64,000 bases of DNA, taken from Elusimicrobiales bacterium. GTDB taxonomy: Bacteria > Elusimicrobiota > Elusimicrobia > Elusimicrobiales > UBA9959. Both the position numbers and the translations under genes were made by a program. Below the pieces are notes generated by a model that saw nothing but the letters and a program-made list of their open reading frames with translations, did no database searches and was not told the origin of the DNA. The stretch covers positions 124,001 to 188,000 of the forward strand of contig JAQTZB010000002.1 of NCBI GenBank assembly GCA_028688015.1, read 5' to 3'. The first letter of the stretch is position 1, and each line of letters opens with the position of its first letter. This document shows positions 1-64,000 of the stretch, piece by piece.

Positions 1-169
1 CGGCCCGGCGCCGGACCTCGCCCCACCAGGGCGAAGTCTTCCAGGAGGTCCAGTGAAAGCCCTGCATCATCACGGTGGTGTCGCCCTTGGGGGCGGCAAA
101 AAGAGAGCCCTCCTGCCAGAAAGGCAGGGCGGCAAAAAGAAGCAGCGCGGCAAAACAGTTTTTCCGCAT
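1..169 (-). CDS. Alpha-amylase (GH13-like), N-terminal fragment truncated by window edge
   Basis: Reverse strand reads MRKNCFAALLLFAALPFWQEGSLFAAPKGDTTVMMQGFHWTSWKTSPWWGEV: signal peptide followed by the MMQGFHW motif typical of bacterial alpha-amylases. Confidence 0.7.
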   Translation of the reverse strand, partial: MRKNCFAALLLFAALPFWQEGSLFAAPKGDTTVMMQGFHWTSWKTSPWWGEVRRRA

Positions 170-244
170 CTACTTAATTTTTAGCAGATTAACGGCGGAT
201 GTCAAGGGCCCAACGGGAACGGCGGCGGGCCCGGGAACGGAGGG

Positions 245-1297
245 TCAGGAGAGTTTTTTGCGGAGGCAGTCGGCCCGGAACGCGTCGCGCTCCGCGGGGG
301 AGAGGTCGTGCCCCGCTGCGGCCTGGATATGCGCGGGCTGCATCAGCAGCGTAATCTGGTTGAAGGTGCTGAAATCCAGCCCCATGTTCCAGCCCATGGC
401 GGCGCCCATGCGGGCCAGCGAGACGTTCTGCATGAACTCCTCGTAGGAGAGCGAGCGGGCGTGCCTGAGCAGGCCGAGCGCGCGGAACACCGCGTCCTCG
501 GTCTTGAGCTTGAGGGGCCCCTTTAGCAGGGCCTCCCGGGCGGCGATCTCCTGCCTGATCAGGTTGCGGATCACGCGGTCGATATTGGCGCGGAACTCAC
601 CTTCGCTGCGGCCGAGGCAGGTGGCGTTGGAGATCTGGTAGAAGTCGCCCAGCACCATGGTGCCCTCGCCGTAGATGCCGCGCGCGGTTACGCCCAGGTG
701 CGAGAGGTTCTCCAGCACCTGCGGCATGCGGCCCAGCCGCGACAGCGCCGGCAGGTGCGCCAGGCAGGAGACGCGCATGCCGGTGCCCGTGTTGGTAGGA
801 CAGGCGGTCAGGAAGCCGAAGCGGGAGGCGTAGGCGAAAGGCAGCGCGCGGCCCAGCGCCTCGTCAAGCTTAAGCGCGGCGCTGAAAGTTTCCTCTATCG
901 AGAAGCCGGCGCTGAGGCACTGCAGGCGCAGGTGGTCCTCCTCGTTGACCATCGCCGACAGGTCCTCGTCGTTGGAGACGGCGGCCCCGGCGGGAAGCAC
1001 GGCAGCGGCCAGCGCGTGCGAGACGTGGTGGCGCTCCACCAGGAAGCGCTTCTCCTGCGGGGTCAGCGCCTCCATCTTCAGGAAATGGCCGCGCGAGAAC
1101 AGCCCCGTCTCCCGGGCGGCGGCCAGCGCCAGCCGGCGGATCTCGGCCAGCTGCCGCGGCTCGGCGCGGTTGGGGAAAGGAAAGCCCTCGAGGTTGCGCG
1201 CGAAGCGCACCCGGGTGGAGAAGATCATGTCGGGCCAGGCCCCGCGGGCGTTGGCCCAGGTGACGTAAGGGCGGAAGGTCTTTATGGCTTCAGCCAT
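245..1297 (-). CDS. mcsB: Protein arginine kinase McsB (ATP:guanido phosphotransferase family)
   Basis: IFSTRVRFARNLEGFPFPNR, CPTNTGTGMRVS and NxD/E-rich guanido kinase signatures; adjacent to mcsA. Confidence 0.93.
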   Translation of the reverse strand: MAEAIKTFRPYVTWANARGAWPDMIFSTRVRFARNLEGFPFPNRAEPRQLAEIRRLALAAARETGLFSRGHFLKMEALTPQEKRFLVERHHVSHALAAAVLPAGAAVSNDEDLSAMVNEEDHLRLQCLSAGFSIEETFSAALKLDEALGRALPFAYASRFGFLTACPTNTGTGMRVSCLAHLPALSRLGRMPQVLENLSHLGVTARGIYGEGTMVLGDFYQISNATCLGRSEGEFRANIDRVIRNLIRQEIAAREALLKGPLKLKTEDAVFRALGLLRHARSLSYEEFMQNVSLARMGAAMGWNMGLDFSTFNQITLLMQPAHIQAAAGHDLSPAERDAFRADCLRKKLS

Positions 1298-1805
1298 GGC
1301 GCCCTTCCAGCCGCTTCAGGTCGTCGCGCAGGCGGGCGGCCGCCTCAAAGTCCTCTTTCACCACCGCGTCCTTGAGCGCGGCGCGCAGCTCTTCCAGGCG
1401 GCGCGCGGTTTCGGCCTTGGAGAGTTTCAGCTCCGCTCCGCCGCGGTAGGCCCGGCCGGCGTGGTGCGCGGCGCCGTGGATGCGCGCCATCAACTCGGCC
1501 AGCTGCGGCTCGAAAGAGGCGTAGCACTGCGGACAGCCTAGGCGGCCGCTCTCCTTGAACTCGGCGTACTTGAGGCCGCAGCCGCCGCAGCGCAGCGTCT
1601 TTTTTTCGGGCGGCAGGAAATCCTTGAAGTAGCCGCTCATATTGCCGACGATGTCGGAGATGTTGAAGGCCCCGGTCTCGAGACCGAAACCCATGCCTTT
1701 TTTGGCGGCGCAGGCCTGGCACAGGTGCAGCTCCTGCACCTTGTTGTTCACCGCCAGCTTCAGGAAGACGGAGGCGTTCTGCTTGCGGCAGTCCTCACAC
1801 AGCAT
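1290..1805 (-). CDS. mcsA: McsA-like protein: CxxC zinc motifs plus C-terminal UVR motif
   Basis: MLCEDCRKQNA..LCQACAAKKG..CGGCG..CPQCY and a UVR-like tail (KDAVVKEDFEAAARLRDDLKRLE); overlaps mcsB start. Confidence 0.88.
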   Translation of the reverse strand: MLCEDCRKQNASVFLKLAVNNKVQELHLCQACAAKKGMGFGLETGAFNISDIVGNMSGYFKDFLPPEKKTLRCGGCGLKYAEFKESGRLGCPQCYASFEPQLAELMARIHGAAHHAGRAYRGGAELKLSKAETARRLEELRAALKDAVVKEDFEAAARLRDDLKRLEGRHG

Positions 1806-2460
1806 TCAGCTTCCCCCCCGCCATGTGCAGCGCCCGGTCGGCGCGGCGCGCGGCCTCTTCGTTGTGCGTCACCATCAGCACGGCCGTCCCCAGCCCGGCC
1901 GCGCGGCGCAGGTCGTCGAGGATCACGCCGGAGTTATGGCGGTCCAGGTTGCCGGTCGGCTCGTCGGCGATCAGCAGGGCGGGGCCGTTGCGCAGGGCGC
2001 GCAGCATCGCGGCCCGCTGCTTCTCGCCTCCGGAAATGGACATGGGGAGCTTGTCGGCGATCTCTTCCAGGCCGAACCTCTCCAGGAGCCCGCGGCCCCG
2101 GGCCGGCTCCCCCCGGCCCAGGATGCGCGCCGGCATCTCTATGTTCTCCAGCACGGTGAACTCGGGCAGCAGCGAGTCGAACTGGAAGACGAAACCGATG
2201 TTCTTCAGTCGCAGCACGGCCTTCTGCGCCTCGTCGAGGTCCTCCAGCTTCCTGCCGAAAAGCCGGATCTCGCCGCTGTAGACGTCGTCGAGGAGTCCGA
2301 CGATATTCAGGAAAGTGGACTTACCGGAACCCGAAGGGCCGACGATGGAGACGAACTCACCCTTCGAGATATGGAAGTCGAGCCCCTCCAGCACCAGGAT
2401 CTGCTCGTGGCCCTGGGTATAGGCCTTGCTCAGGCCGGAAATTTCGAGGATCTTATCCAT
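1795..2460 (-). CDS. lolD: ABC transporter ATP-binding protein, LolD/MacB family
   Basis: Walker A GPSGSGKST, signature [21 protein letters not shown]; adjacent LolC/E-type permease. Confidence 0.85.
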   Translation of the reverse strand: MDKILEISGLSKAYTQGHEQILVLEGLDFHISKGEFVSIVGPSGSGKSTFLNIVGLLDDVYSGEIRLFGRKLEDLDEAQKAVLRLKNIGFVFQFDSLLPEFTVLENIEMPARILGRGEPARGRGLLERFGLEEIADKLPMSISGGEKQRAAMLRALRNGPALLIADEPTGNLDRHNSGVILDDLRRAAGLGTAVLMVTHNEEAARRADRALHMAGGKLNAV

Positions 2461-3682
2461 AGCGGATCGCGTCCACGGGGCTCATTTTGGCGGCCTGCAG
2501 CGCCGGGAACAGCGCGCTGGCCATGCACAGCAGGTAGCTGCCGGCGGCGGTCAGGAAAATATTGAGGATCTTGAGTTCCACCGGCACCTTGGTGACGTAA
2601 TAGATGTCGGCCGGCAGCTCGATCACGGGGTAGACGGAGATAAAGACCGAGATGCCCACGCCCAGCAGCAGGCCCAGCGCTATACCGGCCAGCGCTATCA
2701 GGTTGCCCTCCCAGAAGAAGACCCGGCGGATGAAGCCGGGGCTCGCGCCCATGGCCCGCAGCACGCCGATGTCGCGCAGCTTCTCCATGCTCATCATCAG
2801 CAGGTTCGAGGCGATGTTGAAAGTGGCCACGAGGATGATCAGCGCCAGCACCAGCGTCATCACGAAGTTCTCCAGCTTGAGCGCGGCGAAGAGGGTCTGG
2901 TTCATCTCGGCGTAGGTCTTGACGTTGTAGGAAAACCCCAGTGCCTTGCGCAGCGCGGCGGCCGCTTCGGGCGCGGCCTGGATGTCCTTCAGGCGCACGC
3001 CGACGCCGTTGGCGCCGCCGGGCAGGCCGAAGAAGCTCCCGGCGTCGCGCCGCGAGCAGTAGGCCATCGTGTTGTCGTATTCGAAATACCCGGTGCGCAC
3101 GATGCCGGCCACGCGGAATTTCTTCATCTTGGGCAGCAGGCCGAGTCCGGCGGTGGCCGCGCCCTGCGGCGAAACTATGACAGCGTCGTCTCCGAGCCAG
3201 AGGCCCAGGTTCTTGGCCAGCTCCTCGCCCAGGACTATCGCCGGCGGCGCGTCCTTGACTGGCATCTCGAGCGCGTCCCACGAGCCGCGCACGAGGAATT
3301 TTTTCAGGCTGTTCACGGAGAACTCGGCCGCCGTGTCGAAGCCCTTCACCACGACCCCGGTGGAGCGGTTATCGAAGGTGAGGATGGCCTGGCCCAGCAC
3401 GAAGGGCGACTCGGCCGCGAGGCGGGCGTCGCGGCCGAAAACCGCCCTCACCGCCTCCAGGTCCCGCGGCTGCATGCGGCCGTAGATGGTGATATGCGCC
3501 TGCGCGTCGACGATCTTGCCCTTGATGTCGGACTGGAAGCCGTTCATGATGGCCTGCGTCACTATCAGCGCGGCCACGCCCAGCGCTACCCCCCCGACCC
3601 CGAGGAAAGTGGTCAGGACGGCGAAGAGGCCTTTCCTCTTCGCCAGCAGGTAACGTCGGGCGATAAAGAATTCTGTGGACAT
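2453..3682 (-). CDS. LolC/LolE-type ABC transporter permease
   Basis: N-terminal FIARRYLLAKRKGLFAVLTTFLGVGGVALGVAALIV and C-terminal FtsX-like domain ending LQAAKMSPVDAIRYG. Confidence 0.85.
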   Translation of the reverse strand: MSTEFFIARRYLLAKRKGLFAVLTTFLGVGGVALGVAALIVTQAIMNGFQSDIKGKIVDAQAHITIYGRMQPRDLEAVRAVFGRDARLAAESPFVLGQAILTFDNRSTGVVVKGFDTAAEFSVNSLKKFLVRGSWDALEMPVKDAPPAIVLGEELAKNLGLWLGDDAVIVSPQGAATAGLGLLPKMKKFRVAGIVRTGYFEYDNTMAYCSRRDAGSFFGLPGGANGVGVRLKDIQAAPEAAAALRKALGFSYNVKTYAEMNQTLFAALKLENFVMTLVLALIILVATFNIASNLLMMSMEKLRDIGVLRAMGASPGFIRRVFFWEGNLIALAGIALGLLLGVGISVFISVYPVIELPADIYYVTKVPVELKILNIFLTAAGSYLLCMASALFPALQAAKMSPVDAIRYG

Positions 3683-3727
3683 GAAAAACCGGCGCTCCGG
3701 GCGGCCCAGCCGCCCGGGAGCCGGGGC

Positions 3728-5236
3728 CTACTGCTTGGCCGGTTCGGTCTCGGCGGGGCGGAGCAGCGGGAACAGCACCACCTCGCGGATGGACGGCTTG
3801 CCGGTCAGCAGCATGGTAACGCGGTCTATGCCTATGCCGATGCCGCCCATAGGGGGCATGCCGTACTCCATCGCCTCTATAAAATCCTTGTCGAGGATGT
3901 CGGCCTCGCCGTTGTTCTCCTCCTGCTGCTGGCGGAGCTGCTCCACCAGGCGGCTCTTCTGATCCTCGGGGTCGTTCAGCTCGGAGTAGGCGTTGGCTAT
4001 CTCCTCGGTGCCCGCGAAGAACTCGAAGCGCTCCACCAGGCACTCGTCGCCGGGCTTGCACTTGGCCAGCGGCGTGATGGCCGTCGGGTGGTCGAAGACA
4101 AAGGTGGGCTGCTGCAGCTCGTTAAGTATCTTCTCGTCCATGATGCGGTCGAAGATCTTGGCCGAGGTGGTGTCGGGGCCGCACTCGATGTGCAGCTTCT
4201 TGGCGAGCGCCACCAGGTTGGGCCGGTTGAAGCGCTTGCCCTCCAGGATGTTGTGGATATCCTCGCCGGTCTTGGCCTTCCACTCGTCGGGCAGGCTCAG
4301 GCGGCGGAACGGGGGCTTCAGGTTGATCTTAACCCCGTTGTAGTCCACGGTCTCGGAGCCGATGACCTTGATGAAGCGCTCGAAGAGCTTCTCCACCAGC
4401 TCCGCCATGCCGTGGTAGTCAGAGTAGGCCTTGTAGGCCTCGACCATGGTGAACTCGGGGTTGTGGCGGGTGTCCACGCCCTCGTTGCGGAACACGCGGC
4501 CTATCTCGTAGGCGCCCTGGAAGCCGCCGATGAGCAGCTTCTTGAGCGGCAGCTCCAGCGCGATGCGCATGTACAGCTCGTTCTTGTAGGCGTTATGGAA
4601 GGTGATGAAAGGGCGGGCGGAGGCGCCGCCGGCCTGCGAGCACAGCACCGGGGTCTCCACCTCCAGCATGCCCTCGCCGTTGAGCACCTCGCGCAGCGTG
4701 GCCACGATCTGCGCCCGGCGCACGAAGAGCGCGCGCACGTCGTCGTTGGAGATCAGGTCCAGGTAGCGGTCGCGGTAGCGGCTCTCGGCGTCGGTCAGGC
4801 CGTGGAACTTCTCCGGCAGCGGCCGCACGCTCTTGGAGAGCACGGTCAGCTTGGTGGCGTCGAGCGTGAGCTCGCCGGTCTTGGTGACGAACATCTTCCC
4901 CTCAACGCCGAGGAAGTCGCCCACGTGCATCTGCTTTTTGAAAACCTCGTACGAGTCCTCGCCCACGGAGTCCCGCTTGACGTAGATCTGCAGTTTGCCG
5001 GTGCCGTCCTTGAGGTGGGCGAAGGTGGCCTTGCCCATCACGCGCATCAGCACCATGCGGCCGGCTATGGTCGCCTGGGCTTCCGGCGCGAGCTTGGCCG
5101 CCTCGGCCATGGTGTGCGTGGGCTTGAAGCGGTGCGGGAACGGGTCTATGCCTTTCTCGCGGATGGCCTTGATCTTGGCGTAGTTATTGGCGACGATGTC
5201 GCTGATGCCTGAATTGGGGGTAGGTAGGTCGTTCAT
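3728..5236 (-). CDS. lysS: Lysyl-tRNA synthetase (class II)
   Basis: RYRDRYLDLI, FRNEGVDTRHNPEFTMVE, GMPPMGGIGIGIDRVTMLLT motifs. Confidence 0.97.
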   Translation of the reverse strand: MNDLPTPNSGISDIVANNYAKIKAIREKGIDPFPHRFKPTHTMAEAAKLAPEAQATIAGRMVLMRVMGKATFAHLKDGTGKLQIYVKRDSVGEDSYEVFKKQMHVGDFLGVEGKMFVTKTGELTLDATKLTVLSKSVRPLPEKFHGLTDAESRYRDRYLDLISNDDVRALFVRRAQIVATLREVLNGEGMLEVETPVLCSQAGGASARPFITFHNAYKNELYMRIALELPLKKLLIGGFQGAYEIGRVFRNEGVDTRHNPEFTMVEAYKAYSDYHGMAELVEKLFERFIKVIGSETVDYNGVKINLKPPFRRLSLPDEWKAKTGEDIHNILEGKRFNRPNLVALAKKLHIECGPDTTSAKIFDRIMDEKILNELQQPTFVFDHPTAITPLAKCKPGDECLVERFEFFAGTEEIANAYSELNDPEDQKSRLVEQLRQQQEENNGEADILDKDFIEAMEYGMPPMGGIGIGIDRVTMLLTGKPSIREVVLFPLLRPAETEPAKQ

Positions 5237-5616
5237 TTTTTTGAAGCTATCGCGTCCTTTACTATTTTCACGAGGTTCTTGGGTTCGAAGGGTTTCTCGA
5301 CGAAGGCGAAGATGTTGGAGGCCAGCTCGAACAGGTCCTTCATCTGGCCTTTGGCGGTCAGGATGATGATCGGGATGTGGTTCAGGTCGTCCATCTCCTG
5401 CAGTTTGGACTGCAGCGTGTAGCCGTCCATCTCCGGCATCATGATGTCGAGGATCATCGCGTCGGGCAGGACCTTGCCGGGGTCTTTCGAGGTCAGCTTG
5501 TTGTAGGCCTCCAGGCCGTTATAGGCCTCAAGCACCTCCAGCTTCTCCCGCTCGAGCAGGACCTTTATCAGGTACACCACGTCTTTCTCGTCGTCAACTA
5601 CCATCACCTTGGACAT
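5233..5616 (-). CDS. Single-domain response regulator
   Basis: MSKVMVVDDEKDVV..DAMILDIMMPEMDG..IIILTAKG..VEKPF receiver motifs; stop overlaps lysS start. Confidence 0.93.
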   Translation of the reverse strand: MSKVMVVDDEKDVVYLIKVLLEREKLEVLEAYNGLEAYNKLTSKDPGKVLPDAMILDIMMPEMDGYTLQSKLQEMDDLNHIPIIILTAKGQMKDLFELASNIFAFVEKPFEPKNLVKIVKDAIASKK

Positions 5617-5793
5617 AGATCTCCTGTCTGCCTGACGGGCTCGCCCGCGTTTTGCGGCCCGGCCTCTTATAGATATATTATTTTACTAGAAAGGCGCGCC
5701 TTAAAACAAGGCGGGTCGGCCCCTTTCTTTCAGCGCGGGCCGCAAATATGTAGAATAACCACGTTGCGGATTTTTTTGTCACCGGAGGAACCC

Positions 5794-6270
5794 ATGGCTA
5801 TTGAAAGAACCCTGGTACTGGTAAAGCCCGACGGCATGCAGCGCCACCTCGCAGGCCTGGCCATAGACCGCCTTGAGAACACCCACCTGGAACTGATAGG
5901 CGCCAGGATAGCCACCGTAACGGACAAGCTGGCCAGGGAGCATTACGCCCTGCTCGAGGGCAAAGGGCCCTTCACGGACAAGAAGCTGTTCGAGCACCTC
6001 ATCAATTTCATAAAGGGCGAATACCACGGCGACCCCAAGCGCCGGGTGCTGGCCCTGGTCTACCAGGGCGAGAACGCCGTGCAGGGCATCCGCGCCGCCG
6101 TAGGCGTGACCAACCCCGAGGACGCCTCCCCGGACACCATCCGCGGCGCCTTCGGCCGCATCTGCCGCAAGCACGGCTACTTCGAGAACGTCGTGCACGC
6201 CTCCGGCAACCTGGAAGAGGCGGAACGCGAGATCAAGATCTGGTTCAGGCCGGAAGAGCTCCTCAACTAG
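5794..6270 (+). CDS. ndk: Nucleoside diphosphate kinase
   Basis: MAIERTLVLVKPDGMQRHLAG..; RBS ggagg upstream of ATG 5794; the track ORF from 5377 is over-extended. Confidence 0.93.
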   Translation: MAIERTLVLVKPDGMQRHLAGLAIDRLENTHLELIGARIATVTDKLAREHYALLEGKGPFTDKKLFEHLINFIKGEYHGDPKRRVLALVYQGENAVQGIRAAVGVTNPEDASPDTIRGAFGRICRKHGYFENVVHASGNLEEAEREIKIWFRPEELLN

Positions 6271-6276
6271 CCGACC

Positions 6277-7140
6277 ATGAGCCGCCGAGCCTCCCTCGCC
6301 CTGCTGGCGCTCTGCGCCTTCGCCCTCTCCCCCCGCGCCGCGGCGCAGGGGCGGGAGGAGGAGCGCGTCACGCTGACCTCCCCGGACGGCTGGAACCTGA
6401 GCGCGCGCTGGCTGCCGGCCGCGGAGGGCGCGCCGACGGTGGTGCTCATCCACACGCAGAAGAGCGACCAGCGGGAATGGGACCCCTGGCTCAAGCCGCT
6501 GAAGCGCTACGGCTTCGGCTACCTGGCCTTCGACCTGCGCGGCCACGGCAACAGTTTCGTGACGCCGGACGGTTCCACCACCACCTGGCGCGCCTTCAGC
6601 GTGAGCGGCTCGGACAACGAATATAACAAGATGGCCAGAGACGTGGAGGCCGCGCTGGCCTTCCTCTCCACGAACTCGGTCTCCGGCGAAGCCACCGTGC
6701 TGGCCGGCTCGGTGCTGGGCGCCAACCTGGCCATCAAGACCGCGGCCGTCCACCCGGAGATAGCGGCGGTGGTGGCCGTCTCGCCGGTGCTCAACGTCAA
6801 CGACGTGCTCTCCGTGAACCCCCTGCGCGCCTACGGCCGCAGGCCGCTGCTGCTGGTGGCCGGCGTAGACCGCGCCAAGCAGTACAAGGAATTCCAGTTG
6901 CTCAACGACATAGCCAAGCGCGCCTGCGGCGCCGAGAACGTGGCCGTTATCGTGGAGGCCAGGGGCTTCGGGCCCGGGCTGGTCAACAAGTATAACGTCC
7001 GCCGCGGGCTGGACTGGATAAAGAACCCGCGCCTGCCCGAGGTGGTGGCGTATTCCACCGCCGCCATAGCCGGCCTGGCCCCCGGCGCAACAGAACAGGC
7101 CGAGAGCCAGGACCTGGAACAAACTTACTCCGGAGAATGA
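6277..7140 (+). CDS. Secreted alpha/beta hydrolase-fold protein
   Basis: Signal-peptide-like N-terminus, VVLIHTQKSDQREWDPWLKPLKRYGFGYLAFDLRGHGNS. Confidence 0.8.
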   Translation: MSRRASLALLALCAFALSPRAAAQGREEERVTLTSPDGWNLSARWLPAAEGAPTVVLIHTQKSDQREWDPWLKPLKRYGFGYLAFDLRGHGNSFVTPDGSTTTWRAFSVSGSDNEYNKMARDVEAALAFLSTNSVSGEATVLAGSVLGANLAIKTAAVHPEIAAVVAVSPVLNVNDVLSVNPLRAYGRRPLLLVAGVDRAKQYKEFQLLNDIAKRACGAENVAVIVEARGFGPGLVNKYNVRRGLDWIKNPRLPEVVAYSTAAIAGLAPGATEQAESQDLEQTYSGE

Positions 7141-7141
7141 G

Positions 7142-8047
7142 ATGAAAAAGACCGACGCCTTCGCCAGGTATTCCAAACTGCCGACCGAGCAGAACAACCC
7201 GCGCACCCGCGACCTGGACCGCGTGCCGCTGCGGCGCGTGCTGGAAAAACTGAATTACGAGGACGCGCTGGTCCCGAAAGCGGTGGCCAGGGCCATCCCG
7301 CAGATAGAGCGCGCCGCGCGGGCCGTTTCCAGGTCCTACCTCGGCGGCGGGAAGATCTATTTCATAGGCGCCGGCACCAGCGGCCGCCTCGGCGTGCTCG
7401 AGGCCGCGGAGATCCCGCCCACCTACGGCGTCGCGCCCGACGTTTTCACCGCGCTGATGGCCGGCGGCCAGCTGGCGGTCTTCCATTCCAAGGAAGGGGC
7501 CGAGGACGTTTTTGAGAACGGCCGCAAGGAGATCGCGGCGCTGGCCCGCCGTGGCGACACCGTGATCGGCATCGCCGCCAGCGGCATCACGCCCTACGTG
7601 CAGGGCGGCCTGGCCGCGGGCCGGAAGGCCGGCGCGGTGACCGTGCTGGTCACCTGCAACCCGCGCGAAAGAACGAAGGAGGCGCTCATCCGCGTCGCCA
7701 TCGACGTCGGCCCCGAGCCGGTCTCCGGCTCCACCCGCATGAAGTCCGGCACGGCCACCAAGCTGGCGCTGAACATGCTTTCCACCTCGTCGATGATCGT
7801 CTCCGGCAAGGTCTACCGCAACTGGATGGTGGACGTGAAGACCACCTCGAAGAAGCTGGTGCTGCGCGCCGAGCGCATCACCGCCACCGTGGGCGGCGTG
7901 GACCAGGCCGAAGCCCGGCGCCTGCTGGACCTCACCGGCAACGACGTCAAGACAGCCATCGTGATGGCCCGCCTCGGCCTGCCCAAAGAAAAAGCGGAGG
8001 CGCGCATCAAGAAGGCGCGCGGCTTTCTGAAGAACATACTGGGCTGA
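7142..8047 (+). CDS. murQ: N-acetylmuramic acid 6-phosphate etherase
   Basis: IGAGTSGRLGVLEAAEIPPTYG SIS-domain signature; STRMKSGTATKLALNMLSTSSMI. Confidence 0.95.
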   Translation: MKKTDAFARYSKLPTEQNNPRTRDLDRVPLRRVLEKLNYEDALVPKAVARAIPQIERAARAVSRSYLGGGKIYFIGAGTSGRLGVLEAAEIPPTYGVAPDVFTALMAGGQLAVFHSKEGAEDVFENGRKEIAALARRGDTVIGIAASGITPYVQGGLAAGRKAGAVTVLVTCNPRERTKEALIRVAIDVGPEPVSGSTRMKSGTATKLALNMLSTSSMIVSGKVYRNWMVDVKTTSKKLVLRAERITATVGGVDQAEARRLLDLTGNDVKTAIVMARLGLPKEKAEARIKKARGFLKNILG

Positions 8048-8049
8048 AC

Positions 8050-8973
8050 TTGATAAAATTCCTGGCCTCCCTCAAGCTCTTCTTCGCGCTCTGCCTGGCG
8101 CTGGGCGGCGTCTTTTTCTACCAGACGGTCTTCAACACCGGGGCCGCGGTCTACGGCTCGGCCTGGTTCCTGGCGCTGGGCGCGCTGCTGGCCCTGAACA
8201 TAGCGGCTTGCGCCGCCGGGCGCCTGAAGACCGCCGCCCCCTCCTTCCTGCTGATCCACGCCGGGCTGGTCCTGGTCATCCTCGGCGGCTTCGGCAGCCG
8301 GTTCCTGCGCTTCGAGGCCGAGCTGCCGCTGCGCGCCGGCGCGGAAACCGACAGGGTCTACTCCGGGAACGACGTCTACCAGCTGCCGTTCTCAGTGAAG
8401 CTGGAAAGCTTCCGCCTGGACTACTACGGCGAGCCGGCGGGCCGCCTGACGGTTATGGACGAGGGCGGGCGCCGGGACTTCCCGGTTAAAGAGGGCGCCC
8501 TGCTACGCCTGCCTGAGCTCGGCGCGGAGCTGAAGGTGCTGCGGCTGCTGCGGGACTTCGGCCTCGGCGCCGGCGGCAAAGCCGCGGACAAATCACCCTA
8601 CTGGCACAACCCGGCCGCCCAGGTGGAAGTGAAGGCGAGGGGCGTAAAGAAGACGCTGTGGTTCTTCGCCAATTTTCCCGGCATGCACCGCGCCGAGCTG
8701 CCCTTCCACGTCTTCTACAAGCTCGAGAACGCCGATATCAAGAATTTCACCAGCGCCGTGCTGGTACGCCCGGCCGGCGGCGCGGCCTTCAGCGCCGAGA
8801 TCGCCGTCAACCGCCCGCTCCGGACGCGGGGCTACACTCTGTACCAGACCAGTTACGACCCGGCCGACGCCAGCTACACGCTGCTCACCGTTACCCGGGA
8901 CCGCGGCCTGTGGGCGGTCTACGCCGGCTTCGCCGCGCTGCTGGCCGGCATCTTCTTATGGCTGAAAAAGTAA
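8050..8973 (+). CDS. ResB-like cytochrome c biogenesis protein
   Basis: Short ResB-type TM architecture (LASLKLFFALCLALGGVFF; LLIHAGLVLVILGGFG; YTLYQTSYD), followed by CcsA. Confidence 0.8.
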   Translation: MIKFLASLKLFFALCLALGGVFFYQTVFNTGAAVYGSAWFLALGALLALNIAACAAGRLKTAAPSFLLIHAGLVLVILGGFGSRFLRFEAELPLRAGAETDRVYSGNDVYQLPFSVKLESFRLDYYGEPAGRLTVMDEGGRRDFPVKEGALLRLPELGAELKVLRLLRDFGLGAGGKAADKSPYWHNPAAQVEVKARGVKKTLWFFANFPGMHRAELPFHVFYKLENADIKNFTSAVLVRPAGGAAFSAEIAVNRPLRTRGYTLYQTSYDPADASYTLLTVTRDRGLWAVYAGFAALLAGIFLWLKK

Positions 8974-9731
8974 CGCTCCTCTTCAACCTCGCCTTCGCGC
9001 TGGCCCTGGCCTCGCTGGCCGCTGCCGCGGCCGACTACCTGTTCCGCAGGACCGCGACCCGGCGGCTGACCCCGGCCCTGCTGGGCCTCTGCTGGCTAGC
9101 CCTTACCGCCGGCCTGGCCCTGCTCTGGGCCCGCCTCGGCCGCCCCCCGCTCTCCAACCAGTACGAGTCGCTGCTGGCCATGCTCTGGTTCATCTTCCCG
9201 CTCACGGCCTGGTTCTACCGGCGCTTCCCCGTGCCGGAGGCCCTCTGGCCCGCGGCCTTCGCGGCCCCGGCCCTGATGGGAGTGGCGGGCCTGCTCGACA
9301 GGACGGCGCGCCCGCTGATGCCGGCCCTGCGCTCGGACTGGCTGGTCTTCCACGTGCTGGCTTCGATGGCCGCTTACGCCGCGTTCGCGCTGGCCGCCGT
9401 GGCCGCGGCCGCCGCGCTGGCCCGCAGGCGAGGGGCCGAAGACGAAGACCTGCTGCTGCGCCTGGCCAAACTCGGCTTCGCCTTCCTCACCGTGGGCATA
9501 GTCACGGGTTCGGTCTGGGCCAACACGGCCTGGGGTGCCTGGTGGAGCTGGGACCCCAAGGAAACCTGGTCGCTGCTGACCTGGCTGGCCTACGCCGCCG
9601 CTTTCCACGTCAGGAAGAGGGGCTGGCACGCCCATAAATTTGCGATGATCCTTATCGCCTGCTTCGCGCTGGTGGTCTTCACTTACTTCGGGGTTAACTT
9701 CCTGTTGAGCGGCATGCACAGCTATGCCTGA
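8958..9731 (+). CDS. ccsA: CcsA/ResC-type cytochrome c assembly protein
   Basis: WGAWWSWDPKETWSLLTWLAYAAAFH tryptophan-rich (WWD) motif; start ATG 8958 overlaps the resB-like gene; upstream part of the track ORF is over-extended. Confidence 0.92.
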   Translation: MAEKVTLLFNLAFALALASLAAAAADYLFRRTATRRLTPALLGLCWLALTAGLALLWARLGRPPLSNQYESLLAMLWFIFPLTAWFYRRFPVPEALWPAAFAAPALMGVAGLLDRTARPLMPALRSDWLVFHVLASMAAYAAFALAAVAAAAALARRRGAEDEDLLLRLAKLGFAFLTVGIVTGSVWANTAWGAWWSWDPKETWSLLTWLAYAAAFHVRKRGWHAHKFAMILIACFALVVFTYFGVNFLLSGMHSYA

Positions 9732-10227
9732 GCCGATAAAAAATATCTGGAGAGCCCTGAAGGAACTTGCCGCCAGGCGGCAGGAGCTTTTTGTTAAGGC
9801 CGCCATCTACGCAGGGGCGGCCGGCTTCGCGGCGCTGACGCTTTTCTTCGGCCCGCCTAAACTCATCGAGCGCACCGAAACTCCGAAGTTCTGCGGGCTG
9901 TGCCATTCCATGTATCCGCAGCACGCCGCGTGGGAACATTCCGCCCACCGCTCGGCCCGCTGCATAGACTGCCACCTGCCCAACGACAATGCGGTGAACC
10001 ACTATGTCTGGAAGACCATCGACGGCAACAAGGACGTCTTCTACGAATTCTCGGGCCTGCGGGAACACGACGAGATAGCGCTTTCCCCCCACGGCCGCAA
10101 GGTGCTGCAGGCCAACTGCATCCGCTGCCACGAGGACATGGTCGTTCACATAGACCAGAAGCGCGCCTGCATAGACTGCCACCGCACCGTGGGACACAAG
10201 AGACAGGGAATGACCGAAACAAGGTGA
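9724..10227 (+). CDS. nrfH: Cytochrome c nitrite reductase small subunit, NapC/NirT-NrfH family
   Basis: One TM helix and four CxxCH motifs (CGLCH, CIDCH, CIRCH, CIDCH); next to nrfA. Confidence 0.88.
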   Translation: MPEPIKNIWRALKELAARRQELFVKAAIYAGAAGFAALTLFFGPPKLIERTETPKFCGLCHSMYPQHAAWEHSAHRSARCIDCHLPNDNAVNHYVWKTIDGNKDVFYEFSGLREHDEIALSPHGRKVLQANCIRCHEDMVVHIDQKRACIDCHRTVGHKRQGMTETR

Positions 10228-10232
10228 TAACC

Positions 10233-11675
10233 ATGAAAAAACTCATACTATTGGCCCCGGCGCTGTGCCTTTGCCTGGCGGCGTGCACCAAGAACGCCGA
10301 CCCTATAAAGGTTACCGAGCTCAAGCCCGGCGAGTACGAGCCGAAGGAATGGGCCAAGAATTATCCGCTGGAGTACGAGGGCTGGGAGGCCACCGCCAAC
10401 CCCACCCCCGCCGGCAAGAGCTATTACAAGAAGGGCTGGGACGCCGATGGCAAGGTCTACGACAAGCTCTCCGAGTTCCCCTACATGCCGCTGCTGTTCG
10501 CGGGCTGGGGCTTCGGCATAGAGTACAACGAGCCGCGCGGCCACATGCACATGCTGACCGACGTGCTGGACGTGGACCCGTCCCGCCGCAAGGCCGGCGG
10601 CGCCTGCCTGACCTGCAAGACCCCCTACGCCCAGGAGCTGCAGGCGAAGCACGGCAAGGACTATTTTTCCAAACCCTTCGACGAGGTCCACGCGCTGATC
10701 CCCAAGAACCACCAGAAGCTGGGCGTGGCCTGCATCAGCTGCCACGACGAGGCCGACGCGTCGCTGAGGCTAAAGAACGACTTCACGCTGGGCAAAGCCC
10801 TCAGGGACATGGGCGTGGACACGTCGAAACTGTCCAACCAGGACCTGCGCTCCCTGGTCTGCGCGCAGTGCCACGTCACCTACGTCGTCAGGAAAGACCG
10901 CGACATGAAGTCGGACTACGTCTTCTTTCCCTGGCAGAATTCCAAGTACGGCGCCATCTCCGTAGAGGACATAATAAAGAGGATAAAGAGCGACCCCGCC
11001 CACCAGGAGTGGACGCAGGCCGTGACCGGCTTCAAGCTGGGCTTCCTGCGCCACCCGGAGTTCGAGCTTTTCTCCAACGACAGCACGCACTGGAAAGCGG
11101 GCCTCGCCTGCGCCGACTGCCACATGCCCTATACCCGCTCCGGCTCCAAGAAGATCTCCGACCACCGCGTGATGAGCCCGCTGAAGAAGGATATGAAGGC
11201 CTGCATCCAGTGCCATACCGAGGGCAAAGAGTGGCTGATGCAGCGCGTGAAGTCCATCCAGGACCGCACGGCCTCGCTGCAGCTGCGCGCGGGCTACGCC
11301 ACGGCGACGGCCGCCAAGCTCTTCGAGCGCGCCAACGCGGCGCAGAAGGCCGGGCGTAGCCTGGACGCCGCGCTCTACGCCAAGGCGAAGGAATATTACG
11401 AGGAGGCCTTCTACCGCGTCACGTTCATAGGCGCGGAGAACTCGATGGGCTTTCACAACCCGCCCGAGACGCTGCGCGTGCTGGGCGACGCCGCCCATTA
11501 CGCCGCCAAGTCCGAGGCGCTGCTGCGGCAGCTGCTGGCGCAGGCCGGCGCCCCCGCCCCCGCCCGGGTGGACCTGGAGCTGGGCAAGTACCTCAGCAAC
11601 CGCGGCAAGAAAGGCCTGAACTTCGACAGCACGGTCGAGATCAAGGACCCTTTCAAGAACCAGGAAAAGTTCTAG
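10233..11675 (+). CDS. nrfA: Ammonia-forming cytochrome c nitrite reductase catalytic subunit
   Basis: CLTCK heme site plus CISCH, CAQCH, CADCH, CIQCH; lipoprotein-like leader LCLAACTK; start ATG 10233. Confidence 0.93.
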   Translation: MKKLILLAPALCLCLAACTKNADPIKVTELKPGEYEPKEWAKNYPLEYEGWEATANPTPAGKSYYKKGWDADGKVYDKLSEFPYMPLLFAGWGFGIEYNEPRGHMHMLTDVLDVDPSRRKAGGACLTCKTPYAQELQAKHGKDYFSKPFDEVHALIPKNHQKLGVACISCHDEADASLRLKNDFTLGKALRDMGVDTSKLSNQDLRSLVCAQCHVTYVVRKDRDMKSDYVFFPWQNSKYGAISVEDIIKRIKSDPAHQEWTQAVTGFKLGFLRHPEFELFSNDSTHWKAGLACADCHMPYTRSGSKKISDHRVMSPLKKDMKACIQCHTEGKEWLMQRVKSIQDRTASLQLRAGYATATAAKLFERANAAQKAGRSLDAALYAKAKEYYEEAFYRVTFIGAENSMGFHNPPETLRVLGDAAHYAAKSEALLRQLLAQAGAPAPARVDLELGKYLSNRGKKGLNFDSTVEIKDPFKNQEKF

Positions 11676-11693
11676 GCCGCCGCCGGCCATGGT

Positions 11694-11720
11694 AAAAACC
11701 CGCGCCCCGCGCGGGTTTTT
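11694..11720 (+). terminator. Intrinsic terminator after nrfA
   Basis: aaaaacccgcgccccgcgcgggttttt hairpin with T tract. Confidence 0.8.
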
Positions 11721-11789
11721 CTTTCCCGCGCAACCGCGGCGGCACCCGGCGCGTAACATAGAGAGGACCGTAAATTGTAGAATTATCTT

Positions 11790-13019
11790 ATGAAGACGCC
11801 GCTCGCTCTGGCCCTGCTGGCCGCCTTACCGCTTCCCTGCCTTGCCGAAACGCTGACCTACGAGGAGGCCCGCCGGGCCATGCTGGCCGCGAACCCGCAG
11901 GTCCAGGCAGCCGCGCGCAGCCTGGAGACGGCCGAGCTCAGGGTCAGGGCCGCGCGCGCCGGGCTCTACCCCTCTCTCAACGCCTCCGCCTCCTACGCCC
12001 GCTCCGGCACCCAGGGCCTGGAGCCGGGCGACTCCTATTCCTACGGTTTCAACGGCACGCAGCCGCTGTTCTCCCCGGCCGTGCCCGCCTCGGTGCGCTC
12101 CGCCGCCGCCGCCCGCAGGGCGGCCCAGGCCGCCTACGACAGGGCCGCCTCGCGCCTCTCCTTCGAACTGAAATCGGCCTTCGCCGACTCGCTGAGCGCC
12201 GCGGAGACGGTAACGCTCTCCGGGGAAACACTGAAGCGCCGCGCCGAGAACCTGGAGTTGATACGCCTGAAGTACGAGGCCGGCCGCGAGAACAAGGCCG
12301 CGCTGCTGGAAACCGAGGCCGCGCTGAAGACCGCCCGGTGGCAGGACGAGCGCTACCGCAAGAATCTCCTGCTCCTCGGGCGCAAGCTGAACCGCCTGCT
12401 GGGCCGTCCCGCCAGGGCCGCCGCGCCGGAGCTCAGCCTGGCCGCGCCGCCGGAGCCGCCCGCGGACTTTTCCGCTTTCGAAGCACGGCTGCAGAACCAT
12501 CCCTCGCTGCGCGCGGCCCGCGCCGCGCAGGATTCGGCCCGCGCCGCCCTGGACAGCGCCGACAGCGCCGCGCTGCCCGAAGCCTCCGCGAACGGCAGCT
12601 ACCGCTGGAGCGGCAGCGACTGGCCGGAGAAGCGCAATTCCTGGTCCCTGGGCGCAGGCGTCACCGTGCCCCTCTTCGCCGGCGGCCGCCTGGCGGCCAA
12701 CCGGGGCGCCGCCCGCTCCTCGCTGAGTTCGGCCGAGGCGGACCTGAAGAACGCCTCCGACGAGGTCTACCTCGCCGCCGAGGACGCCTTCCTGGCCTGG
12801 CGCGAGGCGCGCGCCTACCTGGACGTGGCAAAAAGTTCCCTGGAAGCCGCTCAGGCGCGCGCGTGGCTGGTGCGCAAGCAGTACCTGGCCGGCCAGGCCT
12901 CCTACTTCGAATGGCGCAACGTGGAGGAGCAGATCATCAGCGAACAGAACCAGTATCTTTCCGCCGGGCGCGGCCTGGCGGTCTCGCACGCCGCCTTCGT
13001 CCAGGCTATCGGAGAATAA
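11790..13019 (+). CDS. TolC-family outer membrane efflux protein
   Basis: LTYEEARRAMLAANPQVQAAARSLETAELRVRAARAGLYPSLNASASYARS; coiled-coil OEP repeats. Confidence 0.9.
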   Translation: MKTPLALALLAALPLPCLAETLTYEEARRAMLAANPQVQAAARSLETAELRVRAARAGLYPSLNASASYARSGTQGLEPGDSYSYGFNGTQPLFSPAVPASVRSAAAARRAAQAAYDRAASRLSFELKSAFADSLSAAETVTLSGETLKRRAENLELIRLKYEAGRENKAALLETEAALKTARWQDERYRKNLLLLGRKLNRLLGRPARAAAPELSLAAPPEPPADFSAFEARLQNHPSLRAARAAQDSARAALDSADSAALPEASANGSYRWSGSDWPEKRNSWSLGAGVTVPLFAGGRLAANRGAARSSLSSAEADLKNASDEVYLAAEDAFLAWREARAYLDVAKSSLEAAQARAWLVRKQYLAGQASYFEWRNVEEQIISEQNQYLSAGRGLAVSHAAFVQAIGE

Positions 13020-13982
13020 ATGAAAACGTCTTTTTTCAGGTCAAAGAAATTCATCTTCGGGGCGGCCCTGCTGCTGCTCGCGGGCGGAGGCTGCGCCGGC
13101 CTCAAGCGCCTGAAGGCCAAGGCCGAGGCGAAGCGCATCGCCGAGCTCACCCCGGTAAAGCCGGCTCGCGGGAAGCTGGTGACCAAAACACAGGCGACCG
13201 GCAGCGTGGAGCCCGAGAACCGGGTGCTGGTCACCCCTTCCGTGGGCGGGCGCGCCGAAGAGGTGCTGTTCGCGGAAGGGCAGACGGTCTCCAGGGGCCA
13301 GACGCTGGCCTGGGTCAGTTCCAGCGAGCGCACGGCCCTGCTGGACTCGCTGAGGATGAAGGACTCTACGCCGGAGGAGCGCAAGCTGGTGGAAGAGGCC
13401 TACAACCTGACGCCGGTGGTGGCGCCTATAGCCGGCCTGGTGGTCAAGCGCTCGGTGGAACCCGGCCAGTCGGTCAGCACCGCCAAAGAGCTGGCCGTCA
13501 TCTCCGACCGGCTGATAGTGAAAACTTTCGTTGACGAGACCGATATCGGCGCCGTCCGGGAGGGCCAGCGCGCCGAATTCTACCTGGACGCCTTCCCCAA
13601 GGAAAAATATTCCGGCAGCGTGCTGGCCATCGCGCACGAGTCTTCCAAGAAGGAAGGCGTGACCGGCTACGAGGTTAAAGTCCTGCCCTCCGGCCGCATT
13701 CCGGTGCTGCGCTCCGGCATGACCGCCGACGTGCTGGTCATTACCGGGACCAAGAAGGACGCGCTGACGGTGCCCAAGCGCGCCATCAAATACCGCAACG
13801 GCGGGGCCTTCGTCTCCCTGAAGAAGGCGCCGGGCGGCAACCTTTCGGAAAAAGAAGTAAAGACCGGCGCCGCCGACGAGAAGAACATCGAGGTGCTCTC
13901 AGGAGTCGACGAGAAGGACACCATTTATTACTCTACCGGGATAGCCAAGGAAGCCACCAGCATCTCGGTCTCGATGGATTAA
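13020..13982 (+). CDS. HlyD/MacA-type periplasmic adaptor
   Basis: ATGSVEPENRVLVTPSVGGRAEEVLFAEGQTVSRGQ..APIAGLVVKRSVEPGQSV; flanked by TolC and MacB-like genes. Confidence 0.9.
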   Translation: MKTSFFRSKKFIFGAALLLLAGGGCAGLKRLKAKAEAKRIAELTPVKPARGKLVTKTQATGSVEPENRVLVTPSVGGRAEEVLFAEGQTVSRGQTLAWVSSSERTALLDSLRMKDSTPEERKLVEEAYNLTPVVAPIAGLVVKRSVEPGQSVSTAKELAVISDRLIVKTFVDETDIGAVREGQRAEFYLDAFPKEKYSGSVLAIAHESSKKEGVTGYEVKVLPSGRIPVLRSGMTADVLVITGTKKDALTVPKRAIKYRNGGAFVSLKKAPGGNLSEKEVKTGAADEKNIEVLSGVDEKDTIYYSTGIAKEATSISVSMD

Positions 13983-13983
13983 A

Positions 13984-15936
<1,953 letters not shown>

Positions 15937-15939
15937 CCT

Positions 15940-17370
15940 TCAATAATTATTGTACAGCGCGAGCAGCAGGTCCTCGTGCATCTTGTCGGCCGCGCCGCCG
16001 TTCATGGAATAGTTGTTCATGATGGACGTGAAGGCGAGCGTCCGGCCCTTCTTCGTCTTCAAATAGCCCGTATAGGACCGAACACCGTTGAGCGAGCCGG
16101 ATTTCAGGCGCAGGTTCCGCTCCAGCGGCGTGCCCTTGCCCAGCCCCCGCAGGTGCCCGGTGGCGTCAGGGTCGCCGGGGAACACGAGGGAATCGTAGAA
16201 GTCCGGAAAATATTTGGCCTTATAGACGTGCCGCAGCAGGTCCGTAAAGGTTTCAGGTTTCACCAGGTTGCGCGACGACAGGCCGCAGGCGTCCTCGAGG
16301 TCCAGTTCGGAGACGTCGGCCCCTGCCGCGGCCAGGAAAGAGCGCAGCGCCTCCTGACCCTTCGAAGGGGAGCCGTCGCCCAGGTGCCGCAGCAGCAGCT
16401 CGGCGTAAAGGTTGAAGCTGCGCTTGTTGGTAACGCGCGCCACGGCCTTCAGCGGGACGGAAGGCGTCTCGGCCACCTGCGTCAGCTTGGCGCCGGGCGC
16501 GGGGACGCCCCGGTAGGGCTTCTTGTTTGAATTTATCCCGGACTTCGTCAGGTAGGCGTTAAAAGCCCTGGCGGCGTAAAGCGCGGGGTCAGGCAGGGCG
16601 GCCTTTATGGCGAACTCCGGCTGCCCCTGCGGTATAGAGCCCAGCAGGACGGCCGAGTCCTGCCCCGGGAAGGCGTAGACGTAGCCGTTGTCGCCGGAGC
16701 CCTTCGGGCCGGTCTTCATCCGGTTCTCGAATTTCAGCCCGTCCTGGTAGGGCTCGGTGCGCAGCACCGCCGCCTCGCCGCCCACGGCCTCGGCGGGCTT
16801 GAAGTAGAGTTTGTACAGGTTGTCCCCAACCGTGAGGGCGGAGGGCTGCGCCGCGTAGTAGTTGCCGATGTCTTCCCACGCCCAGGAACCGGGTTGCCAG
16901 CTCTCGAAGGCGGAGTCGTCGCCCACCACCGCGCCGTTTATCACGTTGATCCCGGCGGCCCTGAGGGCAGCGGCCCAGGCCTTGAAAACTTCCTCCGGCG
17001 GGGGCGCGCCGCCGATGAACTGGGAACCCAGCGAAGCGTCCCCGCCGCCCTTGATATAGAGGTTGCCGTTCAGGAAGCCGTTGACGATGCTGCCGTCGTA
17101 GTAAAGCCGGGTGTAAAAGACCTTTTCCGGCCCCAGCTTCTCCAGCGCCGCGGCCGTCACAACCACCTTCAGCGAGCTGGCCGGCACCAGGTTCAGCCGG
17201 GGATTGCGCTCCGCCACCACCTTGCCGGTGGCGGCGTCCTTCACGCTGAGCCCCCAGGAGGCGTTCTTCACCCCCGGCAGGGCGGCTATCTCGCCGATCT
17301 TGCTCTTGATATCGGCGGCTTCCAGCGCGCCGGGCAGCAGCAGCAAAGCCGCTAAAACGATGGTTTTCAT
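15940..17370 (-). CDS. dacB: D-alanyl-D-alanine carboxypeptidase/endopeptidase, PBP4 (DacB) family
   Basis: LVPASSLKVVVTAAALEKLG (SxxK), SxN and KSGSLNGVRSYTGYL (KSG box); start MKTIVLAALLLLPGALEA at 17370. Confidence 0.85.
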   Translation of the reverse strand: MKTIVLAALLLLPGALEAADIKSKIGEIAALPGVKNASWGLSVKDAATGKVVAERNPRLNLVPASSLKVVVTAAALEKLGPEKVFYTRLYYDGSIVNGFLNGNLYIKGGGDASLGSQFIGGAPPPEEVFKAWAAALRAAGINVINGAVVGDDSAFESWQPGSWAWEDIGNYYAAQPSALTVGDNLYKLYFKPAEAVGGEAAVLRTEPYQDGLKFENRMKTGPKGSGDNGYVYAFPGQDSAVLLGSIPQGQPEFAIKAALPDPALYAARAFNAYLTKSGINSNKKPYRGVPAPGAKLTQVAETPSVPLKAVARVTNKRSFNLYAELLLRHLGDGSPSKGQEALRSFLAAAGADVSELDLEDACGLSSRNLVKPETFTDLLRHVYKAKYFPDFYDSLVFPGDPDATGHLRGLGKGTPLERNLRLKSGSLNGVRSYTGYLKTKKGRTLAFTSIMNNYSMNGGAADKMHEDLLLALYNNY

Positions 17371-17411
17371 AGGGAAAGTATACCAAATCAAAAAATGGTA
17401 GATTATCACAC

Positions 17412-18329
17412 ATGAAACTGCTTCTCGCCGCCCTCCTCCTCTTACCGGCCTTCGCCGCCGGCCAAGAGGCCCCGGAGAAGAAGACAACTATCGAAGTTGA
17501 GCTTGACCCGTACTATTCCGCCGTCGGCGTCTACAACAGCCTGACCGGCAAACCCATCCCCCACCTGAAAGTGGCTTCCGAGGTCGAGATCTACCGGGAG
17601 CTCATCGCCAACTTCTACCGCCCGCGCACGCTGATCATAGAGGCCAGCCTGAACCCGCTGCCCTACGCCGGCACGCTGATAAAGCGCCACCAGCCCGGCT
17701 TCTACGAGGACATGCAGTGGGCCAGCAACTTCAACGCCGTGCAGGCCGCCACCGCCGGCTTCGAGGAGCCGTGGGCGCTCTCGCTCTTCCTGGGCAACGT
17801 GGTCTCGTTCGACACGATAAAGAAATCCTTCCAGGGCAAGCGCAACGGCTACTCGGGCCTGCTGATAGACCTGGGCACGCACCACATCAAGGATAATGTG
17901 CTTATCCGCGACAACTGGCTGCAGATGGAAGGGAAACTGAAAGGCGAGCAGATCCTGGCCGACCGCAGCCTGCGCTGGAGCTTCCGCGGCGGCGCCAAGT
18001 TCCACGGCGACGGCCACATCGCGGACTCTTTCTTCGTCGGCTTCCGGCGCAGCCGCACCGATTTCAAGGAGAAGGGCAGCTTCTGGCTGCTCAACAGCGG
18101 CTTCGAATACACCTCGGATTTTTCGCAGAAGAAGTTTGAGCCGATCCGCCACCTGCTGGTGGTGGACAAGAAGTTCCCCCTCAAGCGCTCGCGCGCCGCC
18201 TTCACCCTGGGCCTCGGCTTCGTCTGGACCGCCGACAAGAAATACTCCGGCCCCCTGTCCAGCAGCGCCGCCGGCACCAGAACCCCCAACAGCTTCCAGT
18301 TCATCCTCCGCCCCAACCTCGAGTTCTAA
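17412..18329 (+). CDS. Secreted protein, probable outer-membrane beta-barrel, function unknown
   Basis: Signal peptide MKLLLAALLLLPAFAAG; alternating aromatic strands and terminal ..LRPNLEF. Confidence 0.65.
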   Translation: MKLLLAALLLLPAFAAGQEAPEKKTTIEVELDPYYSAVGVYNSLTGKPIPHLKVASEVEIYRELIANFYRPRTLIIEASLNPLPYAGTLIKRHQPGFYEDMQWASNFNAVQAATAGFEEPWALSLFLGNVVSFDTIKKSFQGKRNGYSGLLIDLGTHHIKDNVLIRDNWLQMEGKLKGEQILADRSLRWSFRGGAKFHGDGHIADSFFVGFRRSRTDFKEKGSFWLLNSGFEYTSDFSQKKFEPIRHLLVVDKKFPLKRSRAAFTLGLGFVWTADKKYSGPLSSSAAGTRTPNSFQFILRPNLEF

Positions 18330-18338
18330 CCATAGATC

Positions 18339-18716
18339 CGCGAGATGCCCAGTCGGGGCCAGCAGGGGAGGGGCCCCGTGCTCCTGGCAGAAGGGAACCG
18401 TTGGCCGTCTGATGCGCATAGCGCTTGATACGGCACGGGCATAGCCCAGCGCGGTTTCCCCCCGCCCTTGGGAAATTATGGGCGGGGCCCCCTTCCCCAA
18501 AGTCGCACGGAACCCCTCCCCTGCCGTCCCCTCCGTATATTTGTCAGTCTACTCCAAGCGAGCCACCAGCGGAAACCGCGAGGGGCAGGGTTAGCAAAAC
18601 CCTCATGAGGAGGAGGCTTGCGTAGCGCCGACGACGAATGCGGAGGGGAGGCCACGGTGTGGCCGACCCGCGTTTTGCGTTCCTGCCCCTCGCGGTAGGC
18701 CGCCAACCCACGAGCG
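18339..18716 (-). repeat. Copy A of a ~370-bp intergenic repeat element (reverse orientation relative to copy B)
   Basis: Reverse complement aligns by eye almost end to end with 44559-44930; contains a 15-bp inverted repeat at 18575-18589 / 18682-18696. Confidence 0.9.
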
Positions 18717-18755
18717 CCGCCTCCGTAGGTATACCCTCGCCGGCCCCGCAGGAAT

Positions 18756-19670
18756 TTATTTTCTAGAGTAGCGGCCGGACTTCATGGTGTCGAAGTAGGC
18801 CACTTCGGATTTGGTGAGAAAGCGCGGGGTCAGTTTGAGCCCGGCCATGCAGTCAAGGATGTAGAAGAGGGCGGTCAGCACTTCGTTGACCGCGGGAGAA
18901 GCTTTGCCGTCCAGCTCGGGCGCGCCCACGTAGAGCGCCTGGTCCGGGGAAAGGACGTTCTCCAGCATGAAAGACTTGCCGTAATGCGCCAGCCGCGCCG
19001 CGTTATGCGCCGACAGCCCGGCCGAAGGCAGCACCGCCGGGTAAGGCGGCAGCTTCAGCCCTTTGCGGATAGTCTCGTTCACCCGCTCGTTAAGCTCCAG
19101 CGCCCCCTCCACCCCGGCATGGGCCGCCAGCAGTCCGTGGTTCGCCAGGAAGAAGACCTGCGGCCCGGACGCGCGCGCGCGGTCGTTGATGGCCGTGCAG
19201 AGCTGCGGGCCCGGGGCCTTGTAAGGAATGAACTCCGCGTCCGGGAAGAGGCGGCGCCCCAGCGCGTGTCCCTCGGCGCTCATGTTGAGGAGGTTGGCGT
19301 AAACCGAGTGGGTGTGGATCACCACGGTATTGAGCAGCGCGTGGAAGCCGGTCTCGATGGACGGCGCGGCCGGCGGCACGCCCAGCACCGGCAGGGCCTG
19401 CGCGCAGATATACTCCGAAAACTCATTATCCCCGCCGGGACCGGCGGCGATGCGGCGCCTGATGTTGCCGTAATTCACCAGCGCCCAGCCGGAGCGCGGC
19501 GTCAGGTCCTTGAGCTGCGAGCCGGAGGCCTTCACCAGCATGCGCTCGGTCCCGGTTTTCACAGAAACGTTGCCGCCGCCGCCCTGCGTCAGGTCCGGCC
19601 GGCAGCCCGCGGCGCGGGCCGCCCGGGCCAGCAGTTCGGGCGCCTTGTCGAGCGACGGGTCGAAGCTCAT
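18756..19670 (-). CDS. Class II aldolase/adducin-family protein
   Basis: DLTQGGGGNVSVKTGTERMLVKASGSQLKDL; VVIHTHSVYANLL; NHGLLAA. Confidence 0.85.
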   Translation of the reverse strand: MSFDPSLDKAPELLARAARAAGCRPDLTQGGGGNVSVKTGTERMLVKASGSQLKDLTPRSGWALVNYGNIRRRIAAGPGGDNEFSEYICAQALPVLGVPPAAPSIETGFHALLNTVVIHTHSVYANLLNMSAEGHALGRRLFPDAEFIPYKAPGPQLCTAINDRARASGPQVFFLANHGLLAAHAGVEGALELNERVNETIRKGLKLPPYPAVLPSAGLSAHNAARLAHYGKSFMLENVLSPDQALYVGAPELDGKASPAVNEVLTALFYILDCMAGLKLTPRFLTKSEVAYFDTMKSGRYSRK

Positions 19671-20578
19671 GGCTTCTTGGCCCTCGGGTGCGCCTTCTCG
19701 TAAACTTCCTTCAGGCGCTCCAGCGACACGTGCGTGTAGATCTCGGTGGTCTGCAGATTCTTGTGGCCCAGCATCTCCTGCACGGACTTCAGGTCGCAGC
19801 CGCGGTCCAGCAGGTGCGTGGCGAAGGAGTGGCGCACAGAATGCGGGTTCACGTGCCGCGCGAAGCGCGCGCGCTTGGCCAGCCTGCGGAAGATCAGCGC
19901 TATGCCCGCCCCGGTCAGGCGCGTATTGCGGGCGTTGAGGAACAGCGGCTGGGCGTGCGCCAGCGGCTTGGGACGCGTCTCCAGGTAATCCCGGATCGCA
20001 GAGAGCGCCCTATCCCCGACGGGCACCAGCCGCTCGGCCGAGCCCTTGCCCATCACCCGGGCGAAGCCGGAATAGAGGTCCAGGTCCCCGATGTTCAGCC
20101 CCGACGCCTCCGAGCGGCGAAGGCCGCTGGAGTAGACCAGCTCGAACAGCGCGAAGTCGCGCAGGGCGAAATAATAGGTCTTCTCCCGCGCGTTCACTTC
20201 CTCGGGGCGGTTGCTGTCCTGCAGTTTGCCCACCTCCCCTTCGGTCATGAAGCGCGGCAGCCGCTTTTCCTTTTTAGGGATGGTGATCAGGTCGAAGGGG
20301 TCGGTCTCCAGTTTGCCGTTCTCCAGCAGCCAGCGAAGGAAGGAGCGCACGGCGGAGATCTTGCGCAGCAGCGTGTTGCGGGAGACTTCGCGGGCGCTGA
20401 CCGAGGCTATATAGCCGCGCATCAGCAGGCGGTCCAGCGCGGCCGGGGTTTCGGCCCGGTTGGCGGCGGCGTGGGCGAGGAATTCCCCCAGGTCGAACTG
20501 GTAGGCCTTGACCGTATTTTTGGAGAAATTGCGCTGCGCCCGGAGGTGCAGCAGGAATTGGTCTACCAGCAGCTTCAT
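19667..20578 (-). CDS. Tyrosine recombinase XerC/XerD
   Basis: LVYSSGLRRSEA..HSVRHSFATHLLDRGCDLKSVQEMLGHKNLQTTEIYTHVS. Confidence 0.93.
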   Translation of the reverse strand: MKLLVDQFLLHLRAQRNFSKNTVKAYQFDLGEFLAHAAANRAETPAALDRLLMRGYIASVSAREVSRNTLLRKISAVRSFLRWLLENGKLETDPFDLITIPKKEKRLPRFMTEGEVGKLQDSNRPEEVNAREKTYYFALRDFALFELVYSSGLRRSEASGLNIGDLDLYSGFARVMGKGSAERLVPVGDRALSAIRDYLETRPKPLAHAQPLFLNARNTRLTGAGIALIFRRLAKRARFARHVNPHSVRHSFATHLLDRGCDLKSVQEMLGHKNLQTTEIYTHVSLERLKEVYEKAHPRAKKP

Positions 20579-20595
20579 AGTGAGATTCTAGCACT

Positions 20596-20630
20596 TTAAA
20601 AAAAGAACGGCGGGCTGCCCCGCCGTCCCT
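20596..20630 (-). terminator. Intrinsic terminator downstream of topA
   Basis: Reverse strand acggcggggcagcccgccgttcttttttt: GC hairpin then T tract. Confidence 0.75.
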
Positions 20631-20645
20631 TTCAGCGAGCCGGCC

Positions 20646-22814
20646 TCAGGACGGCTTGGCCCTGGTGGCGATCAGCTTCTCCACCTCTTCGGGCGTGGGC
20701 TGCTCTATATTGCGGCATTTCGGGAAGCCGGAGCAGGCCAGGAAGTAGCCGCGCGCGCTCTTGCGCAGCAGCATCGCGTTCTTGTTGCACTTCACGCAGA
20801 TCTTCTCGCTCTTGATGGGCGCGAAGTATTCCTGCTTGTTGCCTTCCTTGTCCAGCGGCACCTTGCCCTTGCACTTCGGGAAGCGCGAGCAGGAGAGGTA
20901 CTTGCCGAAGCGGCTCTCGCGCTGCACCATGGGGGAGAGGCAGAGCGGGCACTTCTCGTTGGTCTTCACCACGTTCGGGCGGGACTTGGTCATCTCCTTC
21001 TCCGCCGTGGCCAGCTCCTCCGAGAACGGCCCGTAGAAGTCCTTCATGAACTTCACCCAGTCCATGTTGCCGTCGGCGATATCGTCGAGCTTGTCCTCGA
21101 TGGAGGCCGTGTAGGATATCTCCATGATCTCCTTGAAGTAGTCCTTGAGCTTCTCTGTCACCAGGGCGCCCAGCTCCGTGATGAGCAGCTTGCGGTCCTT
21201 CTCGCGGTTGATGTAGCCGCGCTCGATGACGTTCTTGATGATGACGGCATAGGTGGAGGGCCGGCCGATGCCGTGCTTTTCCAGCGTCTTGATGATGCTG
21301 GCCTCGTTGTAGTTGGGCGGCGGGGAGGTTTTGTGCGACTTGGTGGAGACGTCCTTCAGCACTACGACGTCGCCCTCCTTCAGCGGCGGCAGCGCGGCGG
21401 AGCCTTCCTCGTCCTCTCCGGCGACCTCCTCTTCCTTCTCTTCCATGTAGATCTTCAGGTAGCCTTCGAACTTGACCGTGCGGCCGCTGGTGCGCAGCAC
21501 GGCGCGGCCCTTGTCGTCGGAGAACTCCACCGACAGCGAGTCGAAGATGGCCTCTTCCATCTGGCTGGCCATGAAGCGGCGCCAGATCAGGTCGTAGAGC
21601 TTGTTCTGGTCCGCGTTGAGGAACGGGGCCATCTCCTCGGGGCGCTTGTAGGCCGAGGTCGGGTGGATGGCCTCATGCGCTTCCTGCGCGCCCTTCACCT
21701 TCTTGAGGTAGGTGGGCGGCTTGGCCGGGCAGAAATCCTTGCCGTAGATCTCGGTGATGAACTTGGCGGCCTCTTTCTGCATGTCGACGGAGACGTTGAA
21801 CGAGTCGGTACGCATGTAGGTGATGAGGCCGGAGCGCTCGCCGCCCATGTCCACGCCTTCGTAGAGGCTCTGGGCCACCTTCATGGTGCGGTCCGACGAG
21901 AAGCCCAACTTGTTGTAGGCGTCCTGCTGCAGCGTGCTGGTGATGAACGGCGGCTTGGGCTTCTGCCGCACGGCCTTGGCGTCCACCTTGGACACGGTCA
22001 GTTTGGAATTGCGCAGGTGGGTGCCGGCTTCCACGGTGTCCTCTATCTTCTTGAAGACGGAGGTCTTGTAGCGGTAGTCTTCGGCGAAAAGCTTCAGCAG
22101 GATGGTCTGCTCCACGGCGGCCCCGCCCCAGCGCACCAGCTTGGAATCGAAGTCCTTGTAGCCGCTCTTGTCGCCCTCGGGCATGACCTTGGCCAGCCTG
22201 GTGTAGAGGGTGTAATAATCCTCTTCCTTGAAGGCGGCTATCTCCTTGGCGCGCTCGGCGATGAGGCGCACGGTGACGCTCTGCACTCGCCCGGCGGACA
22301 GGCCGCTCTTGATCTTGTTCCACAGCAGCGGGGACAGTTTGTAGCCCACGATGCGGTCTATGATGCGGCGGCTCTGCTGGGCGTTCACCAGCGCCATGTC
22401 CAGGTCGCGCGGGCTCTTGAGGGATTCCTCGATGGCGGTCTTGGTGATCTCGTGAAAGCTGATGCGCTTGAAAGGCACTTCGGACTTGATGGCTTCGCGG
22501 AGATGCCAGCTGATGGCCTCCCCTTCGCGGTCAGGGTCGGTGGCCAGGTAGATCACGTCCGCGTTCTTGGCGATGGTGTTGAGCTCGGCGATTATCTTTT
22601 TCGCGCGCTCCACCAGCACGTACTTGGGGGTGAACTGCCCCGCCGTGTCCACGCCCAGTTCGTCCTTGGGCAGGTCGCGCACGTGCCCGAAGGAGCTGCG
22701 CACGACATAATTAGCGTCCAGGAAGCGGCTGATGGTCTTTTCCTTGGTAGGAGACTCGACTATCACGAGGTGCCGCTTGCCGGTTTTTGAGGGTTTAACG
22801 ATTTTTTCAGCCAT
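20646..22814 (-). CDS. topA: DNA topoisomerase I
   Basis: VIVESPTKEKTISRFL, LATDPDREGEAISWHL, LITYMRTDS, C-terminal zinc fingers CPLCLSPM and CVKCNKNAMLL. Confidence 0.96.
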   Translation of the reverse strand: MAEKIVKPSKTGKRHLVIVESPTKEKTISRFLDANYVVRSSFGHVRDLPKDELGVDTAGQFTPKYVLVERAKKIIAELNTIAKNADVIYLATDPDREGEAISWHLREAIKSEVPFKRISFHEITKTAIEESLKSPRDLDMALVNAQQSRRIIDRIVGYKLSPLLWNKIKSGLSAGRVQSVTVRLIAERAKEIAAFKEEDYYTLYTRLAKVMPEGDKSGYKDFDSKLVRWGGAAVEQTILLKLFAEDYRYKTSVFKKIEDTVEAGTHLRNSKLTVSKVDAKAVRQKPKPPFITSTLQQDAYNKLGFSSDRTMKVAQSLYEGVDMGGERSGLITYMRTDSFNVSVDMQKEAAKFITEIYGKDFCPAKPPTYLKKVKGAQEAHEAIHPTSAYKRPEEMAPFLNADQNKLYDLIWRRFMASQMEEAIFDSLSVEFSDDKGRAVLRTSGRTVKFEGYLKIYMEEKEEEVAGEDEEGSAALPPLKEGDVVVLKDVSTKSHKTSPPPNYNEASIIKTLEKHGIGRPSTYAVIIKNVIERGYINREKDRKLLITELGALVTEKLKDYFKEIMEISYTASIEDKLDDIADGNMDWVKFMKDFYGPFSEELATAEKEMTKSRPNVVKTNEKCPLCLSPMVQRESRFGKYLSCSRFPKCKGKVPLDKEGNKQEYFAPIKSEKICVKCNKNAMLLRKSARGYFLACSGFPKCRNIEQPTPEEVEKLIATRAKPS

Positions 22815-22901
22815 AATTTAGATATCTATAATATTATATTTTTCCCTATAAGGCAAAACCCGCCGTCTGAGAGGGCCCTTTTGCCCGGGGCAAAGGCGGG
22901 T

Positions 22902-24032
22902 TCAGACGGCGCGGCAGTAGCGGCCGTTGCGCGAGAGCAGCAGGGGGGTGAGCTCCAGTTCGAAGAGCGCGGCCGCGGCGCGCTGCACCGGCCAGCCCAG
23001 CTTCAGGGTGAGTTCGTCGGCGTTCAGGCCGTCGGCTTGGGCCGCTAGGGCGGCATACGCATCCCGGGCGTCCGGGGAAAGCCCTTCCAGCGCGGCGCCG
23101 GAAGGAGCGCGCCCGCCACGCGCCCTCTCCGCCCGCAGGCCGAACAGCCGCTCGGGCGGGAAACAGGCGATTATATCTTCGCCGCTCTCCGCCGGATAGG
23201 CGCCGTTCTTGATATAAAAGTTGGGCCCCCGGCTGACCGGGGAATCCACCGGGCCTGGCACGGCCAGCACCTCGCGGCCCTGGTCCAGCGCGAAGCGCGC
23301 GGTGATCAGAGCGCCCGACTCGAAGCCCCCCTCCACCACCACGGTGGCCAGGGAGATCCCGGAGATGACGCGGTTGCGCCTGGGAAAATTGGCCTGGGCG
23401 GGCCCCTTGTCCAGAGGGAACTCCGAGAGCAGCGCGCCGCCCTTTTCCACAATGCGGTCGGCGAGGCGCTTGTTCTCGGCCGGGTAAATCCTGCCCAGGC
23501 CGGTGCCGAGCGCGGCCCAGGTGACGCCGCCGGCGTCCACGGCCGCCTGGTGGGCCGCCGTGTCTATACCGCGGGCCAGGCCGCTGGCCACCGCGGCCCC
23601 GGCGCCGGCCAACTCCCTGGCCAGCCGGGCGGCGGTGCGCAGCCCGTAGGCCGTGGCCTTGCGGGTGCCCACTATGGCGGCCGCAGGCAGGGGCTTAAGC
23701 CCGCCCCGCACGTAAAGCACGAGCGGCGGGTCGTAGATGGTTTTAAGAAGTTCCGGGTAGCCCTCGTCGAGGGCGGTGAGAACCGAGACGCCTGCCCGCT
23801 CGGCGCTGCGCAGTTCGGCTTCGGGGTCCGCGGCGGCGGTCTGCGCCGCCAGGCGCTCTATGGTCTCCGGCATCACGCCGCCGCAGGCGCAGAGTTCGGC
23901 CTTCGGCCGCTTCAGCAGTTCCGCGGCGCCGCCGTAAAGCGCCATCAGCCCCAGCAGCCAGTCGCTCCTGTGACAGGCGAAAAAATTCAGGCGCAGCCGC
24001 GCCAGCCTCTCTTCTTCCGCCCCGGCCCCCAT
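22902..24032 (-). CDS. dprA: DNA-processing protein DprA/Smf
   Basis: VGTRKATAYGLRTAARLARELAGAGAAVASGLARGIDTAAHQAAV; FPRRNRVISGIS. Confidence 0.94.
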   Translation of the reverse strand: MGAGAEEERLARLRLNFFACHRSDWLLGLMALYGGAAELLKRPKAELCACGGVMPETIERLAAQTAAADPEAELRSAERAGVSVLTALDEGYPELLKTIYDPPLVLYVRGGLKPLPAAAIVGTRKATAYGLRTAARLARELAGAGAAVASGLARGIDTAAHQAAVDAGGVTWAALGTGLGRIYPAENKRLADRIVEKGGALLSEFPLDKGPAQANFPRRNRVISGISLATVVVEGGFESGALITARFALDQGREVLAVPGPVDSPVSRGPNFYIKNGAYPAESGEDIIACFPPERLFGLRAERARGGRAPSGAALEGLSPDARDAYAALAAQADGLNADELTLKLGWPVQRAAAALFELELTPLLLSRNGRYCRAV

Positions 24033-24050
24033 CGCCCCCCCTCCGCCCCG

Positions 24051-25109
24051 CTATTTTTTCTTTACTATGTAGCCCTTGGCAATCGCGGTCACGGCGTCTA
24101 TCACGCGGGCCTTCACGTCGGAGCCGTCCACGCTGATCACTTCCGCGAGCCCCGCCGGCTGCACTTCCCGCCCCAGGTAATTGCCCTGCCTGTCGTAGGC
24201 GTCGCCGCCTTTGAGGAAAATAGCCAGATAGTCGCCCGGCCGCACCGCGTCGGAGTCGTCCATGGAGATCTCCAGCGTCTGGCCGGTCACGGACAGGCCG
24301 TCGCCGGCGAAAGGGTCGTCGCTGTAGAGGCTGGATGTCACCACGCCGTCCTCTTCCCAGCTGTCGGGCACGATGCGTACGCCGGAGCCCCATTCGCGCT
24401 GGTCCTCGGGCATTTCTTCAGAGATGAAATCCCGGTCAAAGTCGCGCAGCAGTTCTCCTGGCGCCGCCAGACCGGAGAGGGCGACCGAGGCGCGGGCCGG
24501 CTTGGCCGCGGCGCGGCTGGCGGCCCCGTCCCCGTCTTCATCCGCCGCTGCGGGAGCGGCGGCCGCAGCCGGGGCGCGGCGGTAAGGCAGGACAACATCC
24601 TCGAGGTCCGGGATATACAGTTCCTCCCTGGGATTGATGAGGTCGGGGTCCGCGACGGTCTTGAAGTTGGCGTTATAGATCCGGCCCCACATGAAAGGGT
24701 TCTTATAATATTTCCCGGAGAGGTCCCACAGGGTATCTCCCTTAACAACCGTATGCTTTTTACCCACGGCAAAGCCGCCGTTCCTGGCTTCCTTGGGCAG
24801 CACCACCGGCGCGCCCTTGCGGACCACCAGGCCGGGAGCGGCCGCTCCGGAACTTTGCGCGGCGGGTTTAGCCTCGCCGCCGAGCGCGGACGCCCACTTG
24901 GACTTAGCTTTCACGGCCGCGGGCTTGGCTTTCACCTTGGCAGGCCCCGGCTGTATGACCGTTATCTCGGCAGCCTGCGCCGGCTTGGCCTCGGACGAAG
25001 CGGCCTTGGCCTTTTCATCCTGGAGCTTAGCGCCGGTCAGCGCTCCCTGCTGCGCGCAGAGCGCGGCGGGAAGGGCCAGGGCCAGTAAAAAAGTAGCTGA
25101 TATCTTCAT
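24051..25109 (-). CDS. Secreted LysM-domain protein
   Basis: Signal peptide, LysM module HTVVKGDTLWDLSGKYYKNPFMWGRIYNANFKTVADPDLINPREELYIP. Confidence 0.85.
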   Translation of the reverse strand: MKISATFLLALALPAALCAQQGALTGAKLQDEKAKAASSEAKPAQAAEITVIQPGPAKVKAKPAAVKAKSKWASALGGEAKPAAQSSGAAAPGLVVRKGAPVVLPKEARNGGFAVGKKHTVVKGDTLWDLSGKYYKNPFMWGRIYNANFKTVADPDLINPREELYIPDLEDVVLPYRRAPAAAAAPAAADEDGDGAASRAAAKPARASVALSGLAAPGELLRDFDRDFISEEMPEDQREWGSGVRIVPDSWEEDGVVTSSLYSDDPFAGDGLSVTGQTLEISMDDSDAVRPGDYLAIFLKGGDAYDRQGNYLGREVQPAGLAEVISVDGSDVKARVIDAVTAIAKGYIVKKK

Positions 25110-25123
25110 TCTGCCTCCATGTA

Positions 25124-26647
25124 CTATGCGGCCGGCACGGCCGCCTTGTCGAGCATCCTGTACTGCATCGCCTCTACGAGGTGTTCTTTCCTGATGTCTT
25201 GAACGCCCTCGAGGTCGGCTATCGTTCGGGAAATCTTAAGGATCTTATCCAGCGAGCGCGCGGAAAAGCCCAGCCGGTTCATAGCGGTCTCGAGAATGGC
25301 GGAGGCGCCGGCCGGCAAGGCGCAGTGCCTGCGCAGCTCGGCGCCGGCCATGAACGCGTTGGCCTTGGGCCCGCCGAAGCGGCGCCGCTGCAGCTCCTTG
25401 GCCCGCAGCACGCGCTCCGCCACGGCCGCCGAACTTTCCCCCCGCGGCAGGGCCTCCCAGTCCGCGTATTTAACTGCGGAGAGCTGCACCTGCAGGTCTA
25501 TGCGGTCCAGTATCGGCCCCGAGACCTTGGCGCGGTACTTGTGCACCTGTACCGGCGTGCAGGAGCACTCGCGCACCGGGTGGCCCAGGTAGCCGCAGGG
25601 GCAGGGGTTCATGGCCGCCACCAGCAGGAAGCGCGCCGGGTACGCCACGCTCTCCTTCACTCTGGAGACCGTCACCTTCCACGCCTCCAGCGGCTCGCGC
25701 AGGGCTTCTATGGCCGGCCGGGAGAACTCCGGGAACTCGTCGAGGAACAGCACACCGTTATGGGCCAGCGAAACCTCGCCCGGCCTTGGGTTGGAGCCGC
25801 CGCCTATCAGCGCCGCGTCGGAGATGGTGTGGTGCGGCTCCCGGAAGGGGCGTTCGTTGACCAGGCGGCCCGCCGCGCAGAGGCCGCTGACGGAGTAGAG
25901 CTTGGTGGTCTCGAGCGCCTCGTCGAAGCTCATCGGGGGCAGCAGCGCCCCGAAGCGGCGCGCCAGCATGCTCTTGCCGGAGCCGGGCGGCCCGACCAGG
26001 ATAATATTATGGAAGCCGGCCGCGGCTATCTCCAGCGCGCGCTTGGCGAAAGCCTGGCCCTTCACCTCCGAAAGATCCGGAGCCTGCGCCGCAGCCGCGG
26101 GCCGGGCCCCGGCCGCGCAGGGACCCAGGTCGGCCTTGCCGGCCAGCCAGGAGGCTACTTCCTTAAGATTGGAGGCGGTCAGGCAGTCTACTCCGGAAAC
26201 GGCGGCCTCGGCCGCGTTGCCGCCGGGAACTATGGCCCTCCGGCCCTGGCCTTTTATCGCCTGCAGCATCGGCAGCACGCCGGCCACGGGCCGCAGCCCG
26301 CCATCCAGCGCCAGCTCGCCGATAAAAAAAGTTTCCCCGAGCCGGGCCGGAGGCTTTTTGCCCAGGCCGCCGGCGGCGGCTATCACGCCCAGCGCGATGG
26401 GCAGGTCGAAATGCGTGCCGGCCTTCTTTATTTCCGCCGGCGCCAGGTTAACCGTTATGCGCTTGGACGGGAAGTCGAAACCGGAATTCCGCACGGCGGC
26501 GACCACGCGGTCCTTGGCTTCCTTTACCGCGGCGTCGGGCAGGCCCACCACGGAATAGGCAGGCAGCCCCGAGGCGATATAGACCTCGGCGCTGACCTCC
26601 CTGCCGTCTATGCCCTTGAGGCACAGTGTTCTAAGCTTCGATAGCAT
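25124..26647 (-). CDS. comM: YifB/ComM family Mg-chelatase-like AAA ATPase
   Basis: VGLPDAAVKEAKDRVVAAVRNSGFDFPSKRITVNLAPA; GPPGSGKSMLARR; CPCGYLGHPVRECSCTP. Confidence 0.94.
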   Translation of the reverse strand: MLSKLRTLCLKGIDGREVSAEVYIASGLPAYSVVGLPDAAVKEAKDRVVAAVRNSGFDFPSKRITVNLAPAEIKKAGTHFDLPIALGVIAAAGGLGKKPPARLGETFFIGELALDGGLRPVAGVLPMLQAIKGQGRRAIVPGGNAAEAAVSGVDCLTASNLKEVASWLAGKADLGPCAAGARPAAAAQAPDLSEVKGQAFAKRALEIAAAGFHNIILVGPPGSGKSMLARRFGALLPPMSFDEALETTKLYSVSGLCAAGRLVNERPFREPHHTISDAALIGGGSNPRPGEVSLAHNGVLFLDEFPEFSRPAIEALREPLEAWKVTVSRVKESVAYPARFLLVAAMNPCPCGYLGHPVRECSCTPVQVHKYRAKVSGPILDRIDLQVQLSAVKYADWEALPRGESSAAVAERVLRAKELQRRRFGGPKANAFMAGAELRRHCALPAGASAILETAMNRLGFSARSLDKILKISRTIADLEGVQDIRKEHLVEAMQYRMLDKAAVPAA

Positions 26648-26710
26648 GAATCTAGTATAGCACCCCATCCCGACAAGGGTCTGTCGGGAAGCGTAAAGCC
26701 CCCTGCGCCC

Positions 26711-27646
26711 CTATTTCGCCAGCCGGCAGATGTCTCCGGCCCTGGCGCCGCCGCCGGCCGCCTTAGAGAGCCTGGCGATGGAGCAGTCCCCGCCCTCGCC
26801 GCAGTAGCGCTCCACCTCGGCGCGGCCCAGGTACTCCTCGCGGTGGCCGATCACCAGGTTGCTGCGCGGGTCGCGGATCTCGGCGCCCTGGCGGTAGCAG
26901 TCCAGGTCCAGGCCTTCCTTAACTCCGGAATCCAGCCCCGCGTTGAGGTAGAGTTCATCCCCGGAAGCGTCCGCTATCATGCAGGACCAGGGTTTCTTGT
27001 TGAGCTGGCTGGCGGCGTTGGTGACGAACTGCACCAGCGCGGCGCGCAGCGCCTCGCCCTCGAGCGTCTCGTCGTAGCCGCCCTTGGTGCCCATGCCCAG
27101 GAAAGAGCCCTTGGTGGACTTGGCGCGGCCCTTGCCCGAGTCGGCGAGTATCACCTGGCCGCTCTGCACATCCACCAGGCGCAGGTCCACGGCCACCTCG
27201 GCCACCTGGCTCTTCGACTGCGTTATCAGGTAATCGGAGCCCTCTTTCTTGACGCCGAACTGGGAGACGGAGCCGAGCACTATGGCCTCGAGACCCAGCA
27301 CCTGGCCGACCTTCACGGCCGTGGCGGAGTCCACCAGGCCGCCGCCCTGCAGTTTCTGCTCGGCGAGGATCTTCTCCATGCGGTCGCGCTCCACCACGAT
27401 AAACTTGCCGGATTTGACCAGCTCGGTCACCAGGATGTCGGAGGCGGCGCCGCCCAAACGGCCCTGGCCGTAGGCGGACTTGTTCTCGAACTCCACCACG
27501 CCCACGCGGCGCTTGGGCCCGGTATACTTGGAAGTCACCTTCTCGGTTTCGTCCACGCTCAGCGTCTGCCGGCTCTTGACCGACTTGGAAGGCGCGCAGG
27601 CCGCCGTAAACACCAGGGCCGCCGCCAGCAATTTGAATTTATTCAT
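26711..27646 (-). CDS. CsgG-family lipoprotein
   Basis: Lipobox FTAACAPS; RVGVVEFENKSAYGQGRLGGAASDILVTELVKSGKFIVVERDRMEKILAEQKLQGGGLVD. Confidence 0.85.
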   Translation of the reverse strand: MNKFKLLAAALVFTAACAPSKSVKSRQTLSVDETEKVTSKYTGPKRRVGVVEFENKSAYGQGRLGGAASDILVTELVKSGKFIVVERDRMEKILAEQKLQGGGLVDSATAVKVGQVLGLEAIVLGSVSQFGVKKEGSDYLITQSKSQVAEVAVDLRLVDVQSGQVILADSGKGRAKSTKGSFLGMGTKGGYDETLEGEALRAALVQFVTNAASQLNKKPWSCMIADASGDELYLNAGLDSGVKEGLDLDCYRQGAEIRDPRSNLVIGHREEYLGRAEVERYCGEGGDCSIARLSKAAGGGARAGDICRLAK

Positions 27647-27664
27647 CTTAGCCTCCGTTGTTCC

Positions 27665-28276
27665 CTACCTGCGCGGCAGGCGGTCCAGCGCCTTGCCGGC
27701 CGCCGTCTCCGCCTCCCGCTTCAGCGGGGTCTTCAGAATATTCTGCACCAGCTTCACCGCGAGCTGCTCGACGAAAGCCGCCTTGGCCTCGTCAGCGTTG
27801 GTAAATATTTTATAGTCCTTGCCCGACCCCGTGCCCTCGTAAAGGGTCTCGCCCGTGGCGGCGGAGACCAGTTTAACTTTGAGGACCACTGACTTGCGCA
27901 CCACGAAGCCCAGGTTCTGGAAGGTGAAATCTTCCACGTCCCCGTAGCAGAGCAGGTCCGCCCCCAGCGCCTTGCCTATCTCTTCCGGCTTGAACGCCGG
28001 CAGCTGCCCGCCGTCCACCACACCCAGCGCCCGCAGCTTCTCGTCCGTCTCGCCCTCCGGCAGCGGCGGGTAGCCGCGCCGGCTGAAATTTTCCGCGGCC
28101 AGCTTCCGCAGGATGTCGGACGCGTCCACCGCCGTGCTCTGGTTGTCGAACGGCAGCACCGCCACGCGCGCGTCTGGGGCCGTCCTCAGCGACGGGGACA
28201 CCAGGTAGGCGCTCCCCCCGGCGCAGCCGCAAGCCGCGGCCAGCAGGAGCGCCAGGGCGGCCTGGCGGGAGGCCAC
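27665..28276 (-). CDS. GNA1162/DUF799-like lipoprotein
   Basis: Lipobox AAACGCAGG; VAVLPFDNQSTAVDASDILRKLAAENFSRRGYPPLP; ALGADLLCYGDVEDF. Confidence 0.75.
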   Translation of the reverse strand: MASRQAALALLLAAACGCAGGSAYLVSPSLRTAPDARVAVLPFDNQSTAVDASDILRKLAAENFSRRGYPPLPEGETDEKLRALGVVDGGQLPAFKPEEIGKALGADLLCYGDVEDFTFQNLGFVVRKSVVLKVKLVSAATGETLYEGTGSGKDYKIFTNADEAKAAFVEQLAVKLVQNILKTPLKREAETAAGKALDRLPRR

Positions 28277-28278
28277 TC

Positions 28279-29376
28279 TTACCTCGGCAGCGAGAAGACC
28301 ACTTCGTGCGGCCCCGCTGCCTCCAACTCCAGGCCCAGCGAGTCGCCCCGCAGCACCATGCTGGCGAATTCCTGCGGGTCCGGGCGACGCGGCACGGCCG
28401 AAAAGACGGCCGCACCCTCGGCAAAACTTTCCAGCCGCAGGGCGCGCAGGTCCACGCGCTGCAGCTGGGCCTTGATCTTCTCTGCGGCCTCCAGGCCGGC
28501 GACGCCGAAGATTTTCAGTTTAATGGGCGCGTCGGCCTTCAGCAGGCGCTCGGCCTTGACGGCGGCGTCCTGGGCCAGCAGCTCGCCCGCCGAGATCAGC
28601 GCCTTGGCGAAGGAGGCGGCCTCGGAGGCGTCTATGCCGTTGGCCTGGCTGGAAAGCGCCAGCACTTCGCGGCCGCTCTTAACATCGTAAGCCCTGAGCG
28701 CGGCCTCCGACCTGGAAGGATAAAAACCGGTGCTGAACCCAGCGCCCGAAGGCGCGGCCGAGGCGGAGACGCAGAACAGCAGGTCCGCGCCGGTCGCGGC
28801 CGCGGCGGCCAGCAGGCCGGAATCCGGCCCGGCGAGCAGCGCGGGGTCGGAAGCGAAAGGGTAGTCCTTTATGGTGATCGCGGAGCGGCGGGCGAAGGTC
28901 TCGCGGAAGGCCTTGTCGAAGGCCTTGTCGGGCGCGCCCCGCAGCGCGAAGGCGGCGGAGAGCCCGGAGGCCCCGGGGCCGGCCAGGTTCAGCCCGCGCA
29001 GCGCGGAGGCCACCTTGTCGTGCTGCACCCACGCGCGGACCTCGACGCGGTAATTGGCCCCGTCGCGGCCCTCGGAAAGGATCTTGCGCTTGGCCACGTA
29101 GAGCTGCGGCGCCTTCAGCAGGCCTATCTCCAGCACGCCGGAGCTTTCGGCCCGCGTGTCTTCGTCCAGGAAGAGCTCGGCCGCTCGGCGCACGGCGTTC
29201 TTCTCGGCGTCCAGCGCCGCGCGTTCACGCGAGGCGCCCAGGTCCCGCTCGTCGAAGGCGCCGGCGCCCTCGGCCGTCAGCGGCTCGGGCTCGGCTTTGT
29301 AGGCTCCCGGGGCCGGCGCGGTGGCGCACGCCGCCGCGAGCAGCAGCGGAACTAGGATCAGGGCTGAATTTTTCAT
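28279..29376 (-). CDS. Lipoprotein of unknown function, LPP20/FlgT-like N-terminal part
   Basis: Lipobox LLAAACATAP; contiguous with the GNA1162-like and CsgG-like genes. Confidence 0.6.
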   Translation of the reverse strand: MKNSALILVPLLLAAACATAPAPGAYKAEPEPLTAEGAGAFDERDLGASRERAALDAEKNAVRRAAELFLDEDTRAESSGVLEIGLLKAPQLYVAKRKILSEGRDGANYRVEVRAWVQHDKVASALRGLNLAGPGASGLSAAFALRGAPDKAFDKAFRETFARRSAITIKDYPFASDPALLAGPDSGLLAAAAATGADLLFCVSASAAPSGAGFSTGFYPSRSEAALRAYDVKSGREVLALSSQANGIDASEAASFAKALISAGELLAQDAAVKAERLLKADAPIKLKIFGVAGLEAAEKIKAQLQRVDLRALRLESFAEGAAVFSAVPRRPDPQEFASMVLRGDSLGLELEAAGPHEVVFSLPR

Positions 29377-29394
29377 GGCTCCCCCTTGCTGGAA

Positions 29395-31332
29395 CTAGGC
29401 ATCCTTAATCGTCTTGGCCACCGGCAGCGCGAAGCAGAACTTGCAGCCTTTGCCCGGCTTGGACTCCAGCCAGATCTTGCCGCCGTGCTTCTCCACCACG
29501 GACTTGGAGATGGCCAGGCCCAGGCCGGTGCCCGGCACCTGGTTAACGCTGGTCCTGCCTCGGTAAAATTTGTCGAACACCAGCTTCTGCTCCTCTGCCG
29601 GGATGCCGGGGCCGTTGTCCTCGACGCAGACCACCACGACCTCGCCCTTCTCCACGCCGGTCACCTTCACGAGCGAGCCCTTGCCTGAATACTTGATGGC
29701 GTTGATGACCAGGTTGTCTATCACCTGGCCGATCCAGCGCGTATCGGCGTTCACCTGCGGCAGCCCCTTGGGCGCCTCGTTGCGCAGGTCCACGCCGGTT
29801 TCCTTCGCCTTCAGGAGCATCGTGGAAACGGAAACGCGCACCAGCTCGGCCAGGTCCACCCGGCCCAGCTCCATCTCCACCTTGCCGCCCAGGCGCGACA
29901 GGTCGAGCAGGTTGGTGATCAGGCTGGTCAGGCGGTTGACCGACTGGTCGGTGACGTTGAGAAAATTGGTCTGCTGCTCGTTGAGCGGCCCCACTTCGCC
30001 GCTGAGGATCACCGAGACGAAGCCCTTGATGGTGGTCAGCGGCGTCTTCAGCTCGTGGCTGACGGTGGCCAGGAACTCGTCCTTCATCTTGTTGAGCTGG
30101 CCCAGCTCCTGCGCGGTCTTGGAGAGGTTCTCGTAGAGCGTGAACATCTCTATGATGATCGCCAGCTCGTCGGCGATGATCGAGAGGAACTCCAGCTGGT
30201 CCGGCGTGAAGAAATCCTTGCGGCGGCTGCCCACGCGCATCACGCCGATAATGCGGTCGTGCAGAGAGATCGGCACTATCATCAGCGAGTGGATCTCCCA
30301 GAGCTTGGCGTAGCGGGTCAGCACGTCGGGGTCGTCCTGCGCGTCGTCGGTGATGAACGGCTTGCGGGAGAGGAAGGTGCGCACCGAGGCGCTGGCCTGG
30401 TTGCTGACGGGGATGCTGTAGTGCATGCGGTCCTCGTCGGAAATTCCGTAGGCTCCGGGGCTGACCACCAGCTCGTTCCTGGCCTCGTCGAAGAGCAGCG
30501 TGGCGACCACGTCGGCCTCCATCATCTTGGCCACGATGTTGAGGATGGAAGAGCAGCCGCTCTGCGCGTCCTTGTCGGGGCCGGCCGCCTTGGTGACCAC
30601 CTCGTAGAGCGCCTTGCGCTCCTTTGCGCGCTGGATCAGCCGCGAGCCGGCCACGTCGAGCTCTTTCACCACGGCGTTGACCTCGCTCTTGAGCTGGTCC
30701 GCCTCCTTCTTCAGCGAAAAAAGCTTGTCGGAGACCCTGGAGATGGACGAGAGCTGGGAAGCCACGAAGCGCAGGTAGGGCTGCGCCGTGTCGAAAGGCG
30801 CCGGGGCCGGCGCCCCGAACAGGATGAGCCGCTCGGGCGCCCCGGCGGCGGGGCGGAACGGGCACATCAGCGCGGCCTTGATCCCGAAGATGGAGAACAG
30901 TTCCTCCATCCCTGCATAGTCGCCCGCGCGCACATCGTCGAAGCGCAGCAGCTCGCCCTCGGCGGAGCTGCGGTCGAGCGCGCTCCACTTGTAGGAGGTC
31001 AGCAGCTTGGGTTCGGCCTTGAAATGCTTGAGGTAGTTCACCAGGCGCCACTGCCCGGCGCCCTTCTCGAACAGCAGGATGGAGCTGTCGGGAAAGGCCT
31101 TGTGCAGCTTGATGAGGTAGTAGTTGGTGATGTCGCCGTAATGCTCGGGCTGCTCGGGGGCGTAGGCGCGCTCCATGGTCTCGCGCGCGAAGGTGGTGAA
31201 CTCGGCCAGCGCCTTCTGCGAGGCGCGCAGCGCGGCCTCCTTCGGCAGCACGTCGCGGAACCTGAGATACCAGTAGGCGCCGAACGCGCCCGCCGCTCCC
31301 AGGACTCCCGCGCCTACGAGTTCTTGCAGCAT
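29395..31332 (-). CDS. GAF-domain sensor histidine kinase
   Basis: SHELKTPLTTIKGFVSVILSG H-box, NLVINAIKYS, VEDNGPGIP, GTGLGLAISKSVVEKHGG. Confidence 0.92.
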   Translation of the reverse strand: MLQELVGAGVLGAAGAFGAYWYLRFRDVLPKEAALRASQKALAEFTTFARETMERAYAPEQPEHYGDITNYYLIKLHKAFPDSSILLFEKGAGQWRLVNYLKHFKAEPKLLTSYKWSALDRSSAEGELLRFDDVRAGDYAGMEELFSIFGIKAALMCPFRPAAGAPERLILFGAPAPAPFDTAQPYLRFVASQLSSISRVSDKLFSLKKEADQLKSEVNAVVKELDVAGSRLIQRAKERKALYEVVTKAAGPDKDAQSGCSSILNIVAKMMEADVVATLLFDEARNELVVSPGAYGISDEDRMHYSIPVSNQASASVRTFLSRKPFITDDAQDDPDVLTRYAKLWEIHSLMIVPISLHDRIIGVMRVGSRRKDFFTPDQLEFLSIIADELAIIIEMFTLYENLSKTAQELGQLNKMKDEFLATVSHELKTPLTTIKGFVSVILSGEVGPLNEQQTNFLNVTDQSVNRLTSLITNLLDLSRLGGKVEMELGRVDLAELVRVSVSTMLLKAKETGVDLRNEAPKGLPQVNADTRWIGQVIDNLVINAIKYSGKGSLVKVTGVEKGEVVVVCVEDNGPGIPAEEQKLVFDKFYRGRTSVNQVPGTGLGLAISKSVVEKHGGKIWLESKPGKGCKFCFALPVAKTIKDA

Positions 31333-31333
31333 C

Positions 31334-33313
31334 TCAGATCAGGTCCATCAGCATCTTGGCGTACGCCGCCTTGGATTTCAGCTTGTCGCAGGGCAGCCAG
31401 GTGCCCCGGACCAGGAAGCTGTCGAGTATCTTGAAAGTGATGTGGCGGAACTCCGCCTCCTGCGAGCCCAGCGCGGAGGTGGGCTGGGGCCCCAGGATGA
31501 TGGCGCCGTTCACGTTGCGCTCGCTGGCGTAGTTGCCTATCTTGAACGGGATGCCGTAAAGTTCGTCGGAGTTGTACTCCTCTATGAAGACCTGGCTCCA
31601 CTCGGTGTTCAGGCCCAGCTCTTTGGCGCGCTCGTGCAGCATGAACAGCGCGAAATCCGCCTCGCGCCTCATCCCCTTCGGGTAGAAGATGCCCCACTTG
31701 AACCAGGCGCTTTCGGACTGGGCCGGCTGCCAGACGGAGACGTGGTGAGTGTCCTCCTCGGTGAGCGCGGCGTCCACGGCGGTCTCGCCGTAGCCCAGCA
31801 GCGTGTCCAGTAGCTGCGCGTGCGAGGCGCTGTTCATGGCGTTGACTATGAACTTCTCCAGCTTCTTCATGTCGTCGAGGGTCTTGGCCACTTCGTTGAA
31901 CGGCATGGGACCCGACGCGAAGATGGCGGTCATCTCCTCTTCGGAAAGTTTGACCTCCAGCCCCTGCATCAGCTGGGCGAGGATGGCCTTGTAGGCCTGG
32001 GTGGCGGGCAGTTTCAGGTCCACCATCCAGCCCTGCGTGAACTGGAAGCCCACCGCGTCCTCCAGCCCCGACAGCGACTTGGGCGGGAAGACCGAGGTGA
32101 CCACCACCTGCTTGTTCTGCGCTACGAAGTCATTGAGCCACTTGGAAATATATTTCTTATTTGCCTCGGAGACCATCAGCAGGTGCACGTCGTCGATAAT
32201 GAGCACCTTGACCTTGGCGAACATCTCCTCCAGCCGGGCGATGCCGCCTTCCTTGATGGCCAGTTCCACGCCCTTGGAGAGCTTGATACCGTCGGTAACG
32301 AAGATGTTGCTCTGGCCGATGGAGGCCGAGAGGCCGTAGGAGATGGAATTAACGAAATGGGTCTTGCCGGTGCCGGGGGTGCCGAAGACCAGCAGCGGGT
32401 TATAGATCACGCCGGGGTTCTCCACCACGGCCATCGCGGCCGCGTGGGCGAAGCGGTTATGCGAGCCGGCGATCAGCGTCTGGAAGCTGTAGGTCGGGAT
32501 CAGCGGCAGCTCCATGGACCACCTGGCCTTGATGCGGGCGGAAGCGGTAGGGGCCGGCGCCGCGGCCGGGGCCGCGGCCTCCGCGACGGGCTCTTCGCGC
32601 TTCATGCGCGTGGTGGCCGAAGGCACGAAATTCATCCCGGTCCGCCGCCCGGTAGCGGCGGGGTTGTCGGCTTTTGCGGCTATGGCCGGGATCTCCGGCA
32701 GCGCGGGCGCGGGTTTGGGCGGTTCCGCCGGCCTGGGGGCGGGCTGCGGCGCCGGGGCGGGCGCGGGCTTGGGCGGCTCGGCGCGCGGCGCCGGCTGCGG
32801 CGCGGGGGCCTGGGCGGGCGGCCTGGCAAAGGGCGGGATATTGGGCTGCGGGGCGGGCGCGGGGGCCGGTTTCTGCGGCTCCGCCTTGGGTGCCGGCGCG
32901 GGGGACTGGGCCGGCGGCCTGGCAAAGGGCGGGAGATCGGGCTGCGGGGCGGGCGCGGGGGCCGGTTTCTGCGGCTCCGCCCTGGGCGCCGGCGCGGGCG
33001 CTGGTTCCAGTTTCAGTTTCGGCTTCGGGGTATCGAAAGGCGCCGGCTCGTCCCCGAACGAGTCGTCCTCGGCGGCGGCCGGCCCGCTGAGCTCGGAGGT
33101 GACGGCTTTCAGCTTCTTCATCGTATCCATTTCCAGCTTGGACAGGTAGATGAGGAAATCGAACTCGCCGGAGGTCTTTTCGGGACGCGAACAGACGGAG
33201 CCGAGCTTCTTGACGATCATGAAGATGTCTTTCATCTCCCCTTTGATCAAGAGCTTGTGCCGGCTTGGATTTTTATCCGTCGGCGCCGGGGCCACGTCCC
33301 ATTTTTTCAGCAT
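31334..33313 (-). CDS. DnaA-like AAA+ ATPase with Pro/Ala-rich linker and a non-DnaA C-terminal domain
   Basis: HNRFAHAAAMAVVENPGVIYNPLLVFGTPGTGKTHFVNSI, VLIIDDVHLL, FVAQNKQVVVTSVFPPKSLSGLED; no recognisable DnaA domain IV signature. Confidence 0.8.
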   Translation of the reverse strand: MLKKWDVAPAPTDKNPSRHKLLIKGEMKDIFMIVKKLGSVCSRPEKTSGEFDFLIYLSKLEMDTMKKLKAVTSELSGPAAAEDDSFGDEPAPFDTPKPKLKLEPAPAPAPRAEPQKPAPAPAPQPDLPPFARPPAQSPAPAPKAEPQKPAPAPAPQPNIPPFARPPAQAPAPQPAPRAEPPKPAPAPAPQPAPRPAEPPKPAPALPEIPAIAAKADNPAATGRRTGMNFVPSATTRMKREEPVAEAAAPAAAPAPTASARIKARWSMELPLIPTYSFQTLIAGSHNRFAHAAAMAVVENPGVIYNPLLVFGTPGTGKTHFVNSISYGLSASIGQSNIFVTDGIKLSKGVELAIKEGGIARLEEMFAKVKVLIIDDVHLLMVSEANKKYISKWLNDFVAQNKQVVVTSVFPPKSLSGLEDAVGFQFTQGWMVDLKLPATQAYKAILAQLMQGLEVKLSEEEMTAIFASGPMPFNEVAKTLDDMKKLEKFIVNAMNSASHAQLLDTLLGYGETAVDAALTEEDTHHVSVWQPAQSESAWFKWGIFYPKGMRREADFALFMLHERAKELGLNTEWSQVFIEEYNSDELYGIPFKIGNYASERNVNGAIILGPQPTSALGSQEAEFRHITFKILDSFLVRGTWLPCDKLKSKAAYAKMLMDLI

Positions 33314-33316
33314 AGT

Positions 33317-35338
33317 TTACCGCACTATCAGGTCCGTCACCAGGTCCAGCGCCGCGGAATGGCTGAACGAAGAAGAATCATAATACCTGAAGAAGCCGTT
33401 GGCGGCGGAAACGACGTTCTCGATCTCGGAGACTTTGTCCGCCGGCACGTTCCCGAGGCAGACCAGGCCCTGCGCCCCGCATTCCGCCGCGGACTGCTGC
33501 AGGAAGTTAGGGTTCACGTCGGGGTCGCACTCCCTGACCGCGGCGCGTTTGATGTACATCGGCTTGGTGGCCGACTTCAGGCAGATGGCGTCCAGTTCGG
33601 CCAGCACCGTGGCGCAGAGGGCCTTGTCCTCCATTGAATAGACGAACATCAGCGAGCGCACGCGCTCGGCCGGGATCCCCTCCGGGACCGGCCTGGCGGC
33701 CAGACTTTCCAGGTCGCCGGCCTGGGCCCTGGAAGTAGAGGAGGGCGCGGCCTGGAAAATGACCGTCTTCTCCTCGTCTCCGGAGCCGCCCCGCGGCGCT
33801 ACCACTAAAGTCTCGTCGCCCGAGGGCGTTGATCCGCCGCCGAGCTCGACACCGGAGCCGCCTGGCAGGGTTTCGTCCGCGCCGGACGGCCCGGCCTCCG
33901 CCGGCTGGGGCGAGCCCAGGCCAAGGGAGGAAGAGAGTTCTATACCGCCGGCCTCCGGCGCGGCCGCCGGCTGCGGCTCAGCGGCGGGAGTTTCCCCGGC
34001 TGAAGGATCGGGGAAGCCCTGGAAAGCGCCGAACTGCGGGCCCGCCTCCGCGGCAGGCTCCTGGTTCAGGCTGATGCCGCCTTCCGGAGCTGGCGGCTGT
34101 TCGCCCGGCAGTTCCAGGCGCAGCGTCTCGCCGCCGGCGTCGGCCGGGGGCGTGGGAGAAGAGGGCTCAAAGCTGAGGGTCTCCGCGCCGGCGGCGGCCG
34201 AAGGCATGGGCGAGGTCGGCTCCAGATTGAGCGTCTCGCCGCTGGCGTCGGCCGTGGGCATGGAAGAAGAGGGTTCAAGACTGAGGGTTTCCGCGCCGGC
34301 GTCGGCCGAAGGCATGGGCGAAGAATTCTCCGGGCTGAGGGCTTCGGCGCCGGCCTCGGCGGCGGGCAGGGCCTGAGGGGCCTCGCCGCCGGCGTCCGCG
34401 TTTACCGGAGGCTGCTCCTCTTCCGGCTGGGAGGAGTCTATCACGAAAGCGTCAAAAGCGCTCCCCACCTGCGGCTGCGGTTCGGGGCCAGTTTCATTTT
34501 GAGGAAGCCCGGGGGTTTCCTCGCTGGGGATTTCTTTATTCTCCACTATATTCACCTCGTCCGTCGCCGGCTCAACTTCGGGCAGGGCCTCCGGCGCAGG
34601 GCCGTCCGACTGCTCCGCCGGCTGGTCGCCGCCCTGCGGTGCGGCGTCGGCGGGCTGGAGCTCCGGGGCGGCTTTGCCGCCCTCGGACATCTGTATCAGC
34701 GCGTCTATGTCGGGGATACCGAAATCCCTGGTGTTCTCAAAGGCGGGCAGGGCCGCCTGCGGGGCCTCCGCCGGGGCTGTTTCAGCGGGGGGCGTGAATT
34801 CGGAAATGGAAAGCGAAGGGCCGGACGCGGACGCGGCGGCGGGCTTTTCCTGCGGAGGCTCGAGGGGCGAGCCTGAAAGCTTGGCCGGTCCGGCGGACGG
34901 CTCGGGCTCGGCGTCCTGGCCGAACATGAAATCGCCAAGGCTCTGCGGGGCGAGGGCCTCGGGCGCGGCGGGCTCCGCCGCGGCCTCGGGTTCGGGCTCG
35001 GGTTGAGGAGCGCCCTCGCCCAGTCCGGCGAAAGGCTGAAGGATAATGGTCTTGTCCCCGTCCTGCGCCGGCTCGGCCGCCGCGGGTTCGGGCTCTCCCT
35101 CGGAGAGGCCGGGGAAGGGAGGCAGCACCACGGTTTTGTCGGCGTCCGCGGCCGGCGGTTCCTGCGCGGGCGCGGGCTCCGGCAAGGGTTCGGGCCGGGG
35201 CTTGGGGGATTCCTCGGGCTGCAGCTCCGGCATCTTTATGCCGTCGAGGATGGACGGCATCTTGTTGAGCAGTCCGTTCAGATCCGAAAGGATCTCGTCG
35301 ATAGATTCTTTTTTCTTGTCTTTCCCTTCCATAAGCAC
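33317..35338 (-). CDS. Low-complexity A/E/P-rich protein with short Thr motifs, 18-residue repeats and a C-terminal alpha/beta-like domain
   Basis: DKTVVLPPF / DKTIILQPF / DETLVVAPR / EKTVIFQAA; [AS]xAGxETLxLEPSSPMP repeats; overlaps or abuts the DnaA-like gene. Confidence 0.75.
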   Translation of the reverse strand: MLMEGKDKKKESIDEILSDLNGLLNKMPSILDGIKMPELQPEESPKPRPEPLPEPAPAQEPPAADADKTVVLPPFPGLSEGEPEPAAAEPAQDGDKTIILQPFAGLGEGAPQPEPEPEAAAEPAAPEALAPQSLGDFMFGQDAEPEPSAGPAKLSGSPLEPPQEKPAAASASGPSLSISEFTPPAETAPAEAPQAALPAFENTRDFGIPDIDALIQMSEGGKAAPELQPADAAPQGGDQPAEQSDGPAPEALPEVEPATDEVNIVENKEIPSEETPGLPQNETGPEPQPQVGSAFDAFVIDSSQPEEEQPPVNADAGGEAPQALPAAEAGAEALSPENSSPMPSADAGAETLSLEPSSSMPTADASGETLNLEPTSPMPSAAAGAETLSFEPSSPTPPADAGGETLRLELPGEQPPAPEGGISLNQEPAAEAGPQFGAFQGFPDPSAGETPAAEPQPAAAPEAGGIELSSSLGLGSPQPAEAGPSGADETLPGGSGVELGGGSTPSGDETLVVAPRGGSGDEEKTVIFQAAPSSTSRAQAGDLESLAARPVPEGIPAERVRSLMFVYSMEDKALCATVLAELDAICLKSATKPMYIKRAAVRECDPDVNPNFLQQSAAECGAQGLVCLGNVPADKVSEIENVVSAANGFFRYYDSSSFSHSAALDLVTDLIVR

Positions 35339-35370
35339 CCGCCCCCACCCCAGTTAATTATATACGCGCG

Positions 35371-36300
35371 TTACTTTTTAATTATAGCAAGTTGTTTGCG
35401 CAATATTAAGGCGCTTTTTGCGCTTTGCGCCGCCTCCGTGTCCAGGTCGTCAGCCGCGGCCGACCGCAGCAGGCGTTCGGCGTCAGGGGAAGCGGAATAG
35501 GAGAGGCAGGAAAAGGCTTCAACGCGCAACGCCGCGTCCGGGGAGGCGGCGTCCGCGGCCAGGCGCTCGTGGCCTTCCGCGTAACCGAGGCGGGAAAGGG
35601 CGCAGGCAGCATGCAGTTTGGCCTCGGAGGAAGGATCGTAAAGCAGAGTCTGGCGCATCTGGGGCACATAGTCTTCCAGGCCGGCCATAGAGAAGAGGAA
35701 ATACCCTGCGGCGCGCTGCTCCGGCGCGCTGTCGCGCGCCAGGCCGCCGGCCGCGAGGCGGATTTTTTCGGCGTAGGGCCCGGCAGGGAAGCCCAGGGCG
35801 GCCGCCATGCCGGCCTCCAGCGCGGCCTGGCTGCGGACGGCGGGCCTGTCCCCGGCGGCTGCCGCGAGCAGCGCTTCAAAAAGCTCACGGGAAAGGACCG
35901 GATCGGTTTCGCCGCGCAGCCACGCCCCGGCCGCGCGGGCGGCCGCCATGGCCGCACGCTCGTCGGGGCTGGCCAGGTGAGCCAGCGCCCGGCGCTTATC
36001 ACCCGCGGGCAGGTAGCGCAGGTCTGCCATCCTGGAGAGCGAATAGACCACGCCCTCGTAGGCAAAATTTTCATCGTCGGCGGCGGGGGCCGGCTCTCCG
36101 GGCTTCCAGGCGTAGGTCTGCAGCAGCCAGAACAACCCGGCGCAGGCCAGCAGGGCCGCTGCCGCCAGCGGCAGCTGCGGAGAGTTCTTTTGCGGCCGCG
36201 GCTCCGGGCGCTCAGGCACGGCTGAAAGATCCCGCCCGCAGACGGCGCACTTGACGGCCGCCCCGGGGTTGCCGTAGGCGCAGGCGGGGCACTTCTTCAC
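35371..36300 (-). CDS. Zinc-ribbon, single-TM, HEAT-like repeat protein
   Basis: MKKCPACAYGNPGAAVKCAVCGRDL; TM LAAAALLACAGLFWLLQ; alpha-helical repeats. Confidence 0.7.
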   Translation of the reverse strand: MKKCPACAYGNPGAAVKCAVCGRDLSAVPERPEPRPQKNSPQLPLAAAALLACAGLFWLLQTYAWKPGEPAPAADDENFAYEGVVYSLSRMADLRYLPAGDKRRALAHLASPDERAAMAAARAAGAWLRGETDPVLSRELFEALLAAAAGDRPAVRSQAALEAGMAAALGFPAGPYAEKIRLAAGGLARDSAPEQRAAGYFLFSMAGLEDYVPQMRQTLLYDPSSEAKLHAACALSRLGYAEGHERLAADAASPDAALRVEAFSCLSYSASPDAERLLRSAAADDLDTEAAQSAKSALILRKQLAIIKK

Positions 36301-37538
36301 GCCGGCTCCCCCAGGCAGGCCCCGTCCCGGGCGGCGGTGACGCGGCAGCGCAGCAGCCGGCCTGCCTTGAGCGGGCCGGGCAGCTCCAGGTTCACGAAAT
36401 TAGAGGCCAGCGCGAGCGCGGCGGCCCCCTTATTGCGCAGCACCAGGGCCGTGAGTTCGCGCCCCAGCAGCGAGGCGGCGTAAGCGGCCCGCAGCCGGGC
36501 GTCAAGCGCGCGCAGCTCCGCGGACCGGGCGGAAACCACGGCGGGCGGAAGAGGCTTGAGCGCGGCGGCGCGGGTGTTGGGCCGCGGAGAGAAGCTGAAC
36601 ACGTGCAGCCCCGACAGCTCCAGGCCGCTCACGTATTCCAGCGCGGCGGAGAAATCCCCCTCCGTTTCCGTCGGGTAGCCGGCTATGATGTCGGCGTAGA
36701 TCCCGGCGCCGGGGAAGAGCGAGCGCAGTTCGGCCACCTTGGCGCGGTAGCGCGCGGTATCGTACAGGCGGCCCATGGCTTTCAGTACGGGGTCGGCGCC
36801 GGCCTGCAGCGGCAGGTGGAAATAGTCGCAGAATTTAGGGCCGGCGGCCTTCAGGACGCCCAGCAGCTCCGGCGTCAGCTCCTCCGATTCCACCGAGGAA
36901 AAGCGCAGGCGGAAGTTCCCCTCCAGGGCGAACAGCGCCTTCATCAGCGCGGCCAGCCCGGCCCCGGTGTCCGCGCACTTGTAAATGCCCAGGCGCGTGC
37001 CGCAAAGCACGATCTCGGCGAAGCCCCCGGCGACGAGCCGCCTGACCTCCTCCGCGGCCGCGGCCAGCGGCTTGGAGCGCAGTTCGCTGCGCGCGAGGTT
37101 AACCAGGCAATAGGCGCATTTCAGGTTGCAGCCGTCCTGCACCTTAACGAAGGCGCGCGCCTTGCCGTGAAATTTCCCTACGGAAAAAAAATCCGAAGCG
37201 GCCGGCGTGCCGCAGAGCTGCGCCGGTATTTTCTCTTTTTCCTTGTTCGAGAAGACCGCCGCGCCGGGGGCGGCGGCAAGGATCCTGGCCGGCTCGAGCG
37301 TGGCCAGGCAGCCGGTCACGGCTATGGAGGCGCGGGGGTTGGCGGCCGCCGTGCGCCGCAGGAAGGCGAGGCAGTCGCGGTCGGCTTTGGCGGTGACGGA
37401 GCAGGTGTTGAGCACCACCAGGTCAGCCTCTTCCGGAGTCTCCGCGGCCCCGTGCCCCAGGGCGGCGAACTTCTCGCGCAGGCTTTCCGTTTCCACCTGG
37501 TTGACCCGGCAGCCGACGGTCTTGAAATAGATCTTCAC
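36297..37538 (-). CDS. mtaB: tRNA methylthiotransferase, MtaB-like radical SAM protein
   Basis: FKTVGCRVNQVETESL, VLNTCSVTAKAD, VKVQDGCNLKCAYCLV (CxxxCxxC), C-terminal TRAM-like region. Confidence 0.88.
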   Translation of the reverse strand: MKIYFKTVGCRVNQVETESLREKFAALGHGAAETPEEADLVVLNTCSVTAKADRDCLAFLRRTAAANPRASIAVTGCLATLEPARILAAAPGAAVFSNKEKEKIPAQLCGTPAASDFFSVGKFHGKARAFVKVQDGCNLKCAYCLVNLARSELRSKPLAAAAEEVRRLVAGGFAEIVLCGTRLGIYKCADTGAGLAALMKALFALEGNFRLRFSSVESEELTPELLGVLKAAGPKFCDYFHLPLQAGADPVLKAMGRLYDTARYRAKVAELRSLFPGAGIYADIIAGYPTETEGDFSAALEYVSGLELSGLHVFSFSPRPNTRAAALKPLPPAVVSARSAELRALDARLRAAYAASLLGRELTALVLRNKGAAALALASNFVNLELPGPLKAGRLLRCRVTAARDGACLGEPA

Positions 37539-37613
37539 AACTACATTCTACAAATTCCGGCCGGCCGCCGCCTCAGCCGGAGTAACATTGGATACTTTAA
37601 GTCCGAAATCAAT

Positions 37614-37641
37614 TTGAAACACGTTTAAATTATGATATATT
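37614..37641 (+). promoter_or_regulatory. Candidate sigma70-type promoter for the response regulator at 37672
   Basis: TTGAAA-N16-TATATT in an AT-rich intergenic stretch. Confidence 0.5.
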
Positions 37642-37671
37642 TGACTTTTAGGGGAATTGGGAGATTGGGTT

Positions 37672-38094
37672 ATGCATAAGATACTCATTGTCGAAGACGA
37701 AGAAGCCGTGCAGGAAATGCTCAAGCGCTTCCTCGAGCACGAGGGCTATTTGGTCATTACGGCCGACAAGGGGCGTACCGCCCTGAACTGGGTGAAGGAA
37801 GTCCGCGTCGACCTGGCCATCGTTGACCTGGGGCTGCCGGACATGAACGGCATGGAAGTCTGCCGCGCCATCAAGGAAGAGCCCCGGACCAGTTCGATGC
37901 CGGTCATCATCCTGACCGGCAACACCAGCAACGAGGCCCGCATAGAGGGCAACCTCGACGCCAGCGTGGAGCTTTTTCTGAACAAGCCAATAAGCATCGA
38001 GGACCTGAAAAAGGCCGTGTCGATGGTGTTCGAGAAGTCGGAGAAGAAGAAGCTGCTGCTGCGGAATTCTATCAAGGAAAAGCTGGGCTACTGA
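37672..38094 (+). CDS. Single-domain response regulator
   Basis: MHKILIVEDEEAVQEML..DLAIVDLGLPDMNG..VIILTGNT..LNKPI. Confidence 0.92.
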   Translation: MHKILIVEDEEAVQEMLKRFLEHEGYLVITADKGRTALNWVKEVRVDLAIVDLGLPDMNGMEVCRAIKEEPRTSSMPVIILTGNTSNEARIEGNLDASVELFLNKPISIEDLKKAVSMVFEKSEKKKLLLRNSIKEKLGY

Positions 38095-38805
38095 TCAGCC
38101 CAGCCGGGTGAGCAGGGCGGACGCCGCCGCCAGGCAGGCCGTTTCCGCCCTGAGCGTATAGAGCCCCAGCGTCATGAAGGCCGCGCCCCTGTCGCGCGCG
38201 AAGTCCAGTTCCCCCCTGGTAAAGCCCCCTTCGGGGCCCACAAAAAGCTTCACCTCGGTATTACCCGCGAGCGCCTTGGCCGTCTCGTCGGGCGTCTGCC
38301 CGCCGGCGGCGGCGAAGACGCAGGCCCCTCCCGCCAGGACCAGGTCGTCGAATTTTTCCGGCTTGCGGACCTCGGGCAGGCGGCCCCGGCCGCATTGCTT
38401 GGCGCCGGCGGCCACTATCTGGGCCAACCGCCCGGAGCGCCGCTCCCAGTCGCTGAACAGGTCGAACTGCACCCTCGAGGCCATCACCGGCTGGAAGGCG
38501 TACGCGCCGGCCTCGGTGCAGTGCTCCAGGATGCTCTCCAGTGCGGGCCGCGCCACCACGGAGAAACAGAGGGTGAGCCGCGTCGCATACTCCGGGCTGG
38601 GCAGCGGTCCTTTTACGGTCCCGGAAACCCTGTCCCCGGAAACGGCCTTCAGCACGGCGCTGTAGCGGTTGCCGCGCCCGTCGAAGATCTCTATCTCGTC
38701 GCCCGGGCGCGCGCGGGAGGCCCGCGCTATGTGCGCTGACTCGTCCGGGCCGGCGAAGAATTCGCCGCCGCGGATATTTTCCGCCGGGATCAGGTATTGG
38801 GGCAT
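38095..38805 (-). CDS. rsmE: 16S rRNA m3U1498 methyltransferase RsmE
   Basis: [17 protein letters not shown]..; KLFVGPEGGFTRGELDFA..LGLYTLRAETACLAA; start overlaps the dnaJ stop. Confidence 0.92.
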   Translation of the reverse strand: MPQYLIPAENIRGGEFFAGPDESAHIARASRARPGDEIEIFDGRGNRYSAVLKAVSGDRVSGTVKGPLPSPEYATRLTLCFSVVARPALESILEHCTEAGAYAFQPVMASRVQFDLFSDWERRSGRLAQIVAAGAKQCGRGRLPEVRKPEKFDDLVLAGGACVFAAAGGQTPDETAKALAGNTEVKLFVGPEGGFTRGELDFARDRGAAFMTLGLYTLRAETACLAAASALLTRLG

Positions 38806-39935
38806 CAGTTGCCGAGGATCTTCTTGAAGAAACCCTTGTCCTTGTCTTCGACGGGCGCGGCGTGGCCGGCGAGCTTGGCCAGCTCCTCGAAGAGCTCGCG
38901 CTGGCGCGGCGTCAGGTCGTGCGGCACGTCCACTCGCACCTTCACCAGCAGGTCCCCGCGGTCGCGGCCGGCCGCCGAGGGCATGCCCCGCCCGTGGACA
39001 CGGAACACCTTGCCGTGCTGCGTGCCCTGCGGGATCTTGATCTTCATGCGGCCGCCCTCTATCACGGGCACCTCCGCCTCGCCGCCCAGGGCCGCCTGCC
39101 ACACGGCCACGGGGCACTCGTAGACCAGGTCTCCGCCCTGCCGCTCGAAATGGGGATGGTGCTTCAGGCTCACCTGGATGTAGAGGTCGCCGGAGTCGCC
39201 GCCTTTCAGGCCGGCGTCGCCGCCGCCGGAAACGCGCAGCACCGCGCCTTCCTCCACGCCGGCGGGGATCTTGATGTTCATCGAGGCGCTCTTCTTCTGC
39301 CGGCCGGCCCCGTTGCAGGCCTTGCAGGGCGCGGTGATGACCTCGCCCTGCCCGCCGCAGTCCGGGCAGGCCTGGCTGAAGGCGAAGAAGCCCTGGGAAT
39401 ACTGCACACGGCCGGTGCCGCGGCAGGAGGGGCATTTCTTTATGCCGGCCTTGCCGCGCGCGCCGGTGCCGTCGCACTCGCCGCAGAGCTCCGTGCGCTC
39501 GAAATTGACCGGCACCTTTACGCCGGTGAAGGCCTCCTCCAGCGTGATGGAGGCCTCGTATTTCAGGTCCGCGCCGCGCCGGGAACGGGGCCGGCCGCGG
39601 CCGCCGCCCTGTCCCTGCGCGAACAGGTTCTCGAACAGATCCCCGAACATGTCGCCCATGTCCGCGCCGCCCTGGAAACCGCCGAAGCCGCCCCTGCCGC
39701 CGGCGCCGGCCTTCAGGCCCTCGGCGCCGTACTGGTCGTAGACCTGGCGCTTCTCCGGGGTGGAGAGCACTTCGTACGCCTCGTTGATCTCTTTGAAGAC
39801 GGATTCAGATTCGCTATTGCCCTGGTTGCGGTCGGGGTGGTGCTTCATAGCCAGCTTGCGGTAAGCCGACTTGATCTCGTCGGGGCTGGCGTTGCGGGCC
39901 ACGCCGAGGGTGCGGTAATAATCGTTAGATGCCAT
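38805..39935 (-). CDS. dnaJ: Chaperone DnaJ
   Basis: J domain [32 protein letters not shown]; four CxxCxGxG-type zinc motifs. Confidence 0.96.
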
Positions 39936-40039
39936 ATAAGTCCAGTGAAATTCTAGCAAAAGCCGGGGCCGGTCATATATGCGGGGGCGGATAGCGGCGG
40001 GTCTCCCCTGCCGCTATCCGCCCATCCGCAGTTGCGGCC

Positions 40040-41908
<1,869 letters not shown>

Positions 41909-41942
41909 ATTAGTGTCCTCCAAAAATATATAACTGCTAAAT

Positions 41943-42554
41943 TCACTTCCCTTCTTCCGCTTCCGCCGGCCGCTCCTGCTGCGGCTCCGCCGCCGGCGCC
42001 GGCTTCTTTTTCGCTATCTTAACCCGGGCGGGGCGCAGGATCTTGTCGCCGTACCAGAAGCCCTTCTGCAGCTCCTCCGTCACCAGCCCGTCGTTCTCTT
42101 CGGTGCCCTCCGTCACCCCCAGGATCTCCGAGGCCATGGGATCGTAAGGCTTGCCCAGCGGGTCCATGGGGCGGATGCCCTCGGCCTCGAACACCTTGGA
42201 GAACTCCTTGAAGATCATGTCCAGGCCCTTGAGCACCTCGTCGGAGTTGCCTCCCTCTTTGCTGCCGTTCACGTGCGAATGGGCCGCCTGCAGCAGGTCG
42301 AATAGTGGCAGCAGCCTGAGCAGGATCTCGCCCTTGCCCCACTTCACCCACTCCGGCTTCTCCTTGTCCACGCGCTTGCGGTAATTTTCGAAGTCGGCCT
42401 GCAGGCGCAGCAGCTGGTTGTAGTAGTCTTCGGCCTGCTTCTTCTGCTTCTCCAGGTCGCCGGCCTCCGCCGCGGGCGCCGCGGCGCCGCAGGCGCATTC
42501 GGGGGCCTCCTGGGCGGGTTTAGCTTTCTTGTCTTCGGCCTTATGGTTTTTCAT
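41943..42554 (-). CDS. grpE: Nucleotide exchange factor GrpE
   Basis: [23 protein letters not shown]..; position between hrcA and dnaK. Confidence 0.93.
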
Positions 42555-42557
42555 AGA

Positions 42558-43667
42558 TCACTCTTCAAAATCGATCTTCTCCCATTCCCCCAGCATGTCC
42601 TCCATCATCGAGCTGACGGTATCCACCAGGGAGATCATGCGCGGGTATTCCATCCGCTTGTAGCCGAGTATGCCCACCAGGCCCACGGCCTTGTCGTTCA
42701 TGCAGTAGGAGCTCGACACCAGGCTGAAATTCTTGAATTCCTTGATGCTGTTCTCGGAGCCTATCGTCACGTCCACGATGTGGCGCTTGCCGGGCTCGGG
42801 CAGGGCCTTGGCCTTCAGCGAGCAGTCGCGCAGGCGCTCGCGCAGCAGGCCGGAGAAGCGCTCCTTCTCCTCCAGCAGGCGGGCGATGTTGCGCATGTCC
42901 TCCACGCTGCCGCCCTCCAGGTTGGAGAAGATGCGGCTGAGGCCCTCGAGGTACAGCGCGTCCTCGCTGCGGGCGAGGCCCTTGAAATACTCGATGAGCT
43001 TCTTCAGCAGCTCCTCGAGGCCCTTGTCCTTTTCCTTCGCGAGGAACTCCTTGAACAGCACCTGCGGCAGGTCGGAGATGGGCATGTCCTTGACGCGCTT
43101 GTTGAGGCGGGCCGAAAGAGCTTTCACGGCGGCCTTGTCGGCCGGGCGCTCCAGCTGGAAGGCGGCGTGCTTGATCAGACCCGAGTGGGCGAACAGCATG
43201 GACAGCACGCTGTGCGGGCCCATGGCGAGCAGGTCCAGGCGCTTGATGCTGTCGAGGTCCAGGTCGGCGCTCATCACGAAGCCGGCCCACTGCGACATGT
43301 CCGACAGCATGCGGGAGGTGTGCTTTAAAAAGCCGTCGAGCTGCTCTATGCGGCTGTCGTACTCGCGCTCGAGGCGCTCCTTCTCGCCGGCGGCCAGGCG
43401 CTGCATGCGCATGATATTGTCCACGTAGGCGCGGTAGCCCTTGTCGCTCGGCACGCGCCCGCCGGAGGTGTGCGGCTGCACCAGGTAGCCCTCGGTCTCG
43501 AGCTCTTTTAAAATATTCCTTATAGTGGCGCTGGAGACGTTGAAGCGACCTTCCTCGGCGATCAGGTCGGAACTGACCGGGCGGCCCGTGCTGACATAGT
43601 TGTAGATCACCCAGTTAAGGATCTTCTCTTTCCTGTCCTGCGCGACTTCCGGTTTCAGTACCCTCAT
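42558..43667 (-). CDS. hrcA: Heat-inducible transcription repressor HrcA
   Basis: ILNWVIYNYVSTGRPVSSDLIAEEGRFNVSSATIRNILKELETEGYLVQPHTSGGRVPSDKGYRAYVD. Confidence 0.96.
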   Translation of the reverse strand: MRVLKPEVAQDRKEKILNWVIYNYVSTGRPVSSDLIAEEGRFNVSSATIRNILKELETEGYLVQPHTSGGRVPSDKGYRAYVDNIMRMQRLAAGEKERLEREYDSRIEQLDGFLKHTSRMLSDMSQWAGFVMSADLDLDSIKRLDLLAMGPHSVLSMLFAHSGLIKHAAFQLERPADKAAVKALSARLNKRVKDMPISDLPQVLFKEFLAKEKDKGLEELLKKLIEYFKGLARSEDALYLEGLSRIFSNLEGGSVEDMRNIARLLEEKERFSGLLRERLRDCSLKAKALPEPGKRHIVDVTIGSENSIKEFKNFSLVSSSYCMNDKAVGLVGILGYKRMEYPRMISLVDTVSSMMEDMLGEWEKIDFEE

Positions 43668-43689
43668 AAATTTTTACCGCCGGTTTTAA

Positions 43690-43716
43690 TTAGCAATCAA
43701 ACATCATGTCTGCCAA
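43690..43716 (-). promoter_or_regulatory. Degenerate CIRCE operator upstream of hrcA
   Basis: ttagcaatc-N9-gtctgccaa versus consensus TTAGCACTC-N9-GAGTGCTAA: 8/9 and 6/9 matches with the exact 9-nt spacing. Confidence 0.65.
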
Positions 43717-43720
43717 AAAT

Positions 43721-43749
43721 ATTATACACCTTGGACTCATAATTGTCAA
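43721..43749 (-). promoter_or_regulatory. Consensus sigma70 promoter of the hrcA-grpE-dnaK-dnaJ-rsmE cluster
   Basis: Reverse strand TTGACA-N17-TATAAT. Confidence 0.85.
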
Positions 43750-43865
43750 TACCATCCCGCGACTGCTAAAAATAAGCTTGCGCCCCTGCTGACCGCCGTC
43801 AAAGCGCTCCCGGCGGGGTGTTTGCTAAAATAGAGGTGGTTAGGGACAAGTTTTGGAGGAGACAA

Positions 43866-44465
43866 GTGAAAATTTCAGCCGCAATCTTAGCAGCAGCGTT
43901 GTTGCCTGCCCCCGCCTTCACGGCGGCCTGGGCCCCTGAAGTAAGCCTGGAAAACATAAAGACGACGGAAGTTCCCGCGCCCGCCCCGGCCGAAATAGCC
44001 GGCCCCCGCGACGGCCAGAACTATTCCGGCGCCGAGGAACTCCTGATCAAGGAATTCGCCGTCACCGAGATCGGCCTGGACATCCCCGAGTCCGAGGTGA
44101 TGCGCCAGAACTCTTTCTACGCCAACGCCTTCTGCTTCGAGCACGCGCTGCGCCTGGCGCTGACCGCGCTGCTGGAGAATTACGAAACCCCGACCAGCCC
44201 GCTGGCCCGGGAGCTGGCGGCCCTCGGCGCGCCGGAGAAGCCCTCCAAGTCGGACCTGAAGCGGGCCCGCCAGCGCCTGCTGGACTCCCTGAACAAGCGC
44301 GAGTCCTTTCTCTCCATGGTGCACCCCTACAAGCAGCACCAGCCCCTCAACGGCGAGTTGGTGGAAAAGAACTGGATCTTCTTCCTGCGCCTTTCCGGCA
44401 AGTCCTACTGGGCCGTGGTGGACCGCTCCGGCGAGAAAGCCGCCTACGTCTACGGCATGAACTGA
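43866..44465 (+). CDS. Secreted protein of unknown function
   Basis: GTG start with ggagga RBS, signal peptide KISAAILAAALLPAPAFTA; no family recognised. Confidence 0.65.
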   Translation: MKISAAILAAALLPAPAFTAAWAPEVSLENIKTTEVPAPAPAEIAGPRDGQNYSGAEELLIKEFAVTEIGLDIPESEVMRQNSFYANAFCFEHALRLALTALLENYETPTSPLARELAALGAPEKPSKSDLKRARQRLLDSLNKRESFLSMVHPYKQHQPLNGELVEKNWIFFLRLSGKSYWAVVDRSGEKAAYVYGMN

Positions 44466-44483
44466 CCGTTCTTCCCGTAATAC

Positions 44484-44510
44484 AAAACCCCGGCCGCTGC
44501 CGGGGTTTTT
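44484..44510 (+). terminator. Intrinsic terminator
   Basis: aaaaccccggccgctgccggggttttt. Confidence 0.85.
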
Positions 44511-44558
44511 CAATTATTTATTTTCACCCCGGAGCCGAGGTAGGGGCCTACCGCAGGG

Positions 44559-44930
44559 CGCTCGTGGTTGGCGGCCTACCGCAGGGGGTAGGAACGCAAA
44601 ACGCGGGTCGGCCACACCGTGGCCTCCCCTCCGCATTCGTCGTCGGCGCTACGCAAGCCTCCTCCTCATGAGGGTTTTGCTAACCCTACCCCCTGCGGTC
44701 TCCGCTGGTGGCTCGCTTGGAATAGACTGACAAATATCCGGAGGGGGACGGGCGGGGAGGGGTTCCTGGCGACTTTGGGGAAGGGGGGCCCCGCCCATAG
44801 TTTCCCAAGGGCGGGGGGAAACCGCGCAACGGTTTCCCTCTGCCCAGGAGCCAGGGGCCCCTCCCCGCCTGGCCCCCGACTGTGCATCTCGCGGTTCCCT
44901 CCCCCCTCGCGGTAGGCCGCCAAAGCACGT
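44559..44930 (+). repeat. Copy B of the ~370-bp intergenic repeat element, with terminal inverted repeats
   Basis: Left cgtggttggcggcctaccgc and right gcggtaggccgccaaagcacg are imperfect inverted repeats; interior matches reverse complement of 18339-18716. Confidence 0.9.
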
Positions 44931-44962
44931 GCTGTAAGCGTCCGCAGGATCCAGTTCTTTTT

Positions 44963-45781
44963 TTAAATTTTAAGAGCGGTGCGGAGGGCCCAGTCGAGGA
45001 CGCGGTCGGGGAGCAGCCACTTCAGGAAGATTATAACCGAAGCAGTGAAAGGCACGGGGTAGCGGGCCGCGGGCGAGGAGGAGCGCAGCGCCTTCAGGAT
45101 CACGGCGGCCACGGCCTCGGGGCCCGGTGCGCCGCTGCGGTAGCCGGCGCGGAACTTCTCGGTGACCCGCTTCACCAGCGGCCCGTAGGGGCCGGCGCCG
45201 GAATACTTTTCCAGGTTCACCAGCGCCGTATTGTCCCACTCGGTCCTGATGGGCCCGGGCTCTATCAGGATCACCTTTATGCCGAACTGCGCCGTCTCCA
45301 GGCGCAGCGCGTCGGAGTAGGCCTCCAGCGCGTGCTTGCTGGCGTGGTACCAGCCGCCGGTCGGCGTGGTGATCTTGCCGGCGATGGAGGAGATATTGAC
45401 TATGGCCCCCCCGCCGGCCGCCCGCATGTGCGGCAGCGTCAGTTGCGTCAGCCGGGCCAGGCCGAACAGGTTCACCTCGAACTGCCGCCGCGCCTCGGCC
45501 AGCGGCACGTCCTCCACAGCCCCGTGCGCGCCGTAGCCCGCGTTGTTCACCAGCACGTCGAGCGCGCCTCCGTCCTTCAGCACGAAGTCCACCGCGCCGC
45601 CCACGGAGCCCTCGTCCGTCACGTCCAGCGCGAACACCTTGGCGCCCAGGTATTCCAGCCCGCGCATCTTTTCCACGCGCCGGGCACCGGCGTAGACCTT
45701 GTACCCGCTCCTCAGCAGCAGTTCCGCGGTCGCGTAGCCGATGCCGGCCGAAGCCCCCGTGATCAAGACAGTTTTAGCCAT
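44963..45781 (-). CDS. Short-chain dehydrogenase/reductase
   Basis: VLITGASAGIGYATAELLL; NNAGYGAHG; YHASKHALE. Confidence 0.93.
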   Translation of the reverse strand: MAKTVLITGASAGIGYATAELLLRSGYKVYAGARRVEKMRGLEYLGAKVFALDVTDEGSVGGAVDFVLKDGGALDVLVNNAGYGAHGAVEDVPLAEARRQFEVNLFGLARLTQLTLPHMRAAGGGAIVNISSIAGKITTPTGGWYHASKHALEAYSDALRLETAQFGIKVILIEPGPIRTEWDNTALVNLEKYSGAGPYGPLVKRVTEKFRAGYRSGAPGPEAVAAVILKALRSSSPAARYPVPFTASVIIFLKWLLPDRVLDWALRTALKI

Positions 45782-45837
45782 ACCTCTTTTGTAGGAAATT
45801 AAGCGGGCCGGCGCAATATTTTTGATAATATAGGGGC

Positions 45838-46245
45838 ATGGAAAGTAAGCGAATTTACCTGCGGCCCGGCTCCTACGAAGAAAAATTCGTCAGGAGCGGC
45901 GGCCACGGCGGCCAGAACGTCAACAAGGTGGCCACCGCGGTGCAGCTGCGCTTTTTCCCCGCCCTCTCCGGCCTGCCCTGGCCCGTACTGGAGCGGCTCA
46001 AGGCGCTGGCCGGGTCCCGGCTGACGGCCGAGGGCGACATAGTGATAGTCGCCAGCGAACACCGTACGCAGGAGCAGAACCGGCAGGCCGCCCGGACGCG
46101 CCTGGAGGAACTGCTGGCCCGCGCGCTGCGCCCGCCCAAGCGCCGGCGGGCGACAAAACCCTCCTACGGCTCCAAGCTGCGCCGCCTGGAAGGCAAGAAG
46201 CGCCATTCGGATATCAAGCGCGACAGGCGCCCCGATTTTGAGTAA
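45838..46245 (+). CDS. arfB: ArfB/YaeJ-like peptidyl-tRNA hydrolase (GGQ domain, basic tail)
   Basis: RSGGHGGQNVNKVATAVQLRF plus C-terminal KKRHSDIKRDRR tail. Confidence 0.85.
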   Translation: MESKRIYLRPGSYEEKFVRSGGHGGQNVNKVATAVQLRFFPALSGLPWPVLERLKALAGSRLTAEGDIVIVASEHRTQEQNRQAARTRLEELLARALRPPKRRRATKPSYGSKLRRLEGKKRHSDIKRDRRPDFE

Positions 46246-46254
46246 AATACTTTT

Positions 46255-46836
46255 ATGGAAACCCCCTATCTCCTGACCACCCTCGCCGCCGCGCTGGCCG
46301 GCGGAATACTGCTGTTCTCTTACCTGCGCCGCGGCAACGCCGGGGCCGCCGTGCCCGCCGAAGGCAGCGCCATCCGCAACCTGGGGGTGAACGTGCGCCT
46401 GCGGGACCTGTTCCGCCTGGCGGTGCTGATAGAGGAGAAGGGCAAGGACTTTTACCTGAAACTTGCGGCCCGGGCCGCCGATCCCGCTACCCAAAAGCTC
46501 TGCGCGTGGCTGGCCGAAGAGGAAGAGCAGCACCGGCAGTTCGCGCAGGATCACCTGAACAAGTGGCGCCCACTGGGCACGCACCTGACCGAATGGCCGC
46601 GCCTGCTGGAAAAAGTCAAGAAGGAAGGCTTCTTCGCCGATCCGCCGGCGGACGGCGCCCCGGAAGCGGAGATGGCCGCCTTCGCTATTAAGCAGGAAAT
46701 AAAGTCCGCGGAATTTTACCGGCTCTTCGAGCAGGCCTTCCCCGAGGCCTGGAAGCGCTCGCGCCTGGACCGCCTGGTGCAGGAAGAGCGCGCCCACGAG
46801 GCCAGGCTCCGCGCCGCCTATCCCGATCTGAAGTAG
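46255..46836 (+). CDS. Membrane-anchored ferritin-like/rubrerythrin-type diiron protein
   Basis: N-terminal TM, then EEKGKDFYLKLA, EEEEQHRQFAQDH, KQEIKSAEFY, QEERAHEARL. Confidence 0.75.
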   Translation: METPYLLTTLAAALAGGILLFSYLRRGNAGAAVPAEGSAIRNLGVNVRLRDLFRLAVLIEEKGKDFYLKLAARAADPATQKLCAWLAEEEEQHRQFAQDHLNKWRPLGTHLTEWPRLLEKVKKEGFFADPPADGAPEAEMAAFAIKQEIKSAEFYRLFEQAFPEAWKRSRLDRLVQEERAHEARLRAAYPDLK

Positions 46837-46837
46837 C

Positions 46838-48781
46838 CTACAGGCAGCCGCCCGACGGAATTTCAAACTCAAGAGTCACTGTCTGATGGCCCTGCGCCTC
46901 CGCCGGCCCGGCCGGAGAGCCGCAGGGCGCGGTCTTTTCGGCCGCGGCCCCACCCGTCCTCACCTTTACCGCCCCTATCTCCCAATCCAGCATATCCCCC
47001 GCGCCGGTATAGCCGGGGCCCGGGCCGCCCCAACCGGCGGAGATCTTCTCCCCGGCCTCCGCCGTTTCCCCGGGCCACAGCCTCCGCACCTCGGTGCCCC
47101 CCTCTCGCAGCGCGGCCAGCGCGCGGGCCAGCGCCGGCGGCTGCGGCCCCCAGGGCAACAGGACCAGCCGGATCTTCACCAGGCGCCCCAGTTCCTCCAG
47201 TCCGCTGAAATTCTTTTCCTCCAGCGAGGTCAGCAGCGCGGCCTCCAGCGAGGCGCGGCCGGCCGTCAGCACCGAGTCGGCCGCTTTGCGCCCGTTCACG
47301 CCCGGGTTCACCAGGTACAGCCCGCCGGGCGCGCTTACCAGCGCGGCCGCGGTGTCGGAATCGCCGAACAGCTGCGCCCGGTAGCGCGCCGGCGCGTCGG
47401 GCCCGGCGCCGCCGAAAGAGCCGGCCGAGGCCACGCCGAGCCCGAGGCCCGCCGCCAGGTACAGGCGCCGCCGGCGGAAACCCAGCAGCGGCGCATGCAG
47501 CAGGGCCAGGGCCAGGATAAAGAACCCGGCCACGAACCACGCCGAGGGCTGCGCCACGCTGACCGAGGCGAAGGGCAGCCCGGCGAAGAAGCGCACCGCC
47601 CAGAGGAAGGCGTCCATGAAGAGCCCGGCGGCCCGGGCCAGCGCGGAGAACAGGAACCCGCCCGACAGCGCCAGCCCGAAGCCGAGGCCCATGGCTATTC
47701 CCGAGGCGGGCACCAGAGCCATGTTGGACAGCAGCGAGATCAGCGAGATCTTGTGGAAGTAGACCGCCAGGACCGGGTAGAGGCAGAGCTGCGCGAAGAA
47801 GCTGACCGCCAGCACCCCCAGCAGGGCGCCGGCCGGCCCGCCGGGCCGCAGATATTTCCCCCACAGCGCCAGCCCTACCGTCAGCCCGTAGGCGGCCAGA
47901 AAGGACATCTGAAACCCGGCGTCGAACAGCGAGCGCGGCGACAACAGCAGGATCAACAGGGCTGCGGCGGCCAACGCCTGGAAGGCCCCGCTCTCGCGGC
48001 GCAGCAGCCAGGCGGCGAGCCCGGCCGTGAACATCAGGTAGGCGCGCACCAGCGGCGCGTCCAGCCCCGCCGCCAGCACGTAGAAACCGGCCAGCGCCAG
48101 CGCGGCCCCGCCGGAATACCTCCGCCCCAGCCCCAGCCGCGAGCAAAGGAAATAGACCACCGCCACCACGAAGCCGACGTTGGAGCCTGAGGCCACCAGC
48201 AGGTGCATCGCGCCCGAATCCTGGAAGGCCGCCTTAAGGTCGGGCGGCACGCTTTTCTTCTCGCCCAGAACCACGCCGCCCAGCACCGCCGCGCCTTCCG
48301 GCGGCAGGGCCGCGCGGAAAGAGGCCAGCGCCGACTCGCGCGCCCGGCGGGCCAGGAGCAGCGCCGGGCCGGCCCGGCGCTTCACCTCCACCTCGCGGGC
48401 GCGCAGCTGCGCGGCTATGCCCCGCCGGGCCAGGAAGTCGGCCCAGTCCAGGCTGCCCGGCACCGAGGCCCCAGGCGGCAGCTCCAGGTCGCCGAAGAGC
48501 TCCACGGTATCGCCGTAGGAATAGGCGCCCGGCGCGGCGTAAACCATCAGCCCGGCGCGGGCCGGGCGCCCGTAAAAGGAAGACGCCTCCAGCGCGAAGC
48601 GCACCCCGCCGGGCACCGGGACCGGGTACTCGGCTACCCGCCCCGCCGCCACGGCCCCGGCGCGGGGCAGGGCGAAGGGCAGCGTCGGCGGCCTGAGCAG
48701 GCGCTCCCGGAAAATAAAAAGGCCCCCGGCGTAAACCAGGAGCAGCAAGAACAGCGGCCTGCGGTAATAAGAGAACAGCAC
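46838..48781 (-). CDS. comEC: ComEC/Rec2-family DNA uptake channel with divergent C-terminal domain
   Basis: Competence domain GVVLGEKKSVPPDLKAAFQDSGAMHLLVASGSNVGFVVAVVYFLCSRLG; multiple TMs. Confidence 0.88.
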   Translation of the reverse strand: MLFSYYRRPLFLLLLVYAGGLFIFRERLLRPPTLPFALPRAGAVAAGRVAEYPVPVPGGVRFALEASSFYGRPARAGLMVYAAPGAYSYGDTVELFGDLELPPGASVPGSLDWADFLARRGIAAQLRAREVEVKRRAGPALLLARRARESALASFRAALPPEGAAVLGGVVLGEKKSVPPDLKAAFQDSGAMHLLVASGSNVGFVVAVVYFLCSRLGLGRRYSGGAALALAGFYVLAAGLDAPLVRAYLMFTAGLAAWLLRRESGAFQALAAAALLILLLSPRSLFDAGFQMSFLAAYGLTVGLALWGKYLRPGGPAGALLGVLAVSFFAQLCLYPVLAVYFHKISLISLLSNMALVPASGIAMGLGFGLALSGGFLFSALARAAGLFMDAFLWAVRFFAGLPFASVSVAQPSAWFVAGFFILALALLHAPLLGFRRRRLYLAAGLGLGVASAGSFGGAGPDAPARYRAQLFGDSDTAAALVSAPGGLYLVNPGVNGRKAADSVLTAGRASLEAALLTSLEEKNFSGLEELGRLVKIRLVLLPWGPQPPALARALAALREGGTEVRRLWPGETAEAGEKISAGWGGPGPGYTGAGDMLDWEIGAVKVRTGGAAAEKTAPCGSPAGPAEAQGHQTVTLEFEIPSGGCL

Positions 48782-48800
48782 CCGTCCCCCCCAGGACAGA

Positions 48801-49394
48801 CTATATCTTGATCCGGCCCTTCAGCGCGTAACCCAGCGTCACTTCGTCCATGTAGTCTATATCTCCGCCCAGCGGCACGCCGTAGGCGATGCGGGTGATC
48901 TTGCCCACATAGGGCTTGACCAGCCGCGTCAGGTACATCGCCGTGGCCTCGCCGTCGGCGTCGGGGTTAGTGGCGATGATGAGCTCTTTGACGCCGCCGC
49001 CGGCCGCGCGCACGCGCTCCAGCAGCTCTTTGAGCTTGATCTGGTCCGGCATCACCCCGGCCGCCGGCGAGACCGCGCCGTGCAGCACGTGGTAAACCCC
49101 TGAAAAACTCTTGGCCTTCTCTATGGCCGCCAGGTCCTGCGGACGCTCCACAGCGCAGATCACTGAGCGGTCTCGCCCCTGGTCCGCGCAGACAGGGCAG
49201 AGGTCGCCCTCGGCGTAGTTATAGCACTCGGAGCAGTATTTCACCGAGGCCTTCACCTCGCGCAGGGCCGCCACCAGGCTCTCCACCTCGGGCGCAGAGG
49301 CGCGCACCACGTACATGGCGAAGCGCTCGGCCTGCTTGGGGCCGACGCCGGGGAATTTGCGGAATACGCCTATGATCTTTTCCAGCGCCTTCAT
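48801..49394 (-). CDS. recR: Recombination protein RecR
   Basis: FRKFPGVGPKQAERFAMYVV, CSECYN..CPVCAD zinc finger, Toprim region IIATNPDADGEATAMYL. Confidence 0.96.
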   Translation of the reverse strand: MKALEKIIGVFRKFPGVGPKQAERFAMYVVRASAPEVESLVAALREVKASVKYCSECYNYAEGDLCPVCADQGRDRSVICAVERPQDLAAIEKAKSFSGVYHVLHGAVSPAAGVMPDQIKLKELLERVRAAGGGVKELIIATNPDADGEATAMYLTRLVKPYVGKITRIAYGVPLGGDIDYMDEVTLGYALKGRIKI

Positions 49395-51082
49395 TTTACC
49401 TTGTTAATTTTTGTGATGCGGCCGTGGAACACCTTGGCCAGGTGCTTGAGCTCGGGCTCGGTCTCGGCGCCCACCTGCCTGGGGGCGTGCGGGGCCGGGT
49501 GGCGGGCCGGGGCCGGCGCGGCGTCGGGCGGTTCCACCAGCGTCTCGGCGTCACCGGAGTCCATCATGTCCGCTGGCAGCTCGGCCGGGGCCTCGACGGC
49601 GGCCTGCGGCGCGTGTTCGGGCTGCAGGGCCAGTTTGCGGCCGGCCAGCTTCGCCAGCATCTCTTCCAACTCGCCCCGGGCCGTCTCCATCATGCTGACT
49701 TCGAACTTGTTGGAGGTGAGCAGGCGCAGCTTGTCGGCGCCCTCCGGCACTATGCGTACCGAAAGGAGCACATTATAAAGGGAGGGTCTGCTGGAGGAGA
49801 CCTGGCCCAGCAGGCGCTTCCATGCGTCGGCGGGGGCCGCCGCGGGGGCCGGGACGGGAACAGGAGCAGGTCCGGGCGCGGGCCGCGCTGCGGCCGGAGC
49901 CGGGGCGGCTACCTCATTTTTTTTTTGAGCGCCGGGCTGCGGCGCGGGCGGGCTATACTCTCCCCCCTGGCCAAGCCGGGCCTCGAGCAGTTCGAGCTTG
50001 CGCACCAGCGCGTCCAGGTCCTGCGGCGCTTCCAGCAGGGTGAACAGCGCCACCTCGGAGGCCAGCGCCGGGGAATCGGAGAATTTAACTTCCTCTATGA
50101 TCACGTTGAGCTTGCGCGCCAGGCGCGCCAGCGCGCCGGCCTGAATGTCCTTGGGCAGCCCCTTTATTTCCGTGCCGCCGGGAAAGCCCTGGCCGGCCAG
50201 GTAGGCCCCGGCGAACAGGTTGCGCAGCTCGCGCAGCGCGGCCAGCGGGTCGTAGCCGTCGGCCGAGAGCGAGTCGAAAGCCTTGTGCAGCGCGGCGGCG
50301 TCGCGGCCCAGCAGGGCCAGCGCCATGGAATTTATCAGCTCGCCTCCGGGCTGGCCCAGCAGCTCGCTTATGACGGAAGCCTTGATCTCGCCGTGGGCGA
50401 AGGAGGCCGCGCGGTCCAGCATGGTCAGCGCGTCGCGCATGGCGCCGCCGGCGGAGCGGGCTATCAGGCGCAGGGCCTCGGGCTCGGCCTTGAGCTTTTC
50501 GGCCGCCGTCACCTCGGTCAGGCGGGCCACGATGTCCGCCTCGGAGATGGGGCGGAAGCGGAAGCACTGGGAGCGCGACAGGATGGTGGGCGGCACCTTG
50601 TTCTGCTCGGTGGTGGCCATGATGAACACCACGTGCGCCGGCGGCTCTTCCACGGTCTTGAGCAGCGCGTTGAAGGCGCCCTTGGAGAGCATGTGAACTT
50701 CGTCGAGGATGTAGATCTTGTACTTGTCGCGCGAGGGCGCGAAGTCCACGTGGTCGATGATGACGCCGCGCACGTCGTCCACGCCGGTGTTGGAGGCCGC
50801 GTCGATCTCTATGACGTCTATGGACTTGCTCTCGGCTATCTCGGTGCAGGACGGGCACTTGCCGCAGGGGCCGCCGTCCTTGGGCTTGTGGCAGTTCAGG
50901 GTCTTGGCCAGGATGCGGGCGATGGTGGTCTTGCCGCAGCCGCGCTGGCCGTAGAACACGTAGGAGTGGGCCACGCGGCCCAGCTTCACGGCGTTGAGCA
51001 GCGTGGTCTTGACGGTTTCCTGCCCCAGCACCTCCGTGAGGTCGCCGGGCCGGTACTTGGTGCCGAGGTTTTCGTATGACAT
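49391..51082 (-). CDS. dnaX: DNA polymerase III tau (and predicted gamma) subunit
   Basis: LGTKYRPGDLTEVLGQETVKTTLLNAVKLGRVAHSYVFYGQRGCGKTTIARILAKTLNC; P/A-rich linker; next to recR. Confidence 0.95.
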   Translation of the reverse strand: MSYENLGTKYRPGDLTEVLGQETVKTTLLNAVKLGRVAHSYVFYGQRGCGKTTIARILAKTLNCHKPKDGGPCGKCPSCTEIAESKSIDVIEIDAASNTGVDDVRGVIIDHVDFAPSRDKYKIYILDEVHMLSKGAFNALLKTVEEPPAHVVFIMATTEQNKVPPTILSRSQCFRFRPISEADIVARLTEVTAAEKLKAEPEALRLIARSAGGAMRDALTMLDRAASFAHGEIKASVISELLGQPGGELINSMALALLGRDAAALHKAFDSLSADGYDPLAALRELRNLFAGAYLAGQGFPGGTEIKGLPKDIQAGALARLARKLNVIIEEVKFSDSPALASEVALFTLLEAPQDLDALVRKLELLEARLGQGGEYSPPAPQPGAQKKNEVAAPAPAAARPAPGPAPVPVPAPAAAPADAWKRLLGQVSSSRPSLYNVLLSVRIVPEGADKLRLLTSNKFEVSMMETARGELEEMLAKLAGRKLALQPEHAPQAAVEAPAELPADMMDSGDAETLVEPPDAAPAPARHPAPHAPRQVGAETEPELKHLAKVFHGRITKINKVK

Positions 51083-51160
51083 AAAGCGGTGGTTAGAGAA
51101 CTTTCTGAAGTCCCACGGCCGCGCCCGGGGAACCCGGGCGGGCCGAGGAACGCGCGGGTT

Positions 51161-52036
51161 TTAGAACTTCAGGCCGGCGCCGATGGAGACGAAGCTCTTG
51201 TTCTTGTCGGCGTAGTTGAAGATCTGGTAGGTCAGGTTGGCGACCACCATGTTCAGGTCGACGTAGCCGCCCAGCGTGATGGTGGAGCTCTCGTCGGTCT
51301 TGGCGGAGGCGCTGCCGCCCTTGTACTTGGTCATGGTGTAGCCGGCGAAGGGCGTCACCATCGGGATGGTGGACGGGATGTCGACGCGGGCGTTCACGCT
51401 GGACTTGGGCTTGGCGGCCTGCACGAAGTTGAGGCCGCTGACGAAGTCCTGCGGGGTCGCGTCCTCGTCGCCGTAGCTGTAGCCGGTGAACGAGGCGGAC
51501 AGGTTGAGCATCAGCACCTTGGCGCCGGCGAACAGCATGGCGGCGGTCTCCGCGGTCTTCCGGTCGGAGGCGCCGGTGACGGCCTGGGTGTGCTGCGTCT
51601 GCTTCAGCGAGGCGCCCACGTCAACGCGGGCCACGCCTTCGCCGCCGCCGTAGGAGGCGCGCGCGCCGGGGCCGGCCAGGCGGGTCTTGCCGCCGGAGGT
51701 CGGGGTCAGCGAGAAGGTAATGTCGCCGGAAACGGACATGTTCTTGTAGCCGTTCACTTCGGGCGTGGTCGCGACCTCGCCGCCGACGGTGTACTTCTCG
51801 GCTTCCCACGCGCCGCGCAGGCCGTAGGTGTTGAAGGTCTTGTCCAGCGCGTCGGAGGTGTAGCGGGTCAGCGAAGGCTCGAAGGCCAGCTGGTCCTGCC
51901 CGATGCGGAGGTTCAGTTTGTAGCCGCTGTAGCCGTCAGGACCGGTGGTGCCGGTCAGGCCGCCGTCGAAGTACCAGGCGGAGGCGTTGAGGCCGAGCCC
52001 GGCCACGAGCGCCATAGAAACAATAAGTTTTTTCAT
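51161..52036 (-). CDS. Probable outer-membrane beta-barrel protein
   Basis: Signal peptide MKKLIVSMALVAGLGLNASA; alternating strands; C-terminal SIGAGLKF. Confidence 0.65.
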   Translation of the reverse strand: MKKLIVSMALVAGLGLNASAWYFDGGLTGTTGPDGYSGYKLNLRIGQDQLAFEPSLTRYTSDALDKTFNTYGLRGAWEAEKYTVGGEVATTPEVNGYKNMSVSGDITFSLTPTSGGKTRLAGPGARASYGGGEGVARVDVGASLKQTQHTQAVTGASDRKTAETAAMLFAGAKVLMLNLSASFTGYSYGDEDATPQDFVSGLNFVQAAKPKSSVNARVDIPSTIPMVTPFAGYTMTKYKGGSASAKTDESSTITLGGYVDLNMVVANLTYQIFNYADKNKSFVSIGAGLKF

Positions 52037-52125
52037 CTTTTTCCCCTTTTTTGCAACCGTTTTTCTCTAACCGAAAGCCGTTAAATCCACCTATATTATA
52101 CGATTTTTGCCTCCGCGCCATAAAT

Positions 52126-52157
52126 AAAAAACGCCCCCGGGGGCCGGGGGCGTTTTT
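52126..52157 (-). terminator. Intrinsic terminator after the 1150-aa gene
   Basis: aaaaaacgcccccgggggccgggggcgttttt. Confidence 0.8.
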
Positions 52158-52175
52158 AACGGATCAGAAACTTCT

Positions 52176-55100
52176 TTAGTTCTCGCAGGTGCCGACCGCG
52201 GTGCGGTAGTTGGCCGGTACGGTGCTCATGAAGGCGGCGCAGTCGCGCTTCTTCTGGCCCACGTACTGGATGCGGCTGTTGGCTGACTGGTTAGCCTGGG
52301 TGAAGGCCTGGTTCTTGGCTTCGAACCGGGTTTCCACCTTGCAGACGGCCCAGCAGGCGTTCTCGCCTATCACGCCGTCGCAGCGGTCGTCGCACTTCTT
52401 GAAGGCCGCGTCGAAGGTGGCCTTGGCCCTGTTGGAAGCGGCCACGGCCACGTCCATCTCCCTGCGGGCGTCCTGGATGGCCTGGTTCTTGACCTGCAGC
52501 GTGGCGCGGTAAGCCGCCGCGCGCTGCGGGTCTATGCCGCTGGTGCCGGAACCCGTGCTGGTGCCGGTACCGCTACCGGTGCTGTGCCCGGTATTGTGGC
52601 CGGTGTTGTGGCCGGCGGCAGGATGGCTGGGGATGCCTTCGAGGCGCTTCACGGTAGCCGCCGCCGGGGCGAACTGCGCGTGGGCGTTGTTGAAGGCGGC
52701 CTGCTTTTCGTCTATCTGCCGCTGTATGGCGGGCACGTCGGCGCCGGGCTTGGCGGCGGCCTCGCGCAGCGCGCCTACTTCGGAGCGCAGGGTGTTCATC
52801 CGCTGCATCTGCTCGCCGGCTACCCGCAGGTTGGAGGTGCAGGTAGTGGAGGTGCAGTTGCGGCGGCCGGCCCAGATCTCGTTATAGAGCGGCTGGTCCA
52901 CGGCGATGGTCGCATCCATGGCGCGCAGCGCTTCTACGCCAGCGTTGGAGGCGGACATCACGCCGGCTCCCGTGCCTGCGCCGGTACCGGAACCTGAGCC
53001 GGTACCAGTGCCGGTGGAGGCGCCTGAACCGGTGCCGGTACCCGTGCCGGTGGCGGAACCCGTGCCGGTGCCGGTGTTAGCGCCGCCGCCGGTGGGGTTG
53101 GCCATGTCTATCTTCCAGGTCTCCGTCAGGGTTTTGCGGATCTTCTCCATCTCTTCCTTGATGGGGTTCATCAGGCTGACGGCCGTGCCGGGGTCTACGG
53201 CGGCGTTACCGGCGTCTTTCTTAACCTCATCGGCGCCGCGTATGGAGGCGCCCAGCAGACTGGCCGGCGCAAGGTTATTAAGGTCGACTACGGCTGAGGC
53301 CACGCCTTTCTTAGTGGCGGGAGAGGTCTCGGCCCAGGCGGCGGCCTCGGCGCTGCGGCCCTCCGCGTCGTTGGGGCCTTTGGCCTCGAAGGGCGTTTCC
53401 TTATTAAGGCCGCGCCAGGTGACGGGCTTCGCTATCAGGGCCTCGCCATTGAGAGCGCTGTTAACGGAGCGGCCTACGAAGTCGGCCACGGCCGTCCGCA
53501 GGTCAGCCGGGGGCGCGCTAACATACTGCAGCCCGGACGGCAGGTTGGACGGCACCACCGGCTGCGCCGGAGGCGTAGCTACAGCGGAGTCCGCGCCGGA
53601 AAGGGCCAGGAACTTCTCCTTTATTTTCGTAACCTGCTCGGCGTTGGGCTGGCCGCTGCCCAGCTCGGTTTTAAGGGTATTCAGTTCGCCCAGTATGCCA
53701 TTGGCGGAGCCGAGCACGCTGCCCGTATAATCCTCGCTAACGCCGCCGGCCAGGGTTTTCACCTGCCCGAGCTGGCTGTTATAGACCGGCAGCGCGCGCT
53801 CGTGGAAGGCTATCTTGGCGTCGGCCTTGGCCACGAAGTCACGGTCGAAGGTGACCATCTGGTCCATGGCGCTCTGGACGTAAGGCTTCACGGCCTGGGT
53901 GGTATCGGCGGAAATGCCGTTGGCCGAGCCGCTTACCAGCGTATTGTTGTTCGCGGCGGCCAGGATGTTGGCCAACTGCGTCTTGAACAGCCTGTACTGG
54001 GACTTCTCGGCCTCTAGGTCGCGCTTAGCCGTAACTATGGCGCGCTCGTAGGCGTTCACCTCGCTGCTCTTGGTGGCGTCGGTGCGGTTATTGATTTCTA
54101 TGACCACCCGGTCGGCCTTGAGGTTGGCGAAACCTCCTGCCACGGCGATGCTCTTGTCGAGCAGCACCTTGGGATCGCTGGTGGCGGCGCCCGCCTGGAT
54201 GTCCAACAGCATCTGCTTGAGGGTCTCGTCGTAATCCTTGAAGACCTGGGCTATGGCGGGAGCGTTGCCGCTGCCCTGGCCGGTCTCGGTGCCGGTGCCG
54301 CCGCCGGTCGTGGTGCCGGTCTCGTTGCCGGTGCCGCCGCCGGTGTTAGTGCCGGTGGGGGTGCCGGTGGTAGTGCCGGCGCCGCCGGGCCACTCGTCAG
54401 TCGAGTAGACGCCGCAGGGGCAGGTCTTGCTGTCCCACTTCTTGATCGTTTCCGGGTCGGCGGACCTGGGGCCGCGTACCGGGTTATTGCAGTCGCCCGT
54501 GGGCGGGGTCAGCGCGCAGATATAGGTAGTAGGGGCGCCGCCGGGGCCGTTCAGGCCGCGCTCTACCTGCTTGCCGAACCACTCGGCCACCTTGCCTACC
54601 ACGGCGTTGATGATCTGCTTGGGGATCTCGTATTTCTTGAAGAACTCCCACTCCAGCGCCTTGTTCATGCGCTGCTTGGCGGCCATTTCGGCCAGCGTCT
54701 CGCCCGAGCGGTTATGCTCGTACTTGTTGTTGGAGTTGGATGGCTTCGTGGTCTTGTCGCCGTCGCCCAGGCCGCCGGCGCCGCCGGCGCCCGCGCCCAC
54801 GTTAACGGCTTCGGCCGCGGCCTTGTCCAGGGAGTTCATGGCCGAGCCGCCGGTGAAGTAGCCGGCCGACTTGTCGGCTTGCGAGCGCAGCTTCTCGAAC
54901 GCGCCCTTGGAGGCGCTGTTAGGGGTATTGCTGGCCACGCCCTTGTAGCCGGCCATAGCGACAGGGCCCACCATGGAGCGCTTGGCCGCCTTGGAGGACG
55001 CGGACTGCGCGTCCTGGATGATCTTGCCGCCGCCCAGCGAACCCGAGGAGCGGGTGCTCTCGCCGCCGCCGAACAGGCCGCGCATGCCGGACTGCATCTT

Positions 55101-55628
55101 AGGAATGGGGGTAGGGGCGCCGGCCGATTTGGTGGCCGCGGAGAAGGCCTCGCGGCCCGCGTCCTTCACAGCGTCGCGCCAGCTGCTCTGCGGCGGGGGC
55201 GCCGAGGCCGGAGGCATGACGGGCTGCGCGGGCTGGGAGCCCAGGATCAGCGAAGCGGGGTCGCGCGAACTCAGCGGGGTGATGACCTCGCCGGAGCCGT
55301 CGGAGGAGCCGGGGCTGAGGTTGCCCAGGCCGGAGTCGTTGGGGCCCTGGCCGCGCGGGCCGTTGAAGTCGTTGGCCCGGAGGAGGTTGGTCTCGGCCGG
55401 CTGGCTCATCATGTACTCGGCGACGGGAGCCATCACCAGGACGCTGAGGCCTATGCCCACGAAAGCCATGTCCTTGCGCGACAGGTTCTTGAGCCTGTCG
55501 AAGACGCTCCCCGCGGCGCGGGAGAACATAGGGGATTTGCCGAAAGCCGAGGTCTTTTTGAACGGCGATGCCGCCCCCGGTATCACCGGCGCCCCGCCCT
55601 TTTTGTCGTCGTCATTATAGAAGTTCAT
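52176..55628 (-). CDS. Large membrane-anchored low-complexity protein (1150 aa) of the accessory array
   Basis: Single N-terminal TM (MAFVGIGLSVLVMAPVAEYMM), IPKMQSG motif, three GTGTGTG-type linkers, Cys-containing segments; ggaggcggtt-ATG. Confidence 0.75.
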   Translation of the reverse strand: MNFYNDDDKKGGAPVIPGAASPFKKTSAFGKSPMFSRAAGSVFDRLKNLSRKDMAFVGIGLSVLVMAPVAEYMMSQPAETNLLRANDFNGPRGQGPNDSGLGNLSPGSSDGSGEVITPLSSRDPASLILGSQPAQPVMPPASAPPPQSSWRDAVKDAGREAFSAATKSAGAPTPIPKMQSGMRGLFGGGESTRSSGSLGGGKIIQDAQSASSKAAKRSMVGPVAMAGYKGVASNTPNSASKGAFEKLRSQADKSAGYFTGGSAMNSLDKAAAEAVNVGAGAGGAGGLGDGDKTTKPSNSNNKYEHNRSGETLAEMAAKQRMNKALEWEFFKKYEIPKQIINAVVGKVAEWFGKQVERGLNGPGGAPTTYICALTPPTGDCNNPVRGPRSADPETIKKWDSKTCPCGVYSTDEWPGGAGTTTGTPTGTNTGGGTGNETGTTTGGGTGTETGQGSGNAPAIAQVFKDYDETLKQMLLDIQAGAATSDPKVLLDKSIAVAGGFANLKADRVVIEINNRTDATKSSEVNAYERAIVTAKRDLEAEKSQYRLFKTQLANILAAANNNTLVSGSANGISADTTQAVKPYVQSAMDQMVTFDRDFVAKADAKIAFHERALPVYNSQLGQVKTLAGGVSEDYTGSVLGSANGILGELNTLKTELGSGQPNAEQVTKIKEKFLALSGADSAVATPPAQPVVPSNLPSGLQYVSAPPADLRTAVADFVGRSVNSALNGEALIAKPVTWRGLNKETPFEAKGPNDAEGRSAEAAAWAETSPATKKGVASAVVDLNNLAPASLLGASIRGADEVKKDAGNAAVDPGTAVSLMNPIKEEMEKIRKTLTETWKIDMANPTGGGANTGTGTGSATGTGTGTGSGASTGTGTGSGSGTGAGTGAGVMSASNAGVEALRAMDATIAVDQPLYNEIWAGRRNCTSTTCTSNLRVAGEQMQRMNTLRSEVGALREAAAKPGADVPAIQRQIDEKQAAFNNAHAQFAPAAATVKRLEGIPSHPAAGHNTGHNTGHSTGSGTGTSTGSGTSGIDPQRAAAYRATLQVKNQAIQDARREMDVAVAASNRAKATFDAAFKKCDDRCDGVIGENACWAVCKVETRFEAKNQAFTQANQSANSRIQYVGQKKRDCAAFMSTVPANYRTAVGTCEN

Positions 55629-55966
55629 AACCGCCTCCGATCGCTAATTTAAAATCCGCTGAACGATAATACCGCGCAAAACCGCGTATATAGTTCTCCG
55701 ATTATAATCTACCCGATACCGCGCCCGCTTCCAAGTGCCCTTGGGCCCCTAAACCGCTGGGCCCTTTGGCCCGGGCCGCAAAAAAACCCGCCGGTAAAAC
55801 CAGACCGCCTACCGGGCGGCCCCGGAGGAAAGTTCCGAAAAAAACGCATTAAATGAACGCACGCTCTGTTGCACAAGTTTTTTCAACACCGGAACTATCC
55901 TCCGAACAGGCTTTAACCTCGGGCTTAAGAAAACGCCGCAAACCGCGACCGCGCCGGCGGGTGGCT

Positions 55967-57475
55967 TTATTCCCCTCCGGCTACCTTGCTGATAAAGCCG
56001 CTGACCATGTCGCCTATGGGGCCGAACATGCTGCCGTTGCCCAGGATCGAGCCGACAGCCAGCACGCCTACTATGACGGCGCCCAGTATGCCGAACAGGC
56101 CGCCCAGCAGGATCATCAGGATGACGGCCAGCCAGCACTTCCACTTGGAGCAGGGCTTGATCTTCATCTTGTTGTAGCCGGCGCAGTTCATGGGGCTGCT
56201 CTTGTTCTGGCAGGCGGCCGCCAGCTGCACCTCGTGGCCGTTATAATCGTTGCAGTAGCCGATGATCCGGTCTATCTTGCCGTTCCAGGCGCCCACGCCG
56301 CTGCTGCAGCACTTGGGCGGCTTGCCCAGCGTCTTGCCGACGTCTTCCATCTTCTTGCCGTCGTCGGACATGGCCGCGCCGTGCGTGCCGGAGGCTTCGG
56401 AACAGGCCTTGGCCTGGTTCTGCAGGTCGCCGGCCCCGGAGATGAGGTCCCCGGTGAACGAGGTGTCGGGAACGCTCGGCGGCGACCCGGCGTCGGTCTG
56501 TATCACGTCGAGGTTGGCGTCGTTGCCGTCGTAAGTGGTGCCGGTATAAGAAGCCTGGTATTCCAGCGCCGACTCTTTGGATTTGAAGGCCGCTCCGGTC
56601 ATGGCGAAGGTCTCGGCCAGCTGGAACATGGGCTTCTTGGAATTCAGCTTGATGTTCATCTTGGCGCTGTTGGTCTTGTAGCCGACGTTCTTCCAGGAGA
56701 AGCCGGAGACGCGGCCCATGATCTTGGTTTTAACCTTCTGCGGGGAGCCCGGCACGGGTACTTTGGAGGCCGACTGCCCCATGACCTTGCTGTACATGCC
56801 GGCCGCGCCGCCGCCGCCGGTGCCGCCGGGGCCGCGCAGCAGGGTGCGGTTGGCGTAGGGGCCGCTGCCGGAAGCGGAGCCGTCCGCGAAATTGCCCGCG
56901 AGGTTCTGGCCCATCAGGTCGCCGTAGAGGCCGCCGCCGCCCTGGCCGGCGTTAGCCAGCAGGCCCTGCAGGTCCACGCCGTCGGCGCCCTGGCCGTTGG
57001 CCTGTTCTTCATCGTTAACGGCGCCCTTGACCTGGCCCGCGCCGCGCTTGGCGTCCTTGCCGTCCTTCAGCACCGGGGGCCCGAAGATGTCGTCGGCCCC
57101 GCCGCGCAGCAGCGCGATGGAGGACGGCCCGCCGCCGGGCGGCATCGTGGCGTTGATGCTCTTGAGGAACTTGGCCCAATAGGAATTCTGCGCGCTGTCC
57201 TCGGCGGCCTTGTCCATGGCCGCCCGCAGCAGGTCGTTGGAATACTTGGGGTTGATGGTGGACACGATGCTGCCAAGGCCCACCGTCCTGAGGAACGAGG
57301 CCACGGGGCCGAGTTCGAGTATCCTGCCTAAGGTCTCCCCGGAGATCACGAAGGGCACGGAAAGGATGGTGAGGATGAGCAGGATGCCCACGTACTTGGT
57401 CCTGCCCTGAAAAATAAAGAGCAGGGCCGCCAGGACCGATTTACGTTTATGTTTTTCTACGAACTTGCTGCCCAT
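55967..57475 (-). CDS. Accessory-array membrane protein with Cys-rich segment and C-terminal hydrophobic domain
   Basis: MGSKFVEKHKRKSVLAALLFIFQGRTKYVGILLILTILSVPFVISG; CCSSGVGAWNGKIDRIIGYCNDYNG; C-terminal TMs; RBS ggaggttatATG. Confidence 0.75.
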   Translation of the reverse strand: MGSKFVEKHKRKSVLAALLFIFQGRTKYVGILLILTILSVPFVISGETLGRILELGPVASFLRTVGLGSIVSTINPKYSNDLLRAAMDKAAEDSAQNSYWAKFLKSINATMPPGGGPSSIALLRGGADDIFGPPVLKDGKDAKRGAGQVKGAVNDEEQANGQGADGVDLQGLLANAGQGGGGLYGDLMGQNLAGNFADGSASGSGPYANRTLLRGPGGTGGGGAAGMYSKVMGQSASKVPVPGSPQKVKTKIMGRVSGFSWKNVGYKTNSAKMNIKLNSKKPMFQLAETFAMTGAAFKSKESALEYQASYTGTTYDGNDANLDVIQTDAGSPPSVPDTSFTGDLISGAGDLQNQAKACSEASGTHGAAMSDDGKKMEDVGKTLGKPPKCCSSGVGAWNGKIDRIIGYCNDYNGHEVQLAAACQNKSSPMNCAGYNKMKIKPCSKWKCWLAVILMILLGGLFGILGAVIVGVLAVGSILGNGSMFGPIGDMVSGFISKVAGGE

Positions 57476-57611
57476 ATAACCTCCATTGGCGAACTGCGCC
57501 GCTGGAAAAACTCCATACACCTATTTAACGCCAGAAAAATCGCTTCCCGTTACGTCCGGTGCCGCCGGGCTTAAAACCCGGCGGCAGCCGCTCTACCCTC
57601 CAAAAGACCGC

Positions 57612-59144
57612 TTACTTGCCGCCCAGCATGCTCCCGATGAGCGCTATGGCGCCGGCGCCGGCCGCCATCCAGGCGGGGGTTATCGGGCCGAGATCGACGC
57701 CGGCCAGGGCCATGCCGGCCGCCGCGGTGGCGCAGCCGCCGCCGATGGTATAGAGGGTACCGAGGGTCGACTGCCCGTGCTGCTGCATGATCATGATACC
57801 CATGATGGTGGCAGCTATGCCCAGCGCCAGCGCGACGCCGGCCAGGGCCATGCCGATGCCCCTCAGGGACGTACCGGCCGCTATCATGGCGGCGCCGGCA
57901 GCCGCGGTGTAAGGCACGGCCGCGAGCGCGGTGCCTTCCTGGATCATGGCGTCGCCCATCTTAATAAGCTTGGCGCCTATACCGGCGAGCAGGGCCGCCA
58001 TCAGGATCAGCATCATCGCGATGGTGGTCAGGCTGCCCCACGGGCTTACGTTGGCGGCAGGAGGAGGTTCGGGGATGACGGGCTCCGCGGGAGTGCCGGT
58101 GCCGCCGCCGCCGCCGCCTGTGCCGGAGTTATCCAGCGAGGGAGAGGTCACCAGGCCCGCGCCGCCTTCGCTGATGCCGGCGCCGCCAGCCGAGGCATCG
58201 CCCTCGCCGGTGCTGCCTTCCCAGGCTTTATCCTGCGTGGAGCGCGCCGAGTCTATGCTGGAGCCGCTATAGGACTGCTGCATGGCCTTCATGCCCTTGG
58301 CCTGCCCGAAGGCTCCGGGAGCCAGGGCGCCCTTCTTGCCGGCCTTGGCGCCGCCGAACACGGGGCGGGCCGAGCCTTTCATGGAGAGCATCTTGCCCTT
58401 GCGCGAGTCGAACTTGGGCATGGACGAGAAGCCCGCGCCGATGCCCGAAGAGAAGCCGGGCTTGCCGCCGGTGGCGCCCGAACCGAACTTGTTGCTGAAG
58501 CCGCCCATGTTGGAGAACTTGCTGGAGCCGCCGCCGAGCTGGCTGGTGAGCGAGCCCATGCTGCCGCCCTGCAGTTTGCCCATCATCTCCTGGGCCATGC
58601 CGCCGGCCTGGTCCGCGCCGGGCTGCGCGTTGGGATCCGCCGCCTGGCCTTCGGCAGCCGCGTCTGTCGGCTTGCCGGCGTCGGGGGCCGCCTTGGCCTT
58701 TGAGGCGTCGCCTTCCATGGCCACGGCGCCCTTGTTGGTCTCCTTGAACATGTCCAGGGAGGACCCGCTGTTGGCGGCCTGGCTGCGCAGGATGGCCGGC
58801 ACATAGTTGTCGGGCGTCTTGCCGGAGCTGAAGGCCGCGGTGCTGGTAGCGGGAGCCGGGGCGTTATTAGCCAGGTAGACACCGCCTGCCACGGCTACCA
58901 TGGCTACGGTGGCTACGATGCCGGCCTTGCCGGCCAGCAGGCCCGCCAGGCCGCCCGAGGCGGAGGCGCCGAACTTGCCGGCGCCGAGGGCGCCGCGGCC
59001 GAGGTTCATGGCCGAGGGGTTTATCCCCGCCTCGCCCATGGCCCCGCGGGAGGCGCCGCCGAACTTGCCGCGAAGCCAGCCAAGCGCGCCGCCCTTCTTT
59101 TCCTTCTTTTCCTTGAAGTTAATTTCTGGTAGATTGTCGTTCAT
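57612..59144 (-). CDS. Accessory-array membrane protein, paralogue of neighbours
   Basis: MNDNLPEINFKEKKEKKGG..; SSLDMFKETNKG; C-terminal multi-TM domain; RBS gggaggcgttATG. Confidence 0.75.
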   Translation of the reverse strand: MNDNLPEINFKEKKEKKGGALGWLRGKFGGASRGAMGEAGINPSAMNLGRGALGAGKFGASASGGLAGLLAGKAGIVATVAMVAVAGGVYLANNAPAPATSTAAFSSGKTPDNYVPAILRSQAANSGSSLDMFKETNKGAVAMEGDASKAKAAPDAGKPTDAAAEGQAADPNAQPGADQAGGMAQEMMGKLQGGSMGSLTSQLGGGSSKFSNMGGFSNKFGSGATGGKPGFSSGIGAGFSSMPKFDSRKGKMLSMKGSARPVFGGAKAGKKGALAPGAFGQAKGMKAMQQSYSGSSIDSARSTQDKAWEGSTGEGDASAGGAGISEGGAGLVTSPSLDNSGTGGGGGGTGTPAEPVIPEPPPAANVSPWGSLTTIAMMLILMAALLAGIGAKLIKMGDAMIQEGTALAAVPYTAAAGAAMIAAGTSLRGIGMALAGVALALGIAATIMGIMIMQQHGQSTLGTLYTIGGGCATAAAGMALAGVDLGPITPAWMAAGAGAIALIGSMLGGK

Positions 59145-59168
59145 AACGCCTCCCAAATATCCCTCGAA

Positions 59169-60713
59169 CTATATACCGCTCATTATACCGCCGACAGACG
59201 ACAGGCCGCTGCCGATGGACGACAGCGTGCCGCCGGCCCCGCCCAGCACGCCAGGAGTGGCGGCAGTGCCGGGAACCGCGGCGACGGCGGGGGTAGTGGT
59301 GGTGACCGAAGTCTGCACGCCGTTGACCGTGCTCGTGGTCGTGGTGGTGGAGGCGGGGGTGCCCGGGGTACCGGCGGTGGCGGGCTTGGCGCCCGCGGAG
59401 CCGGCGTCGGAGCAGGCCTGGCCCAGGGCCTTTATGGCCTCGAGCATCAGCATCACACCGGTAAGGATGTAGATGCCGCCCATCATCTTCTGGTCGAACT
59501 TGTTCATCATCGTGAAGCCGGCCATGATGACCGTGATGGCCTTAATGATGGCGAAGATGGCCGCGGCGGCCGCCAGGGCGGAGAAGATGACCTTCCCCCA
59601 AGGACCGCACATATTGCCGATCTTGGTGAAGAGCTTGGCGAGCAGGATGGCGCCCAGGGCCCACATCATGCCGTTCATGGCCTTGTCTTCCTCGGCCTGC
59701 CAGGGGTCAACGTCCTCGGGCTTAGGCACCTTGGGGGGCGTGTACTCGTTGGAGCTCAGGCTGGGGTCGTTGCCCTTGAGGCCCGCGCCGTTGGAAACGC
59801 CCGCGCCGCCCAGGCCAGCGCCCGCGGCGGGAGACCCGGAGTCGCCGCCGCTGGTCTCGCCGGTGAAAGCTTCGGTGGCGCTGGTGCGCGCCCCCGCGCC
59901 GTCGGCGGAGTAGGCGGCCTTGGCGCCCATCTTGCCGGCGAACTTGGCCTGGCCGTAAGCGCCCTTCTTGTTGACGTTAGGAATAGCGTATTTAGGCGAG
60001 CTCTTGACCCGGGCCGCAGAGGCGGTCATGGCCGAGGTCTTGCCGGCATTGGCCTGGGCCGGGGGCCTGTAAACGGGCTGGAACTGGGCGCCTATGCCGC
60101 CGGCCAGGCCGGAGCCGCCCTGCATCCTGGGGATGGAGGACCCGGCGCCCGAGCCGCCCCCCTTGCTGCCGAAACCCGCATTGGCCTGCAGTTTGGGGCC
60201 GCCCGCGGCCGCGCCGGCGCCCATCGCGGCGTCGCCGCCGGGAGCCGAGGGAGCCTCGGCCGAAGCGTCGGCGGAGGAATTGGCGGGATCGCCGGCCTCC
60301 GCGGAACCGCCGCCCTCGCCCTCGCCGCCGAGCCCGAGGCCGTCCTTCTTGGCCTGCTCCTTGAACATGTCAAGCGTGGAGGAAGCCGCGGCCGAAGCGT
60401 CGCGCGACTGCGCCCGCTCGACGCTGGCCCTGGAGGCTTCTTCTTCTATGTAGGTATTCTGAAAGAGGTCGGGATTATAAACCGGCTTGGAGGAGGGGCC
60501 TATGAAGTTGTAGACCACGCCCACGCCCGCGGCCAGGGTAGCGCCGCCGAGCACCATGCCGAGTATGCCGGCCTTGCTGGCGAAAAGCCCAGCGAGGCCG
60601 CCGCCAGAGCCCAGCCCGGAGGAGGCGCCGCCGCCCACGGCGGACGAGCCTCCGCTGCCGAAGAGCCCGCCGATGCCGGCTTTCTTTTCTTTTTTCTCGT
60701 TATAATCGTTCAT
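59169..60713 (-). CDS. Accessory-array membrane protein, paralogue of neighbours
   Basis: MNDYNEKKEKKAGIGG..; STLDMFKEQAKK; IPRMQGGSGL; NDPSLSSNEYTPPKVPKPED; C-terminal multi-TM domain; RBS gggaggagttATG. Confidence 0.75.
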   Translation of the reverse strand: MNDYNEKKEKKAGIGGLFGSGGSSAVGGGASSGLGSGGGLAGLFASKAGILGMVLGGATLAAGVGVVYNFIGPSSKPVYNPDLFQNTYIEEEASRASVERAQSRDASAAASSTLDMFKEQAKKDGLGLGGEGEGGGSAEAGDPANSSADASAEAPSAPGGDAAMGAGAAAGGPKLQANAGFGSKGGGSGAGSSIPRMQGGSGLAGGIGAQFQPVYRPPAQANAGKTSAMTASAARVKSSPKYAIPNVNKKGAYGQAKFAGKMGAKAAYSADGAGARTSATEAFTGETSGGDSGSPAAGAGLGGAGVSNGAGLKGNDPSLSSNEYTPPKVPKPEDVDPWQAEEDKAMNGMMWALGAILLAKLFTKIGNMCGPWGKVIFSALAAAAAIFAIIKAITVIMAGFTMMNKFDQKMMGGIYILTGVMLMLEAIKALGQACSDAGSAGAKPATAGTPGTPASTTTTTSTVNGVQTSVTTTTPAVAAVPGTAATPGVLGGAGGTLSSIGSGLSSVGGIMSGI

Positions 60714-60738
60714 AACTCCTCCCAATTTAAATACGGGG

Positions 60739-61677
60739 TCAGACAGCGGCGCCCAGGGGCCCGAAGACGGCACCCAGGGCCATCTTCAGCACCATCTGTA
60801 TTATCATCATCTTTATCTGCTTCTTCATCTCTTCGCTTTCATCGGTGGCGTCCTCCGGCTTGGAGGGCGGGGTGATCTTGGTCTTGCTCAGGCTGGGATC
60901 GTTCTTCTTGAGGTCCTGGGCGGTCTGGCCCATCTGCAGGCCCGACAGCGCGGAGCTCTGCTCCATCTGGCCGTTAAGGTTTTCGCCGGTGGGCCCTTTG
61001 GCGGAACTGCCGAAGGCGGAGGCCGCGCCGCCCTTGGCCTGGTCCATATTGCCGGTCTTCACGGCGGACTCGCTCTTCTGGGCGCTGTTGCCCAGCATCG
61101 CCACCAGGGAATTCTTCTTGTCGACCACGGGCGCCTTCAGGTCGGCCTTGGTGGTGGGGGCGAACTCGGCCTTCTGGGCGCCTGAGCCGAAGAACTTGTT
61201 ATGCATGCCGCCGGCCGTCATGGAATTGGAGTTGCCGCCGGTGATGGAGGCCGCGGCGGCCAGCTTGCCGCCCTTGGGCCCCATGGGCGCCGGGGCGCCG
61301 GCGGAACCGGAAGGAGGCGGCGCCACGGGGGCGGAGGCGGAAGCGTCCGCGGTGGCGGAGGCGTCAGCGGTCTCCTCCTCGAGGGGACCGGACTGGAAAA
61401 GGGAGGAAGCTATGTTCTCGCCCGAGGTGGCGGGGTTGTTTATCATCTCGCCGCTGAGCGGGGAGCCGGGGGCGCCGGCCTCGGAGGCAATGTCGCTGCC
61501 CAACATGCCGATGTCGGCCACCTTGGAGCGGAACGGGTTGCCGGCGGAAACCGAGGAATCCAGCGAAGAGCCGCTCATCAGGGGGAGGCCTATCCAGAGG
61601 GCGAGCATGATGACCGCCACAGTGCCGCCGATAGCATACTGCGTCGACTTGCTCTTTTTGTTTTGGAATTTCATCAT
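60739..61677 (-). CDS. Accessory-array membrane protein, paralogue of neighbours
   Basis: MMKFQNKKSKSTQYAIGGTVAVIMLALWIGLPLM; NSMTAGGMHNKFFGSGAQ; NDPSLSKTKITPPSKPED; short C-terminal hydrophobic segment. Confidence 0.75.
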   Translation of the reverse strand: MMKFQNKKSKSTQYAIGGTVAVIMLALWIGLPLMSGSSLDSSVSAGNPFRSKVADIGMLGSDIASEAGAPGSPLSGEMINNPATSGENIASSLFQSGPLEEETADASATADASASAPVAPPPSGSAGAPAPMGPKGGKLAAAASITGGNSNSMTAGGMHNKFFGSGAQKAEFAPTTKADLKAPVVDKKNSLVAMLGNSAQKSESAVKTGNMDQAKGGAASAFGSSAKGPTGENLNGQMEQSSALSGLQMGQTAQDLKKNDPSLSKTKITPPSKPEDATDESEEMKKQIKMMIIQMVLKMALGAVFGPLGAAV

Positions 61678-61778
61678 AACCCCGCCTCTTATTGTCCCGT
61701 TGCCGCACCCAAAAATAACTTTAAACTTTTCCTGACACAGCCCCCGGGGCGTTCAGGTCAAAGTTGATTTACAGTGAT

Positions 61779-61807
61779 GTTATAGCAGACAAAAGTTGAC
61801 TTGTCAA
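61779..61807 (-). promoter_or_regulatory. Sigma70-type promoter of the accessory-array operon
   Basis: Reverse strand TTGACA-N17-TATAAC upstream of the 312-aa gene. Confidence 0.8.
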
Positions 61808-61830
61808 GGGCACACCCGGGCAGCCGGCCT

Positions 61831-63087
61831 TTACTTAGGGTTCTCAGTCACCATCAGGCCCAAGACGTTACCCTTGTCGTCATAGGTGACCTTGTCATTG
61901 TAAGTGATAACGGTGCCATCGGCGTTAACCTGCTCGCCCTTGAATTCGCAGGTGAAAGTGGGCGGCGGCCCCTGGTTAACGGTAATAGCGCGGCTCGAGT
62001 CCTTGTACTTGTCTCCATCCTCGGTGGTGCAGCCCTGCCCGCAGGTCACATCGTTTATGGAATTCTGAACGCCCTCCGGCAGCTGGGCCATGCCGGTGGC
62101 TCCGCCGGCCCCGGTACCGGTGCCGGTACCCGCCCCGGCTCCCGCCCCGGTAGTGGTGCCTGACTTGCCGCCCATGGCGCCCTCCGCCGCCTTGACGGCG
62201 GCCGCAGCGGCTTCTTTCTTCATGTCCGCTTCGGCTTTATCCTTGGCGGCCTGCTGCACTTTGGCGTCCTCGCCCAGCGCTTTCTTGGTGCCCTCCTCGT
62301 CCTTCAGGGGATTGCCCACCTCGGAGGGCTTCAGGGCGCCTTTCTTGTCCATCTTCAGGTCGGCTATGTCGCCGCTCTTGATCTTGTCCAGGCCTACCAG
62401 GCCGGTCTTGGTATAGGACATATCGCCGCCGCGGTTGCTGCCGCTGCCCAGGCCGAAGCTCTGGTTCCATTTGGCGCTCGCGGTCATGGCGGAGCCGGAA
62501 CGAAGCCCTTCGCCCAGCAGCGCCCGGGTGTTCTTAAGGGTGGCCAGCGTGCCTTTGCCTTCGCCTCCGGTTGCGCCCGATTGGGATCTATTGGAAACGG
62601 AAGTGGCCCCGGCCGCCGAACCTTCGCCGAACCTGGTAGCCGAGCCGGCGGATTTGGAGCCGCCCCCCCCGCCGCCCAGGCCCGAACCGCCGCCGGCCTG
62701 CATCTTGGGCACCGAGGCAGGCGAGGCGGACCGGGAAGACCCGCCGGAGGCCGAGGACGCCGGGGCCTTCTCCATCCAGTCGGACATGTCGGGGTTGGAG
62801 GCCGCTATCCCCAACTCGTCCAGCGGCAGGCCGCGGCTGGCGTTGCGGGCCACGGCCGCGTCGGAGAGTTTAGGCTCTTCTTCGGGAATTACGCCCATGG
62901 ATTTGAAGAAGGAAGTCACGCCTTCCCTGGCGGCGGTGCCGTAGGAGAAGTTCTGGTTCTTGCCGGCCCTGGTCAGGTCGTTGGAACCCTGCACGATGAA
63001 GAAGAGGAAGATGCCGCCGCCGGCGAACAGGAAGGCCAGCACTGAAACTATCAGCGTCTTCCTCCGGTTGCTGGAATTGTCCTGCAT
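61831..63087 (-). CDS. Accessory-array membrane protein (first gene), Gly/Ser/Ala-rich
   Basis: N-terminal TM TLIVSVLAFLFAGGGIFLFFIV; SVPKMQAGGGSGLGG; SAMTASAKWNQSFGLGSG; GTGTGTGAGG linker. Confidence 0.75.
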   Translation of the reverse strand: MQDNSSNRRKTLIVSVLAFLFAGGGIFLFFIVQGSNDLTRAGKNQNFSYGTAAREGVTSFFKSMGVIPEEEPKLSDAAVARNASRGLPLDELGIAASNPDMSDWMEKAPASSASGGSSRSASPASVPKMQAGGGSGLGGGGGGSKSAGSATRFGEGSAAGATSVSNRSQSGATGGEGKGTLATLKNTRALLGEGLRSGSAMTASAKWNQSFGLGSGSNRGGDMSYTKTGLVGLDKIKSGDIADLKMDKKGALKPSEVGNPLKDEEGTKKALGEDAKVQQAAKDKAEADMKKEAAAAAVKAAEGAMGGKSGTTTGAGAGAGTGTGTGAGGATGMAQLPEGVQNSINDVTCGQGCTTEDGDKYKDSSRAITVNQGPPPTFTCEFKGEQVNADGTVITYNDKVTYDDKGNVLGLMVTENPK

Positions 63088-63223
63088 AACGGCCCCCTAT
63101 CTGCGTATGAACAAAAAATAGATTCCCGTTTTTCACCCTTCCCCATAAGACTGGCCGGGAAACTGAAAAAGCAGGTTTCTTACAATTAGAGTCTAGCAGA
63201 CAAAACGATTATTTTCAAGGGGC

Positions 63224-63254
63224 AAAAAAAGCCCCGGCTTCCCGGGGCTTTTTA
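63224..63254 (-). terminator. Intrinsic terminator downstream of the 176-aa repeat protein
   Basis: aaaaaaagccccggcttcccggggcttttt. Confidence 0.8.
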
Positions 63255-63271
63255 GCGCTTAAGGGACGGGC

Positions 63272-63802
63272 TCAATTGCCCTTGCCCTTCCTCTTGCCGC
63301 CGTGCTGCTTGCGCTCTCCGCGCTCCTGCATATGTTCGCCCTGGTTCTGCATGCGCTCGCCCTTCTTTTCCATGCGCTCGCCCTTGCTCTCTTTGCGTTC
63401 CGCGTTGCGCTCCAGCTTCTGGGCCGCGTTCAGGTTGCCCTTCTCCTCCTGCTTGGCCGCCTGCTCGCGCATCTTGTCGGCCTGGTCCTGCTGGCGTTCG
63501 CCTTTGTTCTCGAGCCGTTCGCCGCGCTCCTCGCGCTTCTCGCCGCGCTTCTCCAGGCGTTCGCCGCGGTGCTCGCGCTTCTGGCGGTGGTGGATGCCGG
63601 GGCCGCCGTCCTGCCGTTCTGAACTCCCGGCCGAAGGGGTGGCGGGCGTAGCGGGGGTGGCCGGGGTCGCCGGGGTATCGGCTGTGGCCGGGGTGGCGGG
63701 GGTTGCCGGAGTGGCCGGGTTGCCCTTGTTATCGGGCTTGGCGGCGAAGGACGGGCCGGAGGCCGCCCAGACAAGTACAGCCGCGATCATCAGTTTTTTC
63801 AT
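63272..63802 (-). CDS. Secreted repeat protein: Pro-Ala-Thr repeats followed by charged heptads
   Basis: Signal peptide MKKLMIAAVLVWAASGPSFA; PATPATPATP; RGERLEKRGEKREERGERLENKGERQQD; Confidence 0.7.
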   Translation of the reverse strand: MKKLMIAAVLVWAASGPSFAAKPDNKGNPATPATPATPATADTPATPATPATPATPSAGSSERQDGGPGIHHRQKREHRGERLEKRGEKREERGERLENKGERQQDQADKMREQAAKQEEKGNLNAAQKLERNAERKESKGERMEKKGERMQNQGEHMQERGERKQHGGKRKGKGN

Positions 63803-63832
63803 ATCGTTCTCCCTTTCAATTCCGCTATGCTC

Positions 63833-64000
63833 CTAGGCTCCGGCGCCGCAGGGCACCGTGGTCTTATGCTTCTCCGCTATGGTATCAGCCAGCTCGTCCA
63901 CCAGTTTCAGGTCAGCCTCGGTCGGCATGCCTTTCACCATGACCGGCTTGAGCACTTCGGCCTTGAGGTTGGGGATCAGGCCGGCTATGGTCTCCACGGC
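63833..64000 (-). CDS. C-terminal fragment, possibly A-type flavoprotein (FprA-like)
   Basis: AVETIAGLIPNLKAEVLKPVMVKGMPTEADLKLVDELADTIAEKHKTTVPCGAGA*: resembles the tail of FprA flavodoxin domains; truncated by window edge. Confidence 0.45.
   Translation of the reverse strand, partial: AVETIAGLIPNLKAEVLKPVMVKGMPTEADLKLVDELADTIAEKHKTTVPCGAGA

What the first reader, a model, noticed from the sequence alone, without database searches (positions are those of the whole stretch)
52176..63087. Array of six diverged, motif-sharing, membrane-anchored low-complexity proteins: candidate undescribed system
Six consecutive same-strand genes encode large proteins with the same plan. Each has a short, often Lys-rich N-terminus, one TM helix and a long Gly/Ser/Ala-rich region. 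Several end in a hydrophobic multi-TM domain. Seen directly: S[ST]xLDMFKExxK after the TM (60713 and 59144 genes); [IV]P[KR]MQxG (52176, 59169 and 61831 genes); [S]AMTASA or SMTAGG followed by FG-G (59169, 60739, 61831 genes); NDPSLSxxxxTPPxxPxPED (59169 and 60739 genes). Short motifs kept within low-complexity sequence suggest ancient duplication with interaction sites retained. No family I know accounts for the set. A surface or envelope assembly is an inference.
Basis: partly seen in the sequence, partly recalled or inferred. Interest (0 to 1): 0.78.

Follow-up and report, generated by a model that had tools for sequence, protein, structure and literature searches.

The report
Tad pilus accessory gene array
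Six neighbouring genes in an uncultivated bacterium of the phylum Elusimicrobiota encode a divergent family of membrane-anchored, glycine/serine-rich proteins with no known relatives; in related bacteria the same genes sit inside the gene cluster for a Tad (type IVc) pilus, so they are most likely an undescribed accessory part of that surface machine.

Summary
Six consecutive minus-strand genes (52176-63087) encode N-terminally anchored Gly/Ser/Ala-rich proteins with no significant match in Pfam, NCBIfam, PHROGs or PADLOC. They are related: g3/g4 are clear paralogs (hhalign E 3e-50), and g1-g2, g2-g3, g4-g5, g1-g6 and g2-g6 share stretches scoring above every column-shuffled control. The low-complexity N-terminal halves are conserved, the C-terminal halves are not. 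Gene order is kept in about 30 loci.

The "undescribed stand-alone system" reading is only partly right. In other families of the class the same genes lie inside a Tad (type IVc) pilus locus. In G170: TadG-like, TadE, FtsH-like AAA/M41 protease, then g1-g2-g3. In G095: RcpC, secretin, TadZ-TadA fusion, T2SSF, Flp-like, TadG-like, TadE, then the array through g6. In the window's family the array lies beside dnaX, while the Tad core is on another contig (C43) with a g1 paralog.

Best explanation: a lineage-specific accessory module of the Elusimicrobiota Tad machine, inner-membrane anchored with flexible periplasmic tethers. The Tad link is strong; the exact role is inferred. Rival: pilus-borne or exported cargo. 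Tad loci in Elusimicrobia are already known; I found no description of this module.

The parts
61831..63087 (-). g1, 418 aa: short Lys/Arg N-terminus, one TM (10-35), Gly/Ser-rich region with VPKMQ and SAMTASA..FG motifs; variable C-terminus. A paralog sits in the Tad cluster on contig C43 (53322-54764)
   Evidence: paralog by hhalign 97.1%, E 6.5e-11; g1 directly after FtsH-like in a Tad cluster in G170 (L159:2845-4002, 1.7e-17)
60739..61677 (-). g2, 312 aa: one TM (13-39), Gly/Ser-rich region, NDPSLS motif and short hydrophobic C-terminus
   Evidence: (52 of 101 genomes searched); shares 84 columns with g3, hhalign 97%, E 1.1e-10
59169..60713 (-). g3, 514 aa (ORF listed to 60773; conserved start at 60713): Lys-rich N-terminus, small-residue-rich TM (48-71), LDMFKE, IPRMQ, NDPSL motifs, C-terminal three-helix hydrophobic domain (337-441)
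   Evidence: paralog of g4; AlphaFold pLDDT above 80 only in about 341-430
57612..59144 (-). g4, 510 aa: paralog of g3; LDMFKE motif; C-terminal TM segments (368-397, 426-455)
   Evidence: (g3-g4 E 2.7e-50)
55967..57475 (-). g5, 502 aa: TM near the N-terminus, conserved central region, conserved cysteines, C-terminal hydrophobic helices
   Evidence: C-terminal similarity to g4 (90%, above shuffled controls); AlphaFold confident only in residues about 350-460
52176..55628 (-). g6, 1150 aa: conserved N-terminal ~345 aa with one TM (53-74) and motifs; variable long C-terminus
   Evidence: profile found in 113 of 341 Elusimicrobiota genomes
61779..61807 (-). Conserved promoter-like site before g2: TTGACA-AGTCAA...CTGC-TATAAC
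   Evidence: near-identical before g2 in almost all orthologous loci; not Tad-specific, other genes of the genome carry it
63190..63218 (-). Conserved promoter-like site before g1: TTGAAA-17-TAGACT

Best explanation
The six genes are the distal, lineage-specific half of the Elusimicrobiota Tad (type IVc) pilus locus, detached from the core genes in this family. They encode a paralogous set of inner-membrane-anchored proteins: a short positively charged cytoplasmic tail, one TM helix (very rich in conserved Gly/Ala in g3), a long flexible Gly/Ser-rich periplasmic region carrying short conserved binding motifs, and in g3, g4 and g5 a second hydrophobic helical domain at the C-terminus. Proposed mechanism: the small-residue TM helices pack the paralogs into a hetero-oligomer around the Tad inner-membrane platform. 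The flexible arms, through their motifs, tether or gate the periplasmic path between the platform/RcpC and the unusually short secretin. Variable C-termini and the variable number of g3/g4 copies adapt the assembly to each species. Shown: paralogy, conservation, synteny with Tad genes. Inferred: topology, oligomerisation, periplasmic role.
For: Synteny. G170 (L159): TadG-like, TadE, FtsH-like, g1 (1.7e-17), g2 (2.8e-57), g3 (1.7e-64), all on one strand (TadE position). G095: RcpC (6.6e-17), secretin (9.2e-42), TadZ-TadA fusion, T2SSF, TPR, Flp-like (class III signal 2.7e-5), TadG-like, TadE, then g4-like, g3-like, g2 (7e-75), g3 (3e-99), g4, g5 (2e-82), g6 (8e-164) on one contig. f14/f15 and gut f2 loci show TadG-TadE(-FtsH)-array. 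Own genome: the Tad core on C43 has RcpC and a short secretin (identified by reading the translations), plus T2SSE+CbiA, T2SSF and TadE by Pfam, with a g1 paralog after the FtsH-like gene. Distribution: every family with g6 also has the strong TadE-like match; 103 of the 113 g6-positive genomes have it, by my reading of the two lists. Paralogy. Conserved Gly/Ala TM and motifs. Disorder with folded C-terminal helices.
Against: In the window's own family the array is not beside the Tad core but next to dnaX, so there the link rests on relatives and one paralog. A single-contig 1,643,562-bp genome (G067) has the Tad core with no array beside it, and family f11 has the TadE-like gene but no detected g6, so the module is not essential to Tad. 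In gut f2 genomes only g5 and g6 (and g2 in G060) are supported by sequence; the rest is by position and plan. Nothing here shows contact with Tad proteins. Structure predictions are low-confidence and give no PDB match.
Confidence: 0.6

Rival explanations
1. The proteins are cargo of the Tad machine rather than scaffold: large minor-pilin-like or tip/surface proteins whose N-terminal hydrophobic helix enters the filament or is released, displaying Gly/Ser-rich stalks and variable C-terminal ends outside the cell, matured by the neighbouring FtsH-like and S41-type proteases.
For: They follow directly after the minor-pilin-like TadG and TadE genes. A conserved N-terminal half with variable C-terminus is what a display protein would look like. 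Myxococcus Kil/Tad pili carry interchangeable TadEFG-like tips with variable domains (PMC12075869). An FtsH-like protease with intact HEAGH and Walker A and an S41 lipoprotein lie in the cluster.
Against: No TadE/TadG-type prepilin motif before the hydrophobic helix and no TadE Pfam match in any of the six. g3, g4 and g5 carry a second multi-helix hydrophobic domain, which would be odd for an extracellular protein.
Confidence: 0.25
2. An envelope assembly of its own that merely lives next to Tad genes in some lineages.
For: In family f1 (51 of 59 genomes by the g2 search) the array, where examined, is unlinked from Tad and mostly sits upstream of dnaX.
Against: Adjacency to TadE/TadG recurs in at least four other families with the same relative order, and a g1 paralog stays in the f1 Tad cluster. 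No genome family has the array without the Elusimicrobiota-type TadE.
Confidence: 0.1
3. A compositional coincidence: unrelated Gly/Ser-rich membrane proteins that look alike.
For: All six are low-complexity; weak TolA-like hits arise from composition.
Against: Column-shuffled profiles never reach the observed scores; g3/g4 are unambiguous paralogs; the N-terminal halves of g6 and g3 are mostly 50-80% identical across genera of the family.
Confidence: 0.03

Closest known systems
Tad / Flp (type IVc) pilus machine; Tad loci of Elusimicrobia (Denise et al. 2019, PMC6668835; Tad-like region of E. minutum and Endomicrobium, PMC8809381)
   Same: The array is embedded in this locus in several families, downstream of TadG-like and TadE; the own genome has RcpC, secretin, TadZ-TadA, TadB/TadC-like (T2SSF), TPR, Flp-like, TadG-like, TadE
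   Different: None of the six proteins matches a Tad family, and I found no published Tad locus described as carrying such an array; TadZ and TadA are fused and the secretin is only 240-259 aa here
TadE/TadF/TadG minor pilins and Kil tip complexes of Myxococcus (PMC12075869)
   Same: Neighbouring genes; N-terminal hydrophobic helix followed by a long variable part
   Different: No prepilin motif or TadE profile match in the array; extra C-terminal TM domains in g3-g5
RcpC/CpaB alignment complex (PMC12307814)
   Same: Inner-membrane single-TM proteins with a periplasmic part in the same machine (functional analogy only)
   Different: RcpC is encoded separately in the same genomes; the array has no SAF/RcpC domain
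TolA
   Same: TM-anchored, Ala/Lys-rich periplasmic protein; weak NCBIfam hit of g1 (E 0.002)
   Different: 17.4 bits against a cut-off of 59.45; a composition match

Membership tests
Tad (type IVc) pilus locus | Array genes encoded within a locus holding RcpC, secretin, TadZ/TadA, T2SSF, TadE | tested here: met
   Met in G095 (full core, one contig); TadG/TadE part met in G170, G060 and f14/f15/gut loci. Not adjacent in the window's own family
Tad (type IVc) pilus locus | A Tad core in the window's own genome | tested here: met
   C43: T2SSE+CbiA fusion, T2SSF, TadE by Pfam; RcpC-like and secretin-like ORFs by reading translations. Prepilin peptidase not looked for
Known Tad component (any of TadA-G, TadZ, RcpA-C, Flp) | Array protein matches the component's profile | tested here: not met
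   No significant Pfam or NCBIfam match for any of the six
Type IV prepilin / TadE-TadG minor pilin | TadE/TadG-type (G/A-Q..E/P) prepilin motif before the hydrophobic helix | tested here: not met
   A pattern scan found it in TadE/TadG neighbours but not in the array genes
RcpC/CpaB | SAF/RcpC domain | tested here: not met
   No PF16976 match in the array; matched by a separate gene
TolA | Score over the curated cut-off | tested here: not met
   17.4 bits against 59.45
Tad (type IVc) pilus machine | Array needed for, or physically part of, pilus assembly | not testable with these tools
   needs genetics, pull-down or cryo-ET

The most novel reading that the evidence does not exclude
The array is a new class of envelope-spanning Tad component: a hetero-oligomer of disordered, motif-bearing tethers that replaces the missing N-domains of the short Elusimicrobiota secretin and forms the periplasmic conduit or gate of the pilus, a building principle not seen in other type IV filament machines.
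Probability: 0.2. Interest if true: 0.8.

Novelty: new variant of a known kind. Interest (0 to 1): 0.62.

Why it matters
It gives a class-wide family of unannotated proteins, about 11 kb of array in this genome, a concrete home: the Tad pilus. It suggests that Elusimicrobiota Tad machines have a large extra module that standard Tad models miss, alongside a fused TadZ-TadA and a very short secretin. It also offers a test case for how conserved short motifs in disordered, TM-anchored proteins build an envelope machine. Gut relatives with the module inside the Tad locus could make it testable.

Tried and rejected
Pfam, NCBIfam, PHROGs and PADLOC on the six proteins: nothing significant. PDB sequence search with the g6 and g5 profiles: only chance hits. 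AlphaFold of g5 and g3 from 15-18 orthologs: mean pLDDT 43 and 49, confident only in C-terminal helices; Foldseek against PDB, no hit at E <= 0.001. Rfam over 48000-64000: none. The conserved TTGACAAGTCAA promoter as a possible link to Tad regulation: rejected, it occurs before unrelated genes. gA (C40:190485-192134), a protein of similar plan: no profile similarity to the six, so left out. Prepilin-like reading of the array: no motif. Homologs outside the phylum could not be searched for with profiles; the one collection-wide scan reaches close relatives only.

Full report
WHAT IS THERE. The window lies at G000:C40:124001-188000 in a 3.34-Mb draft genome. The nearest named record is Elusimicrobia bacterium GWC2_64_44 (86% identity in g3). 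Six minus-strand genes run g1 (61831-63087), g2, g3, g4, g5, g6 (52176-55628), followed by a conserved signal-peptide protein (51161-52036) and dnaX. g2, g3 and g4 are tightly packed (about 25 nt between genes). g5 and g6 are set off by about 136 and 338 nt. Conserved sigma-70-like sites precede g1 and g2. No protein has a significant match in Pfam, NCBIfam, PHROGs or PADLOC.

IS IT MORE THAN CHANCE. Seventeen loci encoding g3 relatives were found in 84,980 species genomes, all in Elusimicrobia records or MAGs titled only 'bacterium'. Adding 20 loci from relatives gave an ortholog table with the same gene order wherever the contigs reach. Profile-profile comparison gives g3-g4 E 2.7e-50, g2-g3 97% (84 columns), g4-g5 90% (hydrophobic C-terminus), g1-g2 87%, and weaker g2-g6 and g1-g6. 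Each weaker pair, rerun against 16 column-shuffled versions that keep local composition, beat all of them. So the six are a diverged paralogous family; g1-g6 and g2-g6 are the least certain.

WHERE ELSE. The g2 protein is found in 52 of 101 genomes: 51 of 59 genomes of the own family f1, and one of family f2. The g6 N-terminal profile is found in 113 of 341 genomes of the phylum: families f1, f2 (few and mostly weak), f9 and f12-f15 of the same class, and nowhere else. Genome and family labels are anonymous in this tool.

THE KEY FINDING. Outside f1 the array is part of a Tad (type IVc) pilus locus. In G170 (f9) the order on one strand is response regulators, TadG-like, TadE, FtsH-like AAA/M41 protease, g1 (1.7e-17), g2 (2.8e-57), g3 (1.7e-64), then the contig ends; a toxin-antitoxin-like gene pair lies between g1 and g2. 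In G095 (f2) one contig carries RcpC (6.6e-17), secretin (9.2e-42), a TadZ(CbiA)-TadA(T2SSE) fusion, T2SSF, TPR, HAMP protein, regulators, a Flp-like protein with a class III signal, TadG-like, TadE, and then g4-like, g3-like, g2, g3, g4, g5, g6. Loci of f14 and f15 (L092, L102, L103, L107, L108) and gut f2 (L098, L099, L106, L158) show TadG/TadE, with FtsH-like in several f14/f15 loci, followed by the array; in L108 only the TadG-like gene was seen and in L099 TadE is known from its genome coordinates. In gut genomes only g5 and g6 (g2 in G060) are supported by sequence; the others are assigned by position and plan.

IN THE WINDOW'S OWN GENOME. The TadE-like gene is at C43:50926-51450, and around it lies a Tad core. 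Pfam identifies the T2SSE+CbiA fusion, T2SSF, two TadE proteins (one over the cut-off, one just below it) and the FtsH-like AAA/M41 protein. RcpC-like (256 aa) and secretin-like (240 aa) ORFs precede the fusion; I identified these two by reading their translations against the Pfam-confirmed ones of G095. Right after the FtsH-like gene lies a 480-aa g1 paralog (hhalign 97.1%, E 6.5e-11, above all shuffles). The simplest history is that the array moved, within the genome, from the Tad locus to the dnaX locus in the ancestor of f1, leaving a g1 copy behind. That history is inference.

CO-OCCURRENCE. The Elusimicrobiota-type TadE profile finds 240 of 341 genomes at E <= 0.001; by my count of the list about 197 are strong (E < 1e-20), all in f1, f2 and f9-f15. 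By comparing the two lists by hand, 103 of the 113 g6-positive genomes have the strong TadE match; the other ten belong to families that otherwise have it, many being incomplete drafts. The reverse is not true: f10 and f11 have TadE without a detected g6, and the single-contig genome G067 has the Tad core with no array beside it. Its length, 1,643,562 bp, equals that of E. minutum Pei191 as I recall it; not checked. The array is therefore an accessory, not core, component.

HOW IT MAY WORK. Directly from sequence: Lys-rich N-termini, a TM helix in g3 with conserved Gly/Ala spacing (A48 G49 G52 G56 A58 A61 A62 G63 G65), long Gly/Ser-rich stretches with islands of invariant residues, conserved cysteines in g5. 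AlphaFold sees disorder except for C-terminal helical domains in g3 (337-441) and g5 (about 350-460), without PDB matches. Conserved motifs in predicted disorder suggest binding sites for structured partners; small-residue TM helices suggest helix packing. In Pseudomonas the RcpC ring docks on the N-domain of the secretin RcpA (PMC12307814). The Elusimicrobiota secretin here is only 240-259 aa, with the Pfam secretin domain taking residues 96-259 in G095, so little room remains for N-domains. I therefore favour an inner-membrane-anchored periplasmic scaffold or gate. The main rival is that the proteins are pilus-borne or exported cargo next to the TadE/TadG tip genes, as interchangeable tips are in Myxococcus (PMC12075869). 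I put the association with Tad at about 0.85 and the scaffold role, given that, at about 0.6 to 0.7.

WHAT IS KNOWN. Tad systems in Elusimicrobia were reported by Denise et al. 2019 (PMC6668835), and a Tad-like region in E. minutum and Endomicrobium by PMC8809381. I found no paper describing this array, within an open-access library only. Verdict: a new accessory module on a known kind of machine.

Noticed in passing
L133:5224-7440 (G000:C43) and L135:16419-18638: TadZ (MinD/CbiA-like) and TadA (T2SSE) are fused into one 738-739 aa protein in Elusimicrobiota Tad loci.
   Followed up: partly
L133:4442-5164, L135:18672-19451, L156:12829-13575: The Tad secretin is only 240-259 aa, apparently lacking the usual N-domains.
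   Followed up: partly
L134:4533-6236, L092:15264-16973, L159:4326-6047: An FtsH-like AAA/M41 protease with intact HEAGH and Walker A sits between TadE and the array in several families; in PADLOC its AAA part matches IetA models.
   Followed up: partly
L134:7792-8916: A lipoprotein-like S41 peptidase with PDZ domain follows the g1 paralog in the Tad cluster.
   Followed up: no
L026:6485-8134 (C40:190485-192134): gA, 549 aa, similar plan (N-terminal TM, Gly/Ser-rich, folded-looking C-terminus) with orthologs in about ten loci, but no profile similarity to the six.
   Followed up: partly
63272-63802: Signal-peptide protein with PATPATP and RGERLEKRGE-type repeats, patchily conserved.
   Followed up: no
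51161-52036: Conserved 291-aa signal-peptide protein between g6 and dnaX, possibly an outer-membrane barrel; no Pfam match.
   Followed up: no
L013:13060-14424, L014:13589-14947, L017:13366-14742, L022:13170-14537: A gene that reads like a B12-binding radical SAM protein is inserted between g4 and g5 in some genomes; a deoxyhypusine-synthase-like gene lies between g6 and dnaX in others (from reading the sequence, not tested).
   Followed up: no
L091:10096-19901, L094:11384-19901, L096:12625-19901: In f14/f15, g6 is followed by genes for very large secreted-looking proteins (900 to over 2000 aa) without Pfam domains that explain them.
   Followed up: partly
61796-61807 and seven other places in G000: Palindromic TTGACAAGTCAA overlaps the -35 box of several promoters in this genome (8 copies; the reversed control pattern has none).
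   Followed up: partly
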